Part shown: in pieces, positions 1 through 64,000 of the stretch
How positions within the stretch are numbered: position 1 is the first letter of the stretch
How the letters are laid out: every line of letters begins with the position of its first letter
Assembly (NCBI RefSeq): GCF_023278565.1
Contig: NC_064677.1
Span: 1,612,001-1,676,000 of the forward strand
DNA length: 64,000 nucleotides
Direction: 5' to 3'
Source: Colletotrichum lupini
Lineage: Eukaryota; Ascomycota; Sordariomycetes; Glomerellales; Glomerellaceae
Made by a program: the position numbers and the translations under genes
Notes under the pieces: generated by a model
Told to the model about the DNA's origin: nothing
Databases searched by the model: none
What the model saw: only the letters and a program-made list of their open reading frames with translations

Positions 1-2262
1 ATGCTACATACGATCGTTTCGACATACAAAAGCACATCATGCTTTTTGACAACCGTTAAGAGATTTCGCCTGATTTCTTCGCGCTCGAGATTCCGTCACA
101 TCACCCGCAGCGGAACGCATCTCGCCCGAACGGAGATTCTTACCGATTAGTAGTCTCTCCGAACCAGAAGATTCAAATCTTCGGCTCAAAAGAGTGCTTG
201 GATACAGATTGTCTCCCACTTACCGACGGGAGACTCGAGAGGACGGACGCGTCTTGTTGAGAGGATCAGATCAGACTGGTCGCGAAGGGTTTGAAGGTGG
301 TGGTCTAAGACTTTGGTTCTAGAAGAAACAAAGAATACGAGATGGAGGGCCGAGTACGTTGAGAAGCTTTTGCTGGTCTTTGCCTGGTCTTTTGCTGATG
401 GTGTGTACTGCTAACTCGATTGCCACAGATGAGTCAATTTAGCTGCCATCCCAGATGAAAACTGACTGGGTTTCTGATAGGCATTGCCTAAATAGAAGAG
501 ACACACATGATTCAGTCTTGCGGGTAGCTAGCATCTGCCGTGGCGGGGGCGATTGGGGAGGTTGCTCATCCGCTGTCAACCAAGTCTCGAACAAGGCAGG
601 CAGATAGACCAGCACCTACTACACCAAACTCGACGCACCGTTGAGGTCACCTTAGGCCTAACATGCTCGTCAGAAAGAACATCCGAGAGGGCGAGAGGAA
701 TCCATAGAGTTCGAGAACAGACATTGAGGAGCACAGAGAAAAGGGCGGGAGTGAAAGAGGAATGGGCGGAGTCTAAATAGAGTTTGGCTGCTTAGACTCA
801 AACGGGACAACCACTGAACCACAGACCAAACGCTTTCCCCTCACTTCCTCACGAAGCAGCTTTTTCTGCAACAAATGTGGCTGATTGGAACGAATGAGAG
901 GGCGTTGTGTATGCTGGCCAGCCCTTCTCGAAGACGGCTTCGAAACACTCGAGCTGTGTGAAACATCACAGCGTACATCCCGGAGCAGCAGCCGGTTAGG
1001 GACAAGGGTCGCGAAGGGGCGGGGGACCATTGGCCGAGCCACTCGGTGCCCGGAGCACTAGCAGCATGGACTACCAGCTAGAACCTGAACGGTCGTTTTT
1101 CGTTTCCTTCTGGCCCCCCAATGACACAGACTCTGTGGCCCTGCGTTCCTGCAGCTTGTCAAGGGTAGTCACATTGATGACGGAGCGAGAGGGTAATCAA
1201 AGACAAAGAGGTGGACGAAGACAGCATGAGGGAAGACGCACTGATCGCTTTGATGGACCGTCTCCTGCTCGGCTAAATGGTTGGCGAAATAGCGGGATGG
1301 ACCTGCAGACCTAGTCCCGTGAAACATGACAACCGACACCATGGCTGCTTGAATCTGCCGCTAGAACTCTAAGATCTTCCACTGGTGATGCAGCGGCGCG
1401 GGTTCAAAGGCCGAGAGCTGCTGGGGGACGCTTGCCAAGTCGAGCCCATACATATGCTTATGCCGGTAAATATGTGACAGGGGAGCTTCCCATCACCGCG
1501 ATACATAGCGTCTGGGTAGATCTTCTGCTCATTGAGATTGGAATTACATATTCATATAGCCTTAGGCGCGGAGTAGAGGAGGCTACTCAGGGCTAGGAGG
1601 TGATGGAGGGACGACATCGACAGAAAGTCAGAAACACGGCCAATCAGCTCGTAAGCGCACAGAGCATAGCGCACACCCTCACACACCGCTTCCTAGACCA
1701 TTTCCATCCCATCCACAAAACCTCGCAACACTTGGACGGGAGGGTGCTCTTGCAGCACTGCAGCAGCAAGAAAGTGAGGGGGGCAAGACAGCAGGGAGGG
1801 AGCTTTGTCCGCCCCGGAGCCCCCCTTTGACGTCTTTTCCCGGAGTGTGATCATTCTTTGCATCTGAAGCAAAGACCAGTTATCCTTGATGTGTCACGAT
1901 CCATGGGGCAAACACAACGAACGGGTCCCCTGGGGGGGAGGTTGATAACGTTGTTTCCTCCCACCTCGCTTGTGAAGCATCTCCAACGCCGTCCCCACTA
2001 CCACCGAACTCGAACATCAACAAAGACAAGGGGTTGTTGAATTTCTCTTTTTCAACACTCGTTCTCGGGAACTTCTTCGAGGTACATGCGCGCTCGGTGA
2101 GGCGACTTGGCGACCTTGGCTCCTTAGCCCCCCAGGTACCGAAAAAACCACGTCGATTCGGACACATACAGCTCGTGTTAGACGACCAAAGCTATATGGA
2201 GCTGTGAAAAGCCGAGGGCAGAAAAAAGGAAAGCAGCTGATACTTCGTTTCGGATTTTCGAT
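1..2262. other. intergenic region, no supported gene
   Basis: No reading frame here shows a recognisable domain, a signal peptide or coherent splice sites. Short open frames exist on both strands but have biased, low-information composition. The last ~400 bases, pyrimidine-rich and containing runs of G and C, are the upstream region of the CFEM receptor gene that begins at 2263. Confidence 0.5.
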
Positions 2263-4139
2263 ATGCGGCTATCAACATCGTCAGCGGCCTCTCTTGGTCT
2301 GCTATGGATCACATTTGCTCTGTCATTTGTTGGCGCCGTAGCAACAGCTGGGGAAGAGTATTACTTCGCTGGAGAACGCGTTCATTTGATTGCGAGGCAA
2401 CAGCTACCCGATCTGAGCAATATATCAACATGTGGTGTAAGTTCGATTTGGAGTCGGGAGCCTCCTTTGGCTCGGTTGCTTTCCCGAAATGGAACCCACT
2501 TTGGCTAATACTCTGGTGCCCAGTTGAACTGCCTCGTACAGGGTATCGCAGGGGTCGGATGCGACCTCACGAACACAACTTGCTCCTGTGCGAGCACCGG
2601 TCTGGGTCAGCTCGTCGGCCCTTGCTTGATTGCAAACTGCACCATGCAAGACTCCCTGGGTGAGTACTTCCAGAGTCGTGAGGACGGTGCAGAAAAGATG
2701 GGAAGACTGACGAGGCAACAAGATGTCGCGAAACTGCAACAAACGCAGTGCAGTCTCCCTCACGAATCCGACACTGGGAAAATTCTTGCCATTCTAATCA
2801 CCGTCTATGTCACGGCTGTCGTTGCGATTGTCTTGCGGCTTCTTGCCAAAAACATGGCAAAGACGTGGAGTCTAGACGATGCGTTGATTATTGCGGCGAT
2901 TGTCATTGCGATTGCCCCAGTATCTGCAATTTTGTTGAGTAAGCTTTTTGTTGTCTTGCGGCCGGCTTGGATATGTAACTAATTGTCAACAGTGTCAAGC
3001 TTAGGATTTGGGAAGCACCTTTACGATCTTAAACCGGGTGGCTTACTGCAGATCCTGCGACTACGTAAGTACATTCCGTTCGTATTGAAGCCATCTTCTC
3101 TAATGCTTTTGCAGTATACGCCGCCGAGATTGTTTACGTCTTTGTGCTCTTATTCGCGAAGCTGTCCCTCGTCGTCTTCTATCTACGAATCTTCACCGTA
3201 CCGAAGTTCCGCATCGCTGCATACACCCTGATCGGATTCCTTATCGTCGGCCAGGTGGTCATCGGCTTTCTCACTATCTTCTCGTGTCACCCGATCGAGT
3301 TATTCTGGAACAAGGACATCCACACAGGCGCCTGCCTCGATGTCAACCAACTTGCCTACGCGAACTCTGCCTTGGCCATCATCCAGGACCTTCTTATTCT
3401 CGCCCTCCCGATAGCGATGCTTCCAGGCCTTCAAATGAACCGGAACAAGAAGGTTTCGGTTGCCATGGTATTTCTTCTCGGATCTGTCGGCTTCGTCTCG
3501 ACCATTATCCGTCTTCAGGTTCTCGCAGTGTTTGGAAACTCCATCGACCCGACGTGGGACTACGCGCCCGTTGTGTGGTGGACGACAATCGAACTAGGTG
3601 TCGTCGTGGTGTGCGCCTGTGCGCCCATGATCCGCAACTTGGTCGAGAAGATGTTCCCCGGCTTTGCGCTCTTCGCGAGGTGGACCACCCCGAAGCCATC
3701 CAAGGGCAGCAGCCCATCCTCGAACGGCAGCGTGGACAAGCCGACAAAGGCTGCTGGGCGATATCAGAAGTTCGGGCGGAGTAACAGCCCGCCTCAATTT
3801 AGCGACAATTACGTTCGCGATTACATCACGAGTCCCAAAGGCCCTCCAGTACCCCCAAAGGACGATCTGCCGCCATCTCGTAGGTACCGGGACATGTACG
3901 CCTACGGTGGATCCAAGCCCAAGGTGCTTGAGCCCTCGTCGCCGTCCCCTCAGCCGTATGACCTCTCGTGGAGGTCCATGAACCCTTATGGGATTCCTAA
4001 GGATGACCTGGAATCATGTATTGGAAAGACGAACTATAATCTTGATATTGAGATGCTGGAAAGGAAAGGGAGAGATGTGGTAGTGGCACAAAAGGAGCTT
4101 TGCTCTCTCTGCGGGAGGGAAAGCTGCAGTCACATGTAA
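2263..4139 (+). CDS. CFEM-domain PTH11-type GPCR-like membrane protein
   Basis: A predicted surface receptor-like protein of the PTH11 class, a family linked to host and surface sensing in plant-associated fungi. Exons 2263-2436, 2524-2659, 2723-2938, 2993-3064 and 3115-4139 give 540 aa with frames preserved at every junction; introns start GTAAGT, GTGAGT, GTAAGC and GTAAGT. Residues 1-28 form a signal peptide. The CFEM module (about residues 50-115) carries eight-cysteine spacing, including the CSC pair in NTTCSCAST. It is followed by the rhodopsin-like membrane domain typical of PTH11 proteins: hydrophobic segments start at ILAILITVYVTAVVAIVL, and the R-L-[AF]-K and W-x-x-DD-A motifs are visible (KTWSLDDALI). 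The tail is Pro/Ser-rich, cytoplasmic and ends in a Cys-containing CSLCGRESCSHM. The start is the first Met ahead of the signal peptide. The family call is firm; ligand and role are unknown. Confidence 0.9.
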
Positions 4140-4788
4140 CAGAGCTATTTTCCGTCCGTTTTATAGATATCCATTTGCTTAGATACCAATTGTTGCTCGA
4201 TCGCCTCAAGAATCATGCCTCGTTCACTCTCATTGTTCCACCCGATGATGCTTCCGGAAGGACCCATATTTCAGCCGGGCGTGGTCCCGGAGCGGCCCGG
4301 AACGGTCCGATCATGTCAACGAATGTTCAGCTGGTCAGCCACCTTATTTGCGTGCAGCCCAAATAAGCCACAAGACTCAAAGATACGGACCGCATCCATC
4401 GTAATCTTCTTATCACGGACAAATTGATGAATGCAACGTCAGCAGATAGAGCCCCTGGCTTTCCGCCTCAATTCCTATCTACTTGCAGAAGACCTCACTA
4501 CCCCGGTCTCCATTCTCTTAAAGCCCAGCTAATGCCGCAGAAAATGCACGATGCGAATACTGCATAGCCTTACTACAAACAACGCGTGGGAAAGTCTACA
4601 TCGTTCGTCTGCTTTGACATCGACACACAAACAATGCACAAGCATTGACCGAGTTTCGCCACCTCCCGCAGCTGCTTTGCACCTCCAACTCACTATTCCG
4701 AATCTGGAGCTTTCCGAAGGTTCAACTGTCCCAATCTGGATACAAGCCCGCGTCGCAGCTTCGCCTCATAGCTCTTTTGCGCGACACG
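4140..4788. other. intergenic region between receptor and deaminase genes
   Basis: No gene is supported. The frame of the downstream gene is open upstream to about 4645, but that part lacks a signal peptide or conserved residues, so it is treated as 5' leader. Confidence 0.5.
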
Positions 4789-5502
4789 ATGCGCGCATCC
4801 TCACTCTCGTTGAGCCTGTTCAAGGCACCGCTCGGTCTTGTAGCCCTGTTACTGGTCGCCTCGGTCGTGGGACATGGCGATGGTGATCTTCAACGTTACA
4901 TGGCCCTGGAAACCTGCCCGCCGCTGAAGATTGTCAATGGGATCAACTTCACCACGCGGGCGTACTGGATGCGCCAGGCCAACCTGGCCCTGCCCAACCC
5001 ATGCCCGTTCGCTGCCTTTGGCTCAGTGATTGTGAATCACACTACGGGCGGCTTGGGGGAACTGGTCTGCACCGGCGCGAACAACAATGCTGGCACAGGC
5101 AACCCGACTCTGCATGGTATGAATCTCACCTCACACAACCCAACAAAGCTTTTTCTTTTGCAAGGGTAGTTTGCTAATCATTAAACAGGGGAGATGGCCG
5201 CCATCGACAACTGCTCGGCAATCTTTGTAGATCCCCAGGGTCCATACCGGATGACGCCGGCTCAGGCCCTGGCCGCCTTTGCCAACCTGACCATCTACAC
5301 CAACGCCGAGAGCTGCCCCATGTGCGCGTCGGCGGTGCGCTGGGCAGGCTTCAGGGAATATGTTTTTGGCACGAGCATTGAGACCCTCACGGAGGAGGGA
5401 TGGGGCCAGATCCAAATCACGTCCAGGGACGTCTTCCGGCAGTCCTCGGGCTTACCCTACGGCAGACTGCAAGAGGCACTCCGCCAAAACCGTTCTTTTT
5501 AA
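4789..5502 (+). CDS. secreted cytidine/nucleoside deaminase-like protein, possibly 3'-truncated
   Basis: Predicted extracellular member of the zinc-dependent deaminase fold (CMP/dCMP, guanine and tRNA-adenosine deaminase superfamily). Exons 4789-5116 and 5189-5502, joined over a GTATGA...CTAATCATTAAACAG intron, give 213 aa. Splicing restores the metal site: HGEMAA (H/E pair) and, downstream, ESCPMCASAVRW, the PCxxC-type cysteine pair. Residues 1-28 are a signal peptide. The Met at 4789 was chosen because it opens directly into that signal; an upstream in-frame Met at 4645 would bury it. The stop lies only a few tens of bases before the AT-rich repeat at 5510, and the protein seems to end shortly after the core fold, so a repeat may have removed a native C-terminal tail (inference). 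The substrate cannot be told; secretion argues against tRNA editing. Confidence 0.8.
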
Positions 5503-5509
5503 TAGACCT

Positions 5510-8500
5510 ACGGCTACCGTAAATTTTAGGCATTAATAGCACGACTTTCTTATATATATAAATAAATATTATAATAAATCCCGTATATTATTATAAAGAA
5601 TTACTTACGACCGTAAGTAGTAGCGGTTACGTAAGGGTAGTTATACTACTTAGTAAAAATAAAGTAACTAGGGGGCATATCCTCTTTACTAATTTTTATT
5701 ACTAATTAATTTCCCTTTCTTCTTAACTAACCTAATATTCCTTAAATAAGGTAAGTAATTTACTTATACCCCTATAGTTACTTATTAGCGACTATATTTC
5801 GCCTTATTATACTTTATACCCTTTTTTACTTTACTTTTATTATTATTACCTAATTATATACGTAATTATAAATATAATATTCGCAATTTACCAATTAGAA
5901 ATATTAATTAGGTATAATTAGGTAATTTTATACGCAATTACTAATATAATCTTTACTAACTAGTAATTATATTTCTTTTTAAGCTAATATACGCGTAATT
6001 ATAAATATAATTATACGTATATACTTATTTATAATTTAATTCTTTTTATTTACTTTTTTCTTTAGTATTAACTATTTACGTATATATACTAATAATTTCG
6101 TATAGGACACTCCCTTTTTTAATAATTATATATACCGTATAATATTTATAATAAGCGCTTAATATAGCGTTCCGGCCCGTATTAAGGGTATATAACTTCT
6201 AATAGTCCCTATATACTAACCTACGTAGTACTTTAACGACCTTATATTTTATAAAATAACCTCTTACTTTTTTATTAATACGTATACCTCTATATAATAG
6301 TTTCCTTATTATATAGATTCTTACGTTATTTATAAGCTCTTTATCTTCTTTTTTAAAGACTTTTTACTAAATCTATAACTTTAGTATTATATAAGTTAAT
6401 ATATACTACCCTATACTATTTAATATTATTATATTAACTTATATAAGCTAGCCTTAGCGTTAGATTAAGCTTAACCTTAAGATTACTAAGAATAGCCGTT
6501 ATATACCCCTAGATATTACCGTAACTTATACTTAGGTTACTAATATTATTTAAATAACCGTATATAATAATACTAAGACTAGTGCCGAGTCGTGCGCCTA
6601 TTATAAGGCTAGTAAAAGTATTTTTACTAATTACGTTACTTTTATAAACAAGGGCTATTTTAATTATAATTATATATTTATTATATACGAGTATACGCTC
6701 GTTACGCTTCTCATTATTACTTATACATTACCTTATACTACTTTATATTTATTTATAATTGATTAACGGTTCGTATTAATTCGTAATATACTTATTAAAG
6801 TCGTTAAGCGTAGTTATAACTATAAAAGTCGTAATAAAGTCCGTATCGGCGCTTTACTTAAGTTTTTAAGTACTATCCCCGCTATATACCTTTATATAAT
6901 AATAAAAGCCCTTAAATAAGTAGCTAAATAAGCTAAAAATAAAAAAGAGGGTATATATAATAATATATAAGATTATAAAGAGCGTTATTAATTTATATAG
7001 ACTTTAAATAAAGAGTAATTAATTTAATATTCTTATATAATATAATATAAGAGTTTATATAGGTATATATTAGGATATAGTATAATTAGGCTTAATACCT
7101 AGGTAATAAGGCCCCTATAGAGTTATAAAATACTTATTAACTATAAGCTAGAGTATACGCGCTTAGTTTAGCTTATAAGAAGCCGTAACTAACTATATAA
7201 AAGCTCCTCTTAAAGTTTAACGTTTTTAGTAAAATTATAGAACTTTTATTTATTATATATTATTATTATATACTTTTCTATTTTTGTTTAGCATTATAGA
7301 TCCCTATAAGCGTTTATATATTTATATATATACTTATAAAACCTTATAAATAAAAAGATACCCCTATATATCGCTATAATTATATATAAACATTTACCCT
7401 TTACTTAAAATTTCTTTTTTAGTTTTTTATTTTATATTTTATTACTTTTTTAAAATAGTACGACTACGTATTAATCTTTTACTATATTAAACGATAGTTA
7501 TTATAAAGTTAAAGAGTAATTAGACTTATAATATAATTATTATATATATTTTTATAATTTTTAATATTAGAATTATAAAACGAACTTTTAAACGTTAACT
7601 TACGAAATAGGATTTATAACGAGAAGAGCGTACGGTCTTTTTTAAGGATCTATTAATTCGTATTTAAGAATTATTTTTCTAATAATACTTAAATAATAAA
7701 GATATCCTTTTTTAACTCTAGTCTAAAGGATTTATAATTACGGCTATAAAATTATTAATACTTCGTTAATAAAATTAGCTTTAGTAATAATAAATACTAA
7801 AATAGCTCGTAATTATATAATAACGATTAAAAGAGTTCTTTTTTAATATATTAGAGGTTACTTACCGTACTAAAGGGTATAGTAAAAAGTATTTTTATAT
7901 ATAGGTTCGTTAATAAGCTTATATTATTAACTAAAATAAACTTTACTCTATATATTATAAAACCTTTTTATAATAAGTTTAAAATTAATTAAATAAGATA
8001 AGGTACTATTATAAAAGGTTTATAACTCCTAAATTAAATTATATTTAGTCTTTAAATACGTACGATAAGCTTTTACTATTTAGATTTAACATCTATATTA
8101 ATATTAATACTTATTTATAGTTTATTATATAATTCTATATAGGGGTTTTTACTTATATATCCCGGAATATACTTATATAATATCTTATTATTATTTAATA
8201 ACGGGGATTTATATTATTACGAGTTCGTTTAGACTAAGGGAAAGAAACCGTTCTTATATTTAATATTTATTACTACTTTTTTTAATATTATTTAATAATA
8301 AAAAGTCTAATTATATTCCGTAATTACTAAATCTTTAGTAAAAATATTTATAACGTTAAAATTAGGAGTTAATAAAATCGTTTTTATTAAAATAGATTAG
8401 TATATTAATAAGTAAGTAATATATATTTTAGTATATATAAGTATACTTACGTTTATAAAAATACTTCTAACTACTTAAGTTCTAAAGGCTATTTTATATA

Positions 8501-10340
8501 AATATACTTTTTAACTAAATTATATTTCTATTTACGTATATATTACTAATTCGTTCTAATTTTATTAACTTTATATAAATTTAGAACTCTTATTAAATTC
8601 GTTATTAAAAAGGTCGCCCTTATATTATTTTTAGTTAGCTATAGTAACTATATTATTAACTTACGTTACGAACTATATAAGATTTTATATAGCTAATTAA
8701 CTAAGACTAAGTTTAATAACTATTAAACGCTATTTAGAATAATAATAATCTAGACGCATATCTTTTTTAAGCTATTTTATAAATTTATACCTTAATTATT
8801 AAGGGCTCCTTAATTATATTAATTAAAAGTACGAAGTTTAGTAAAGCTAATCATCCTTATTTTAAAGCGTATTAATATTTTTATATTTATTTAAAGTAAT
8901 ATATACGTAATAAGCTCTAACTTAAAAATACTTTACTTAGTAAACTATAAAGTAATATTATATAAATTAAGTAGAGATTAAAAAACTTTAGAATTAATTT
9001 TAAAATATTAAATAGCTTTATAATTACGAGCGATACTAAGGACGAAAAGGAATCATAAATATAATTATAATTTACTTTAAACTATTTATTAACGAGAATG
9101 CTCGTTTTTATTCTTATAATATATTAAGTTATTTATTATTATAAACTTTATCTTCTTATTAAACTATTATAATCTTATTTTTCTTATCGTTTTTATCCTT
9201 TTTAACTTTTTTCTTAGCCTTAATTTCTTTTTTAATAATCTTCTTTTTTTACTTAATTAATAATTCTTCTTTAATCTTTATCGTTAGTTTAATATTAATA
9301 CTTATTAAAAGCTGTGTTTTTAGAATATTTTTATACGTCGTTTTACTTAAAGTTTTAGTTATAATTAGCTTTATATAACCTTTTCCCTTTTTTACTAGCT
9401 AAGGTTTAATAACTAATAACTTAATTCTAATTTAAAAAATAATAAAAAGTTAATAATTATCTTTTTTATATAAAATCGTAGCTTTAAAAAAGAATCTCTT
9501 TAAACTTATTGCTTCGTATACTACTTTATAATACTCTAAAATATTATAAGGATTTTTTATATTAATTAGAAATACTATTTACTCTATTAAAAGAATTTAT
9601 TAATTTATTATAAAATATAAAATAATAAATCGTATTATATTTTAATATAAAATAAACGTTAAGAAGTAATTAAACTAAACTTTCTTAATAAACTTCTTAA
9701 TAACTTAAATATTAATATAAGTCGTTATTTAAAAACTATTAAGTTAGTTTCTAAAAAAAGATATATTATATAATATAATGAAGATATTAATTATTAATAA
9801 TTACTTTAGTTCTTTTTTTATTTACTAAATACTTCGTTCTCGCTCTTTTAAGCTTATAAAAAGAGATTTTATTAATATTAAAGTTTATACGTTTATATAT
9901 TCTTATTATATAAAAAGGGCAGAGCCTATACAAGTATTATTATTAATTAGTCGTTTTAAAATAGCTTTATAAAGAAGTATCGTAAGGTTAATTAGTTTAG
10001 TAACGTCTTATATAGAGGTTAAAAATTATTATAGATTTATATTATAATATTTATAAACGAGCTATTAGTTTAATAACTTAAGTAAAAAGTAATTTTTATT
10101 TATAAAAAGGTAAAAAGTAATAGGTATTTTTATAATAAAGTTATAAGGAGAAAAAAAACTTTTACGTCGGGGTATAATATTATACGATTTTATATATTAT
10201 TATATAGTTTAATATATTATAAAATTAAAATATTTCTTAAGCCGTAAATATTTATAACCCCTATTTATAAGTTATTATACTAGTCTAGACCTTATCCTAG
10301 GTAGTAGGGTAACCGTAAAATACGATTTCTACTTTAATAT
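5510..10340. repeat. RIP-degraded AT-rich repeat block, probable LTR-retrotransposon remains
   Basis: Nearly 5 kb of very AT-rich DNA in which CpA and TpG are almost absent while CpG persists, as expected after heavy RIP. No intact gene, LTR pair or terminal inverted repeat could be identified. One plus-strand relic near 10030-10200 reads, with stops, as KNYYRFIL...NNLSKK...FLF, resembling the region after the reverse transcriptase of Ty3/gypsy pol (NYYRRFI...L..L.KK..F.W). The right part is therefore tentatively plus-oriented gypsy-like pol. The rest is unclassified. Confidence 0.7.
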
Positions 10341-10974
10341 ATAAAAAAAGTGTTTTGGCGGAGTGCCTCTTGTAGTCTGCCGTATACCCCGCCGAATAAG
10401 GTTGCTTGGTCCGGTCTTGACGAACGAGACAGACCCCTTCTTTAGTTGGCAGTTTAATGCGGGTGCGCCCTGTCCGCAAGGCTGCTCTCGGGGCGGAAGT
10501 GCAGGCGGTTGTGTTCCTGCATGATGGGGTCGGTCGAGGTGCACTTGGTTTGGGTTGAATTAGGTTGCGGTTCTGCTCTGAAGAACCCCTTCAACTGAAG
10601 CAACTTTCGCCGGACTTGTTGCAAGTGGGTTTTCTAGTCTGTTGGTTTCATCACATTTATCATCAACAGCATCTGGGTGCCGCTCGCTAGAGGTTGCTTC
10701 CTCTTTCGTTCTTAAAGTGGGAACTCCGAGCCGAGCTCATTTGCCGAGATTGTCAGACAAGGACATAGAATCCCGTTCGGAGACCTGTGATACAAGAGCA
10801 TCATTGAAAGATGATTAAATTCAGCATAAGGAGTCTAGTTGCAGAAAAAACAAGAATGGGACATCAGACAACTGGGCCGGACACGAGATGTCTGCGCCAG
10901 CAAAAATCAAAAGAAACTCGCCTTCACCCGGCAACGTCCTGAAATGTACGCCCGTGTGATCGCGAGGATATACT
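10341..10974. other. intergenic region, no supported gene
   Basis: Normal base composition resumes here, with CpA and TpG present. No coding or RNA feature could be supported before the tRNA gene. Confidence 0.5.
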
Positions 10975-11067
10975 TGACCCCCACCTGATTTGAACAGATA
11001 ACCTTTCGATGGCATCTCGAGGAAACTCGATCTGGAGTCGAACGCGCTACCGTTGCGCCAGAGGGCC
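10975..11067 (-). tRNA. tRNA-Trp (anticodon CCA) with a ~21-nt intron
   Basis: On the minus strand the sequence folds as a complete cloverleaf. The acceptor stem is GGCCCTC paired with GGGGGTC (with G-U pairs) plus discriminator A. The D arm is GCGC-AACGGTA-GCGC. The anticodon stem TTCGA/TCGAA closes the loop CTCCAGA (anticodon CCA), and the T arm is ATCTG-TTCAAAT-CAGGT. About 21 nt between loop position 37 (G) and A38 do not fit the cloverleaf and form the usual tRNA intron position. Internal A box (TGGCGCAACGG) and B box (GTTCAAATC) match RNA polymerase III promoters. A T-rich tract about 60 nt downstream could serve as terminator. Identity follows from the anticodon and from resemblance to fungal tRNA-Trp. 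Confidence 0.9.
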
Positions 11068-11616
11068 GATGAAAATATCCTCCATTATCGTGAGTTCAAG
11101 TGGGCAGTTGCCGTGGGCCTCGTCTATCCAGGTGAGGGCTAGACCCGCTCTATCTTGTCGTTATGGGGCAGAGTCTTCGACAGCGGTGGAGCTCATCTGC
11201 GACTTGCTTCACAGAGCGAGGCAGCTTCATCATGGAGGACTTGTCAGTGATGTGGCTGATAATTAGGTGCCTACGCTTGCGTTGGCTACAGGCAGTTGCG
11301 TTTATGTGGGCAACAAAAAAAGACTTGGAAAACTTGCCGAGACAGTCAGACTAAGTTTTCTTTTTGCAAGAGAGGCTACAATATGCGAGTCAGATGGTTT
11401 GTGGGAAGACTACAACGATACGGTAAGTCGGGCAATATTTTTTTTGTCTTGAGAAGAATAGCCCTAGCAGGTGAAGCCAAGAGAGCTTATATGCCCTGCT
11501 GAAGGGACGATATCTCATGTAGAAACATCCTCAGCGGTTGGGCTTCACTGATCCATGAGCACATGACTGACGCGTATTTATTCAATTCGCTTATTCTCCA
11601 GCTCTATCTACTTGCC
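11068..11616. other. intergenic region, no supported gene
   Basis: Overlapping short open frames occur at 11009-11502 but have no recognisable domain. The region separates the tRNA gene from the 3' end of the HET gene. Confidence 0.45.
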
Positions 11617-13305
11617 TCACATTACTGAGCACAGATCCCCCCAATCAGTTCGTTGATCTACGAAGATGGAAAACACAGGTTGCCCTTCTAACATCCTCGT
11701 CTCCATCCCCAGGCTTAACACCACCGGTCTATCCTCAACCCGCCTACTCATACCAAACGTAATCCTCGTTTTCATAACCCCACGCTCGCTGCCAAGCTTG
11801 CGCAACTTCATCAAATCACCGCTCATTGCAGTTTGGAAAATGTGTTTCGTCTCATTTTTGTTAGCTGCAAGACACACCCAAGGATTCGCACCACCGCCAG
11901 TGAAACCACACGCGACGATAAAGTTCTGGTCAGCCGCGCCAGACGTTCGGTACTGAACGAATCCGTCAAATGTGTCCAGTCCCTGAGTGATAAACATGCG
12001 CCGGGACGAGCTCCACATGCCGTCGGGCTGGGCCTTGACAAACTCCACCCCTGGCGGCGTGGGCGGAAAGCAGAAGGCGTTCCGGTAGATGGAGTCCATG
12101 TCCCCGACGAGCGTCTCTGCCACGTCTGGCTCGAGGAACTTGCTGATGAACATCGTGTGTTTGATGCCCGGTGCGCTGTGCTCCAAACTCCAGAGCCGGC
12201 CGGTCTTCCAGCGGAGGAAGACGTTTCCACCTTGATCTCTGAGAAGAATTCCGAGGTGACGACGGCCTTGATCGCTGGATCTATGGCAACGGAGACTTAG
12301 GAAATGCGCACCGTCGGGCATGAGACTGGTTTCGGTCGTGATTTTCAAGCCTTTATTTGTGATGGCGTACTTGAGAAATTGGTGTCAGTTCTTCGAACGT
12401 TACACAGCTGACTTGATTCAGCTGAAAACTCGGGGGCAGGTCTCGAGACATACCTCGGGGTTGTACTTGATGTCGCTGCTGAGTACGATATCATTCGCTG
12501 TCTCAAAAGCCGATGGAGACATAGCCAGAATCCCAAAATAGCCCAATGGAGATTCTGCTGGTGCAGACCAAGCAAAGATGGACAAGTCGTTGGTCTCCTT
12601 GGTGATCTCTTCCTGCAGTCGGATGAACGCTCTGTTTCCCTCCCCATACAGAAGCGGCATCTTGACTCCAAAAACTCCCAAGAGACAGTACGCCAAATCT
12701 TCTTCCCTTTTGGTCATGCGCCCAGATGCCCAAGACATTCTTCTGGCAACAGGTATTGTCGTCAAAAGGCCTTCCACTCTCCCGCTTCCTGCCACGAGTA
12801 TGCTCTTGTCAATGTTTGTGCGCTGTTGGATGATATCGCACAGATCTGATCGACTTCCAATGTAGTTCCAGTCCTTATCAAAGAATTCAACCCGCGAGGG
12901 GGCGATGAGCTCCTGCAAAGTCCATCCACGAGTGAACCATTGGGAATGTTGAAGTGAAACTCCGTCAATGCCCACATCCGACAGGTACGCATAGCAGATT
13001 GAAGATCGCGCGTACCACTTGAACATGGAATTGATGGCTTCCGTCAGCTCTGTGAAATCCTGTTTGTTGATGCAACAAGTATCAACCCATGCATATTTGT
13101 AACCTTGCTGCAATGCAAGTCGACAGAAATGTTGAATCTTTTTCCATCCTTTCTTGCGCGCTATCACATCAGGCTTTCCAAAATCTTGGTAGGTTGCCTC
13201 TTCATGATCGGCTTCCCATCGGTGGGAAAGGATGGCATACGATTCAGGTATAGACAGCCCCAAGAACTCCTCAATCAGTAGGCTAGAGCAATTGAGAAGC
13301 TTCAT
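11617..13305 (-). CDS. HET (heterokaryon incompatibility) domain protein
   Basis: Member of the fungal HET-domain family, used in allorecognition-linked cell death and innate-immunity-like responses. Exons 13305-12454 and 12369-11617 (GTATGT...AAG intron, phase 0) give 534 aa. The N-terminal HET domain (about residues 22-175) shows the characteristic blocks YAILSHRW, KKIQHFCRLALQQGYKYAWVDTCCINK, AINSMFKWYARSSICYAYLSDV, and FTRGWTLQELIAPS. Typical flanking motifs follow: the RMSWASGR...TKREEDLAYCLLGVF block and PLLYGEGNRAFIRLQEEI. The C-terminal ~240 residues are not a recognised repeat (no WD, ANK or NACHT seen). The start Met fits the usual short N-terminus of the family. It lies beside the UstYa/precursor cluster, but shared function is not implied. 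Confidence 0.93.
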
Positions 13306-13838
13306 GGCGATGGGGGCACTGAGGGAATGAAGCTGGAGCGATTGGAGAATTTGAAGAGAATCGCGAAAGAAGACGACATATCAGCCCCAAATCTTACGCA
13401 CATATCAACTAGTCTTCTCTAGGAAGATCATCGTTGCAGCTCAACATAAGCTTGGAAAACTGGCACCAGGCAGACGTCCCATGGTAAGATGCCTCGTAAT
13501 CCATTGGACCATTGATGACCATAAGTGGGGCTTGAGGCTCACAAACACACAAGGTAACTGGCGAGACTATTCTATTCACTTGCCTGGGCTTTAGCTTCTT
13601 GATGTACGAAAAAGAAACCGTACCCATGTTGTGACCATGGCTGTGGTTGCCTCGCAAAGTGAGCACGCCAAGATATCAATGTAAGGTACTTTGATGCCCA
13701 TTCTGTTTCTCTCACATGTATCTTGGTTAGTGGTACACCAAGTTGAAAGCACGGCGATGTTCAAAAATTATATTTCTTCGGCCTATGATGGAATGAATGT
13801 TTTACAAGAACCTTTCTTCGCCCAAGAAACTGTTTCTC
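13306..13838. other. intergenic region between HET and UstYa-like genes
   Basis: No supported gene. The HET gene points away from this region and the UstYa-like gene points into it, so it holds the upstream region of the former and the 3' end of the latter. Confidence 0.5.
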
Positions 13839-14799
13839 CTAGTCATCGTATGGATCGCTCTTTCCGTGCTGATGGCTCTCTTTTGTCTCGCCGTAAGGGT
13901 CTTTGAATGTACTCGAGCTCGCGCTTTTGTGCTTCGCGCCCGTCTTCTCGGCCGTGATACTCTGATCTTGGTGTTTATGAGGCTTCGCGATGTGAAGCTC
14001 ATCGGAGTGAAGCGCGACACCAGCCTCGGCGGCAATGTGATCGAGAGGATCCCTCATCAAGAACATGGTCATGCAATGATTGATGTGCATGAGAGTGTCG
14101 TAGCGTTTCTCAATGACAAGCATGCCGTCCTTGCCGCAAGATGCGCCCGCGACTCCCCGAGAACAGCGCGCTGCCTCCCACATCTTGCGCCAGTAGAACA
14201 CGCAATGCACGAGATGCCATTGGTGCGTGGTAAAGAATCGAGCATATTGACCATGGCGGGCCGCCTCTGGTAATTGGCTCACTTCCTCCAGTGTCATGGG
14301 ATGCGTCTGGTTCTTGTCATGCCAGTAACCCCAGGTGTTGCCTGTTGTGTCGGGTTCGTTTGGGCCCAGAGACTCGAACTCTGCCGTTAACTCAGGAGAC
14401 CGACAGTGTGGTGGAAGCCAGGCGGCGGCAAGTGAATCGTACACGCAGCCATTCGCGCGGGCTTCTACGATTGTTTCACCACAGTTGCAAGACATGGGCT
14501 GCATTTGAGAGTTGGCTGGGGAGTCTGATGTGAGGAGAGAGTAAAGACCAAAGGCCGCCAATGACACTGTCAACAGACGACCTGCGCATAACACGGCTTG
14601 CCCAAAAACATGAAATTTGCCTCTTGCTGAGACTTGAATTCCATCTTCAACATGCGGCTCGGTATTTTCGTCTCCTGGAAGCCAAGCGTACTCCGTTTTG
14701 TCTTTGTTTGTCCATGGTACAGTAAAGATTTCGAGACTAAAGTCCTGAATTGTTAGCACAGTAGCTTCTACCCTCGTGATGCGCTTACATTTTGGACAT
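13839..14799 (-). CDS. UstYa/DUF3328-like membrane-anchored protein 1
   Basis: UstYa-family proteins act as oxidases or cyclases in fungal RiPP pathways and are anchored by one N-terminal membrane helix. Here one such segment (AVLCAGRLLTVSLAAFGLYSLL) precedes a luminal domain with the two family motifs HxxHC: HLVHC in HQWHLVHCVFYWRKMW, and HINHC in MHINHCMTMFLM. The C-terminus is a long His/Lys/Ser-rich tail. The main exon is 14736-13839. The start is tentative: a tiny first exon 14799-14789 (ATG in good context) joined by a GTAAGC...GCTAAC...TTTAG intron yields 302 aa beginning MSKILEIFTVPW. The alternative GTG-initiated frame at 14759 overlaps that branch site and is unlikely. It lies ~1.1 kb downstream of the repeat precursor on the same strand, which suggests a shared pathway. 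Sequence fit to UstYa is weaker than for the gene at 17291. Confidence 0.75.
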
Positions 14800-15934
14800 T
14801 CTTGATATATACCGTTGCTGTTTAATGCAGCTTTCTCAACATGTCCGACATCAATGAACTTCTCAAGAAAGTCGTATGTTCTTGCTAATATGTGAGGGAA
14901 AGCAGAATTAAGTCAGACGACAAGAATGTAGGGGGCCACGGGCAGGAACACCGCTCGCAGCTCCCCGTAACTTTTCACAAGAGCTAGGGTATCGCGCTCA
15001 GATTGAATTTTGTATGCCATGTACACATTCAGAAGGTGTTGCATATCTGACGCAATCCTATATCGACGCTAGGAAACATGATTTAGCGGAAGTCCGAAGG
15101 ATTCGAAGGAAGAGCACAGCTTATCGACCCCGCGAAATCGCTACATAATGTGCTTGACTTCGCCTTAAACCCCGCCTGTACCCTAAGCCCAAAACAGAAG
15201 CTCGAATGATGCGATCTACAACGTCACGGCCCGGTAGCGGGCCGTTTGTGGGCGAGATGCGGGCTGACGCTGCGTTTATGCGGCACTTTTGTTGCTGTCC
15301 ACTTACACCTATCCTACGCAATACACTGTCGCATTCGCAAGTTGCGGCTCGAAAGTAACTTAAGTTTCGCTTCACTCATCATTGAAGATTTTGCCAAGCT
15401 TCCTCTAGGATGCATTTGCTCAAACGATGGTACGGAAGGGGAATCTCGTATTCCTGATCTGAATGATGCTTTATGATAGCACCCATCCGGACAAAGACTG
15501 TGATCAGAAAGGCTCAGCGTTCGAGCTTTGCCTGGATGCGGATGCCTAGCCAACGAAGAGGAACGAGCGTCCGGCACGACTGCGTGGTAATTAGTAGAAT
15601 CAATTCGCCTGATATCAACCATCCTTGGCTGCTCTCGAGTGAGTGAATAAGTACCAAATAGGAAAATGATTTGGGCTGGATAAGGTACATTACTTTCTGA
15701 GACGCGGTTACCAGCTGAGCATTCTAGTTGCAACAAGTATTAATGAGCGTATTCTAGCAACCAGACTTAACCCTTCCAGCTCCAGGTTCTTACTCTACAG
15801 GTCCACCCCACTCTTCAACGTCGAAGCCATGATACATGAAGGTTTCTGACTCGAGACCTGCTACATGTCCCCCGTGTTCCAGATCTGTACTTCCAGAAAT
15901 ATGGTACTTAGAGCATGCCACAACCATCGCCTGT
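14800..15934. other. region between UstYa-like gene 1 and the precursor gene
   Basis: About 1.1 kb without a convincing gene. An open minus-strand frame at 15736-15314 lacks domain, signal peptide or plausible splice context and was not accepted. Confidence 0.45.
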
Positions 15935-16379
15935 TTAAGGGTAGAAGGGAATTGCCTCAGCTTCCGCATCGGCGGAGCGCTTTGGGTAGAAAGGGATGGC
16001 CTCAGCCTCAGCCTCCGCGCCCCTCTTAGGATAGAATGGAATGGCTTCAGCTTCGGCATCAGCACCTCTCTTGGGGTAGAAAGGGATCGCTTCGGCTTCC
16101 GCATCAGCATCCCTCTTCGGGTAGAAAGGAATAGCTTCCGCCTCGGCGTCAGCACCGCGTTTGGGGTAGAAGGGAATGGCCTCGGCTTCCGCGTCTGCTC
16201 CTCGCTTAGGGTAAAACGGGATGGCTTCAGCCTCCGCATCTGCTCCTCGCTTAGGGTAAAAGGGAATTGCCTCGGCTTCAGCGTCGGCTCCGCGCTTGGG
16301 GTAGAAGGGAATAGCCTCCGCCTCTGCATCAGCTCCCCTCTTTGGGTAGAAGGGAATAGCTTCAGCTTCGGCATCTGCT
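15935..16379 (-). repeat. 45-bp in-frame tandem repeat, ten units
   Basis: Coding minisatellite inside the precursor gene. The unit encodes 15 residues with a Kex2 KR site, an acidic X-Ala spacer and an IPFYP core. Copies differ mostly at synonymous positions, so they are not very recent duplicates. Confidence 0.95.
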
Positions 16380-16534
16380 CTTCTGACATCTTAAACAGGT
16401 AGCTCAAGTCAGTCGTCTTCTTACTAGTTACTCAGGTAGTTTGTTGAAGCGCTTGCTGTCTTCCAAGATCACATACCGAGAGGGGCGGCAGCCACGAGGC
16501 CAATTGCAGCAAGAATGAGGTACTGAGCACGCAT
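15935..16534 (-). CDS. Kex2-processed repeat precursor, candidate dikaritin-type RiPP precursor
   Basis: A secreted precursor peptide of 170 aa. Exon 1 (16534-16477) encodes a signal peptide, MRAQYLILAAIGLVAAAPL. An 87-nt GTATGT...TTTAAG intron follows. Exon 2 (16389-15935) encodes ten tandem units of 15 aa (45 bp) of the form GADAEAEAIPFYPKR; the tenth ends at IPFYP followed by TAA. All ten IPFYP cores are identical in protein although Ile, Pro, Phe and Tyr codons vary, which implies selection on the peptide. Unit starts vary (R, G, D or S) and one spacer has E for D. KR is a Kex2 site, and the alternating X-Ala spacer (GA-DA-EA-EA) is the kind removed by Ste13-like dipeptidyl aminopeptidase. 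This layout matches precursors of ustiloxin/phomopsin/asperipin-class RiPPs, and UstYa-like genes flank it. An alpha-type mating pheromone is the alternative, but the core lacks the Trp and Cys usual in Sordariomycete pheromones. A TATATGG-like element lies about 90 bp upstream of the start. Confidence 0.9.
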
Positions 16535-17290
16535 TGTGACTTTCTACTGGGCGTGATTGATAAGAGAGACGTTGGTAGGACTTGGAGATGGCTAGTTCAA
16601 GAGAAAGTCTGGAGGCCGTTCCCTGTATATGGTATTTGAAGAAAAGTCGCCTTTGACCTAATTGACGCCTAAATCACGCATCATCTGAGATAAGTCGAAG
16701 CTGTGTCCTCCTTGTACGGACTTTAGCCGCCAGTGACGAAAACTTGCCTGGAAGCACGAAGAAGTCGGGCGGGATCGCGTCAGTCCGGACGCTCGATTAC
16801 CACTTACACGTACGGAATGTCGGTCTCCTGCAGCTGCAGCCAAAAGGTCACAAAGATGTTGACAACCGGGTAGAGACTGTTACAAACGAGGAAGGTTGCA
16901 TCGGATGCTTCGAGATGGGCAATGGAGTTCACGACATCAAGATCAGCTACCCAGACGTTTCACCGACATGCCAAGCCAGACGACGGATTCGAAGGATCTC
17001 TCTGCGTCATGTAGTGGAGTTGTAGGAGTTGGTAGTTGTAGTCCCGCTCGCCTCCTCTTATCTTTCAGGCAGGTACTTAGACATCCAAGCTTTCGAGTGC
17101 AATGGGGAGGGTGTTTACCTCACATGAATTGATTGGGCAAGCTGATTTTACTCAATCGCTTGCTTATGCTGACTACCTTGAACGAAGCGATGACACCTTC
17201 CCTCCGTTCGATAGCAGACTCCCTTCACTTCTGTGACCTACTTGCTAGACTTCCTATCTTCTCGCACATGAGTTGTTGAAATACAGGACC
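16535..17290. other. divergent promoter region of precursor and UstYa-like gene 2
   Basis: The precursor reads leftward and the second UstYa-like gene rightward from this 756-bp region, so it probably holds both promoters. Small open frames are present but unsupported. Confidence 0.55.
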
Positions 17291-18327
17291 ATGATGAATG
17301 AAATATACCGATCATCAACAGTCTCATCGGAAGCTTCACATACAGAAGATGGTCTCTCGGGATGTTTCGAAGAGAATGAGGACCCCGAAAAGACTCTACT
17401 GCCTCACATGGACACCAAGGCAGGATCTCGAAGTGTTGGGAAGGATACTTCATTGTTGAAGCTCTGCAGTAAAAGGCTATCTCTAGTGACTTTCCTCAAC
17501 ATTTCACTCTTTGTCGCCTCTTTCACTTTGTGGCTATGGCCTGCACCGTTGAGGCATCCTATGAAGACCCAGGACTATTGGAAAAGAACCTCCTTTTACT
17601 GTGAGTACCCAAGCTGTCAAAAGCCTTTCAGCCCGATATGCTAAGTAGACGTTCAAGCACCGATACTTGAGCGCTTCGATATACCAAAAATCAGCAGAGT
17701 GACGAACGGCACTTTATATGACACGAATCCGCCCTCAGTCTTTCGCCAGCGAATTGGCAAAGAAGCCGATAGGGAGTGGCATCGTATCGGTGACCATGTC
17801 TGGCCTCTCGTCATTGGGGAAGCGGATGTGAGGCAACTTGGAAAGGACCCACGAGTCGCTGTCAAGATTCCAGAAGTTCTTGGCTACGGTTCAGATGCAT
17901 ATATTGCGCAAACAGAAGTTTTCCATCACCTCCACTGCTTAGATATGCTGCGCAGGGAAATATCATACGAGCATTGTAAGTTTCTCGATATGAAGTGAGT
18001 ACGCACTTCTGACTCCTGAGTATAGACTATGAGCCCAAAGAGGGACCTTGGCCAGGAGGAGCTCAGCATCAAGCCCACATCGGCCACTGTTTCGATATCC
18101 TTGCCCAAGCAATCAAGTGCACCGGGTCGGTGGACATGATAACTTTCAACTGGATTGAAAATTGGGAGCAACCATTCCCAGATTTTATGAATCACAAAGT
18201 GTGCCGTGACTTTGACGCCTTATTGGGCTGGGTCAATGAGAACTCCATGGACCCGAAGGTCTTTCAACAAATGAAAGCGCCTCCGCCTGGGTGGCCTGTC
18301 ATGCCAGAGCCAGGCCCGGCATCGTGA
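17291..18327 (+). CDS. UstYa/DUF3328 family protein 2 (RiPP cyclisation oxidase type)
   Basis: A typical UstYa-family protein. In ustiloxin-type pathways such proteins are required for oxidative cyclisation of the core peptide. Exons 17291-17600, 17658-17975 and 18026-18327 give 309 aa, with frames preserved over GTGAGT...AAG and GTAAGT...TATAG introns. A cytoplasmic tail of ~65 residues is followed by one membrane helix (LVTFLNISLFVASFTLWLW). The luminal domain starts at YSPILERFDI and includes TNPPSVFRQRIGKEADREW. It carries both HxxHC motifs: VFHHLHCLDMLRR and HIGHCFDILAQAIKC. The ending is Pro-rich (PPPGWPVMPEPG). It is divergent to the precursor gene and upstream of the DOPA-dioxygenase-like gene. 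Either Met at 17291 or the next codon could be the start. The family call is secure; participation in this pathway is inferred from position. Confidence 0.92.
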
Positions 18328-18644
18328 TAATTCTGAGGTGGCGAAGGACTCTTGGGAATCATTGTATACAGTCACATAGTAAAACACCAAGGAATATTTT
18401 GATGATAGTCTTGTTGCAGTATGGTTTGCTGTGGTCAACTCGGGCTTTGTTTACATCCGATCCTAGCCGCTTTCTACTCATTGTGTCGGCGCACGTGAGA
18501 ATCGATTTGATTGCGTGATTAAGCGGCTAATGCTCCGCACTTTGGCCTCGAGCCATCCCGTCGGCTAGGCTTGAATCATGAACTTGTCAAACTTATGAAG
18601 GAACAACATTAGCCATCAGCAAGAACATCTCGCAGCGACTCATC

Positions 18645-19426
18645 ATGACCATGGTTACCCAATCTACGCCTCCGACCCCGCAGACGGATCTGAAGACGGT
18701 GGTCGAAGCTCGGACTCGGGAATGGCATTTCCACATTTACTTCCTCCTACAGTCCCCGACTGAGACTTCTGCTGCCCTTGCTCTTCGTGATGCTGTTTTG
18801 AGATTGCGACGCGACGGTAGGTTTGAAAGACGACTCTCACCTGGACGAGATTGTTTGAATCATTGCTGATACCCACGGTTAGGCGCGTTCGTTGCTGTCC
18901 CACTATTCAGGGTCAACGAATTTCCTATCGGACCACACCCAGCGGGATCTTATGAGAGTAAGTAGTGCCAAAGTTCATCTGCATGTAAGTATGAGACAAA
19001 GAGCTCGATTGACCAAAAGTTCGCATGTAGTCTGGGTTCCCGACTCCTCGTTTTCTGACGTCTTTTTCTACTTGGCGGCAAACCGAGGTAACTTAAGGTA
19101 AGACCAGAATCAGTAATTGCTTTAACTAATCATGCTGTCTTGATGCTTACATGTGCTCAAAACTTAGTGTCCTCGTACACCCATTGACATCGAGTCAACG
19201 TCGAGATCATGAGACAAGGAATGCCTGGATGGGTACTCCGTGGCCTATTTACCTTGACAGCTTGCCATCCGATGGCGATGTTCCTCTTCAATATCCCGAA
19301 CTGGGTCTTGGTTGGTCCACTTCGCCGGAGCAGGAGATATCCTTGGAGGAAAGGTTGAGTAGGGGTGCAAAGGTTGAGGCTCTGTTAGCTGATGACCCAG
19401 AGGCTGCGCCTGCGCCTAAGGATTGA
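18645..19426 (+). CDS. DOPA 4,5-dioxygenase-like extradiol ring-cleavage enzyme
   Basis: Resembles the fungal DOPA 4,5-dioxygenase family, which opens the catechol ring of DOPA (betalain-type and muscaflavin chemistry). Four exons, 18645-18816, 18883-18957, 19031-19097 and 19168-19426, give 190 aa, close to the usual family size. Splicing assembles the conserved His-rich blocks: WHFHIYF near the N-terminus, GPHPAGSYEIWVPDSSF, LAANRGNLSVLVHPLT, and RRDHETRNAWMG. There is no signal peptide, so a cytosolic enzyme is expected. It starts 317 bp after UstYa-like gene 2 on the same strand. If it belongs to that cluster, the target could be an oxidised tyrosine derived from the IPFYP core, but no tyrosinase is visible in the window. 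Substrate is unproven; the family also contains uncharacterised members. Confidence 0.88.
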
Positions 19427-20168
19427 GAGTTTCTCAGCTCCGACAGTGCGCGCCAATTACAATGCTAAGGTAACTTGATACCGTTCGGATTTCGCCTCAC
19501 TGAAGTATGAGAAACTTCCAAGCGATGTCGCTTCGTGATGTGGGTCGTGGATTGTAAGAACCTCGGAGCACGTGTGACATAGAAAAGTAATCAAATACAA
19601 GCCCTTGATGATTGTCTTCGAAAGCCATAAGCCGTGTACGAATTCGCCGCACTTCCAGTCTGTCATACCTATCACTCGGACACGCCGGCCACGGCCAACT
19701 AGGACGTATGGCAGGACCAATGAGTTGTCAACTTGTCCACTGCTGTTAGATGAATGAGTGGATTGCTCTCAGTCTGCTGCCCGAATTGTGCGACTATCAA
19801 CTGTCAAGTTCGGATAGCATCTCGACCAAAAGGAAGTACACAGGCGAGTCGCAGAGTTTGCCTTGTTACAGAGATGTTTGCTCAAGTCTGCTGTTCTTGT
19901 AGCACGTCGCGTGGGACGAGATGGCATATGTCCAGTACGCACGCTATATATTACGCCATCCCGCGAACTATGTGATGTTCGCGATAGTCTTCAACGAATC
20001 TTGCCTACTTTGGATGACTTTTCTTAGAATTCGTAACATTCACCAGAAGCACATCCATGACAAATCGAGTAAGTCTCCGCCTTGACTTAGAATAGAATGA
20101 CATTTATCTTGAATTGACTGACTCTAAACCCGCCAGACAACTATACAATAACAATAACGTCTCTAAAC
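19427..20168. other. intergenic region, no supported gene
   Basis: No coding or RNA feature could be supported between the dioxygenase-like gene and the small secreted protein. Confidence 0.5.
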
Positions 20169-20519
20169 ATGAAAAGCGCCGTAATCATTGTCGCCGTGGT
20201 ACTCACCCAAACGTCATTGGCCGCCTTTTGTGCAGCGTCCGCATATCTTGGGGCAGGACGACCTGGTAGCTGTACCGGACAAAATCTGGGCCATGGGAAT
20301 TCGTCTCGACCAGGGGTTAGCGAGTGCTTCGAGGCAATCAATGGTGCTTGTGGGCTGGTAACAGATCGAACAACTGGGGGAGGTTGTAATTGCACTATCA
20401 ATTTCTTCTCTGGAGGGGATTGCAATCGCACTTCCGTGGGGTCTTTGCGCTGTAACAGGGTTGGTGCATCACTGCAAGTCAACTTTGATCACTTCAATAT
20501 TCGCTGCCCCAGGGATTGA
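20169..20519 (+). CDS. small cysteine-rich secreted protein (hypothetical, effector-like)
   Basis: A 116-residue open frame without introns. Residues 1-18 form a clear signal peptide (MKSAVIIVAVVLTQTSLA). The mature part has nine cysteines, is rich in Gly, Asn and Ser, and contains a CNC motif within GGGCNCTINF and NxT/S sites. No domain is recognised. Size, secretion and cysteine content resemble fungal effector candidates or antimicrobial-type proteins, but no function can be assigned. A short related sequence about 270 bp downstream (near 20641-20675) looks like a decayed duplicate of the GGGCNCTI segment. Confidence 0.7.
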   Translation: MKSAVIIVAVVLTQTSLAAFCAASAYLGAGRPGSCTGQNLGHGNSSRPGVSECFEAINGACGLVTDRTTGGGCNCTINFFSGGDCNRTSVGSLRCNRVGASLQVNFDHFNIRCPRD

Positions 20520-21144
20520 AGTGCAGAAAAGAGAATTTACTACGATTGCCTACACTAATTGAGTTGACTAGATTCCAGCCTAATCTGAACTTGATCTCGC
20601 CATAAGTACATTAACGGAGTAGGTAGGGCATACCTACCTTACCGTTGGGAGGAGGTTGTAATCGTTCTATCAGAATCAGTGCTTAATAACGCAAACATCA
20701 TATTCAAATTGGAATCGTTTTGAGTGCGCGACCATAGAATGCGGTCTTCAGCGGGTGGCCATCGGCGGCTGCAGTGGCCGGACATCACCACTAGCGTTGC
20801 CCAGGGCCCAGCTCCAGGCCCGTGTGCGCCTAGATGCAGCGCCTCTACTAACCTTCTCACTGTTTTGCCATTAGTTTTAGATGGATCAGATGGTCAAAGA
20901 GAGAACCGACATGCAGAGAAGAGCGAATAAACCCAAGCGAAATATACACTTTAGGAAGAATACAGAGTTAATATTTTCATGCACGCTGCGTTTACTTCTT
21001 GTGTCTGTACGCTAGAAGTTGAGGTATAATAGTAGAGTGAACAATAGTGTAGAAATATCCCCTCCAAGAGGATCGCCATAGAGTTCCTCATTTACAGTGA
21101 TAGTCCCCATCCCATAGCGAGCAGCTACTGAGAGTGACACCTGC
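20520..21144. other. intergenic region with a decayed duplicate fragment
   Basis: Bases near 20641-20675 resemble the GGGCNCT-coding stretch of the preceding secreted-protein gene (GGAGGTTGTAAT followed by CNNTCTATCA), without an open frame. Nothing else is supported. Confidence 0.4.
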
Positions 21145-22359
21145 TCACCAGGGATACCTCCGGACTTCGTCTTCTTTGCTCAAGTCCAGATCTCTGTCCA
21201 GCTGTTTCTGATGTTCATTATCGAGGTACTCTAGCAGTACCTTCTCATACATTTCACGCCCCTTGTAGTTTGCAACTGTATCATCCCAGCTACGAATAGC
21301 ACTAGCGAGTCTTCCAGGCACGTAGTCCTCCGCAGCCAGCTCAGTGACTGGATGAAAGTACGTTCTTATCGTGAAGACAATAGCCTTGCTCTTGGGAAGA
21401 CGGCGCAGCGATTGCCTCTCGGAACGAAAATAGTGATGCTCAACCGCTCTATCTTTCTCAGCCGTACTCCAACTGACAACTGGGCTGTCTTCTTCGCCAA
21501 TGCTCCAGCTCCAGGGCAAAGAGTCATCGACCTGGATGAAGTAATTGTTGCGGGAGTAAATCTGGTCGCAGCGCAGGCGCTTGAAGAAGCTGGCCATGCC
21601 GTTGTGCAGCTTCTCCTTGTAGTGGGGGACCTCGCCAGACGTGTGGATCTCCTCGAGGGACATGCCAAACTTGTCGCTCAATCTCCAGAAGCCGGCCAGC
21701 AGGATGGAACCGCTGAGCAAATAGTACTTGCCGTCGGGCCGTTCGATCATGATGGCGAGGTCGTCTTGCACGAGCCTAGCGGCAATGGCGGCTGGGTCTT
21801 CCTTGAGAGGTGTTTCGACGATGTTGAATGATTCCCCCGACCAGAGATTGTCGATGCCGACAGCGGTTCGTTTGAACATCGTAGGATAGCGAGCGGGAAG
21901 ATACTGGCACAATTCTTCTAGAAGCTCCATGGCTGCAGGATAGGCCTCCGGGTCTGTTCCGAAGCACTTCTCGCCCCGTTCAGCGATTCGAGCAGTCTTG
22001 TCGGCATGGTATCGAGGATAGTGGTTGTCCAGCTCAATCCAGTCCTCAGGCTGGACTGAACGAAGGCCCATGGTGACGTTATATTTGGGGCCGTAACGAA
22101 ATGCGCGATAGGGCAGAGGCTTTGTTGTTTCTACTGACCAGTCCGGGTAGGGACTGGGAATCGGCATCTGCCATGTTTCTGAAGCTTGTTTGGACTTTTC
22201 AGATTGTGTTGTAGAGGATGTCTTATTGAAGAGGGCTCCTTTTCGCGGTCGCAGCGCGCCAAGCGATCGTGAGAGTATGGCTGCTGAGAAGAGGGCGAAG
22301 AGCCCGATGAGAAGTTTCCAACCATCCGAGGGGAGTTCCGATAACGCTAATAGGGCCAT
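21145..22359 (-). CDS. HODM alpha-subunit-like (DUF3445) protein 1
   Basis: A single-exon gene of 404 aa in the family of haem-dependent oxidative N-demethylase alpha-subunit-like proteins (Pfam DUF3445/HODM_asu-like). In fungi these are often mislabelled as mannosyltransferases. The Met at 22359 was chosen because it opens a membrane anchor (MALLALSELPSDGWKLLIGL...FALFSAAIL). The open frame extends 65 codons upstream without conserved sequence. Family blocks visible are PYRAFRYGPKYNVTMGLRSVQPEDWIELD, LCQYLPARYPTMF, DDLAIMIERPDGKYYLLSGSILLAGFW, RLSDKFGMSLEEIH, and near the C-terminus ERQSLRRLPKSKAIVFTIRTYFHPV. It is convergent in position with a cupin and a Zn2Cys6 regulator and has a paralogue at 29164. 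The reaction is known only for bacterial relatives (dimethylamine-type N-demethylation); the fungal substrate is unknown. Confidence 0.85.
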   Translation of the reverse strand: MALLALSELPSDGWKLLIGLFALFSAAILSRSLGALRPRKGALFNKTSSTTQSEKSKQASETWQMPIPSPYPDWSVETTKPLPYRAFRYGPKYNVTMGLRSVQPEDWIELDNHYPRYHADKTARIAERGEKCFGTDPEAYPAAMELLEELCQYLPARYPTMFKRTAVGIDNLWSGESFNIVETPLKEDPAAIAARLVQDDLAIMIERPDGKYYLLSGSILLAGFWRLSDKFGMSLEEIHTSGEVPHYKEKLHNGMASFFKRLRCDQIYSRNNYFIQVDDSLPWSWSIGEEDSPVVSWSTAEKDRAVEHHYFRSERQSLRRLPKSKAIVFTIRTYFHPVTELAAEDYVPGRLASAIRSWDDTVANYKGREMYEKVLLEYLDNEHQKQLDRDLDLSKEDEVRRYPW

Positions 22360-23045
22360 GTTGAGGTACTCTGTGTGACCTGGAGTTTGGTAATCTACTA
22401 GTACCCAGTTAGGGGGACGAAAGGCACCCGAGGTTTGGATGAGGCCTATCTTTGCTGGGGATAGTTGGGGTGCACATATGAAGGAGGTACTGCAGAGGCT
22501 AAGATGATCTCCAGTGAATTCAAGGAAATTGCAGAGCATTATCACTGCAGCCAACTTTTCGAGTCAGCTACGTATTAGGAAATACCTTCCAGTAAAGACT
22601 TTGGTTCCGCTATCCGGTCGGCACCCCGTCCCACGCCCGTATCTCTTCTCCAGACTCGTCCCCGCAAGATCGGCTCCCTCTGGGAACCGATTCTCCACTC
22701 AACCGTTCCGAGTTGGACGGGGGATGCGCTTTACCGGAACAGGGAATTTTACCCTATCGTCCTATCTTCCAAGTCGATGCTTAGGGATCCTTCTTTGGCA
22801 AACTCGCGGGAGTGAAACCGAACCTTGTTTCTGGGTGTCTCCAATGCCTAGAATGAAGAGGCTTTCTTAGAGATTTGGGGTATTGCCTAAAGAAGCATTC
22901 TTACACTGATGAATAGAGCTCTATATATATACCAGGTGAATGGGCAATGTTGAAATATGGTAGCATCACGCACTCAATAAAGATTTGACATCATCATACT
23001 CACCACTATTTTCCCAATAAATTGCATCGAATATTGATCATCACA
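22360..23045. promoter_or_regulatory. divergent intergenic promoter region, HODM 1 and cupin genes
   Basis: This 686-bp region separates the leftward HODM-like gene from the rightward cupin gene and should hold both promoters. A TATATATATA stretch at 22921-22931, about 120 bp before the cupin start, is a plausible core element. Confidence 0.5.
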
Positions 23046-23402
23046 ATGGCCGCTTTCCAACATTACGCTAAGGCCCAATCAACCTTCCAAATCCCCCTTC
23101 TCGCGGGTGACAACGCTTACCTCGGAGATGTCTTCTCAAGCGACGAGTCGAACCCCGAGAAGCCCATCTCATCCGGCCTCTTCCGTTTGAAGAAGGGCGA
23201 ACCGCTTACATACACCTACAAGTACGACGAGATGAAGATCATCCTTGAGGGTGACTACACGATCTCAGACGAGACGGGCCAGAAGGTCGAGGCAAAGCCC
23301 GGCGATGTCTTCCACTTTCCCAAGGGCTCAACGATTACCTTCACCACCAGCGACTACGGTCTGGCGTTCTATGTTGGTCAGCGCAAGAAGAGCGACTTCT
23401 GA
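23046..23402 (+). CDS. EutQ-like small cupin protein
   Basis: A 118-residue single-domain cupin similar to the C-terminal domain of ethanolamine-utilisation protein EutQ. The two cupin motifs are recognisable: the first strand block around GLFRLKKGEPLTYTYKYDEM with KIILEGDYTI, and the second as KPGDVFHFPKGSTITF. The usual metal-binding histidines of motif 1 are largely replaced, as in other EutQ-type cupins, so catalysis is uncertain. The start at 23046 has a strong CACAATGG context; an in-frame Met at 23022 is possible. The location between two HODM-like genes suggests a role in the same amine or metabolite pathway (inference). Confidence 0.85.
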   Translation: MAAFQHYAKAQSTFQIPLLAGDNAYLGDVFSSDESNPEKPISSGLFRLKKGEPLTYTYKYDEMKIILEGDYTISDETGQKVEAKPGDVFHFPKGSTITFTTSDYGLAFYVGQRKKSDF

Positions 23403-23700
23403 GGAGATGTTGGGTGAATCGATGTTGGGATGTGGATGAAGATGATGAGAACGATGTCACATGGACCAACCAAGACGATGATGAGGCGAGATAGAAAATG
23501 ACCAAATAAGAACAAACAATCTCATCGCAAATCTACATTATTCCCAAATGACCGTTATCCCAGAGCCTGCATCATGTCCGTGTTGTGGCTACCGCAACGC
23601 CTAAAAGATCGGACCTGTGCCCTACGCATTCTAGACCTTTGCAATAAGATGATACAGGAGCGGTGTCTTCCAACTGAGCTCCATAACATAACTCCTTTAA

Positions 23701-25813
23701 TCACCCAAACATTGAACGTAAGTCGTTATCTTCCATCACGTCAATCCAGTGAACCGTGGGCGATCCGATATCGTTATCGTACGCCCTCCAGATGGACTGG
23801 ACAAGATCCTTTGCTACCACGACTGGAGTCGGAGGTAAGCTGCTCTCCAGGATACTCAAGCGCCTCATGACGAAGTGGCGAGCACTCCCAACGTCAAGTG
23901 TCATATTGGACATTGAACCCTCCCGCGTCGGAGCCTCTGCCATCTGGCTAATGTACTGAGACAAGTTGTGCGAATCAAACAGCGGCGGAGGGCTGAACAT
24001 GTTTGACCCCGTCCCTCCCATCAGGTCTTGCTGCAGGGACCCGAAAGCACCCATCATATCAGACGTAGCTGGTGCGTCGTGGCGAAGTCCGGTACTCGCC
24101 GAGATGTACAGCAGTGGCTGGATGACGCGGGTACCCGAAGTTGCCGGGATGTGTTCGAGGACCTTGACGAGTCTCAAGGCCAGGGGAATGATCCACTCGT
24201 CCCACGGCACAGAGCCACTCTCAGTCATTGGTGATTCGGCCGGCAGTCGTAGGGAGACCAGGTCAGGGAAGGTCTGGTACAAGTGCAACAGCGATGAGAG
24301 TCGATAGGCTTCGGCAACTCTGGCGAGGTGGGACACCGGCGTCGAGCTGTCGCCCGTGTCGACATCCGGGGTTTCCGACGGGAACTCAAGCTCCAACAGC
24401 TGCTCCTCCAGACGCTGGGCTCCTATCAAGTCTTGAAGAGCATTTGAGAAGTACTTTTGTGGATCCATCGCTTGCCTCAGTCGATGTCGTGCGCTGCGAC
24501 ACAGCCGAATCGACTCGGCGAAAAGGCGTGTTGTTAGAGTAGAGACACCGGTCCACGGGTGGGGTGAGCGCTCCTCGATGATCTGAAGCGCCAAGTCTGC
24601 GTCTCCTTGATCAAGCGGCTCATCATCGCGTACCACGGAGAGAAGCATCTCGCAGTACGCCAAGCTCTTATTGAAGAACGAAAGCATGTCTTGGTTCGCG
24701 GTAGAGAATGACGCAGATTGCGCATTCAGCCGGCGGATGAGAGATCTCACTTCTCTTAAGAATGGGAGCCCGTACAAGCGGGAGTCGACCCAGCAGACCG
24801 TTGTCCCTAAGCAGAAGAGCGAGAATACGAGACCCGTTGGAACGGAGCGGAATTCGCCTTGTGCCTTCACGACCTGGAGCTCGGCTTGAATGAAGTCTGT
24901 CGCTCGTTGCATGAGCCGCAGTGCGGATTGCCTCATGCTCGGGAGTCGGGATGCCAGGAACGCGGCGGACATGCTCTCGAGAGAGCTGCACACCGTGGCG
25001 GAGGTTCTCCAGAGGTCTATGGCGATCTTTCGATTCAGATTCGCGTTCGAGTCGAAGCCGGACCACGCTGGGCACACCTGCTCAAACCAGTTGATGATGA
25101 ATGCCGAAGAGGTGTCGGCGAGACTGGGCGATAGTGAGTAAGGAGCCAACTGGGTCTGATCTGCGGGTCTTGAGGCGCCTGATTGTTGAACAATTACACC
25201 GAGAGATGGTTGACGAGGTGAAACGGGTTCCTCCGCGAAAAGTTGAGATATTTCATCCATTCCTCCATCGCTCATTTGATAAGCCCCACTGGCCTCCTCA
25301 TCCCCTTCTCCAGCCCCATCTCGCTGAGCTGAACTCTTAGAAGAGGATGAAGAGATCGAATGTCGACTTCTTGGGGAACTACTGCTGCTCACTGAACCTG
25401 AGTTTGCCTTTTTGGCGCGCGCCTGGCCCTCGGGTGCGTCGGCGGCTGGTCGTTTCGGTGATGTTTGCGTAGGGGGGTTGAAGTCGTCGAGTGTCAAAAC
25501 CTGAAGGGCGGGCTGATGTTTGAACGACCATCTCAAGCCCTGCGCGAATCCTCCACACTTGATTCCCTTCCGTGTGCACTGTTGACAAGCTGGTCGCGTC
25601 TCGTCACATTTCAACTATCGCAGGATTTTGTCAGCAACCATATGTGGGGTCGTTTCCGTGAGATCCTCGTTCATCGAGGTTCAGTGTACAGGCATAAGAC
25701 GGGTGGCAGCAACGTACGTGCTTGGCTTTGCAAGTAACACAGCCCGATCTCGACCGAGGATTGAGACCAGTTCTAGTTTTGGATACCGACTTTGAAGTCT
25801 TGGAGGGTACCAT
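23701..25813 (-). CDS. Zn2Cys6 transcription factor
   Basis: Fungal binuclear zinc cluster regulator, 669 aa. Exon 1 (25813-25718) and exon 2 (25614-23701) are joined at a phase-0 GTACGT...GCTGAC...GATAG intron that lies inside the DNA-binding domain. Splicing gives CVTCKAKHLKCDETRPACQQC followed by TRKGIKC, with the six cysteines in C-x2-C-x6-C-x6-C-x2-C-x6-C spacing at residues ~25-53. A basic linker and Ser-rich region follow (residues ~85-140). The long middle and C-terminal region matches the fungal-specific C6 regulator layout (DUF3468-like), including FNWFEQVCPAW-type text near residue 190. It probably controls the neighbouring HODM-like and cupin genes, but no binding sites were tested. 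Confidence 0.93.
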
Positions 25814-27600
25814 TGAACTTTATTCCGATAAGTGAGGGGTTTCCAAGTCCGGTTGAGAATTGCTGAATGCGGTAGTCGATAGGATATCAGATCAAAGTCG
25901 TTTCGACGCGAATTCGAGTTCGTTGAGCAAGGGACGGATGGAAACAGGCCACAAGGACTTTTTTGTTCCGAGAGTCACCGGTCGTCGGTGTTCATCGCGA
26001 TCGGATGAGGGTTCATACTGGTAGCCCAGGCCCAGTCGCGGCAGTGCCATAAACGCGGGGGAGGGCATCTTATGACGCTATTTGTAGTTTAAGGTATCTT
26101 GGCTGGCGCATGATAAGCTAGCGACGTTCATGATTGGTGGTAGGGGCATGTTTGATGGATGAGACGGGTTGGAGCAACCCGCCCGCCATCCTTGCAGCGG
26201 GAGAGCGGCACAGCTGGCAGACCGATGCCGCTTGATGTTCGTTTCGCCTTCGATATCTATCGTGGTTGCTTCTCACTGGCCATAGAGCTTCGCCGTATTG
26301 CATTCTGTAAGGTCATGCTGGACCGTTGATGTGAACTGTGATTGAAGAGCAGAACTGGTCCTGTGGATCTAGAGAATTCAGGTAACCAGGCTCACAAAAC
26401 TTATGAAGACTTCAATCCAGATATGCACTGCCTGTCGTCACTCCGGCGGTCCCGTTCCGGTGACACGAAGTAGGTAAAGGTCAACCCGCTAGAGGTTCAG
26501 CTCAAGACACTATGAACGTGAGTCAGAGTCATGCTTTTCGTATAACTTCGTATAATGCTACATATATGGCCACTTGCCCTTCTGCCTGAAGGCCAAGAAT
26601 GCCCGAAAGAAGAAGGAAAAAGGAGACCATGTTGATCCCGAATTCCCGCAGACTCTTTGGTTTTCGGCGCTGCGGCGATAAGAAAGCCAAGGGACCAAGG
26701 GTGGGAGAAGAATTCCAGGGATTCAAGGGGTTCCAGACCAAGACACGCGGCGATCGCCCCCGGTTCACCCCGCATTATGCAGGCTCAAAGCCCAATCATG
26801 GCCACTCTATTGTCCTTTATCTATCCCGGTACCGGGATGGCCGCCTCGGGAGGACCAATTTGCCCAAGATAAGCCCAGCCAGCGCCTCTTCGTGTTTCCC
26901 ATGCTGCCCTCGCACTTTCGGAGACTCCTGCCATCGTTCTCTTCGCATTCCATATTAACATTTATATCGGGGTGGCTTGAACCTGAGTGATAGGGTGGCT
27001 GCATAAGCGTCTCTCAGATACTCCGACTTCGGCCGGCATGGCTGGTCCCTGGCCGAAACTCACGATACCAATGAGGCCGACCAACTCATCAATGTGCGAA
27101 AAACACACGACGTAAGCCTTCATCTTCTTGGTGTTTGCGTGTCTTTTGAGCGTAATGCGCGTACAGGAGTTTCAATCTCACTTCAATGCTTCATGTACCC
27201 CGCATTCTGCTATTCCTTTCCCGTCGAGCGCGCTTCGCTCCCGCTGATCTGCTGTCGTTTTCATTAGTAACGAATTCCACTCACCTCAATGTACCTCCAC
27301 GTCACCTCGCGCTCCCGTGTTAGCCACCTGTAGCTCTTGGCTCACGCGGCATGGCACTACTGATGGTCTCATCATGGAATAGCTTGTACATGTAGCCAGC
27401 AAACATCATCACGACTAAGTTCGATAGCAGCTCCAAGCCCCAACCTACCTGTAAGGTGGGGTCCTTCTCGAGGTCTCTCTTAATTAGATCAATGAGTTGG
27501 ACAATAAAAGAATTGTGACAGCGTGATCTGAAGACTCTTGAGACTTTATTAATTCTCATAAAGATGTCGGCTATGCGTTGTAGTAGAAATACATGTTGTA
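25814..27600. other. intergenic region, no supported gene
   Basis: About 1.8 kb between the regulator and the second HODM-like gene. Several short open frames on both strands lack domains. A 16-base match to one loxP arm plus spacer start lies at 26542-26557; it has no partner arm. Confidence 0.5.
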
Positions 27601-29164
27601 TCATTGGACAGTCCATTTCTTCTCCCAGCCCTTGAAGAAAGGCGCTTCTGCTAAGGTCTGCGGCTCCCAATCCTTCTCAATCAGGCCATTCTCAACCTGA
27701 TACTTCTCATACTCCTTCAAAGTCGGCTTGACCACGTGCTCTACATGCCATGTTCCTTTGTACTTCAAGAGGCTCTCCTTACCCTCGTTCAACACTTTAA
27801 GAACCAAAGAAGGAATATAAGGCTCATTTTTGAACTCAGTTAATGGCGTGAACAGGGCTTTGAAATTGAAGACAACGCCGCCAGACAACGGGAGACGGCG
27901 CAAGGTCTGCCAGTCGACGCGTAGGTGAACCTCTTCGGGCTGAAGGCTAGGGGTTTGATGCTCGCGATGGGAAAATTCGGGGTGTTCGGAAGGAAGATAC
28001 AGCGGCTGGCCTTTCTCAAGACCCCATGAACCACGTTGAATGGGTTTGTTGGTGGGCATCTTAGTGAAGAATCTAGAGCTATGTCAGTGATAGGAACTTT
28101 GAACCATCAACCGCACTCAGATTGGGGTCTTACCGATCCATGCTGAATTCCATCTTTTCTTTGTAGTCTGGGACAACTTTGTGTATGCCTGGCAGCCCCA
28201 AGCCCACCTTTTCGCTGAGTTTCCAGCCAACAGAGGAGCATATTATTCCGGCTCTCAGAATATACTTTCCAGTCTCGTGATCTCGAAGCATGATTCCAAA
28301 GTCCTCAGGGACATTGTCCAAGAGCACAATCAGTGGCTCAGCGGCAGAGAGATCTGTCGTTGTCCCAAGAATGTTGTTGTGCAAGATGTTACTCTCGAGC
28401 TTGAATTGATTGGGATATCTTGCGCAGATAAACTGAAGGACCATTTCCATAAGTTCTTTGCAGGCGAGCTCGGAGCCGGGCATGCTATCGAGAACATCAC
28501 TGCCATTCTTTGCGTACAGATCTTTGCGCTCGGCAACGCGCTCCCTGTATGTGTTTTCAAGCTCGATCCAGAAATCCGTATCCATCTTGGTTAAAGCTGG
28601 CAGTCTTGATATGAGTTTGAGTGCACGATATCTAGAATCCTGGCGGGACTTACACATGGTCTGATGATAAGCCCATCTAAACGGTCGGTAGGGCCGCGGG
28701 ACGGCCTTGTCAATGTCAAAATCTGCCAATGGCGACGGCAACGGAACACCTGAGATAGTTGCATAGTCTGGAAAGTCGCCGAGTTTCTGAATGTCATCAA
28801 TGCTGAAGCCACTGAAGTGGAACAGAGAGGGGTCGGCGGATCGGTAGTCGGCATCCACTTTCAACAGAGGCTTCGGCGTCACGGCGAGGTCAACCTCTTT
28901 GACGTCCGCGAATTGTGGTCCAAGCTCCGCAATTGTTGCTCTTTGAGACGGCGGGAACGCGTCCACATAGCTCTGTTTCTCGGCCGTAGTGACGGAAGGC
29001 TTTTCGGCCGGCTGGCTGAAGGACGGGGCGCGGTTGAACCTCGAGAAAACCCTCCGGCTGTCAATGAGACTGCTTATGAGATAGAGGAGGGCACTGGTGA
29101 GTGCGGCGATGCCAAGCACTGTTGTGACGGCATAACGGTCACCGAGTTCAATCGCGGAGGACAT
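27601..29164 (-). CDS. HODM alpha-subunit-like (DUF3445) protein 2
   Basis: Paralogue-family member of the HODM-like gene at 22359. Exons 29164-28654, 28596-28134 and 28072-27601 give 481 aa. The first intron (57 nt) keeps the frame and removes a segment that would otherwise interrupt the conserved YHQTMSLTKMDTDFWIELE block; the second starts GTAAGA and ends CTCTAG. The start at 29164 (MSSAIELGDRYAV) leads into a membrane helix (VLGIAALTSALLYLISSLI); an upstream in-frame Met at 29194 is possible. Conserved blocks are RPYRPFRWAYHQTM, LQFICARYPNQF, DFGIMLRDHETGKYILRAGI and WQTLRRLPLSGGVVFNFKALFTPL. The N-terminal extension (about 110 aa before the core) is longer than in paralogue 1. The two proteins differ strongly, so this is not a recent tandem duplicate. 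Substrate unknown. Confidence 0.85.
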
Positions 29165-29810
29165 TGCGGACGATTCTTTGCCTCTGTCATACAAAATGAC
29201 TTAGCACCGATACGTCCATTTTCGTCGCTGGAGGCTAGGGGATAAGTATTCGCAACTCGCGAGCACAACTATGGTCTATCAAGATGCTCAGAACACAAGT
29301 CACAGGGTCGAGTAGATGCATCTGGTAGATTTAGCCAGCAGCCGCCTCTATGCTACCGTTTGACCATCCGCATGATGCGGCGCGTTACAGTCTTGAGGGT
29401 AAGACGTCGTCTTTCACACCCTCACCGGAACCGGAAAGATTATACGGACGAGAGCTTGAGCCTTGATCCATTTTGCGTCACAGAGTCTAGCCCAATTTGT
29501 TAAATCTACCCGGCACCCTCTCTCATCCACTGATGATGCAGCGATAAGGTCAGGAACATGGGATGCGGGATGACCCCGCTTGATGACGACCCTGGCTTGG
29601 ATGTCTCCCACGTCTCCCACGCTCCTCCGGCTGTGCCCGCAAGCCCGTTCCTCACGCGGCTCGACGCTGCGGAGGCCGCAGCGCCCGTGCATCTCTAATG
29701 CTGTCAGGGTTTCCTTGCACGTATCCGTAAGCTCCTATCAAACGACACTCAGCTGCCTAGGTATTGCAGTGCTACTAGAAGCCAATGTTTAGCTATACTC
29801 CATACCTACG
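29165..29810. other. intergenic region up to the copia element
   Basis: No supported gene. It holds the upstream region of the second HODM-like gene and ends at the GTAAG target-site duplication of the copia element. Confidence 0.5.
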
Positions 29811-29815
29811 GTAAG
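29811..29815. repeat. target-site duplication GTAAG (left)
   Basis: The five bases before the left LTR are repeated exactly after the right LTR at 38165-38169, as expected for one copia integration. Confidence 0.85.
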
Positions 29816-30020
29816 TGTTAGTATCCCTATTACAGGGTAGTTAGTTCGAACCGTAGTTAACGAAGAGATCAATTGAACTATATGAATATCTGCGTAGTAA
29901 GTATAAAAAGGAGGTTCTAACCGTAAGTTAGGCTAGCTATGATAATTATAAATAGGGCCCTTAATTAGCCCCTACGTAGTTAGCTATACGCCGTAGTTAA
30001 ATTAAACTTCTAATTTAATA
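29816..30020 (-). repeat. copia LTR, left (3' LTR of the element)
   Basis: 205 bp, aligns end to end with the copies at 36462, 37960 and 53247. The ends are TGTTAGTATCCC and, after RIP, AATTTAATA in place of AATCCGACA. Confidence 0.9.
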
Positions 30021-31019
30021 CTAATTTTCTCTTTTTTTTATTAATTTAGTTACTATAGTTAGAGGTATAATTCGACCTCGGGCCTATTTACTAAGTCGTC
30101 TCCTTTTCCCCCTTTTTTTTACTCTTTTTATATAACCTATCCCTCTATTTATATAGTAACTTTTTTATTACTTACGAATTACTCTAATCCCTTATTTAGT
30201 ACTACTTTTATAAAAGCGTTTATGAGGTTATTTTTATTATTAATCTAATAGATTTTAAATATCTCGCGCTTTTTATATAATTACCTAAGGGCTATAATAT
30301 CGATTATAAGCCTTTTTTCCTTCGTCGTTCTTAATTTAACGAGGTATTTATATAATAAGTAAGAATTAGTATAAATAACCGTTAGAATAGGTAAAAGGCT
30401 AATTCGATTAGTAATCTTCCTTAGCATTATTAAAATTATATAAGAGAGGTTAACGCTATTAATTATACTATAAACCTCTAACGCTAATATACTTCTCGTT
30501 ACTTACTTATTTTTGATTAATAAGTAGTAAATTATATTACTATATATAGTAAATTCGCTCTTACTTATACTCTCGTTAGCTAGGATAATAATATACCCTA
30601 ATTACGAAATAAGGTCGTTATTATTTATAAATAACTTATTAATAAAGACGTAGAGCTTACTAATTATAAAGTCGATTAAGTAATAAACGAGACCTCGATC
30701 GAGATTCGTTTACTACTACTTAAGCCGCTTATTAAGTACTTTAACGTCCTATTTAATTAAATTTATAGCTTACGCTACCTTAGCGTAATTAAACGTTACT
30801 TTAGGTTAATAAATACTTATAATATATACCCCTCGCACGAGCTTAGCTTTATACCGCTTTTTAATATTAATTACGTTTAGATCGACGAGGTTAATCTTCT
30901 TACCTTACCCCTTTTATTAAAAGACGACGGTTTCTTTTTTAATTATAAAAATCCCGCTATTAAATACTAAGGGGGTGTTTATTATAAGGACCTCTTTTAG
31001 TTTTACTATAAAGCCCGCT

Positions 31020-31260
31020 TTCTAAAGCTCCTTATTCTCCTTTTTTATAAAGTTAATATTAAATAAGCTTAATATATTATCGGTCTATATTCTAACGATT
31101 TTAAATTAGTTACTTTTATACTCCGCGACTAATAAGTACGGGTCGTACGTAGAGGTAACTATTAATAATTAATTAATATAAAAATCGTAGTAAGTAGCTT
31201 ACTAATAAGTACCCGATTTTATAAGCCTATATAATAGCTTAAGCACTTTAATAATCGTGC
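31020..31260 (-). pseudogene. copia reverse-transcriptase relic
   Basis: Minus-strand translation reads KVLKLLYRLIKSGTY, two stops where Trp codons would lie, ATYYDFYIN, then STYDPYLLVAEY and TDNIL. This is the recognisable copia RT segment ('LYG...GTYWW.TY' and 'TYDPCLL...QTDD'). The stops are TGG-to-TAG/TAA changes typical of RIP. Confidence 0.85.
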
Positions 31261-34200
31261 TTTCTAAGTACTTATTAGCTATTTCCTTTAGTAAATAGGC
31301 TAGGATTTTCCTTATAAGCCCTATAACTAATTAGGTATAGGCCTAGGTAATATTACGGCTCTAAATCTCGTATCCCTTCTTCCGTAATAATACTATTAGT
31401 ACTATTATTAATCGTTAGTTATAGCGCTATATAGTGGGCGATTATATAAGTAGCGTCGCCTTTTTAACATCGCCGTACCCCTAAATTACGTATTTAGATT
31501 TCTCATACGGCTAGGGTGTTCTTTTCCCTTTAATTTTACGAACTATTCGTAATTTAAATATATAGAGGTTTATATATTTTTTTAGGTCGTATAGGATAAA
31601 TCGATAGACCCCTCGATTACGAAGAGTATTTATTTCGATAAGATCTAATCCTTTATACGGCTTTTTAGTAGTTATAATTACGCCTTTTTTACGTAGTTTA
31701 ACCGCTAGCTTGAAATCGGCTTTCTCTTTTATTATATAAAAAGTATTAATTACTTTATTATTATTAATAAATTGCCGCGTTAGGGCTTACCGTCGTGGTT
31801 TTTTATAACGTCTTGCTAGTAGTATTAGTACCCTTTTAGCAATTTCCTTTTCTTTATTATTTATTAGTACTATTACGACGATTTCGTTAAGGATAATTTT
31901 TTATACTTTTACTACGGGTTATATAGTTTCCCTTAGCTCTTCTTCTTTTTATAAGTTAGAAATTACTTCGTTAGGATTTATATAGTACGGTTTAACTACC
32001 GTAATTAATATTTTAAGTAGCTAGTTACGATCTCTCGCAACTATATAAGAGCGCTCGTTAATAGAAATTAACTTACATAGCCTAGCCTATTATTCAGTAA
32101 TTTCGCGCTATACTCGTATATCCGAATTTAGTAATATATTTAGATTATCTATTATATCGGGCCTATTATACATAGTAATTACTTCGTTAACTTACCTTCT
32201 TATACTTACCTCGCGCAATACTTATATTACTTTTTTAATTACTTAGGCTCGTTAGCTTATGCCTAGCGACGGTAGTAAGGCTAAGGTCGTTTTTAAATAT
32301 ACTCTAAATACTAATAGCGTTAATATAAGTCTATTAGGCCCTATAGTATCGTTATAGTATTTAAGTACTATTTAGAAGTATTCGTCGTCGGTAGAATCTG
32401 GATTTTCCTTTTTAATAATTCTAAACGCCCTTTTTAATTATTAGTATGCCCTCTCTACCTTTTTAATACTATAGTGCGCTTTAATAAGTACGACTTTTAA
32501 CTATATACTATAGGCCGTTATATTATCCCTAAATTCTACTAACTTAAAGCTAGTACTAGCGTCGGTTCTAATACTATCTAGCGGTCCTTAGTATATATCG
32601 ATCTAGCTTTTTCGTAGGGCTACTTATACTATCTTTATTTATAAATCCTAGAGGAATTGCCCTATTTAGAAAGATATAGATATGTCGATTATATATAATA
32701 CTAGCTAACTATTTAAATAGAAAATATCGACGACTATTTCTTAGTTAAAGTTAAGCTTATTACGTAATTTAAACTTAAATCTGCGTGGGCTCTGCGTATT
32801 TATTTAGTATTAGTAATATACTTTTGTTAACTACTCTAGCGCCCCTATTTTAATATTATTATTACTTAATTACTTTAGGAAGTTATATAGCCTCGTAACT
32901 TACGGGTACCCAAATCTCTAGTATAGTTTTCTAAGCTCACTTTCCGTTAAATAATTAATTAACTTCGTATTATTAATAAGCTTTATAAACGCATGCCCCT
33001 ATTATTATTTAACTATTTCGAAGTACTTACCGCTAGAGATTCTATTCTTCGTATTATCGAATATAATACCTAGTCGATCTATATCTTTTAAATATAAGAG
33101 AAATGGGGTATTAACAGGTAAAATATAAAAAGTTATCGTTCTAAAGTATATCTCTATTTTTATTATACTTAGGGCGACGATTTCCTTGCCTAGGCCGAAA
33201 CTAATCTTCGTAATACCCGTTATTAATATATTAAGCGTTACTAGCGCGATCTTCTATAGTACCTAGAATTACCCTTTTTTTTTAGTTAACTATTATAATA
33301 CCCTAGTATTTAGGATAATCCTATAAAAATCGTCTAGGCCGTACCTTTTGCTTATATAGAATGCTTATACGAGCTTAGTATTTAAGGGATCTAAGTAGTA
33401 TAAAAAGGACCCCTCTAGCTACCCCTAGATATACTTAGTACTATATTCTTTTTCTTTAGATATTAAAAAAAATAGTATCTTTTCCTTAATTATTAAGATA
33501 ATAAGCTTTGGCCCTATTAGATTCGCCCTTTAGGCCGCCTCCGTATCCGTTATCTAAGGGACTTTCTTTTACTATTTATAAATAAAAGCCTACTTATTAA
33601 GAGCTTTTATTACTCTTTATTCGTTTAGCCTCGTATATCTTCTAGAGGCTAACGGGGTAAAAAAAGAGTAGTTAATATTTTCGATTTCGTCGTAATCTAA
33701 TTCGTTAGTATAAGGGGTAAAATCTTCCTTATCTTCTGAATCTCTTATAAGGGGTATATACTTTAGGCTACTACTTTAGCTACCGTCGCTAGGTTCTATA
33801 CCCCCGGATCTACCCTTATATATAACGAGGAATTAGTTAAACCGATAAGGGCTAGTTTTACTGTCTACTACCCTCGACTTTTTATACTATTTATACGATT
33901 TAGTACGCTCTTCCTCGGAGTAGTTACTTAACTAATATCTATCCTTTTTATAAATATAATATTGCTTTTTTTATTACCCTGCTCGTAAGTTAAATCTCTA
34001 CCCATTCGATAAATCTAGGCTTTTTTATTAGTAATTACCGTATTTAGCCTCTTTTCTTTTCTTATTATACGTTCGATCGACCTAATATTACTAATAAGGG
34101 CCGTTATACGCTTAGAAGTAAGTTTAGTACGGTATTCTTACCTTAATATTAAAGCTAGATCTTAGCCTCGAGTAGAGCGTCTCGTAGTCTTTAAGTACTT

Positions 34201-36461
34201 AGTATAGAGTAATCTTTACCTTTAGTATACGCTAGATTATAATATAGAAATATCTAACTTTCCGCTCGTTTATCCCCTTATTTAACTAGGTTTTCGCTAG
34301 CTTATTAATTCGATTAATAAGCTCTTCGAGGATCTCTACTCACAATTTACCCTCTATTATCCTAGCTATAAATATTAAAAAAATCGCTCGTAGCTTAAAT
34401 AGGAGCTCTAGGTTCTTATCGTAGGTCTCGAAGCGGCTTTAGATTACGTTAATTATACTAAGAAAGTCGTTTTAATTAAGATTACGTACCGCTTCGTAGT
34501 AATAATCGGAGGCTTTGCTTATGAGTATAATATTAATTACCGAATAGTACTAGTATTCCCTAATTCCGACTTTTTCGTAATAATCGTAAAATATTATTAG
34601 GGTTTCTTATAAGACCTTATACTTCCCCCTAGAGTATAATTTCTTTTTTAGGAAGATCTTTTTAAGGTTTATAAATTACCTCGTATTCGCCGCTAGATTT
34701 TTAGTATTTATATACGAACCCTGCGTCGCTACGTATTATTAGTAACTTCGGGTCGTTTATTTCCTTTTTTATTAGCCGATCGGCGCCGAATTTCGCATTA
34801 GTAGTAGTAACGAGTTATAGATCGAAATAGGTAGAATTATCGATTATCGTACTTTTAGTACTATATTTTACCTTAGTATATCCTTTTATAACGACAGATT
34901 TCCGTTAGTAATTATAGAGAGGAAATTTAGGTCGTTTACTCTTTTTTTAAATTTATTAAAGCGATTATACGCTCTATCGACCTATGCCTAGTTCTATAGT
35001 ACGAATTCCTCCTCTATAATTATCGTTATTAGTATTTCGTATAGCTCTTACGATTATAATTGCGCTAGTAATACCCCTCGCTCGTAAAGGAATTTATTAA
35101 CTACTTTTATAATTCCTAGGCTTACGTTTACGAACTATTTATCTAGCTAGTAGCTAAGGTCGTTTACGATCTTATAAAATAGGGGTTGCCCCTATAGCCC
35201 CTTTTTCTTATAGACCTTAGTTAAATAAATTAATACTACGTTAATTTACTTACTATTAAGCTAATCCGCGATTTTATATATTTACGTCCCTTAATAGTCC
35301 GGGTTAATATTTACTTACTTATAAGGGATTAGGATTCTATCTAAGATCGGGTTTCGTCCTCTCCTTTCTTACCCTAACTCGCTAAGGGTCGTGCTCTAGC
35401 TTATACCCGTATTAGCGGTTATTAGCGTGTTTGATTTTAATAAGGATATATTTAATCCGCGCGCGGGTCGTAATAAATCCGTACTTTTATTACTTAACGA
35501 ATTTATTAGGGTCTAAGAGATTCCTATTTCTTCTCGCTATCTCGCTACTACTCTCGTTTTTATTATTTCTAGTAATTACTACTACCCTTTTAAATCGCTA
35601 GCTATCGTATTTACTAAGATCCTCCTTTTTATTTAGTAAAAAAGGGTAGGTTTTAGTAATTCTTTTTAATAATAGTAGCGGCAGACGTTTATATTACTAT
35701 AAAAAGATATAGTAATTAGTCTCGGGATCTTTATTAGTTACTAATTTCCGCTATCCTATATACTTCTAGCCTCCTAAGCCTCGTGCTCTTTATAATCTCT
35801 AAATAGCTTCCTTAGTTAATTTCCGAGATCCGTAATACTCTTAGCTCAATACCGTTAGGACCTCTAAATCCCCTCTTCTCTTATTAAACCGTCCCCTATA
35901 TTATATTCTTAAGTAATACCCGGGGGGTAGTTAAGGGAGCTACGAAGAGGTCGTTTAGATCGCGGGCTTAAGGTCGTACCTATAAGATCCTCGTAATAGT
36001 AGATTTTCTTATATACTATAGATCTCTTAGCTTAATAACTCCTATAAGGTTACTTTTATTACTAAGTAAGAATATTTACGTTTAGAGATCCCCTTTTTTA
36101 ATCGCGCAGTGTTTTTTTATATTATATTTTTACTAATTTAACTAGTTAATTTCTAATTATGGGCCGGCCATAAAAAAATCGTTTAGTAAAAAAGCTACTC
36201 GGGGCGACGGTAAAAAGCTAGTTACTTAAGCAGTTCCGTTAATTAACGTAGTTTAACGTAATAAACGTCGACCTCTCGTAAGTAATAAAGGGCTATAATT
36301 ACTCGATTCCGTACGGTATTTAAGAATCGCCTCCTTTTTTATCTACTTCTATAAGGTTAATTAGTACGAATCTCCTATCCTATACGGTATTAAAAAGTCG
36401 TCTCTTTTATATAGCAAGATACCTTACTAATCTATAATAGTAAAGTTTAACTACTAATTAG

Positions 36462-36663
36462 TATTAATATCCTTATTATAGGGTAGTTAGTTCGAACCGT
36501 AGTTAATAAAGAGATTAATTAAACTATATAAATATCTACGTAAGTATAAAAAGGAGGTTCTAACCGTAGGTTAGGCTAGCTATAATAATTATAAATAGGG
36601 CCCCCAATTGGCCCCTGCGCAGTCGGCTATATGCCGCGGTCGAATTGGACTTCCAATCCGATA
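36462..36663 (-). repeat. copia LTR, internal copy
   Basis: 202 bp; differs from the other copies by a 3-bp deletion (CGTAAGTAT for CGTAGTAAGTAT). Its right third retains unmutated CpA/TpG-containing sequence (about 36598-36660), unlike its surroundings. Confidence 0.88.
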
Positions 36664-37959
36664 GTTACTAATTTCCGCTATCCCGTACACTTTTAGCCTT
36701 TTAAACCTCGTGCTCTCTATAATCTCTAAATAGCTTCTTTCCTTAACCTACCTTTTTTAGAGTAATATTCTATAAGAATAGTTAAAAATAAACGCTAGGC
36801 GGCTCGTAAAGGAGCTATATAGGCTATTAAGAACCGTATAGGCCGTTAAGTATAGTTAATAAAATTAAGCCCTCTTTCTTATAAAATCGTATATTTTAAA
36901 AACTTACTAAAAATACTTACTTATTACTCGTACGCAGTAGGGTTAAATACCTTAAAAATTTTATCTTTTATGGCCTTTTAATACCCTATTTTATATCTTT
37001 TAAGTAGTCTTTTTCGTAGCTTAATTACGGTTAGGTAATTATTACTTATTAACGATCCTTTTTATTACTTAGTTAATTTTTTAAAATTAATAATCTTATA
37101 CTAAGAGCTAGTATAAAAAGAAGCCCTTAAGCGGCCCTCTAGAGGATTCTTTTTTTTTCCTTTAGATCCTCGTTTTTTTAGCTTTTTTTTAAGCTAATAA
37201 TAACTTTAATAAGAGGTCGCAGGACTACTTTAGGATAGCTACTTTTTTTTTAAGTTAATCTCTAAGATTTATAATACCCTTAACTTAATACTATTAGGAC
37301 TTTTAAATCCCCTCCTCCCTTATTAAACCGTCCCTTATATTATATTCCTAAGTAATACCCGGGGGGTAGTTAAGGGAGCTACGAAGAGGTTATTTAGATC
37401 GCGGGCTTAAAGTCGTACTTATAAAATCCTTATAATAATAAACTTTTTTATATACCGTAAATCTCTTAGCTTAATAACTCTTATAGGGTTACTTTCGCTA
37501 CTAAGTAAAAATATTTACGTTTAGAAATCCCCTTTTTTAATTACGCAGTACTTTTTTATATTATATTATTAAGCTCGTTCGTTATGCTAATTAATTAAGT
37601 AGGTAGTCGTTACGTAGATATTTTTTTTTATTAATTTAACTAGTTAATTTCTAATTACGGGCCGGCTACGGAAAAGTCGTTTAGTAAAAAAGCTACTCGG
37701 GGCGACGGTAAAAAGCTAGTTATTTAAGCGGTTTTATTAATTAATATAGTTTAATATAGTAAACGTCGACCTCTCGTAAGTAGTAAAAGGCTACGATTAC
37801 TTAATTCCGTATAATATTTAAGAATCGCCTCCTTTTTTATTTATTTTTATAAAGTTAATTAGTACGAATCTCTTATCCCGTACGGTATTAAGAGGTCGTC
37901 TCTTTTATATAGCGAGATACCTTACTAATTTATAATAATAAAATTTAATTACTAATTAG

Positions 37960-38164
37960 TATTAATATCCCTATTATAAAGTAGTTAGTTTAAACCGTAG
38001 TTAACGAAGAGATTAATTAAACTATATAAATATTTACGTAATAGGTATAAAAAGGAGGTTCTAACCGTAGGTTGGGCTGGCTACGATAATCGTAAATAGG
38101 GCCCCCAATTGGCCCCTGCGCAGTTAGCCGTATGCCGCGGTCGAATTAGACTTCCAATCCGACA
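37960..38164 (-). repeat. copia LTR, right (5' LTR of the element)
   Basis: 205 bp, ends in CCGACA directly before the GTAAG duplication. The last ~110 bases largely escaped RIP. Confidence 0.9.
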
Positions 38165-38169
38165 GTAAG
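38165..38169. repeat. target-site duplication GTAAG (right)
   Basis: Exact match to 29811-29815. Confidence 0.85.
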
Positions 38170-38805
38170 GTTGTTACACATGGCTTATGACGCCGTGCGC
38201 CCTTCCCCTTTTCACGTGTTGGACCCAAACGGCTGCCCTTCAAACCGCGTCCCTCCCGCTCTACTTGACTCTAATTGGACAGGCTCCCGCATCCGTTTCC
38301 AGCAGTTTAGACCGGTCGTGGTTCACGGTGCAGGACAGTTGAACCCACTGATCCTCATCCCTTTCCAGTCACCCCTAGCAATGCCCAGACTTTTGGTGCC
38401 CAGAAACCAGCTCGAGAGCTTCCTGGATTGAGTAGAAAGATAGGTCTTTTCGTGTCCCCGGTGAAGCTCGTCTATCAGAGATGAGCCAATCAGGGAGGGT
38501 GGTGTTATCTGGCATCCAGTGCCCAAGACAATTGTGAACATGCTTAATTTTGTTACAGAGCCAACCTTATCTGGGGTTCGTACTGGTGCCAAGTGATAGC
38601 AATACCGACAGCATGGCAGCTTGGCCAACATCTGAAGATTGACGAAAGCTTTAAGTGGCTCCCTAATGTCCTGTCAAGCTTGGAGGTTGACGTTCCGAGG
38701 CTTTGGTTTCTTTAACAGAAAAAAAGCAGCATTGCCTTCGCTTGCCCGCCATCTCAGTCATTACATCATAATACTTCTCCGTTGGAAGTATTGTCGTGAT
38801 ACATC
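38170..38805. other. intergenic region upstream of the ammonium transporter gene
   Basis: Normal base composition. Small open frames on both strands (38171-38631) show no domain. The part nearest 38805 is the promoter and leader of the transporter gene. Confidence 0.5.
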
Positions 38806-40519
38806 ATGACGGAAGTCATCCCTGTGACCGAGTTCCCGGACTATGCCACCGACCCAACGGGAGGCAACCCAATCACCCATGACCTCAATGCGCCTTATGA
38901 CAAGGTAAGGAATGAATTTGACAAAAGTTCTTCTGAAGACCTAAAAGATAATTCGATTGGGGTTCAAAGCCCGCTAACTCGTGTGAACAATCCGGAGGGT
39001 GACCTCTGCTGGGTGCTGGTATGCACAATCCTGTGCTGGCAGATTACGCCGGCCATCGGCTTTCTCTACGCCGGAATGCATCGTAGGAAATCCGCCATGA
39101 CGATGGTTCTCCAATCACTCTTCTGTGCATGCGCCTGTGGCCTACAATACTGGATCTACGGTGCATCGCTGTACCAGTCACGCACGACGAACCCTATCCT
39201 CGGCGACCTGTCCCACGCCGCATTCCACAACCTCCTGGCTTCTCCTTCGTTTGCCAACAGTGATATCCCAGACATCTTGTGTAAGTTAAGTATCTCCTGA
39301 GATGGTCGATATTAATAGGGATGGAGACACTAATAATCGTCTGTTGGACAGATGCTGCCTTTGGCTTCACCTTTGTTACAGCTACGGCAATGATCCTGGC
39401 CGGTGCCATGCTCGAGCGCGGCCGTCTCTGGCCCAGCATGCTTTTCCTCCTCTGCTGGAACACGTTCGTCTACTACATGTAAGTCCAAGACCTTCGATAT
39501 CGAGCACACGTGTATGAGAGTAATGCTGATTTGCCCTTTAGCTTGGCATATTGGGAGTGGAACCCTAGCGGTTGACTGTACAACCTCGGCCTCTACGACT
39601 TTGCGGGCTCCGGTCCGGTCCATATCGCCAGTGGTTTTGGAGCCCTTTCCTGGTCCATGATGTTGGGTCCCCGCATCGACGACAGCAGCACGTCCACGAA
39701 GAAGAGGCACGTCCCACAGTTTAGGGGCCACAACCCTTTGCTGATGACTCTGGGTACCGTTCTCATCTGGTTTGGATGGTTTGCCTTCAACGGAGCTAGC
39801 ACGGCTAACCTTAGCTTGCGGTCCATCTATGTCGTTGTGAACACCAACTTTGCTGCTTGTGGTGGTGGAGTTACGTGGGCCTTGTTGGACTACATGTACA
39901 TGAAGAAGTTCAGCTTGGTTGGCTTCTGCTCGGGTATCATCTCCGGTCTTGTCGGTATCACCCCGGCAGCTGGCTTCGGTAAAATTATCCTTCTCGTTGC
40001 ATTACCATGTTTGCGCTAACAACTATAATAGTTCTTGTCTACGTCTCACCTCTTGTCGGAATTATCACAGCCATCTGCTGTTTCTACACCGTTCGATACC
40101 AGTATATCCTCCGCGTCGACGACGGTCTCGATATCTTTGCCATTCACGGTGTCGGTGGATACGTTGGTGATATTCTGACTGGTCTTTTTGCCCACAAGAT
40201 GGTCCCTGCTCTCGACGGAGTTAGCGGCGACTCGTATGAGGGCGGCTGGTGGAATGGGAACTTCAGACAGCTTGGTCTACAGTTGGCAGGCGCGACGACT
40301 TGCGCTGCCTGGTCGTTCTTTGTCTCCTGCATCTTGTTGTTCCTCATAAATAAGATTCCGGGCATGCATCTGCGCGCTACTGAGGAAGACGAGTTGCGAG
40401 GTCTTGATTATGCGTACATTGAGGATATTGTCTCGGACTACGATGATGGCAATATGCTGATCCACAATGGCCAGGTGGTGGAGACGCCGACTCCGGCGAG
40501 CTTTTCGAAAAGCTCATAG
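38806..40519 (+). pseudogene. Mep/Amt ammonium transporter with an in-frame TGA
   Basis: Amt/MEP/Rh-family ammonium permease. Exons 38806-38904, 38998-39280, 39352-39478, 39542-39978 and 40032-40519 join in frame and would give 477 residues, full length for the family. Motifs seen include GFLYAGMHRRKSAMTMVLQS, DFAGSGPVHIASG, LMTLGTVLIWFGWFAFNGAS, NTNFAACGGG, GLVGITPAAGFV and DIFAIHGVGGYVGDILTGLF. The first intron has a GAG acceptor and is less certain, but it brings YDK next to GDLCWVLVCT as in relatives. In exon 4 a TGA at 39573-39575 stands where the family has Trp (NPSG-stop-LYNLGLYDFAG). No alternative splice site nearby avoids it while keeping the frame. The downstream frame stays open for ~315 codons, so the lesion is recent, or is readthrough, or a sequence error. 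As written the protein stops after about 180 residues. Confidence 0.85.
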
Positions 40520-41853
40520 ACCTGTAGACGCGTGTTCATTTAGAGGTCTGAAGAACTAGAAGGTCGGGATAGACTATACAGTACCACGTGAATGGACTTT
40601 TTTCTTGGAAATGATTCCCACTTGTGAGTCTAGTAAGAAATTCAGTAGCCATCCATTTCCATAGGTATCTACATATTTAGTGTACCTCCTCAGGTACCTC
40701 TAGACCATGTGTGGCCGTTACCATGACGATACTTCCTAGGAAGCACATGATTCATTTTCAAACACCGACTGCACCAACTTCAGGGTCTCTGAATTCATAA
40801 GTTTACAACACCTCTCCCCTCGTTGCATTACGGGTCAAATTTGCCGGAAAGTCCCCGTGAAAAATGCCGGACCCAAACCCCGGCTCAGCTCCAGCAGAAC
40901 CCGAGAATGAGTGGATCTCGGCACCGAGTGGCCGGCCCAAACCAAACCAAAAACCGAATTACACGCAATACCAAATCCTAGGTAACCACACGCACATGAC
41001 GTCAATCATGGTGAACAACTTTAGAAGTTGGAGTATGTTCATTCGTCGCTGAACCCTGGCTTAAGTCAGGCCACTTGAAGGTCATGAAGTGCAGACGGCG
41101 TTTGACCCACTCGGTCATGAGCTACGGCCTACTTCTCTTTCGTGGGTTCGCATGGCGTGATCACCTTGTAGGTTTTTCGAGAGAGAACGGGGCCGGTCTA
41201 CTTTATGAATTGCATAAGTTCTTCTCCTAACCTCAATAACAAACCGTGATGAGACACGACTATCACAGTAGGAAGAGCTGGGGGTTGGTTCATATAATAC
41301 TACTACAGACCAGACCTGACCTTTGACAGCATTCGGCGCACAAGATTCGTATGTCATCTCTGATACCGCTGACTCTTCTCCCTCGCAGGGCGAGCACGTC
41401 GATGCGGCTCGTTCGACCGGGACACGCAATAGGCTACATGCCCCGTCGGCCCTGCGAAGCTTACGTCTACGCATGGCGGCACCAATGGTGGCATCACTCT
41501 TCATCTACGTCACACCAACACTTCACCTCACTACACAACACATCACATCACCTCATAACACGACATATATCACATACCTCCTCCCCTCACCTTACTACTT
41601 CACACTACACTACTCTCCCTCTACTTACCAGAGGAGCTAGACTCTCTGCCTCGGGCGGTGATGCCTGCTATGGCACGACGACGGTCTTCTCACAGACACA
41701 TAGAACACTACTCAGTTAGTCTATTGCATTACTGGCGCAATGCTCGAACCTCGCCGGGTGTGTCCACCCTGGGTCACAAGATGTCACAGGGGGCCATGCT
41801 TAGGTAGAAGGGTCAATCTTAGAGTATATATTGTATTATCTTGCAGGAGGGTA
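40520..41853. other. intergenic region with a low-complexity CA/CT-rich tract
   Basis: No supported gene. About 41500-41635 is a CAC/TCA-rich low-complexity stretch that keeps several frames open by composition. The remainder holds the 3' ends of the two converging transporter genes. Confidence 0.5.
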
Positions 41854-42937
41854 TCATATAGGCTCTACGGGGCACGGCATACGGTCTTGTAATTTTAACG
41901 CGATGTAGTCGCCTTTCGCCTCACTTGAGGACATCACGGCGTAAAATGGTACAAACAAACAAACAAACAAACTCTTCTCCCTCGGAAATAATTGTGACAA
42001 GTCGCCCAACGGGACATGAAACGGCAGCACTTCACCGCAAAACTCAGCGGCCATCACGTAGAAACCAGCCAATGCAGCAACAAATCCAAATCCACCGGCA
42101 ATCTTGGCCAAAGTCCCACCAGCCGCGGCGTTCCCGCTTGCGAATAGGAAATTCGCTGAGCAATTCAAGGTGTAAGAAAGTTCAAGGCCTCCGTAGACAA
42201 TGACGTTTGCGACGTTCCTGATGTTGCAAGTTGTCACTGGTCAGCGAGCCCCGCCAGAACAGACAGGTTCAGCACTTACGTCGCAAAAGCAGCAATGAAG
42301 AAGAAGAGGTTGAAAAGCGACCAGACTGGTTACAGTGCTCAAAGTCAGTCGCAAGCTGTAGCATCGGAAAAATAAGAAAATGGCGAGAATGTCAAACAAA
42401 CCAGCAAGATAGAGTCCAAAAGCCGTATAATATTGCTCCGTCTTGCCACCGTAGCTGTCGACAATTCCAATCGAAGGGATCAGCAGGAAGCCATAACCGC
42501 CATAGTAAAATGCTGGGAGCTTCAGTCCTTTGTCGAGTCATAAATCAAAACAATGGAGTGACAAACTCACCAAAAGCAATGAGCGTCGTATAGGCGAACG
42601 TGTTACCCCTTACCATTTCCCACTGAGCTGAGATGAGGAGGCCCAGACCAGCTAGGAAGCAGAGGTTGGCGATGAAAACAGCTTGATTTTCAATGTTCCG
42701 AATACCCATATTAGCCAGTGATAGAGTCATCAATGTCGTCGCAAATGCACCGTAGCCAAAAGGGCTCTGCGGGATGATATGGTCAGCCAGTTGCTGGTGA
42801 ACTTCTAGAGCGAGCGACCCGAAGTGGAAAGGTAGGGAATAGTACAGTGACCCTACCGAATTAGCAAAGCGTTCTCTGGAGCTCGCGAGTGGCCTGATTG
42901 ACTCGATGTCGACTTTACATGTATTTCGGGCAGACAT
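41854..42937 (-). CDS. GPR1/FUN34/YaaH (AceTr) family transporter
   Basis: Six-helix transporter of the acetate/ammonium-export-related family (yeast Ady2/Ato group). Four exons, 42937-42571, 42527-42402, 42325-42280 and 42217-41854, give 300 aa; frames match across GTGAGT, GTTTGT and GTAAGT introns, the first only 43 nt. Family blocks are IPQSPFGYGAFATTLMTLSL (the NPxPLG region, altered here), AQWEMVRGNTFAYTTLIAFG, LKLPAFYYGGYGFLLIP, VWSLFNLFFFIAAFAT and AKIAGGFGFVAALAGFYVMA. The C-terminus after LPFHVPLGDLSQLF is longer than usual (about 45 residues). Altered residues in the NPxPLGL signature mean that the substrate may differ from acetate. It converges on the ammonium transporter gene. Confidence 0.87.
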
Positions 42938-43738
42938 TTTAACAACTTCTGATAGTGACGGGGCGTAGTTAGAATATTAAATCAAGCACTGGGATAGATC
43001 GGAAACTTGGGACCCTTGTTAAGGCGAAGGCATGGTGATGAGCTTTCAAAATTTCAATGAATCAATTCAACGTGTTGCCGCTATTAATATAGGAGGCGAA
43101 AAAGTTTTAGTTGGTCATGAACCATGTTGGCCGGGCTTTGATTTTTTACCTCGGCGACGCAATGCATGCCTCATTACATGCTCAGTCGAAAACCCTTCGC
43201 CAAGACGCATTACTACCATAACGTGATTCAATGATCTTTTTTCAACGAGTCCACTTCTAGCTAATTCAGGCCCCGTTCCAAACCTGTTCGTTGTACACAG
43301 CCATCGAGATCAGATGGATCCATTATCGTTTGCCGATGTACATTCGTCAACATTCAACCGTCCCATTGATCGACATCGTTTTTTTTTTTTACTTACTTAC
43401 CACACTTCTCATTGAGACTAGCCGGTCAAGCAACACAGGCAAACATCTCCACTCTACCTTTGCCAATACGTAAGCTTTATCGCTGGGAATGAGTTAGAGT
43501 TGCACCATTTCAACTCCATCTGAGGATACATGCACATATTTCTCATTCAGTGTCCGGGAAAGTAAGTTTCATTAACTCCGTACTACTGCCTCGGAGTCGT
43601 AAGGATAGTAAGTTTTAGATATTAAGGACAAGTAGCACCACCTCGTAACGCCATACACCGCCCCTTCAGCCATCGTCCGTCATGGCCGCATACAGTCTAT
43701 GGCCCAAAGGCTACATGCAGTTTCAAGTACCAAGAAGC
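42938..43738. other. intergenic region, no supported gene
   Basis: Contains the upstream region of the AceTr-family gene and the 3' side of the charged secreted-protein gene. Open frames here lack domains. Confidence 0.5.
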
Positions 43739-45115
43739 TTAGTACCCTCCATTGCGACGCCTCTCGTCCTCTCTGCGTTGCTGCTCATAATCCTGAATGC
43801 GGTCGCCGTACTTATCCTTATCGTTCTGGGCTCTCCGAATTTGCTCGTCGTACCTAGTGCGGCGGTCCTCCTCAGCCTTGATCAACTGGTCTTGCTTGTT
43901 CTTGTCGTACTGAGATTCGCGGATCTGTTGGTCCGCACGCTGGCGTCTAGCTTCTTCGGCACGGATTTCCTGATCATAGTTGTTCTTGTTTGCATTGTTG
44001 CCGTACCTGTCCTTGGCTCGTTCCGCATCCTGGATGCGCTCGCCACTCCGTTGCTTCTCGTATTGAGCCTTGCGGATTGCCTCATCCTCCTTGTCCTTGT
44101 TATACTCTCCATTCTTAATCTTGTCCCCGCTCTTGTTCTTATTATACTCAGCTTTGTTGATACGAGAATCCTCACGCGTGCGGTCTCTCTCCAGTTGACG
44201 GATTCTCTCATCGTCCTTGTTGCGCTGGTTTGAGTAGTAGTTACTGTCCTTGTTCTGGTAGTTGGGATTCTTGTAGTCGTTGTAAGTTCCCGACTTGCCA
44301 CCATAAGATTTTGGGTTGAAGTTTGTTGACGTCTCAGGTGTCTCAACGAATCTGCCGCCACGTCCACCCCTCTTGACGTCCGCCAGTTCCTGCTTCTCCT
44401 TCTCCTTTTGGGCTTGGAGGCGCGCCTTGTCTCTCTGGTTCTGGCCCTTCACTCTGTCAAGGGAAGCTTGCTCTTCAAGCTTCGTGCGCCTAGCAGCGTC
44501 CTTGTCTCGGGAGTTCGTAGCGCCCTTCTGTCTCTCGCGGGCCTCTTGAATTTCTGCCCGCTCCTTGGCTTCCTTCGCCTTGCCGCTTGCATGTTGCGTT
44601 CTCTGATCTGCTTGGATATCCTTGATCTCGTTCTTTTCCTTCTGGACTCTTCCCTTGTCAACCCTGTTATTGTTGTTGTTGCTCCGCGAAGATGAAGTCC
44701 GAGATGAAGAGGTGCGACTCGAAGACGATTTTTTATTGTCACGAGACTCAAGAGTGCCATGCTGATCGTCATCCACGTCCAAGTCACGAGACTGGAACGT
44801 CGAGTAGACCTCGCTGACTTCCTTAAGGTCCCGTGCCTCAAGGTCGCCAGACTCCTCGCCGTCCACTAGACCTCGAGCAAAGATGCCAGCGACAGAAGTA
44901 GCCTCGACGTACTCATACTCGTACTCGTCCTCATCTCGGGCCTCGAGGTCAGCGTAGTCCTCGCTGGCCTCGATATCGCGGGTCTCTAGAGAAGTCCGAG
45001 GGTTCTCATCAAAGACACTTGCGGCATTTTCTTTGTTCTCGAAACGGGTGATGAGAGGAGCCGCAAGGGTGCTCGAAACGAGAGCGGAAACAAACAAAGC
45101 TTTGACGGAAGGCAT
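43739..45115 (-). CDS. secreted, highly charged repeat-rich protein (hypothetical)
   Basis: A 458-residue single-exon protein of unknown function. Residues 1-18 are a signal peptide (MPSVKALFVSALVSSTLA). Residues ~35-125 are acidic with recurring short motifs ending in RD (LETRD, LEARD twice, FQSRD, LESRD). A Ser/Arg/Asn low-complexity linker follows (around 128-150). The remaining ~300 residues are Lys/Arg/Glu/Asp/Gln-rich and helical in character, with repeated units such as YNKNKSGDKIKNGEYNKD, YEKQRSGERIQDAERAKDRY and NDKDKYGDRIQDYEQQRRED. There is almost no hydrophobic core, so a disordered or coiled surface protein is likely. The opposite strand is also open over ~180 codons, but only as a consequence of this repeat composition. 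Confidence 0.75.
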   Translation of the reverse strand: MPSVKALFVSALVSSTLAAPLITRFENKENAASVFDENPRTSLETRDIEASEDYADLEARDEDEYEYEYVEATSVAGIFARGLVDGEESGDLEARDLKEVSEVYSTFQSRDLDVDDDQHGTLESRDNKKSSSSRTSSSRTSSSRSNNNNNRVDKGRVQKEKNEIKDIQADQRTQHASGKAKEAKERAEIQEARERQKGATNSRDKDAARRTKLEEQASLDRVKGQNQRDKARLQAQKEKEKQELADVKRGGRGGRFVETPETSTNFNPKSYGGKSGTYNDYKNPNYQNKDSNYYSNQRNKDDERIRQLERDRTREDSRINKAEYNKNKSGDKIKNGEYNKDKEDEAIRKAQYEKQRSGERIQDAERAKDRYGNNANKNNYDQEIRAEEARRQRADQQIRESQYDKNKQDQLIKAEEDRRTRYDEQIRRAQNDKDKYGDRIQDYEQQRREDERRRNGGY

Positions 45116-47752
45116 ATTGTGAGGAGGTAGGTGACGGAGACTTGATGGAGACAGAAGGCTGAGTTGCTAGAGGAAGCTGGGTTCGTAAACTATGAAGTCC
45201 GCAACCTGTCTGGCAAGAAATAATTTCTAACGAAAAGCGGGAGGCCTTGTCATCTTTAATACGTTTCTCAATACCACGAAATGTTTATTTACTTCTTGTG
45301 ACTATGTTTTGTTTGTTAGACTAGTGAATAAGTCTAAAATTCTCCGATAAGGTTAAGTTGATAGTCTGAGACGGCCGATATCTTCGCCTTGGTCTTAATC
45401 CGTCGTCGGCAGTGACCTGATGATGGCTTCCAGGGTGTGAGAAAAACGAGGCTGTTTCTCATGATCTCGGAAGCCCGGTTTGTTCTTGCGGGCGCAACAC
45501 TCACGGTATACAAGCCTAGCTATGGTCCGTTAGGTAGGGACGGGAGGTGAGGGTGAGTAGCATGCCTTCAACGCGTGTTCCGAAAGACTTCGGACGGAAA
45601 AGCTTGGTCTTCATGCGCAAAAAGTAGGGCGACGCAGTAGATATCCATAAGCGGACCCGAGAGCGACAAAGTCCGTCCGCACGTCGTTCAACACTGACAG
45701 CGTTTATTCCTCCCGCGGAGCTCCAGGAAGCAGGGCGAAAGAGTCCCTGATTCAGGGGCTCTGTCGACTGCGTCTGGATTCGAGTCGATCACCGCGGGGT
45801 AGGGCAACTTTAGACTCGACAGTGAGCATGACTAGCTTAAAATGGTAGCTGAGCGCGGGCCTGATCTTCGCGGGCCACGTACATCTCCCGCTGCGGGGTA
45901 CTGAGAAGAAGCCAATCGGTTCACGAAGCCGAGCAAGTCGTCGTAACGGCCGCAACGATGAATGAGATGCCAAGAGCCTCTGGACCATTATCCCTCGAAG
46001 CTTGAGTCTCTTCTCACCTACTTCTAAGTTTACTAGAGAGAGATCGGAAGCGAGAGCTCTCGCTTCCAGTTGACAATCGCGCGCTCTTAAACTCTCATTC
46101 ACGTGGGAAAGGGTCCACGATCATCTGTGAAAACTCTCCTTTGCCGATGTCCCATAAGCCATGCACCTCGTCTACTCTCGATTCCTTCGAATAGACAACG
46201 CATAAAGTTCGGCAACCTACGAAGCTTCGGCCGCGTACTACGCCGGCCAAATTCTCGGCAATTCTGGCCCCAGATTCGCATCGTTTGGACCTTCGTTCCC
46301 GCTAGCCCGGAGCCGACTCGATGGAGCAAGCATGCCGCACACGGTCACCTATACACAGCGGCCGGCAATCGAAGCTTCACTGGCGTAAACTGTATCATGT
46401 GGCACTGGACTCTCCTGTTGAGATTGATTTGACTTCTAGCTGTCTGAATCTGAAATATTTCAAATCGTCTTCAAGGCACCAAAACTCAACAAAAGCCTGG
46501 GCCATCTCGCGGAAGTCCCGCTTACAAGGTTAGATCAAGACTGGAGGCTGTTCAGACTCGATTCGTCGCCCAACGGCTTGTTCTCCTTCTCCCCAAAAAG
46601 TTCGCAGGTGGTTTGTTCCGTTTCGCCCATCTTAGTATTTTCTCTGCCACTGCCTATCCTAAGACATGGATCGATAGCTTCATCCAACTTGGCTCATAAG
46701 CCCCAAAAACACTAGAGCAACGACAACTCTAAAATCTTGTTGAACTCGTAAACTTTAAGTCCTTATCTCTGTCCTCTTCTGTGACAGTATCTACAGGCAT
46801 TTCTGAAAATCTCATTGGAGCTCAAGTTTATATCAACACGCATGTACCTGATGGCTGATGACAAGCCCCAATGTCTACGTGCAAAGATGACTCGTCTGCA
46901 GAAAGGATAATGGCAACAATCATGTGACTTAGAATATAATTTCGAGCGTTGCTCACAGACAGCTTAAATTATCTGACGCCTTAGCCAGAGAGATGTTAAC
47001 TTGGTTCAGTAACCCGCCCACCCCCTCCCGACGGCCAAGAGAGTAAGTAGATTCCATCTATTCACCATCAGTCACTGCACATATCAGCAACATCATGAGC
47101 TCGCAACACACCTGTTCTCTAGCTTCCTCTATGCATTAGTTCAATGCAGACACAACCTATTAGAGTGTGCTTTAGGCCCACTGAAGCTGAAAGTTTGACT
47201 TCTATGGGCCCCGCAAATGAGGGTGACTAGGTACCTATTGCACCTTTATGTTGAATAAGGTGCGGGTACCTAACGGGAATGCATAGGGGCCGAAGGCTTG
47301 CGAACCTTTCCTTGCTTCGCGAGGGATTTCTGGTATGATCAAATCAATTCGAAACCGGTTTCCAACCTTCTATGTCACTTAGTCTGAATTCAACGCGAGC
47401 ACCTCAGAGGCTGACTGTATCTCAATACGCGTATGATGGACTCAGTGCTTGCCTCGCACGTGACCCAATGTCCTGCCGAGTACATCTTACATATATGCCT
47501 ACTATCAAGTGAGACTGTTAGTTCAAAGGGTCTGAGGATGACTTGCCCTTCATCTCATTCGTATGAATGGTGTAACTGCAATGTTATCTAGAGCCCGGTT
47601 CCGATCGGCCGAAGATCCATAAAAAAGCCCCGGAGCTGCCGCTAGTCTCTCGGCACTTTCTTCGAGACGAAGCGGCCGGGGATGTCCCGCCTTGGGCCCC
47701 ATATCATTTCCGAAAAGGTGCAGAGGGAGTCCTCCCTCCGCACCCTAATCGG
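45116..47752. other. intergenic region, no supported gene
   Basis: About 2.6 kb of ordinary composition. Short open frames at 45752-46533 on both strands overlap one another and show no domain. No tRNA, repeat pair or conserved element was recognised. Confidence 0.5.
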
Positions 47753-47754
47753 TA

Positions 47755-47815
47755 AGTCAGAACACCCCCATTCGGCCACCCCCCCCATTCGGCCACCCCC
47801 CCCCATTCGGCCACC
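47755..47815 (+). repeat. left terminal inverted repeat with iterated unit
   Basis: Begins AGTCAGAACACCCCC and contains three copies of CATTCGGCCACC separated by C runs of different length. C/G-rich and spared by RIP. Confidence 0.9.
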
Positions 47816-48699
47816 CTAAAAATCCCTCCCAGCCCCCCTAATTAAAATCCTACCCTTAATCTATAAATTATTATAATAATTATAATTATTATCTAAACGA
47901 ATTTCTTTTTAATATGTATATTTTTTATTATATTATAATATTATATACTAAAAATAAAGTTATTTAAGCGCTCGAGGTAATTAGAAATAGTACTTTAATT
48001 AAAAAGGCCTTAATTAAGTTTAGTATTCTAAAGAGTATACTTTAGAATTATTAACGAGGTTAATAAGCTAGGGTAATCGCTTTTATTAATTAATAAAAGC
48101 TTCCTCTTTAATAAGAAAATAGGCTAGCTAAATAGGTTCGTATTTAGTATATTCTAAGAGTTATATTAACTTATAAATAAATTAAAAAACTGGCTAGGTA
48201 AGTTCCATAAGCTTAAGGGAATAATTATCTTTTTTAAAAAATAAAAAAAATACTTTTTTAAAGTAGAACTTATTTATTAAAGTTTAAAAAAGTCGTCTTA
48301 TAGATTTAAAGCGTATTAATAAAGTATTTACTAAGGTAATTAGGCCCTAATTCTAATTACTTAATATCCTAAAAATTAAGGATATTAAATAAGTTAATAA
48401 ATATAATATAAATAAGACTAATATCCTTAAGGATAAGGAATTTAATAAGCTAGTTTTAAGTATAACTAAGACTAACGTAATATAAAAAAAAGAGCCTAGA
48501 TCGCGTTCCTAAATCTCTATTATTAAATATATTTTTACTAATAATAAAGCTATTAAACTATTACTAATTTATAAAAAAAAGTCGGTTTAATAATAATAGT
48601 TCCCTCTTAATTTTAAAAATCTTAATAATTAAGAGTTTATAGTAATAAATAATAAGTAGATTATAAACTAAACTACTTTTATATAGTTAAGAATAGTCT

Positions 48700-50250
48700 T
48701 TTTATTATAAACTAAGCTCTCCCTAACTAAGGAACCTAACTTATAATTAGAGCCTCGATTATTAATTCTAAATAAGTATAAGAGTTATATAATAATAGAA
48801 TTTATATAAAAGTACTATATTAATAACGTCTATTTATTATTTTTATTACTATATACTTCTTATATTTTCTAATTATTAAATATAACTATTTTTAATCTTA
48901 TTAAAATCTATTATAAAAAAAAGCTTAGTAAAAAGGATATAGTAAATAATTTTATTATTATTAAAAAGTAGTACTTTTTAGCTTATTATATTATTACTTA
49001 TTTACTTAGTTTAATAAAGGATAATATATAAAGTAGTTAGAAAATAACTAGTTTATAGCTACTTAATATCCCCCCGACGGAGCAATCCGCCGGGGCCGTA
49101 CCGTATATTATATATTAAAGAAAACTAGGTATATTACGCTCTATACCTAACTATTAATTAAAATAGTAATTAACTAACTTAACCGTTATCTTCTTTTTAT
49201 AAATAGCTCTTAACTCTTTACCGCTTCTAGCTATCTAGAGGGCGAGCTATACCTACTCTAACGTATATAAAACCTCCTAATACTAGCCTATATAAGTAAC
49301 TAGATCCCGTATTATATACTCTTTCTTATTAAGGGTTAGGGGGCCCCTTATATATTTTTTTATATCTATAATATAACCTATATTAAAGGAATTTCTAACT
49401 CTATAAAGCATAATTTCTAAACTAGCGTTAATATACCGGATTTTAATATTTATATTAGCCCGGCTATTTATATCGTTCGTACTATTACTTAGCTAAATTT
49501 CGTACTATTAAAAAGTACTTTACTAATTCTTAAGTATACTTATATTAGCTATAATAGCTATAGCGTTAAGCTAGCCGAGGGTACTTAGCCCGAGAGGGGT
49601 AGACTTATCGATAGGTGTCTTTAGCTTACTAATTACTAATTATATACTAAGAGTAAAGTAGTAGTTTATATATTAATAAGTTTATTTAATAAATTTGTTT
49701 AGTAAATTTATTTAATTTAAATAGAGCTTTAGGTAATATTAGAAGCGATAAGGATAAAAAAAATCTTTACGAGCTTTAAAGAGTAATAAATATTAGCTTA
49801 TTTAGCCCTTTTTTTAAAAACCTCTACGTTATTATTAAAGTTTAGAACCTCTGTAGTTAAGGAAGGCCGCTTTTAATTATTACGGCCGATTATTATAACT
49901 AACTATTACGGCCGACCTCTACTATCGACCTTTTTAACCGGTGCCGCCGTATAAAGGGTAGCTTATTTATTCTAAGTTATATAGCGGTTTTTATATTAAA
50001 ATTATTATATTACGTTAAGCGCGTACTTAGGGCACATTGTATATATTATATAGTTAAAAAGTATACTATATTATATAATTTCCTTTAAAAGCATAATCCT
50101 ATTAAGGTCGATCTTTTGCGCTTATAAAGCCGGAAAAAAAACTACTACATAGCTACTTAATATAGCTATACTTTTTAATAATCTTATAGTATCGTTTAGC
50201 CTAACTATATTATTAAATAATACTACTAATACTAAGTAAATAACTACTAA
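48700..50250 (+). pseudogene. pogo/Fot1-type DDE transposase relic, split by an insertion
   Basis: Plus-strand translation at 48750-48900 reads EPRLLILNKYKSYIIIEFI, a stop, then YINNVYLLFLLLYTSYIF, a stop and LLNITIF. This is the second part of the DDE domain (family form 'PRLLILDGHxSH...YPLFLPxHTSHxLQPLDxxxF'). The catalytic DGH is now NKY and Trp/Gln codons are stops, all C-to-T or G-to-A. The 3' part continues after the nested insertion from 50149. Confidence 0.88.
49070..50148. mobile_element. nested 1.08-kb insertion with a 15-bp target duplication
   Basis: ATAGCTACTTAATAT occurs at 49055-49069 and again at 50149-50163, and joining at one copy restores the transposase frame. The inserted DNA starts CCCCCCGACGGAGC, with a short GC-rich palindromic stretch, and ends in an A-rich CCGGAAAAAAAACTAC. 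A long duplication with an A-rich end suggests target-primed reverse transcription (LINE/SINE-type). No coding relic was recognised. Confidence 0.75.
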
Positions 50251-50704
50251 TACTATTAAAATCGTTAATTAAACCTCTATAACGTCTATTATTAACTAGT
50301 TAATTCCTAAAAAAGCTAGCGATTTTTATAAATAACTAAAGCTATTTATAAAGCTTAGGCTTAATTATAATACTTAATGTCTATTTTTTTATAAAATTAA
50401 AAAAGCCTTTAGTAAGAAGTCCTTTTTATTAACCTTATTTTAATAATAAGTTTAAGTTTTAAAAACTAGAGTTAAGTATATAGCTCTTAAAAAAAAGAAA
50501 AGTATTTAAATAAACTTAAATACTAAGTTTATTAATATTAGGGATATAAAAAGGGCTTAAGAAGATACTAATTAGCGTTTAATTAGTCCTAGTTAAACCG
50601 TAGAGGTCGAATTACTTAGTAAGGGTAATAACTATATTATAATAATAATAAAAGGTAGTTAATTAATTAACTATAGTTAGTAGTAATATGCCTAGACCTA
50701 CTTT

Positions 50705-50754
50705 TAATAGGGTGGCCGAATGGGGGGGGGTGGCCGAATGGGGGTGTTCTAACT
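50705..50754 (+). repeat. right terminal inverted repeat with iterated unit
   Basis: Reverse complement of the left end, with two copies of the GGTGGCCGAATG unit and G runs, ending GTGTTCTAACT before the TA duplication. Confidence 0.9.
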
Positions 50755-50756
50755 TA

Positions 50757-51070
50757 TTACACCGCCTCGGCGCTCTCGGAGTACGGGGAATTTGCCCAGG
50801 CGACAAGTTGATCGCATCCGGAAAAGGTACGAGGTGTTCATATTGGTCATTAGCTCTAGTAGTCTTGGCCATTTTAACTAAAGTGCCGTTGGATTTTCAT
50901 TGGCTCCGTTTGAGGTTGCTTTCTAACGCGGAGAGCCGACGCACTAACGGCTACACAATGTTCAACCCATTTTCAACGAGAGTATAAAGGCTCCTTATGG
51001 AGATGAATAATCTGATCTGCCCATCATCTCATCTTCTCATACACCCGCACCCAGAGAACGGCGACCCATC
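50757..51070 (+). promoter_or_regulatory. promoter region of the mannanase gene
   Basis: The 314 bp between the pogo-like element and the mannanase start contain a TATAAA at 50983-50988, 83 bp before the ATG. The transposon inserted only ~0.3 kb upstream of the gene. Confidence 0.6.
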
Positions 51071-52324
51071 ATGAAGCTTGCCCTTGTGTCGATCTTCGCC
51101 AATTTGGCCAGCATTCAAGCCCTGGCCGTTCCAGAGCCTAGACAGGCTTCGACCTTCCCGTCGGCAAGTGGCACAAAGTTCACCATCGATGGCCAGACAA
51201 AATACTTTGCCGGCAGCAACTCATACTGGATCTCGTTCCTGACGAATAATGCCGACGTCGATCTCGTCATGGACAATGTCGCGAAAGCCGGACTCAAGAT
51301 CTTTCGCGTATGGGGCTTCAACGACGTGAACGCTGTCCCCAGCGGAAACCAGGTCTGGTATCAACACCTCTCAGCCTCTGGATCACAAATCAACACTGGC
51401 GTCAACGGACTCCAGCGACTCGATGCGGTCGTCGCTGCCGCGGAGAAGAAGGGTGTGAAGCTCATCATCCCCTTTGTGAACCACTGGGATGACTACGGCG
51501 GCATGAACGCCTACGTGAAAGCCTTTGGCGGTTCGAAAGAGACTTGGTACACCAACTCTCAGGCCCAAACTCAGTACAAGGCGTACATTCGGGCCGTCGT
51601 GAGCCGTTACAAGAACTCTCCCGCCATCTTTGCTTGGGAACTGGCCAACGAACCCCGCTGCAAGGGTTGCAGCACTGATGTGATTTTCCAGTGGGCGCAA
51701 GCGACTTCCCAGTTCGTTAAGTCACTGGATGCGAACCACATGGTCACTCTCGGCGATGAGGGCATGGGACTTCCCGGCGATGGAAGCTACCCCTACCAAT
51801 ACGGTGAAGGCACAGATTTTGTCAAGAACCTCGGCATCAAGACGCTCGACTTTGGCACTTTCCACATGTACCCCGATCATTGTAAGTCACCTGAAAGAGA
51901 CAAGCTTTCTTATCCAAGTCTCGTCCGAATGACGGGGGTCGGACATAATCAACTAACACAGAGAAATAGGGAGCGTCGATCTGAAGACCTGGTCTCCCGG
52001 CTGGATCAAATCACACGGCGAGGCTTGCGCAAAGGCCGGCAAACCCTGCCTCTTTGAAGAATGTGAGTTTTTTTCCTGGTGTCTGGTATTTCAACTCAAT
52101 AAGCTCACACCCAAGAAGACGGTTCTCTAAGTGACCATTGCGGCATCGAGGCACCCTGGCAGCAAGTCTCACGGACGGCGCCCGGACTCGGCGCCGATCT
52201 GTTCTGGCAGTGGGGAGATCAGCTGAGCTCAGGGCAGACTCACAACGATGGGTTCACGATCTACAAGGGCAGCAGCGATTACCAGTGTCTGGTCGTCGAC
52301 CATGTAAAGGCAATCAACGGGTGA
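51071..52324 (+). CDS. secreted endo-beta-1,4-mannanase, GH5 family (GH5_7 type)
   Basis: Glycoside hydrolase that cuts beta-1,4-mannan in plant hemicellulose outside the cell. Exons 51071-51881, 51970-52062 and 52119-52324 give 369 aa. Residues 1-19 are a signal peptide ([19 protein letters not shown]), followed by a short propeptide-like PEPRQ. The (beta/alpha)8 domain shows [39 protein letters not shown], the acid/base Glu in [21 protein letters not shown] (completed across intron 1) and the nucleophile Glu in CLFEEYG (completed across intron 2). W residues of the substrate cleft are kept (LFWQWGDQ). No carbohydrate-binding module is present. It appears intact although it lies between two repeat blocks. 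Confidence 0.95.
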
Positions 52325-52859
52325 AGGTTTGACGCGCGCTGGCTAGCTAGAGTTTGCGGTGACTGGGAAGGGCATTCAGTCACAGTCAATCAATCTAACC
52401 TGATCCTCATGGATCCTGTTTCATCCCCGTAATCAGCGATGATCGCCCGAATCATCCGAAATATCGACCGTAAGGCTCAAATACCTGATTCAATGGGGGC
52501 CGGGAGCCACCCATCCGACGACGTTAAGTCCTGAAAAGGGATAGTCGGTGTCATGGCATCAAATGGCACCAGCTCCCATAGGTACACCATGGAGGCGTTT
52601 CAACGCTGGAAGCATGATGAATCCTGAATTGAGATCCTGCTTCTCGCAGGAATACATGTCATAACAGCATCATGTTGATACACTGCGAGATAACATGAAT
52701 CCTGTAGGATCCCGTCGAAAGTGCAATTGATTGTACTAGATCGAAGAAAAAGTAGGGGGCTGCAAGCGCTCTAAACTCGCCATTTGCATCAGGAAATAAA
52801 CAGCATTGGTGCCTAGTCTCGGCCCATGAGTTGCCTCTTCAATTACTAGCTATCGAGTC
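52325..52859. other. intergenic region, no supported gene
   Basis: Holds the mannanase 3' end and the upstream region of the broken esterase gene. Confidence 0.5.
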
Positions 52860-53246
52860 ATGATGTTTCTTGGCCGATCTGTTTTGATGCTAGTCTGTTT
52901 CTCCTCGATATGGACTGCCTCAGCTGAAGAAAAGGTTAAGATCATGCCCCTCGGAGACTCGATCACTGGCAGCCCAGTAAGTTTTCTGCTCTCTGGCTCT
53001 ATGCTTCTCTGGCCCCGCTTGCGTGTTTTTTTTTTTTTTTTTTGAAAAGTAAGATGTTGACGAATCGCGATGAGTTAGGGCTGCTGGAGAGCTCTACTGT
53101 GGAAGAAGCTTTAGGATAACAATATTAAGAATTTCGATTTTGTCAGAACTTTGCCACCGCAGGGATATGGTTTCGACTACGACGGAGACAATGAGGGCCA
53201 CGGTGGCCTTCTTACGTCAGACCTTGCTCGGGAGAGTAGACTAGAG
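52860..53246 (+). pseudogene. SGNH/GDSL esterase (CE3-like) gene, broken by a stop and a copia insertion
   Basis: Remains of a secreted SGNH-hydrolase. Exon 1 (52860-52976) encodes a signal peptide and the block I serine motif in KIMPLGDSITGSP. The intron runs 52977-53078 (GTAAGT...GAGTTAG, with a long T run at 53026-53043). Exon 2 from 53079 reads GCWRALLWKKL, a TAG stop at 53112-53114, then DNNIKNFDFVRTLPP and GYGFDYDGDNEGHGG. This is the recognisable family sequence, with the stop where Gln is likely (a C-to-T change). The frame then runs into the copia LTR at 53247, so the blocks with the catalytic Asp and His are missing. Confidence 0.88.
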
Positions 53247-53451
53247 TATTAGTATCCCTATTATAAAGTAGTTAGTTCGAACCGTAGTTAACGAAGAGAT
53301 TAATTAAACTATATAAATATCTGCGTAGTAGGTATAAAAAGGAGGTTCTAACTATAAGTTAGGCTAGCTATAATAATCGTAAATAGGGCCCTTAATTAGC
53401 CCCTACGTAGTTAGCTATACGCCGTAGTTAAATTAAACTTCTAATTTAATA
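53247..53451 (-). repeat. copia LTR at the esterase breakpoint
   Basis: 205 bp, begins TATTAGTATCCC (TG changed to TA by RIP). Inserted directly into exon 2 of the esterase gene. Confidence 0.9.
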
Positions 53452-54271
53452 CTAATTTTCTCTTTTTTTTATTAATTTAGTTATTATAGTTAGAGGTATA
53501 ATTCGACCTCGGGCCTATTTATTAAGTCGTCTCTTTTTCCCCCTTTTTTTTACTGTTTTTATATAACTTATCCTTTTATTTATATAGTAACTTTTTTACT
53601 ACTTATAAATTATTTTAATCCCTTATTTAGTACTATTTTTATAAAAGCGTTTACGAGGTTATTTTTATTATTAATTCAACGAATTTTAAGTATCTCGCGC
53701 TTTTTATATAATTACCTAAAGGTTATAATATTAATTATAAACCTCTTTTCCTTTATCGTTTCTAATTTAATAAGGTATTTATATAATAAGTAAGAGTTAA
53801 TATAAATAACCGTTAGAATAAGTAAAAAGCTAATTCGATTAGTAATTTTCTTTAGTATTATTAAAATCGCATAGGAGAGGTTAATACCGTTAACTATACT
53901 ATAAACCTCTAATACTAATATACTTCTTATTACTTACTTATTTTTAGTTAACGAGTAGTAGATTATATTACTATATATAGTAAATTCGCTCTTATTTATA
54001 CTCTCGTTAGTTAGGATAATAATATACCCTAATTACGAAGTAAGGTCGTTATTATTTATAAATAATTTATTAATAAAAACGTAGAGCTTATTAGTTATAA
54101 AGTTAATTAAGTAGTAAATAAGACCTCGATTAAGATTTATTTATTACTACTTAAGCTACTTATTAAGTATTTTAATATTTCGTTTAGTTAGATCTATAGC
54201 CTACGCTACTTTAGCGTAGTTAAAAGTTACTTTAGGCTAATAAATACTCGTAATATATACCCCTTATATAA

Positions 54272-54494
54272 TGTTACGAAAGGGAACTCGAGGCAGGTCG
54301 GAACGCTGCTATATTGACCTAATTAACTAAAGACTTAACGTAAAGAGGGAAAAAACAGAACAGTGGGCAGAAGCTAGTAAGCTAGCCCTTTGGGCCTAGC
54401 GGTTTAGCTCGTTACGTAACTACTAGGAGCTTAGCCTCGTAGCCTAAGGCTAAGCTATAGGGCCTATAGGGCCCTAGTACTTATTACCGTAATA
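54272..54494 (-). repeat. gypsy LTR, left (3' LTR)
   Basis: 223 bp, starts TGTTACGAAAGGG and ends CCGTAATA (CA changed to TA). Confidence 0.9.
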
Positions 54495-56237
54495 TTACCC
54501 CCCCCTCTATACTAGAGGGCGCTATTCGTAGTACTAAAAAAATAAACCTTTAAATTACCCCTTATTCTAGTAAATCTATAGCCGTAATTACTATTATTAT
54601 ATTATTATCCTCCCTTAGTAATAGCGAATTACTAGCCGCGGCAGCTTTTATTTATATATTTAAGTTCCGTAGCGGGCCCTTAGTAATTAGGTACTAGTAA
54701 TAGAACGCCTAGAGTACCGCTAGCGTATATCTAAAGCTCTTTATATCGTACTAAGTCGGATCCGTATTATACCCCTTTTAATCCACTTAGTACTATAGTT
54801 TTCCCTTATATAAGCGTAATTTAATAACCTCTAAGACCTCGTACTCTAGTTCGCCGTTATTATTAGTAATTAGTAGTAGTAGGTCTTAGTTCTACCTAAG
54901 TAATAAGTCGTTAGCGGCTTTTCTTAGCTTATTTAGGTAGAAGACCGGGTATACTTAGCTACTTATTAGTAGTTTTATAATTTATATACCCCCCTATCCG
55001 GTACTAATAATAGGCTATGGCCCGGCCTATAGCTATTATAGTTTATTTACGTTAGCGGACTTTTAATACGAGGTATTAATAAAGACCTAGTCTCTTAGTT
55101 TTAAGTCGTCCGGGCGCTAATAATAGTTAGTATACCTCTTATATCGTACCTAAGCGACCTTTATATTACTTTTAATAATCTCCTAGGCCTCGTATATCCC
55201 CTAGGCTATACGCTACGCGTCGGTACGGTTTAGCTTTTTTTTTATAGAGCCGAATTAGTAGGTTCGTTTAGACTAGTTAAAAAAGAGCCGTAGCTAACGA
55301 CCGAATTTTATTTTATATAGTAATAGCCCTATAGTTTCGCTAGGCTAGGTAGTATAAGTAAAGTCGACTACGAGTAGTATATCGCTCTAATTATTTTAGT
55401 ATTAGTTAATTAGTAATCTTAACCGCTATAGGATATACTAGTTTAGTACCTCTATCTAGCTATTTATTTAGGGGTAGTCGGCCGTCGATAGCTATAGCTT
55501 AACCCCGCAGATCTTATAAAGTTCCCCCTAAAAGTCGGAGATAAATTAGGGGCCTCGGTCTAATATAATAGTCTTTAGTAGGCCGAAGATAGGTAGTACC
55601 CGTTCGTAGAACATTCGGCTTATATTTTTCGTTATAATAGTTTTATAATAAGGAATAGATATTACCCTCTTATTTAGGTAGTCTATTACTACCTAAATAT
55701 TATCGAATCTTTTTTAATTAGTAAGGATAGTTATAAAGTCGGTAGAAATATACTATTATAGGTAGTCGGGTACTAGAAGTAGCCTTAGCTCTCCCGGGGG
55801 CTTATCGCGCGGCTTTTATAATTAGTAATAAATATAATAGTTCTATATATATTAGTAAGTATCTACCGTTAGGCCCGGCTAGTAGTATTACTATTTAATT
55901 ATTTTTACGACCTTATTACGCCCTAGGTAGGCGAGGAGCTTTTGCTCGTAGACCTTATAAATAATTATAGTACGAAGGTTCTCTTTTTTAAGTACTACGA
56001 GCTTCCCGTTTATTATTAATAATCCGTCGTTTTAAATAGACTAGCGCTCGCGCCTTTTAGTTACTAGCGCTTATATTAGCGCGAGGGACGCTATAATAAA
56101 GTCTTTATTAAGTTTTAGAATCTTTTTTATTAGTAAATACCCCTAGAGCTCGTCTTCCGGTAAGAGCGAGCTAACTATAAGTTATAGTTAACTAATTATA
56201 GTACTTAATTCTAGCACGTATAGCTTTAACGAGGTAA

Positions 56238-56723
56238 TGCGGGATATTCTTATAAAGGATATAAAAAGTGAATATTCATATAGAAGCAAGAATATATGAA
56301 TATAGGGGAAATAAGCGTATATAAAAGAGGTTTTTGTAGTAAAGAGAGTAATATAGTTGAATTACTATATGAGAAGTTGCTTGCTTAACAAAAGGTCTAG
56401 GTAGGCAAATACACGCCTATATATAGGCATAAAAACCTCCTACTAGAATATTCCATTGCTTATTAATTATGATATAATTAATAAGCGTATACGTAAGTGA
56501 ATGCGTAATCGTAGTACGTAATTCCGCCTCGAGTAAATTCCAGATTATTCAGTTACCTTCCAGTACTTTCCATTGCTCACGTAAGCTTATATAAGCAGTA
56601 TTGCTTATATAATCAATACCTATAATAATCTACAGAAATCGTAGATTAATATGGTATATAGTTTGCTTACGTAATATTGATAATAAGGCGAATAATAAGG
56701 TAAACAAAGTTACTTTCGTAACA
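56238..56723. mobile_element. 486-bp inserted segment, probable solo LTR
   Basis: Starts TGCGGGATATTC and ends TTTCGTAACA (TG...CA). Base composition differs sharply from the surrounding gypsy DNA: CpA and TpG are common, so it was not mutated by RIP. It contains local repeats such as TTGCTTATATAA-like and TAAGCGTATA motifs. Target duplication is not clear (GGTAA before, TTAAT after). Confidence 0.6.
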
Positions 56724-57599
56724 TTAATAGTGCCCATAGCTCCGCTACGATATTAGAGGATAGTAGTCCTAGTAATAAGAGGACTTAGGTCCTATTAGCC
56801 TCTTTTAGTACTTACTAAGTACGGATATCCTCTATTTTTCGTAATAGGGCGTTAGTTAGTACGTTCTCTTTCCCTAGGTAGTAATAAATTTAAAAATTAA
56901 AGTCCGCTAGCGTACCGGCCTAGCGGGCTTATTATAAGTTAAGTAGGCGCTTAGTTATAAAGAATAGTAATAACTAATAGTTTATAATAACGTCGAACTT
57001 ATACTCGTAGTTTATAAGCTCCGCGCGCTATTCTTCTAAGTATAGTACTATTATTAATATTTCTTTATTATAGATAGCGTAGTTAAGCTCTACGCCGCTT
57101 ATCGTTTCTAAATAAAAAGCTACTAAGTACTATAACTTATTATTTTCTTATTATTATAATAGCGCTCTAGTATATACTAAGTTAGAGGCGTCGGTTTTTA
57201 GCCGCATTAGTAGCTCTAGTTTAAAATAATAAAAAATTAGTACTAACGTTAGCACTAGCTTTATAACCTTAAAGGCCGTCTCGTAGTCGGCACTAAAGTT
57301 AAAAAGAACTCCCTTACCCGTTAGTCTTATAAGGGGCCTAGCTAGGCAGCCGTAATCCCTTATAAATCTCTTATAGAAGTTATAGAACCTAAAAAAAGAC
57401 TAGATGCCCTTGAGTAATATAAGTAGCTTTTAATCTCTAATTATAGAGACTTTCTTTTTATTAAGCTATATACTTTTTATAAAAACTACGAAGCCTAAGT
57501 ACTTTATAGAAATAACGCTAAATTTATACTTTTTAATATTTATTTATAAGCCTACTTTCCGTAGGTAGTTTAGTACTTTAGTAACGTGCTCTTAGTATT

Positions 57600-57850
57600 A
57601 GAGGGGGTCGTTTAAGAAAATTAGGATATTATCTATATATGCCGTATAGAAGTCGTCTAGGTACTTTATTAGTATCTCGTTTATATATTGTTAGTATATA
57701 ATAGGCCCGTTATAAAGCCTAAAGGGTACTACCTTATACTTATATACCCCGTAATAAGTTCTAAACGTCGTTAAGTCCTTAGAGGCTAGGTCGAGGCGAA
57801 TACGGTAGAAGGCCTGCTTAATATCTAGTTTAGTAAATACCTTTACCCTA
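57600..57850 (-). pseudogene. gypsy reverse-transcriptase relic
   Basis: Minus-strand translation reads VFTKLDIKQAFYRIRLDLAS, FRTYYGVYKYKVVPFRLYNG, one stop, then LDDFYTAYIDNILIFLNDP. This is the gypsy RT core with YIDN in place of the catalytic YxDD (GAC to AAC, as by RIP). It is well preserved over ~80 codons. Confidence 0.92.
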
Positions 57851-60800
57851 CTTAGCCGCGCGAGGGTCTTATTAATAAGTAGTAATAAGTAGCGGTCTTT
57901 TTTTATAACCTTATTTAGTTTATAAAAGTTAACGTAGAAGCGCAGACTGCTATTATACTTTTTTATAAATAGCGTCGGCGATATAAAAGGAGTATTACCT
58001 AGCTCGATAAATCCTTTTTATAAGTACTCTAGTAAATAGGCTCTTATAGCCTCTAGCTCTAGTACCGACTACTTATATAAAGGATAATAAGTTAGCTTCT
58101 CTTTATTACTATTTAAGAGCTCGATTTTATAGTTATACGGCCTATAAAGTATAAGTATATCGCTAGCCGCTTTATTAAAAACGTCGGTCTAGGGCCGTAA
58201 GTACTTTAGTAAGTTAGTTACTATAAGGTTATGAGTAACCTAGTCGTCGTTATATAAGGGGTCCGCCTCCTCTTTTTTATCCTCTATAATACGGTCTAGC
58301 TTATAAAGTAATATAGAGCCTATCTCGACGTCGTTCTGCCTTAGGTTCCTTTTAAATACGGGAGCGTTAATAAAAGTAATATTTATTTATAACGTTACTA
58401 AGTATAGTTTTTACTATTTAACCCTCTTTATAGGGGCGATAGTAGTACTATTAAGGGCGCGTTTTATTTTCTTTATATTCTTAGCCTCGTTTAACTACTA
58501 TATTTAACGGGCTATTATTTTTAATAGGCATAGTAATATCTTAATTAGCGTGCCCTTTACTTATTATTACTAAAGCTTTTAGTTATAGTAGGTTATATCT
58601 ATCTTAAATAGGTCTTACTAACGGTCGGCGTCGATTTAGTATTATATATCGATAACTTCTAAGGTATATAGGTCCTCGATATCCTTAATAATAATAGAGG
58701 GCGTCTTTTATAGTAATAGGTCCTTAGGCTATATTAGCCGTTAGTAGCGAATATTAGGGTTTACCTCGTAGTATTCGAACTACTTCTGCCCTAGGATTAG
58801 GTTATAGCGGCCCGTATTAAGCTAAAAGAGGGGTACTTTTAAAAAGACCCGTTAATTAATATATAGGTTAGCGGTCTATACTACGTTAGCATTATCTAAT
58901 CGCTTTTTATTAAACCCGGTAGTAGGGATTAGGTATAATAATTTATAAAATAGGGCCGCACAGAACTACTATAATAAAGGGGTTACGTAGTTATTTATAA
59001 ATCCGTACTTATTAGCTCCCATATTAAGTAAGGCTCTTAAGCGAATTCTATATTTATTAAATACTAATATAAGCTCTATTTTAAGGGGCTAACCCCCTAT
59101 AAGATCCTATAGGTTTACTAAATTAATTACTAATTTTCTATCCTTTTTATACGTGTCCCCTAGCTAGGAGTTTATTTTTACTAGGGGGTTTAGTTTTCCG
59201 AACTTAACTCTATCTTAGTAGGGCCTGCGGTAGTATTAATAGCGGCCATAGTGGTTTTTAGCTTTTTAGGGTAGTCTTTAGAAATATATCCGGTATTATT
59301 ATAAACGAAATAAGCGCTACTATCTTTAAGCTTTTAATATAGGGCTTTAGGGATCGTTTTATAAGTAGAGGTACGACCTCGGTCCTATTTAATACCTCTA
59401 GTACTTCTATTATTTCCGCTACTTTTATTACTTTTATTATTTCTACCCGAGGTTTAGTAAGTCTAGTTAAAAGCTTTAACCGCGCGGTCTTTTATAAAAA
59501 GGGGCTATATTATATTAGCTAGCTAGGCGACGTACTTAGTATATTTTTAAAAAGTAGCCGTGTTATTTAAGTACTTTAATATAGCCTAGTTATAAAGATA
59601 TATAAGTAGCTTATTATAAAAACGGCGCTTTTATTAGGACTCTAAAAGCTTATTAATACGCGCGAGTTTAGCGAATATAGAGCGCTTTTAATAAACGTTT
59701 TTAAGCGTAATTATAAGTACGTCTAGCTTATAGCTAGCGTCGTTTATAGTAGTCGGGCTAGTATAAGCCGACTTAAGCTCGTAGAGTAGCTACTCGACCG
59801 TAGTAATCTCGTTAGAAGTTAGTAATAAGTATATAAACTCCGTAGCGCTACTTTTAATTTTATTAATAATATACTCTAGGTAGTACTTATTCGTATTATA
59901 ATTAGCGTTCTCTAAGCGCTTTGTAATATACTAGAGCTAGTAGTCGAACTTAAGGCTAGTATTATTACTTATAAAAGTAGGTACGTTAGGTATTTTTTAA
60001 GAGCCGTGGGTAATAAGATAGGACGAGGCTAGAGTAGTTTTATAGCTATTTTACGTTTTTAAGTATACTAGCCGCTACTTTAGCGCGCTAAGGGTAACGG
60101 TATTTTAAATAGAACTAGCCTAAGAGCCGTTCTCTAATTACTCTAGCTTTTTAGCTATAGCCGTATTATTAGTATAGGCTTAAGTAAGGGCCTCTTTTAT
60201 AATACGGAGCTCTATAATAGTAATACGCATAAGGTCGAGGTTTTTATAAGTTATTACGTATAGGCGCTTAGTATTATTACTTAGCTAGCTAATAGCAGAC
60301 GCTAGGACCTACTTTAATTAGTACTAAGTAATATATATTTTTAGTTACTATTCGATCTACTTAAGTAGGGTCTTTCTGTCGTTTTTAAAGTATAGCTCTT
60401 AAATAAGGTCGAGGTTAATATACTACTTAGTATTCTTTTTAAAGAGGATATCGTTATAGATATAAATAAGCGAAGTAAGCTAGTTAGCTACGTTACTAAG
60501 GTACGCTAGGTAATCGGCCTAGGTAATAAAAGGTAAGAAGCGCTTTATTAACTAGTTAAATAGTGCGACCTCTAGGTCGATAACCGGGAGCTTAGTACTT
60601 TTATTAGGGCTTACGACGCTCTATCGGGACTTATAAAAGCGGTAACTCTATTAAAAACCGTTAGTATAAAAGGAGACCTAGCCTCCCTAGCTATATTCTC
60701 TAATTATTACGTTTAGTAGAGGGGGTATATATTTAGGGGGTATTAATTACGCTACTTATACACGATTAATTTAACTAGCTATCGCTCGGCTCTCTTATAC

Positions 60801-60889
60801 GCTTTTTTAGTAGGGGTAGCTAGTAGTTAATTAATTAAGATATTATCGTTCTGTCTCTAGAGAATAGTTAATTAAGTAACGTTAAGTAG

Positions 60890-61112
60890 TATTACGAAAG
60901 GGAACTCGAGGTAGGTCGGAACGCTACTATATTAACCTAATTAACTAAAGACTTAACGTAAAAAGGAAAAAAACAGAATAGTAAGTAGAAGCTAGTAGGC
61001 TAGCCTTTTGGGCCTAGCGGTCTAGCTCGTCACGTGACTACTAGGAGCTTAGCCTCGCAGCCTGAGGCTAAGCCACAGGGCCCACAGGGCCCTGGTGCCC
61101 ACTACCGTAACA
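60890..61112 (-). repeat. gypsy LTR, right (5' LTR)
   Basis: 223 bp, ends CCGTAACA. The right ~90 bases keep CpA/TpG (for example CACGTGACTACTAGG), unlike the same part of the left LTR. Confidence 0.9.
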
Positions 61113-64000
61113 ATAAGCTTAGCTTTATATTACTTTTTAACGTTAGTTACGTTTAGATTAATAAGGTTAATTTTTTTACCCTACCCTTTTTATTAAAAGA
61201 TAATAGTTTCCCTTTTAATTATAAGAATCTTATTATTAAATACTAGGGGGGTATTTATTATAAGGACCTCTTTTAGTTTCGTTACGAAGCCCGCTTTTTA
61301 AAGCTCTTTATCCTTTTTTTTTATAAAATTAATATTAAATAGGCTTAATATATCGTTAGTTTATATTCTAACGATTTTAAATTAGTTACTTTCGTGCTCT
61401 ATAACTAATAAGTACGGGTTATATATAGAGGTAACTATTAATAGTTAATTAATATAAAAATTATAATAAGTGGCTTATTAATAAGTGCCCGATTTTGCGA
61501 GCTTATATAATAGCTTAAGTACTTTAATAATCGTGCTTTTTAGGTACTTATGAACTATTTTTTTTAGTAAATAGGCTAGGATTTTTTTTATAAGCCCTGT
61601 GGCCGATTAGGTATAGGCCTAGGTAATATTACGGTTTTAAATCTTATATCCCTTTTTCTATAGCGATACTATTAGTATTATTATTAATCGTTAGCTATAG
61701 TACTATATAATAAGCGATTATATAAGTAGCGTTACCTTTTTAACGTTACCGTACCCTTAAATTACGTATTTAGATTTCTTATACGGCTAGGGTGTTTTTT
61801 TTTTTTTAATTTTACGAACTATTTGTAATTTAAATATACGGAGGTTTATATATTTTTCTAGGTTATATAGGATAAATTGATAGACCCCTCGATTGCGAAG
61901 AGTATCTACTTTAATAAGATTTAATCCCTTATATAGCTTTTTAGTAGTTATAATTATGCCTTTTTTACGTAGTTTAACCGCTAGCTCGAAATTAGCTTTC
62001 TCTTTTACTATATAAAAGGTATTAATTACCTCGTTATTAGTAATAAATTACCGCGTTGGGGCTTACTATTATAGGTTTTTACGATGTCTTATTAGTAGTA
62101 TTAGTGCCCTTTTAGTAATTTTCTTTTCCTTATTATTTATTAGTACTACTATAACGATTTTGTTAAGGATAATTTCTTATACCTCTATTATAGGTTATAT
62201 AGTTTCCCCTAGCTTTTTTTTTTTTATAAGTTAGAAATTATTTTATTAGGATCTATATAGTATAGTTTAACTACCGTAATTAATACTTCGAGTAACTAGT
62301 TACGATCTCTCGTAACTATATAAAAGCGCTCGTTAATAGAAATTAATTTATATAGCCTGGCTTATTATTAAGTAATTTTGCGCTATACTTATATATTTAA
62401 ATTTAGTAGTATATTTAAATTATTCCCTATATTGGGCCTATTGTATATAGTAATTACTTTATTAACTTACTTTTTTATACTTATTTCGCGCAATACCTAT
62501 ATTACTTTTTTAATTACTTAGGCTCGTTAGCTTATACTTAGTAATAGTAATAAGGCTAAGGTCGTTTTTAAATATACTCTAAATACTAATAGCGTTAATA
62601 TAAGTCCGTTGGGCCCTATAGTATCGTTATAGTATTTAAGTATTATTTAGAAGTATTCGTTATTAGTAGAATCCAGATTTTCTTTTTTAATAATTTTAAA
62701 TGCCCTTTTTAACTACTAGTATGCCCTCTTTATTTTTTTAATACTATAGTACGCTTTAACGGGTACGATTTTTAGTTATATACCATAGGCCGTCGTATTA
62801 TTTTTAAATTTTACTAATTTAAAGCTAGTACTAGCGTCGGTTTTAATACTATTTAGCGGTCCTTAGTATATATCGATCTAGCTTTTTTATAGGGCTACTT
62901 ATACTATCTTTACTTATAGATCCTAGAGGAATTGCCCTACTTAGAAAGATATAGCTACGTTAATTATATATAATATTAGCTAACTATTTAAATAAAAGAT
63001 ATTAATAACGATTTCTTAGTTAAAATTAAGCTTATTATACAATTTAAACTTAAATTTGCGTAGGCTCTGCATATTTATTTAGTATTAATAATATACTTTC
63101 GTTAACTACTCTAGCGCCCCTATTTTAATATTATTATTACCTAATTACTTTAAGAGGTTATATAGTTTCGTAACTAACGGGTACCCGAATTTTTAATATA
63201 GTTTTCTAAGCTTACTTTTTATTAAGTAATTAATTAACTTCGTATTATTAGTAAGCTTTATAAATATATACCCTTATCGTCGTTCGACTATTTCGAAATA
63301 CTTACTATTAGAGATTCTATTCTTTATATTATTAAATATAATGCTTAGTTAATTTATATTTTTTAGATATAAGAGAAATGGGGTATTAATAGGTAAAATA
63401 TAGAAAGTTATTATTTCAAAGTGCGTCTCTATTTTTATTATACTTAGGGCGACGATTTCCTTACCTAGGCCGAAACTAATCCTTATAATACTTACCGTCG
63501 ACGTATTAAGTATTACTAACGCAATCTTTTATAACGCTTAGAATTACCCTTTTTTTTTAATTAACTATTATAATACCTTAGTATTTAGGATAATCTTATA
63601 GAAATTGTTTAGGCCGTATTTTTCGCTTATATAGAATGCTTATATAAGCTTAGTATTCGAGGGATCTAAGTAGTATAAAAAGGACCCCTCTAGCTACCCT
63701 TAGATATGCTTAGTACTATGTTCTTTTTTTTTAAATATTAAAAAAGATAGCGTCTTCTCTTTAATCGTTAAGAGAATAGGCTTTGGCCCTGTTAGATTTA
63801 CTTTTTTAGCTACCTCTATATTCGTTATTTAAGGGACCTTTTTTTATTATTTATAAATAAAAGCCTACTTATTAAGAGCTTCTACTACTTTCTATTTATT
63901 TAGCTTCGTATATCCTCTAAAGGCTAACGGGGCAAAAAAAGAGTAATTAATATCGTCGATTTTATTATAATTTAATTTATTAATATAGGGGGTAAGATCT

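Follow-up and report, generated by a model that had tools for sequence, protein, structure and literature searches.

The window analysed here, a stretch of 64,000 nucleotides of the Colletotrichum lupini genome (C4:1612001-1676000), contains a small gene cluster which probably directs the formation of a dikaritin-like ribosomal peptide (RiPP), with trimming of the kexin/Ste13 type and oxidation by a pair of UstYa-family proteins. In this cluster the exact core IPFYP, repeated in one precursor, adjoins two candidate cyclising oxidases.

The precursor gene is located at 15935..16534 on the minus strand, with the start ATG at 16534-16532 and the stop TAA at 15937-15935. The sequence-only reading had given the same boundaries with no strand. 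There are two exons, and the splice sites were judged from sequence. Exon 1 (16534-16477, minus strand) encodes MRAQYLILAAIGLVAAAPL, a predicted signal peptide by eye, and is separate from the exon with the array. The most canonical choice of intron is 16476-16375 (minus strand), with a GTATGT donor, a branch-like CTGAC and a CAG acceptor. A second possible acceptor at 16390 (AAG) adds DVRRA, and the ten cores are kept with either acceptor. Exon 2, from the intron end to the stop at 15937-15935 on the minus strand, carries the ten IPFYP cores. The open stretch with repeat units (15938..16390, minus strand) follows the pattern (G/D/S)A-(D/E)A-EA-EA-IPFYP-KR with a period of 45 bases, and a tandem repeat of period 45 and 9.8 copies covers 15938-16380.

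Translation and the codon table confirmed what had been noticed from the letters: IPFYP occurs ten times at exact 15-residue spacing, followed by KR in nine units and by the stop in the tenth. In the whole genome searched (63.4 Mb, 12 contigs), the pattern IPFYP-KR had nine matches, all inside this array, and the reversed pattern had none. Ten cores, nine KR sites and a signal-like exon (by eye) agree with a Kex2-processed repeat protein (KEP), and the form of the unit supports the proposal that Kex2 sites separate the repeats of the precursor and that its X-Ala spacers are of the Ste13 type. A search for relatives of the precursor scored 61 candidate proteins, of which none reached E of 1e-3, and it also gave no characterised pheromone precursor, the kind of match which had been named as evidence against a RiPP. 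Given this absence of a protein match, mining based on annotated proteins may miss the precursor. In the open-licence PMC literature no related report on IPFYP was found (one match, unrelated by title).

The ten units were compared codon by codon. The core showed pS of 0.75 and pN of 0, and the six-residue spacer showed pS of 0.93 and pN of 0.014. The five columns of the core that vary are all at the third position of a codon. With the minimum of nine changes in the core taken as independent and random, all of them would be synonymous with a probability of about 1.3e-6, which is a crude figure. Synonymous sites are near saturation, and both core and spacer are under constraint. The selection that had been claimed from an invariant core with variable codons is therefore real, but invariance does not pinpoint the peptide: the spacer is nearly as invariant as the core, so the N-terminus of the mature peptide cannot be fixed by invariance alone. 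Split into dipeptides, the unit becomes GA-DA-EA-EA-IP-FYP, and trimming could go on to FYP if nothing protects the Ile-Pro bond. The selection is seen within the array only, because the precursor is without relatives among the proteins searched.

The precursor lies between a gene of the UstYa family and a divergent candidate for the same family. They had not been seen in the sequence-only reading, and they support its preference for a RiPP over a pheromone. UstYa-a (17291..18327, plus strand; exons 17291-17600, 17658-17975 and 18026-18327) matches PF11807 and has the motifs HHLHC and HIGHC. Its spliced protein showed 95% identity over 100% with Colletotrichum abscissum P0121, and the homologs found at E up to 1e-3, 56 in all, included Colletotrichum, Aspergillus and Paraphaeosphaeria proteins. 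No relative of the ortholog P0121 was found in a PDB sequence search. Two features of dikaritins are present here, namely a UstYa-family (DUF3328) gene beside the precursor, as the PF11807 gene at 17291-18327, and Tyr in the repeated core, as IPFYP in 10/10 units. Precursor and UstYa-a are divergent genes with 756 bases (16535..17290) between them, and their positions make a shared promoter in this gap possible.

On the opposite side, 1135 bases from the precursor, there is UstYb (13839..14799, minus strand), a divergent UstYa-superfamily candidate with the exons 14799-14789 and 14736-13839, the first of which, with 11 bases, is predicted. It has a membrane-anchor-like segment (by eye) and two HxxHC motifs (HLVHC, HINHC), while a Pfam scan gave no PF11807 match for UstYb itself. 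Of the 10 paralog matches of UstYb in its own genome, 9 have a PF11807 match at a distance of 8 kb or less, and the other (C4:693182) is without one nearby. The paralog L057 scored above the PF11807 cut-off, and four other paralogs tested were below it. Alignment of UstYb and paralogs against UstYa-a orthologs by hhalign gave a weak probability of 32%, single-sequence structure prediction of UstYb was uninformative (mean pLDDT 37), and a PDB sequence search gave one match with E of 0.93. Two HxxHC motifs and the genomic company of the paralogs make UstYb a candidate member of the UstYa family. A HET-domain (heterokaryon incompatibility) gene (12421-13380, minus strand) adjoins UstYb.

In the survey of Umemura 2020, DUF3328 genes were enriched beside Tyr-rich repeat precursors. 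It reported a DUF3328 neighbour for 1758 of 7878 repeat precursors, with a peak at the next gene, and Tyr was present in 65.6% of repeats with a DUF3328 neighbour versus 38.2% of those without (PMC7329392).

The following route to the product could be drawn from these genes. The precursor would enter the secretory pathway, and kexin would cleave after every KR. The KR would be removed by a Kex1-type carboxypeptidase, and the GA-DA-EA-EA spacer would be stripped by a Ste13-type dipeptidyl aminopeptidase to leave IPFYP. UstYa-a and UstYb would oxidise the core, most likely with a bond from Tyr4 to the N-terminal Ile, and this Tyr4-Ile1 link would shield the Ile-Pro bond against further trimming. 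A Tyr-Ile or Tyr-Phe crosslink, with a ring that would stop X-Pro trimming, had been suggested before and is plausible as proposed chemistry. We infer that the gene is expressed and that the steps follow this order. Candidates for the trimming enzymes are encoded in the genome: there is one match of the kexin type, and matches of the DPPIV type occur at three places.

The same trimming enzymes could also release a pheromone. The precursor might encode an alpha-type pheromone or a linear secreted signal, freed by kexin, Kex1 and Ste13 as unmodified IPFYP (FYP if Ile-Pro is trimmed), and the UstYa genes would then be bystanders. According to Le Marquer 2019, Ste13 signatures, the XA/XP dipeptides after KR, are in Ascomycota as a rule limited to alpha pheromones (PMC6339444), and the (G/D/S)A-(D/E)A-EA-EA before the core agrees with the dipeptide pattern of an alpha pheromone precursor. 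Two pattern searches gave no convincing classical pheromone elsewhere in the genome, so the pheromone gene of this genome is unaccounted for, but the pattern counts were at chance level (4 vs 5 reversed controls; 7 vs 5) and carry little weight. The alpha-pheromone-like WCKRQGQPC in L037 was a single copy with no repeats in frame and was judged as chance. However, IPFYP has only five residues and is without Cys or Trp, which is unlike Sordariomycete alpha pheromones with their motif of Cys and Trp. An alpha pheromone gene is expected to have a pheromone-like core and no UstYa neighbour, and this precursor has a different core and lies between a UstYa-family gene and a candidate for that family. 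In the survey of Umemura 2020, a DUF3328 neighbour occurred beside none of the 227 precursors of the yeast alpha-factor type and beside 3 of the 216 of the fungal-pheromone type (PMC7329392). So we consider a pheromone or linear signal unlikely.

The dikaritin-like RiPP is the better explanation, and X-Ala spacers beside UstYa genes point to a mixed architecture. Ste13 spacers, as in pheromones, and UstYa neighbours, as in cyclic RiPPs, are joined here, and the survey largely separates both in Ascomycota. The earlier idea of a RiPP is supported, but its wording that dikaritins arise from precursors with Ste13 processing needs correction, because STE13 is not predicted to process the ustiloxin and phomopsin precursors (PMC6339444). 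It has been proposed that RiPPs of this kind derived from mating-factor precursors (PMC7329392, PMC9233826), and the combination of Ste13 spacer and UstYa bears on that proposal.

The precursor was also compared with other UstYa regions of the same genome. There are 32 PF11807 matches genome-wide, and the 13 other regions fetched cover part of them. Six of the 13 (L038, L040, L041, L043, L045, L050) contain Kex2-type repeat arrays, which favours the RiPP reading, and their repeats are distinct, such as QDDAKAYKR, ADESYLPM and FVTEPEKR. By eye, none of these six arrays has a run of three or more X-Ala dipeptides after a dibasic site, which sets the window precursor apart from the others of its genome. 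One more hit, in L047, came up in the scan and was dropped as AT-rich low complexity; the repeat scan found no array in the remaining six regions.

Several enzymes of known dikaritin clusters are absent. None of the 40 PF00264 (tyrosinase) matches of the genome is within the window. Among the 29 window ORFs given to Pfam, which cover part of the exons, none was recognised as a methyltransferase or a peptidase, and there was no obvious Tyr hydroxylase among the window ORFs scanned. Tyrosinase and methyltransferase belong to the early five-gene definition of dikaritin clusters, and the window genes include neither; some later clusters are without some of these genes (PMC12048977). Ustiloxin and phomopsin need tyrosinase (PMC7329392), and tyrosinase-less dikaritin clusters are described, for example asperipin-2a (PMC12048977, PMC6514808).

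A Dopa 4,5-dioxygenase-family gene (PF08883; 18645..19426, plus strand) is located 317 bases past UstYa-a on the same strand, with four exons (18645-18816, 18883-18957, 19031-19097 and 19168-19426). The last exon matches PF08883 with 36.8 bits (cut-off 25) and a further exon also matches. The conserved His motifs of the family are present in the alignment to 2nyh, and by its sequence the product belongs to the family. It shares 187 of 190 residues with C. scovillei P0124, at the C-terminal side of that protein. In P0124, UstYa and dioxygenase are predicted as one two-domain protein, and its PF08883 score is 103.1 bits. Because P0124 carries both domains, the gene order in C. scovillei is the same as here. 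Two PF08883-family genes were found in the genome, and they are considerably different by alignment. Among the 56 listed UstYa-a homologs, three (from C. tofieldiae, C. musicola and Paraphaeosphaeria minitans) are named DOPA-dioxygenase, with only PF11807 as precomputed domain.

These data might suggest a special form of the RiPP reading, in which Tyr would first be hydroxylated to peptidyl-DOPA and its ring then cleaved by the adjacent dioxygenase, giving a seco-DOPA or betalamic-type peptide instead of a simple macrocycle. The position directly after UstYa-a, the kept motifs, the presence of just two such genes in the genome, the fused protein P0124 and the names of the three homologs all point in this direction. 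However, adjacency in a species as closely related as C. scovillei weighs little, and the names of homologs are only suggestive. The dioxygenase model has no evident signal peptide (by eye), which is a problem for a substrate of the secretory pathway, and fungal PF08883 proteins may act on other catechols. Tyrosinase is absent from the window and no other hydroxylase is in sight, so the participation of the dioxygenase stays a minority reading, and we regard this DOPA cleavage as quite improbable. A broader idea is highly doubtful, namely a RiPP class over several ascomycete orders in which Ste13 processing, UstYa oxidation and extradiol cleavage of peptidyl-DOPA would lead to pigment-like or metal-binding peptides. 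No report on extradiol cleavage of peptidyl-DOPA or on UstYa-DOPA modification of RiPPs was found among the open-licence PMC papers listed. Action of the dioxygenase on the core, if it occurs, would be a RiPP modification new to these reports.

Two HODM_asu-like genes (PF11927 by Pfam, haem-dependent N-demethylase-like) are at 21148-22563 and 27604-29200 on the minus strand. The genome has three PF11927 places, and the two inside the window are about 5 kb apart. Both have a membrane-anchor-like start (by eye). When 8000 candidates were scored against the gene at 21148-22563, 1387 of them were related to it at E up to 1e-3, and the 120 relatives listed included many with Sordariomycete names. 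Its product showed 98% identity over 94% with a Colletotrichum nymphaeae protein, and this match and that of UstYa-a to C. abscissum place the organism in or near the C. acutatum complex. We judged the gene at 21148-22563 to be of general occurrence and do not count it as part of the cluster. Public names such as "mannosyl transferase" on its relatives look like annotation errors, as the precomputed domain is PF11927. The gene at 27604-29200, a cupin gene and a Zn2Cys6 regulator are possible further members. A small secreted-looking Cys-rich ORF at 20118-20516 on the plus strand (MKSAVIIVAVVLTQTSLA...) has no Pfam match and is effector-like by appearance only. AT-rich blocks (GC 0.18-0.34) at 6001-10000, 30001-38000 and 48001-50000 flank the gene block with the cluster and are possibly RIP-degraded repeats. 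A unit of roughly 18 bases forms short tandem arrays at 47765-47816 and 50710-50744, on opposite strands and flanking an AT-rich stretch, and the pair could be the ends of a mobile element.

Among known systems, ustiloxin, phomopsin and asperipin-2a share with this cluster a signal peptide, Kex2-cut cores with Tyr and UstYa-family cluster genes (PMC7329392, PMC6514808). Their cores YAIG, YVIP... and FYYTGY are different from IPFYP (PMC7329392, PMC6514808), and the dikaritin descriptions cited mention no PF08883 gene, whereas one adjoins UstYa-a here. Compared with ustiloxin and phomopsin, the cluster departs in three points: the alpha-factor-style X-Ala spacers, the absence of tyrosinase from the window and the adjacent dioxygenase.

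The epichloecyclins of Epichloe (gigA) have an N-terminal Ile which is crosslinked to an internal Tyr (PMC9233826), and IPFYP has the same two residues in the same relative placement. The gigA cluster also shares a secreted, KR-cut repeat precursor and a DUF3328 (UstYa-like) gene (PMC9233826, PMC6514808, PMC7317419). It differs in that the GigA repeats are 27 residues long and yield cyclic peptides of nine and eight residues, and in that the cluster has four genes including its own kexin gene (PMC7317419). The epichloecyclin descriptions cited mention neither an X-Ala spacer run nor a dioxygenase, and both are present here.

In the Saccharomyces alpha-factor type, too, a dipeptide EA or DA stands after KR and before each repeated core (PMC6339444), but this type had no DUF3328 neighbours in the survey (PMC7329392), and its product is linear and unmodified (PMC6339444, PMC7329392); IPFYP is unlike an alpha pheromone. 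Repeat precursors with Ste13 signatures that resemble putative basidiomycete pheromones have the same type of dipeptides and a DUF3328 neighbour in 17 of 76 cases (PMC7329392). They belong to another phylum, and the cores are unrelated in one quoted example (PMC6339444), but with these 17 precursors the combination of Ste13 spacers and UstYa neighbours has a precedent outside Ascomycota.
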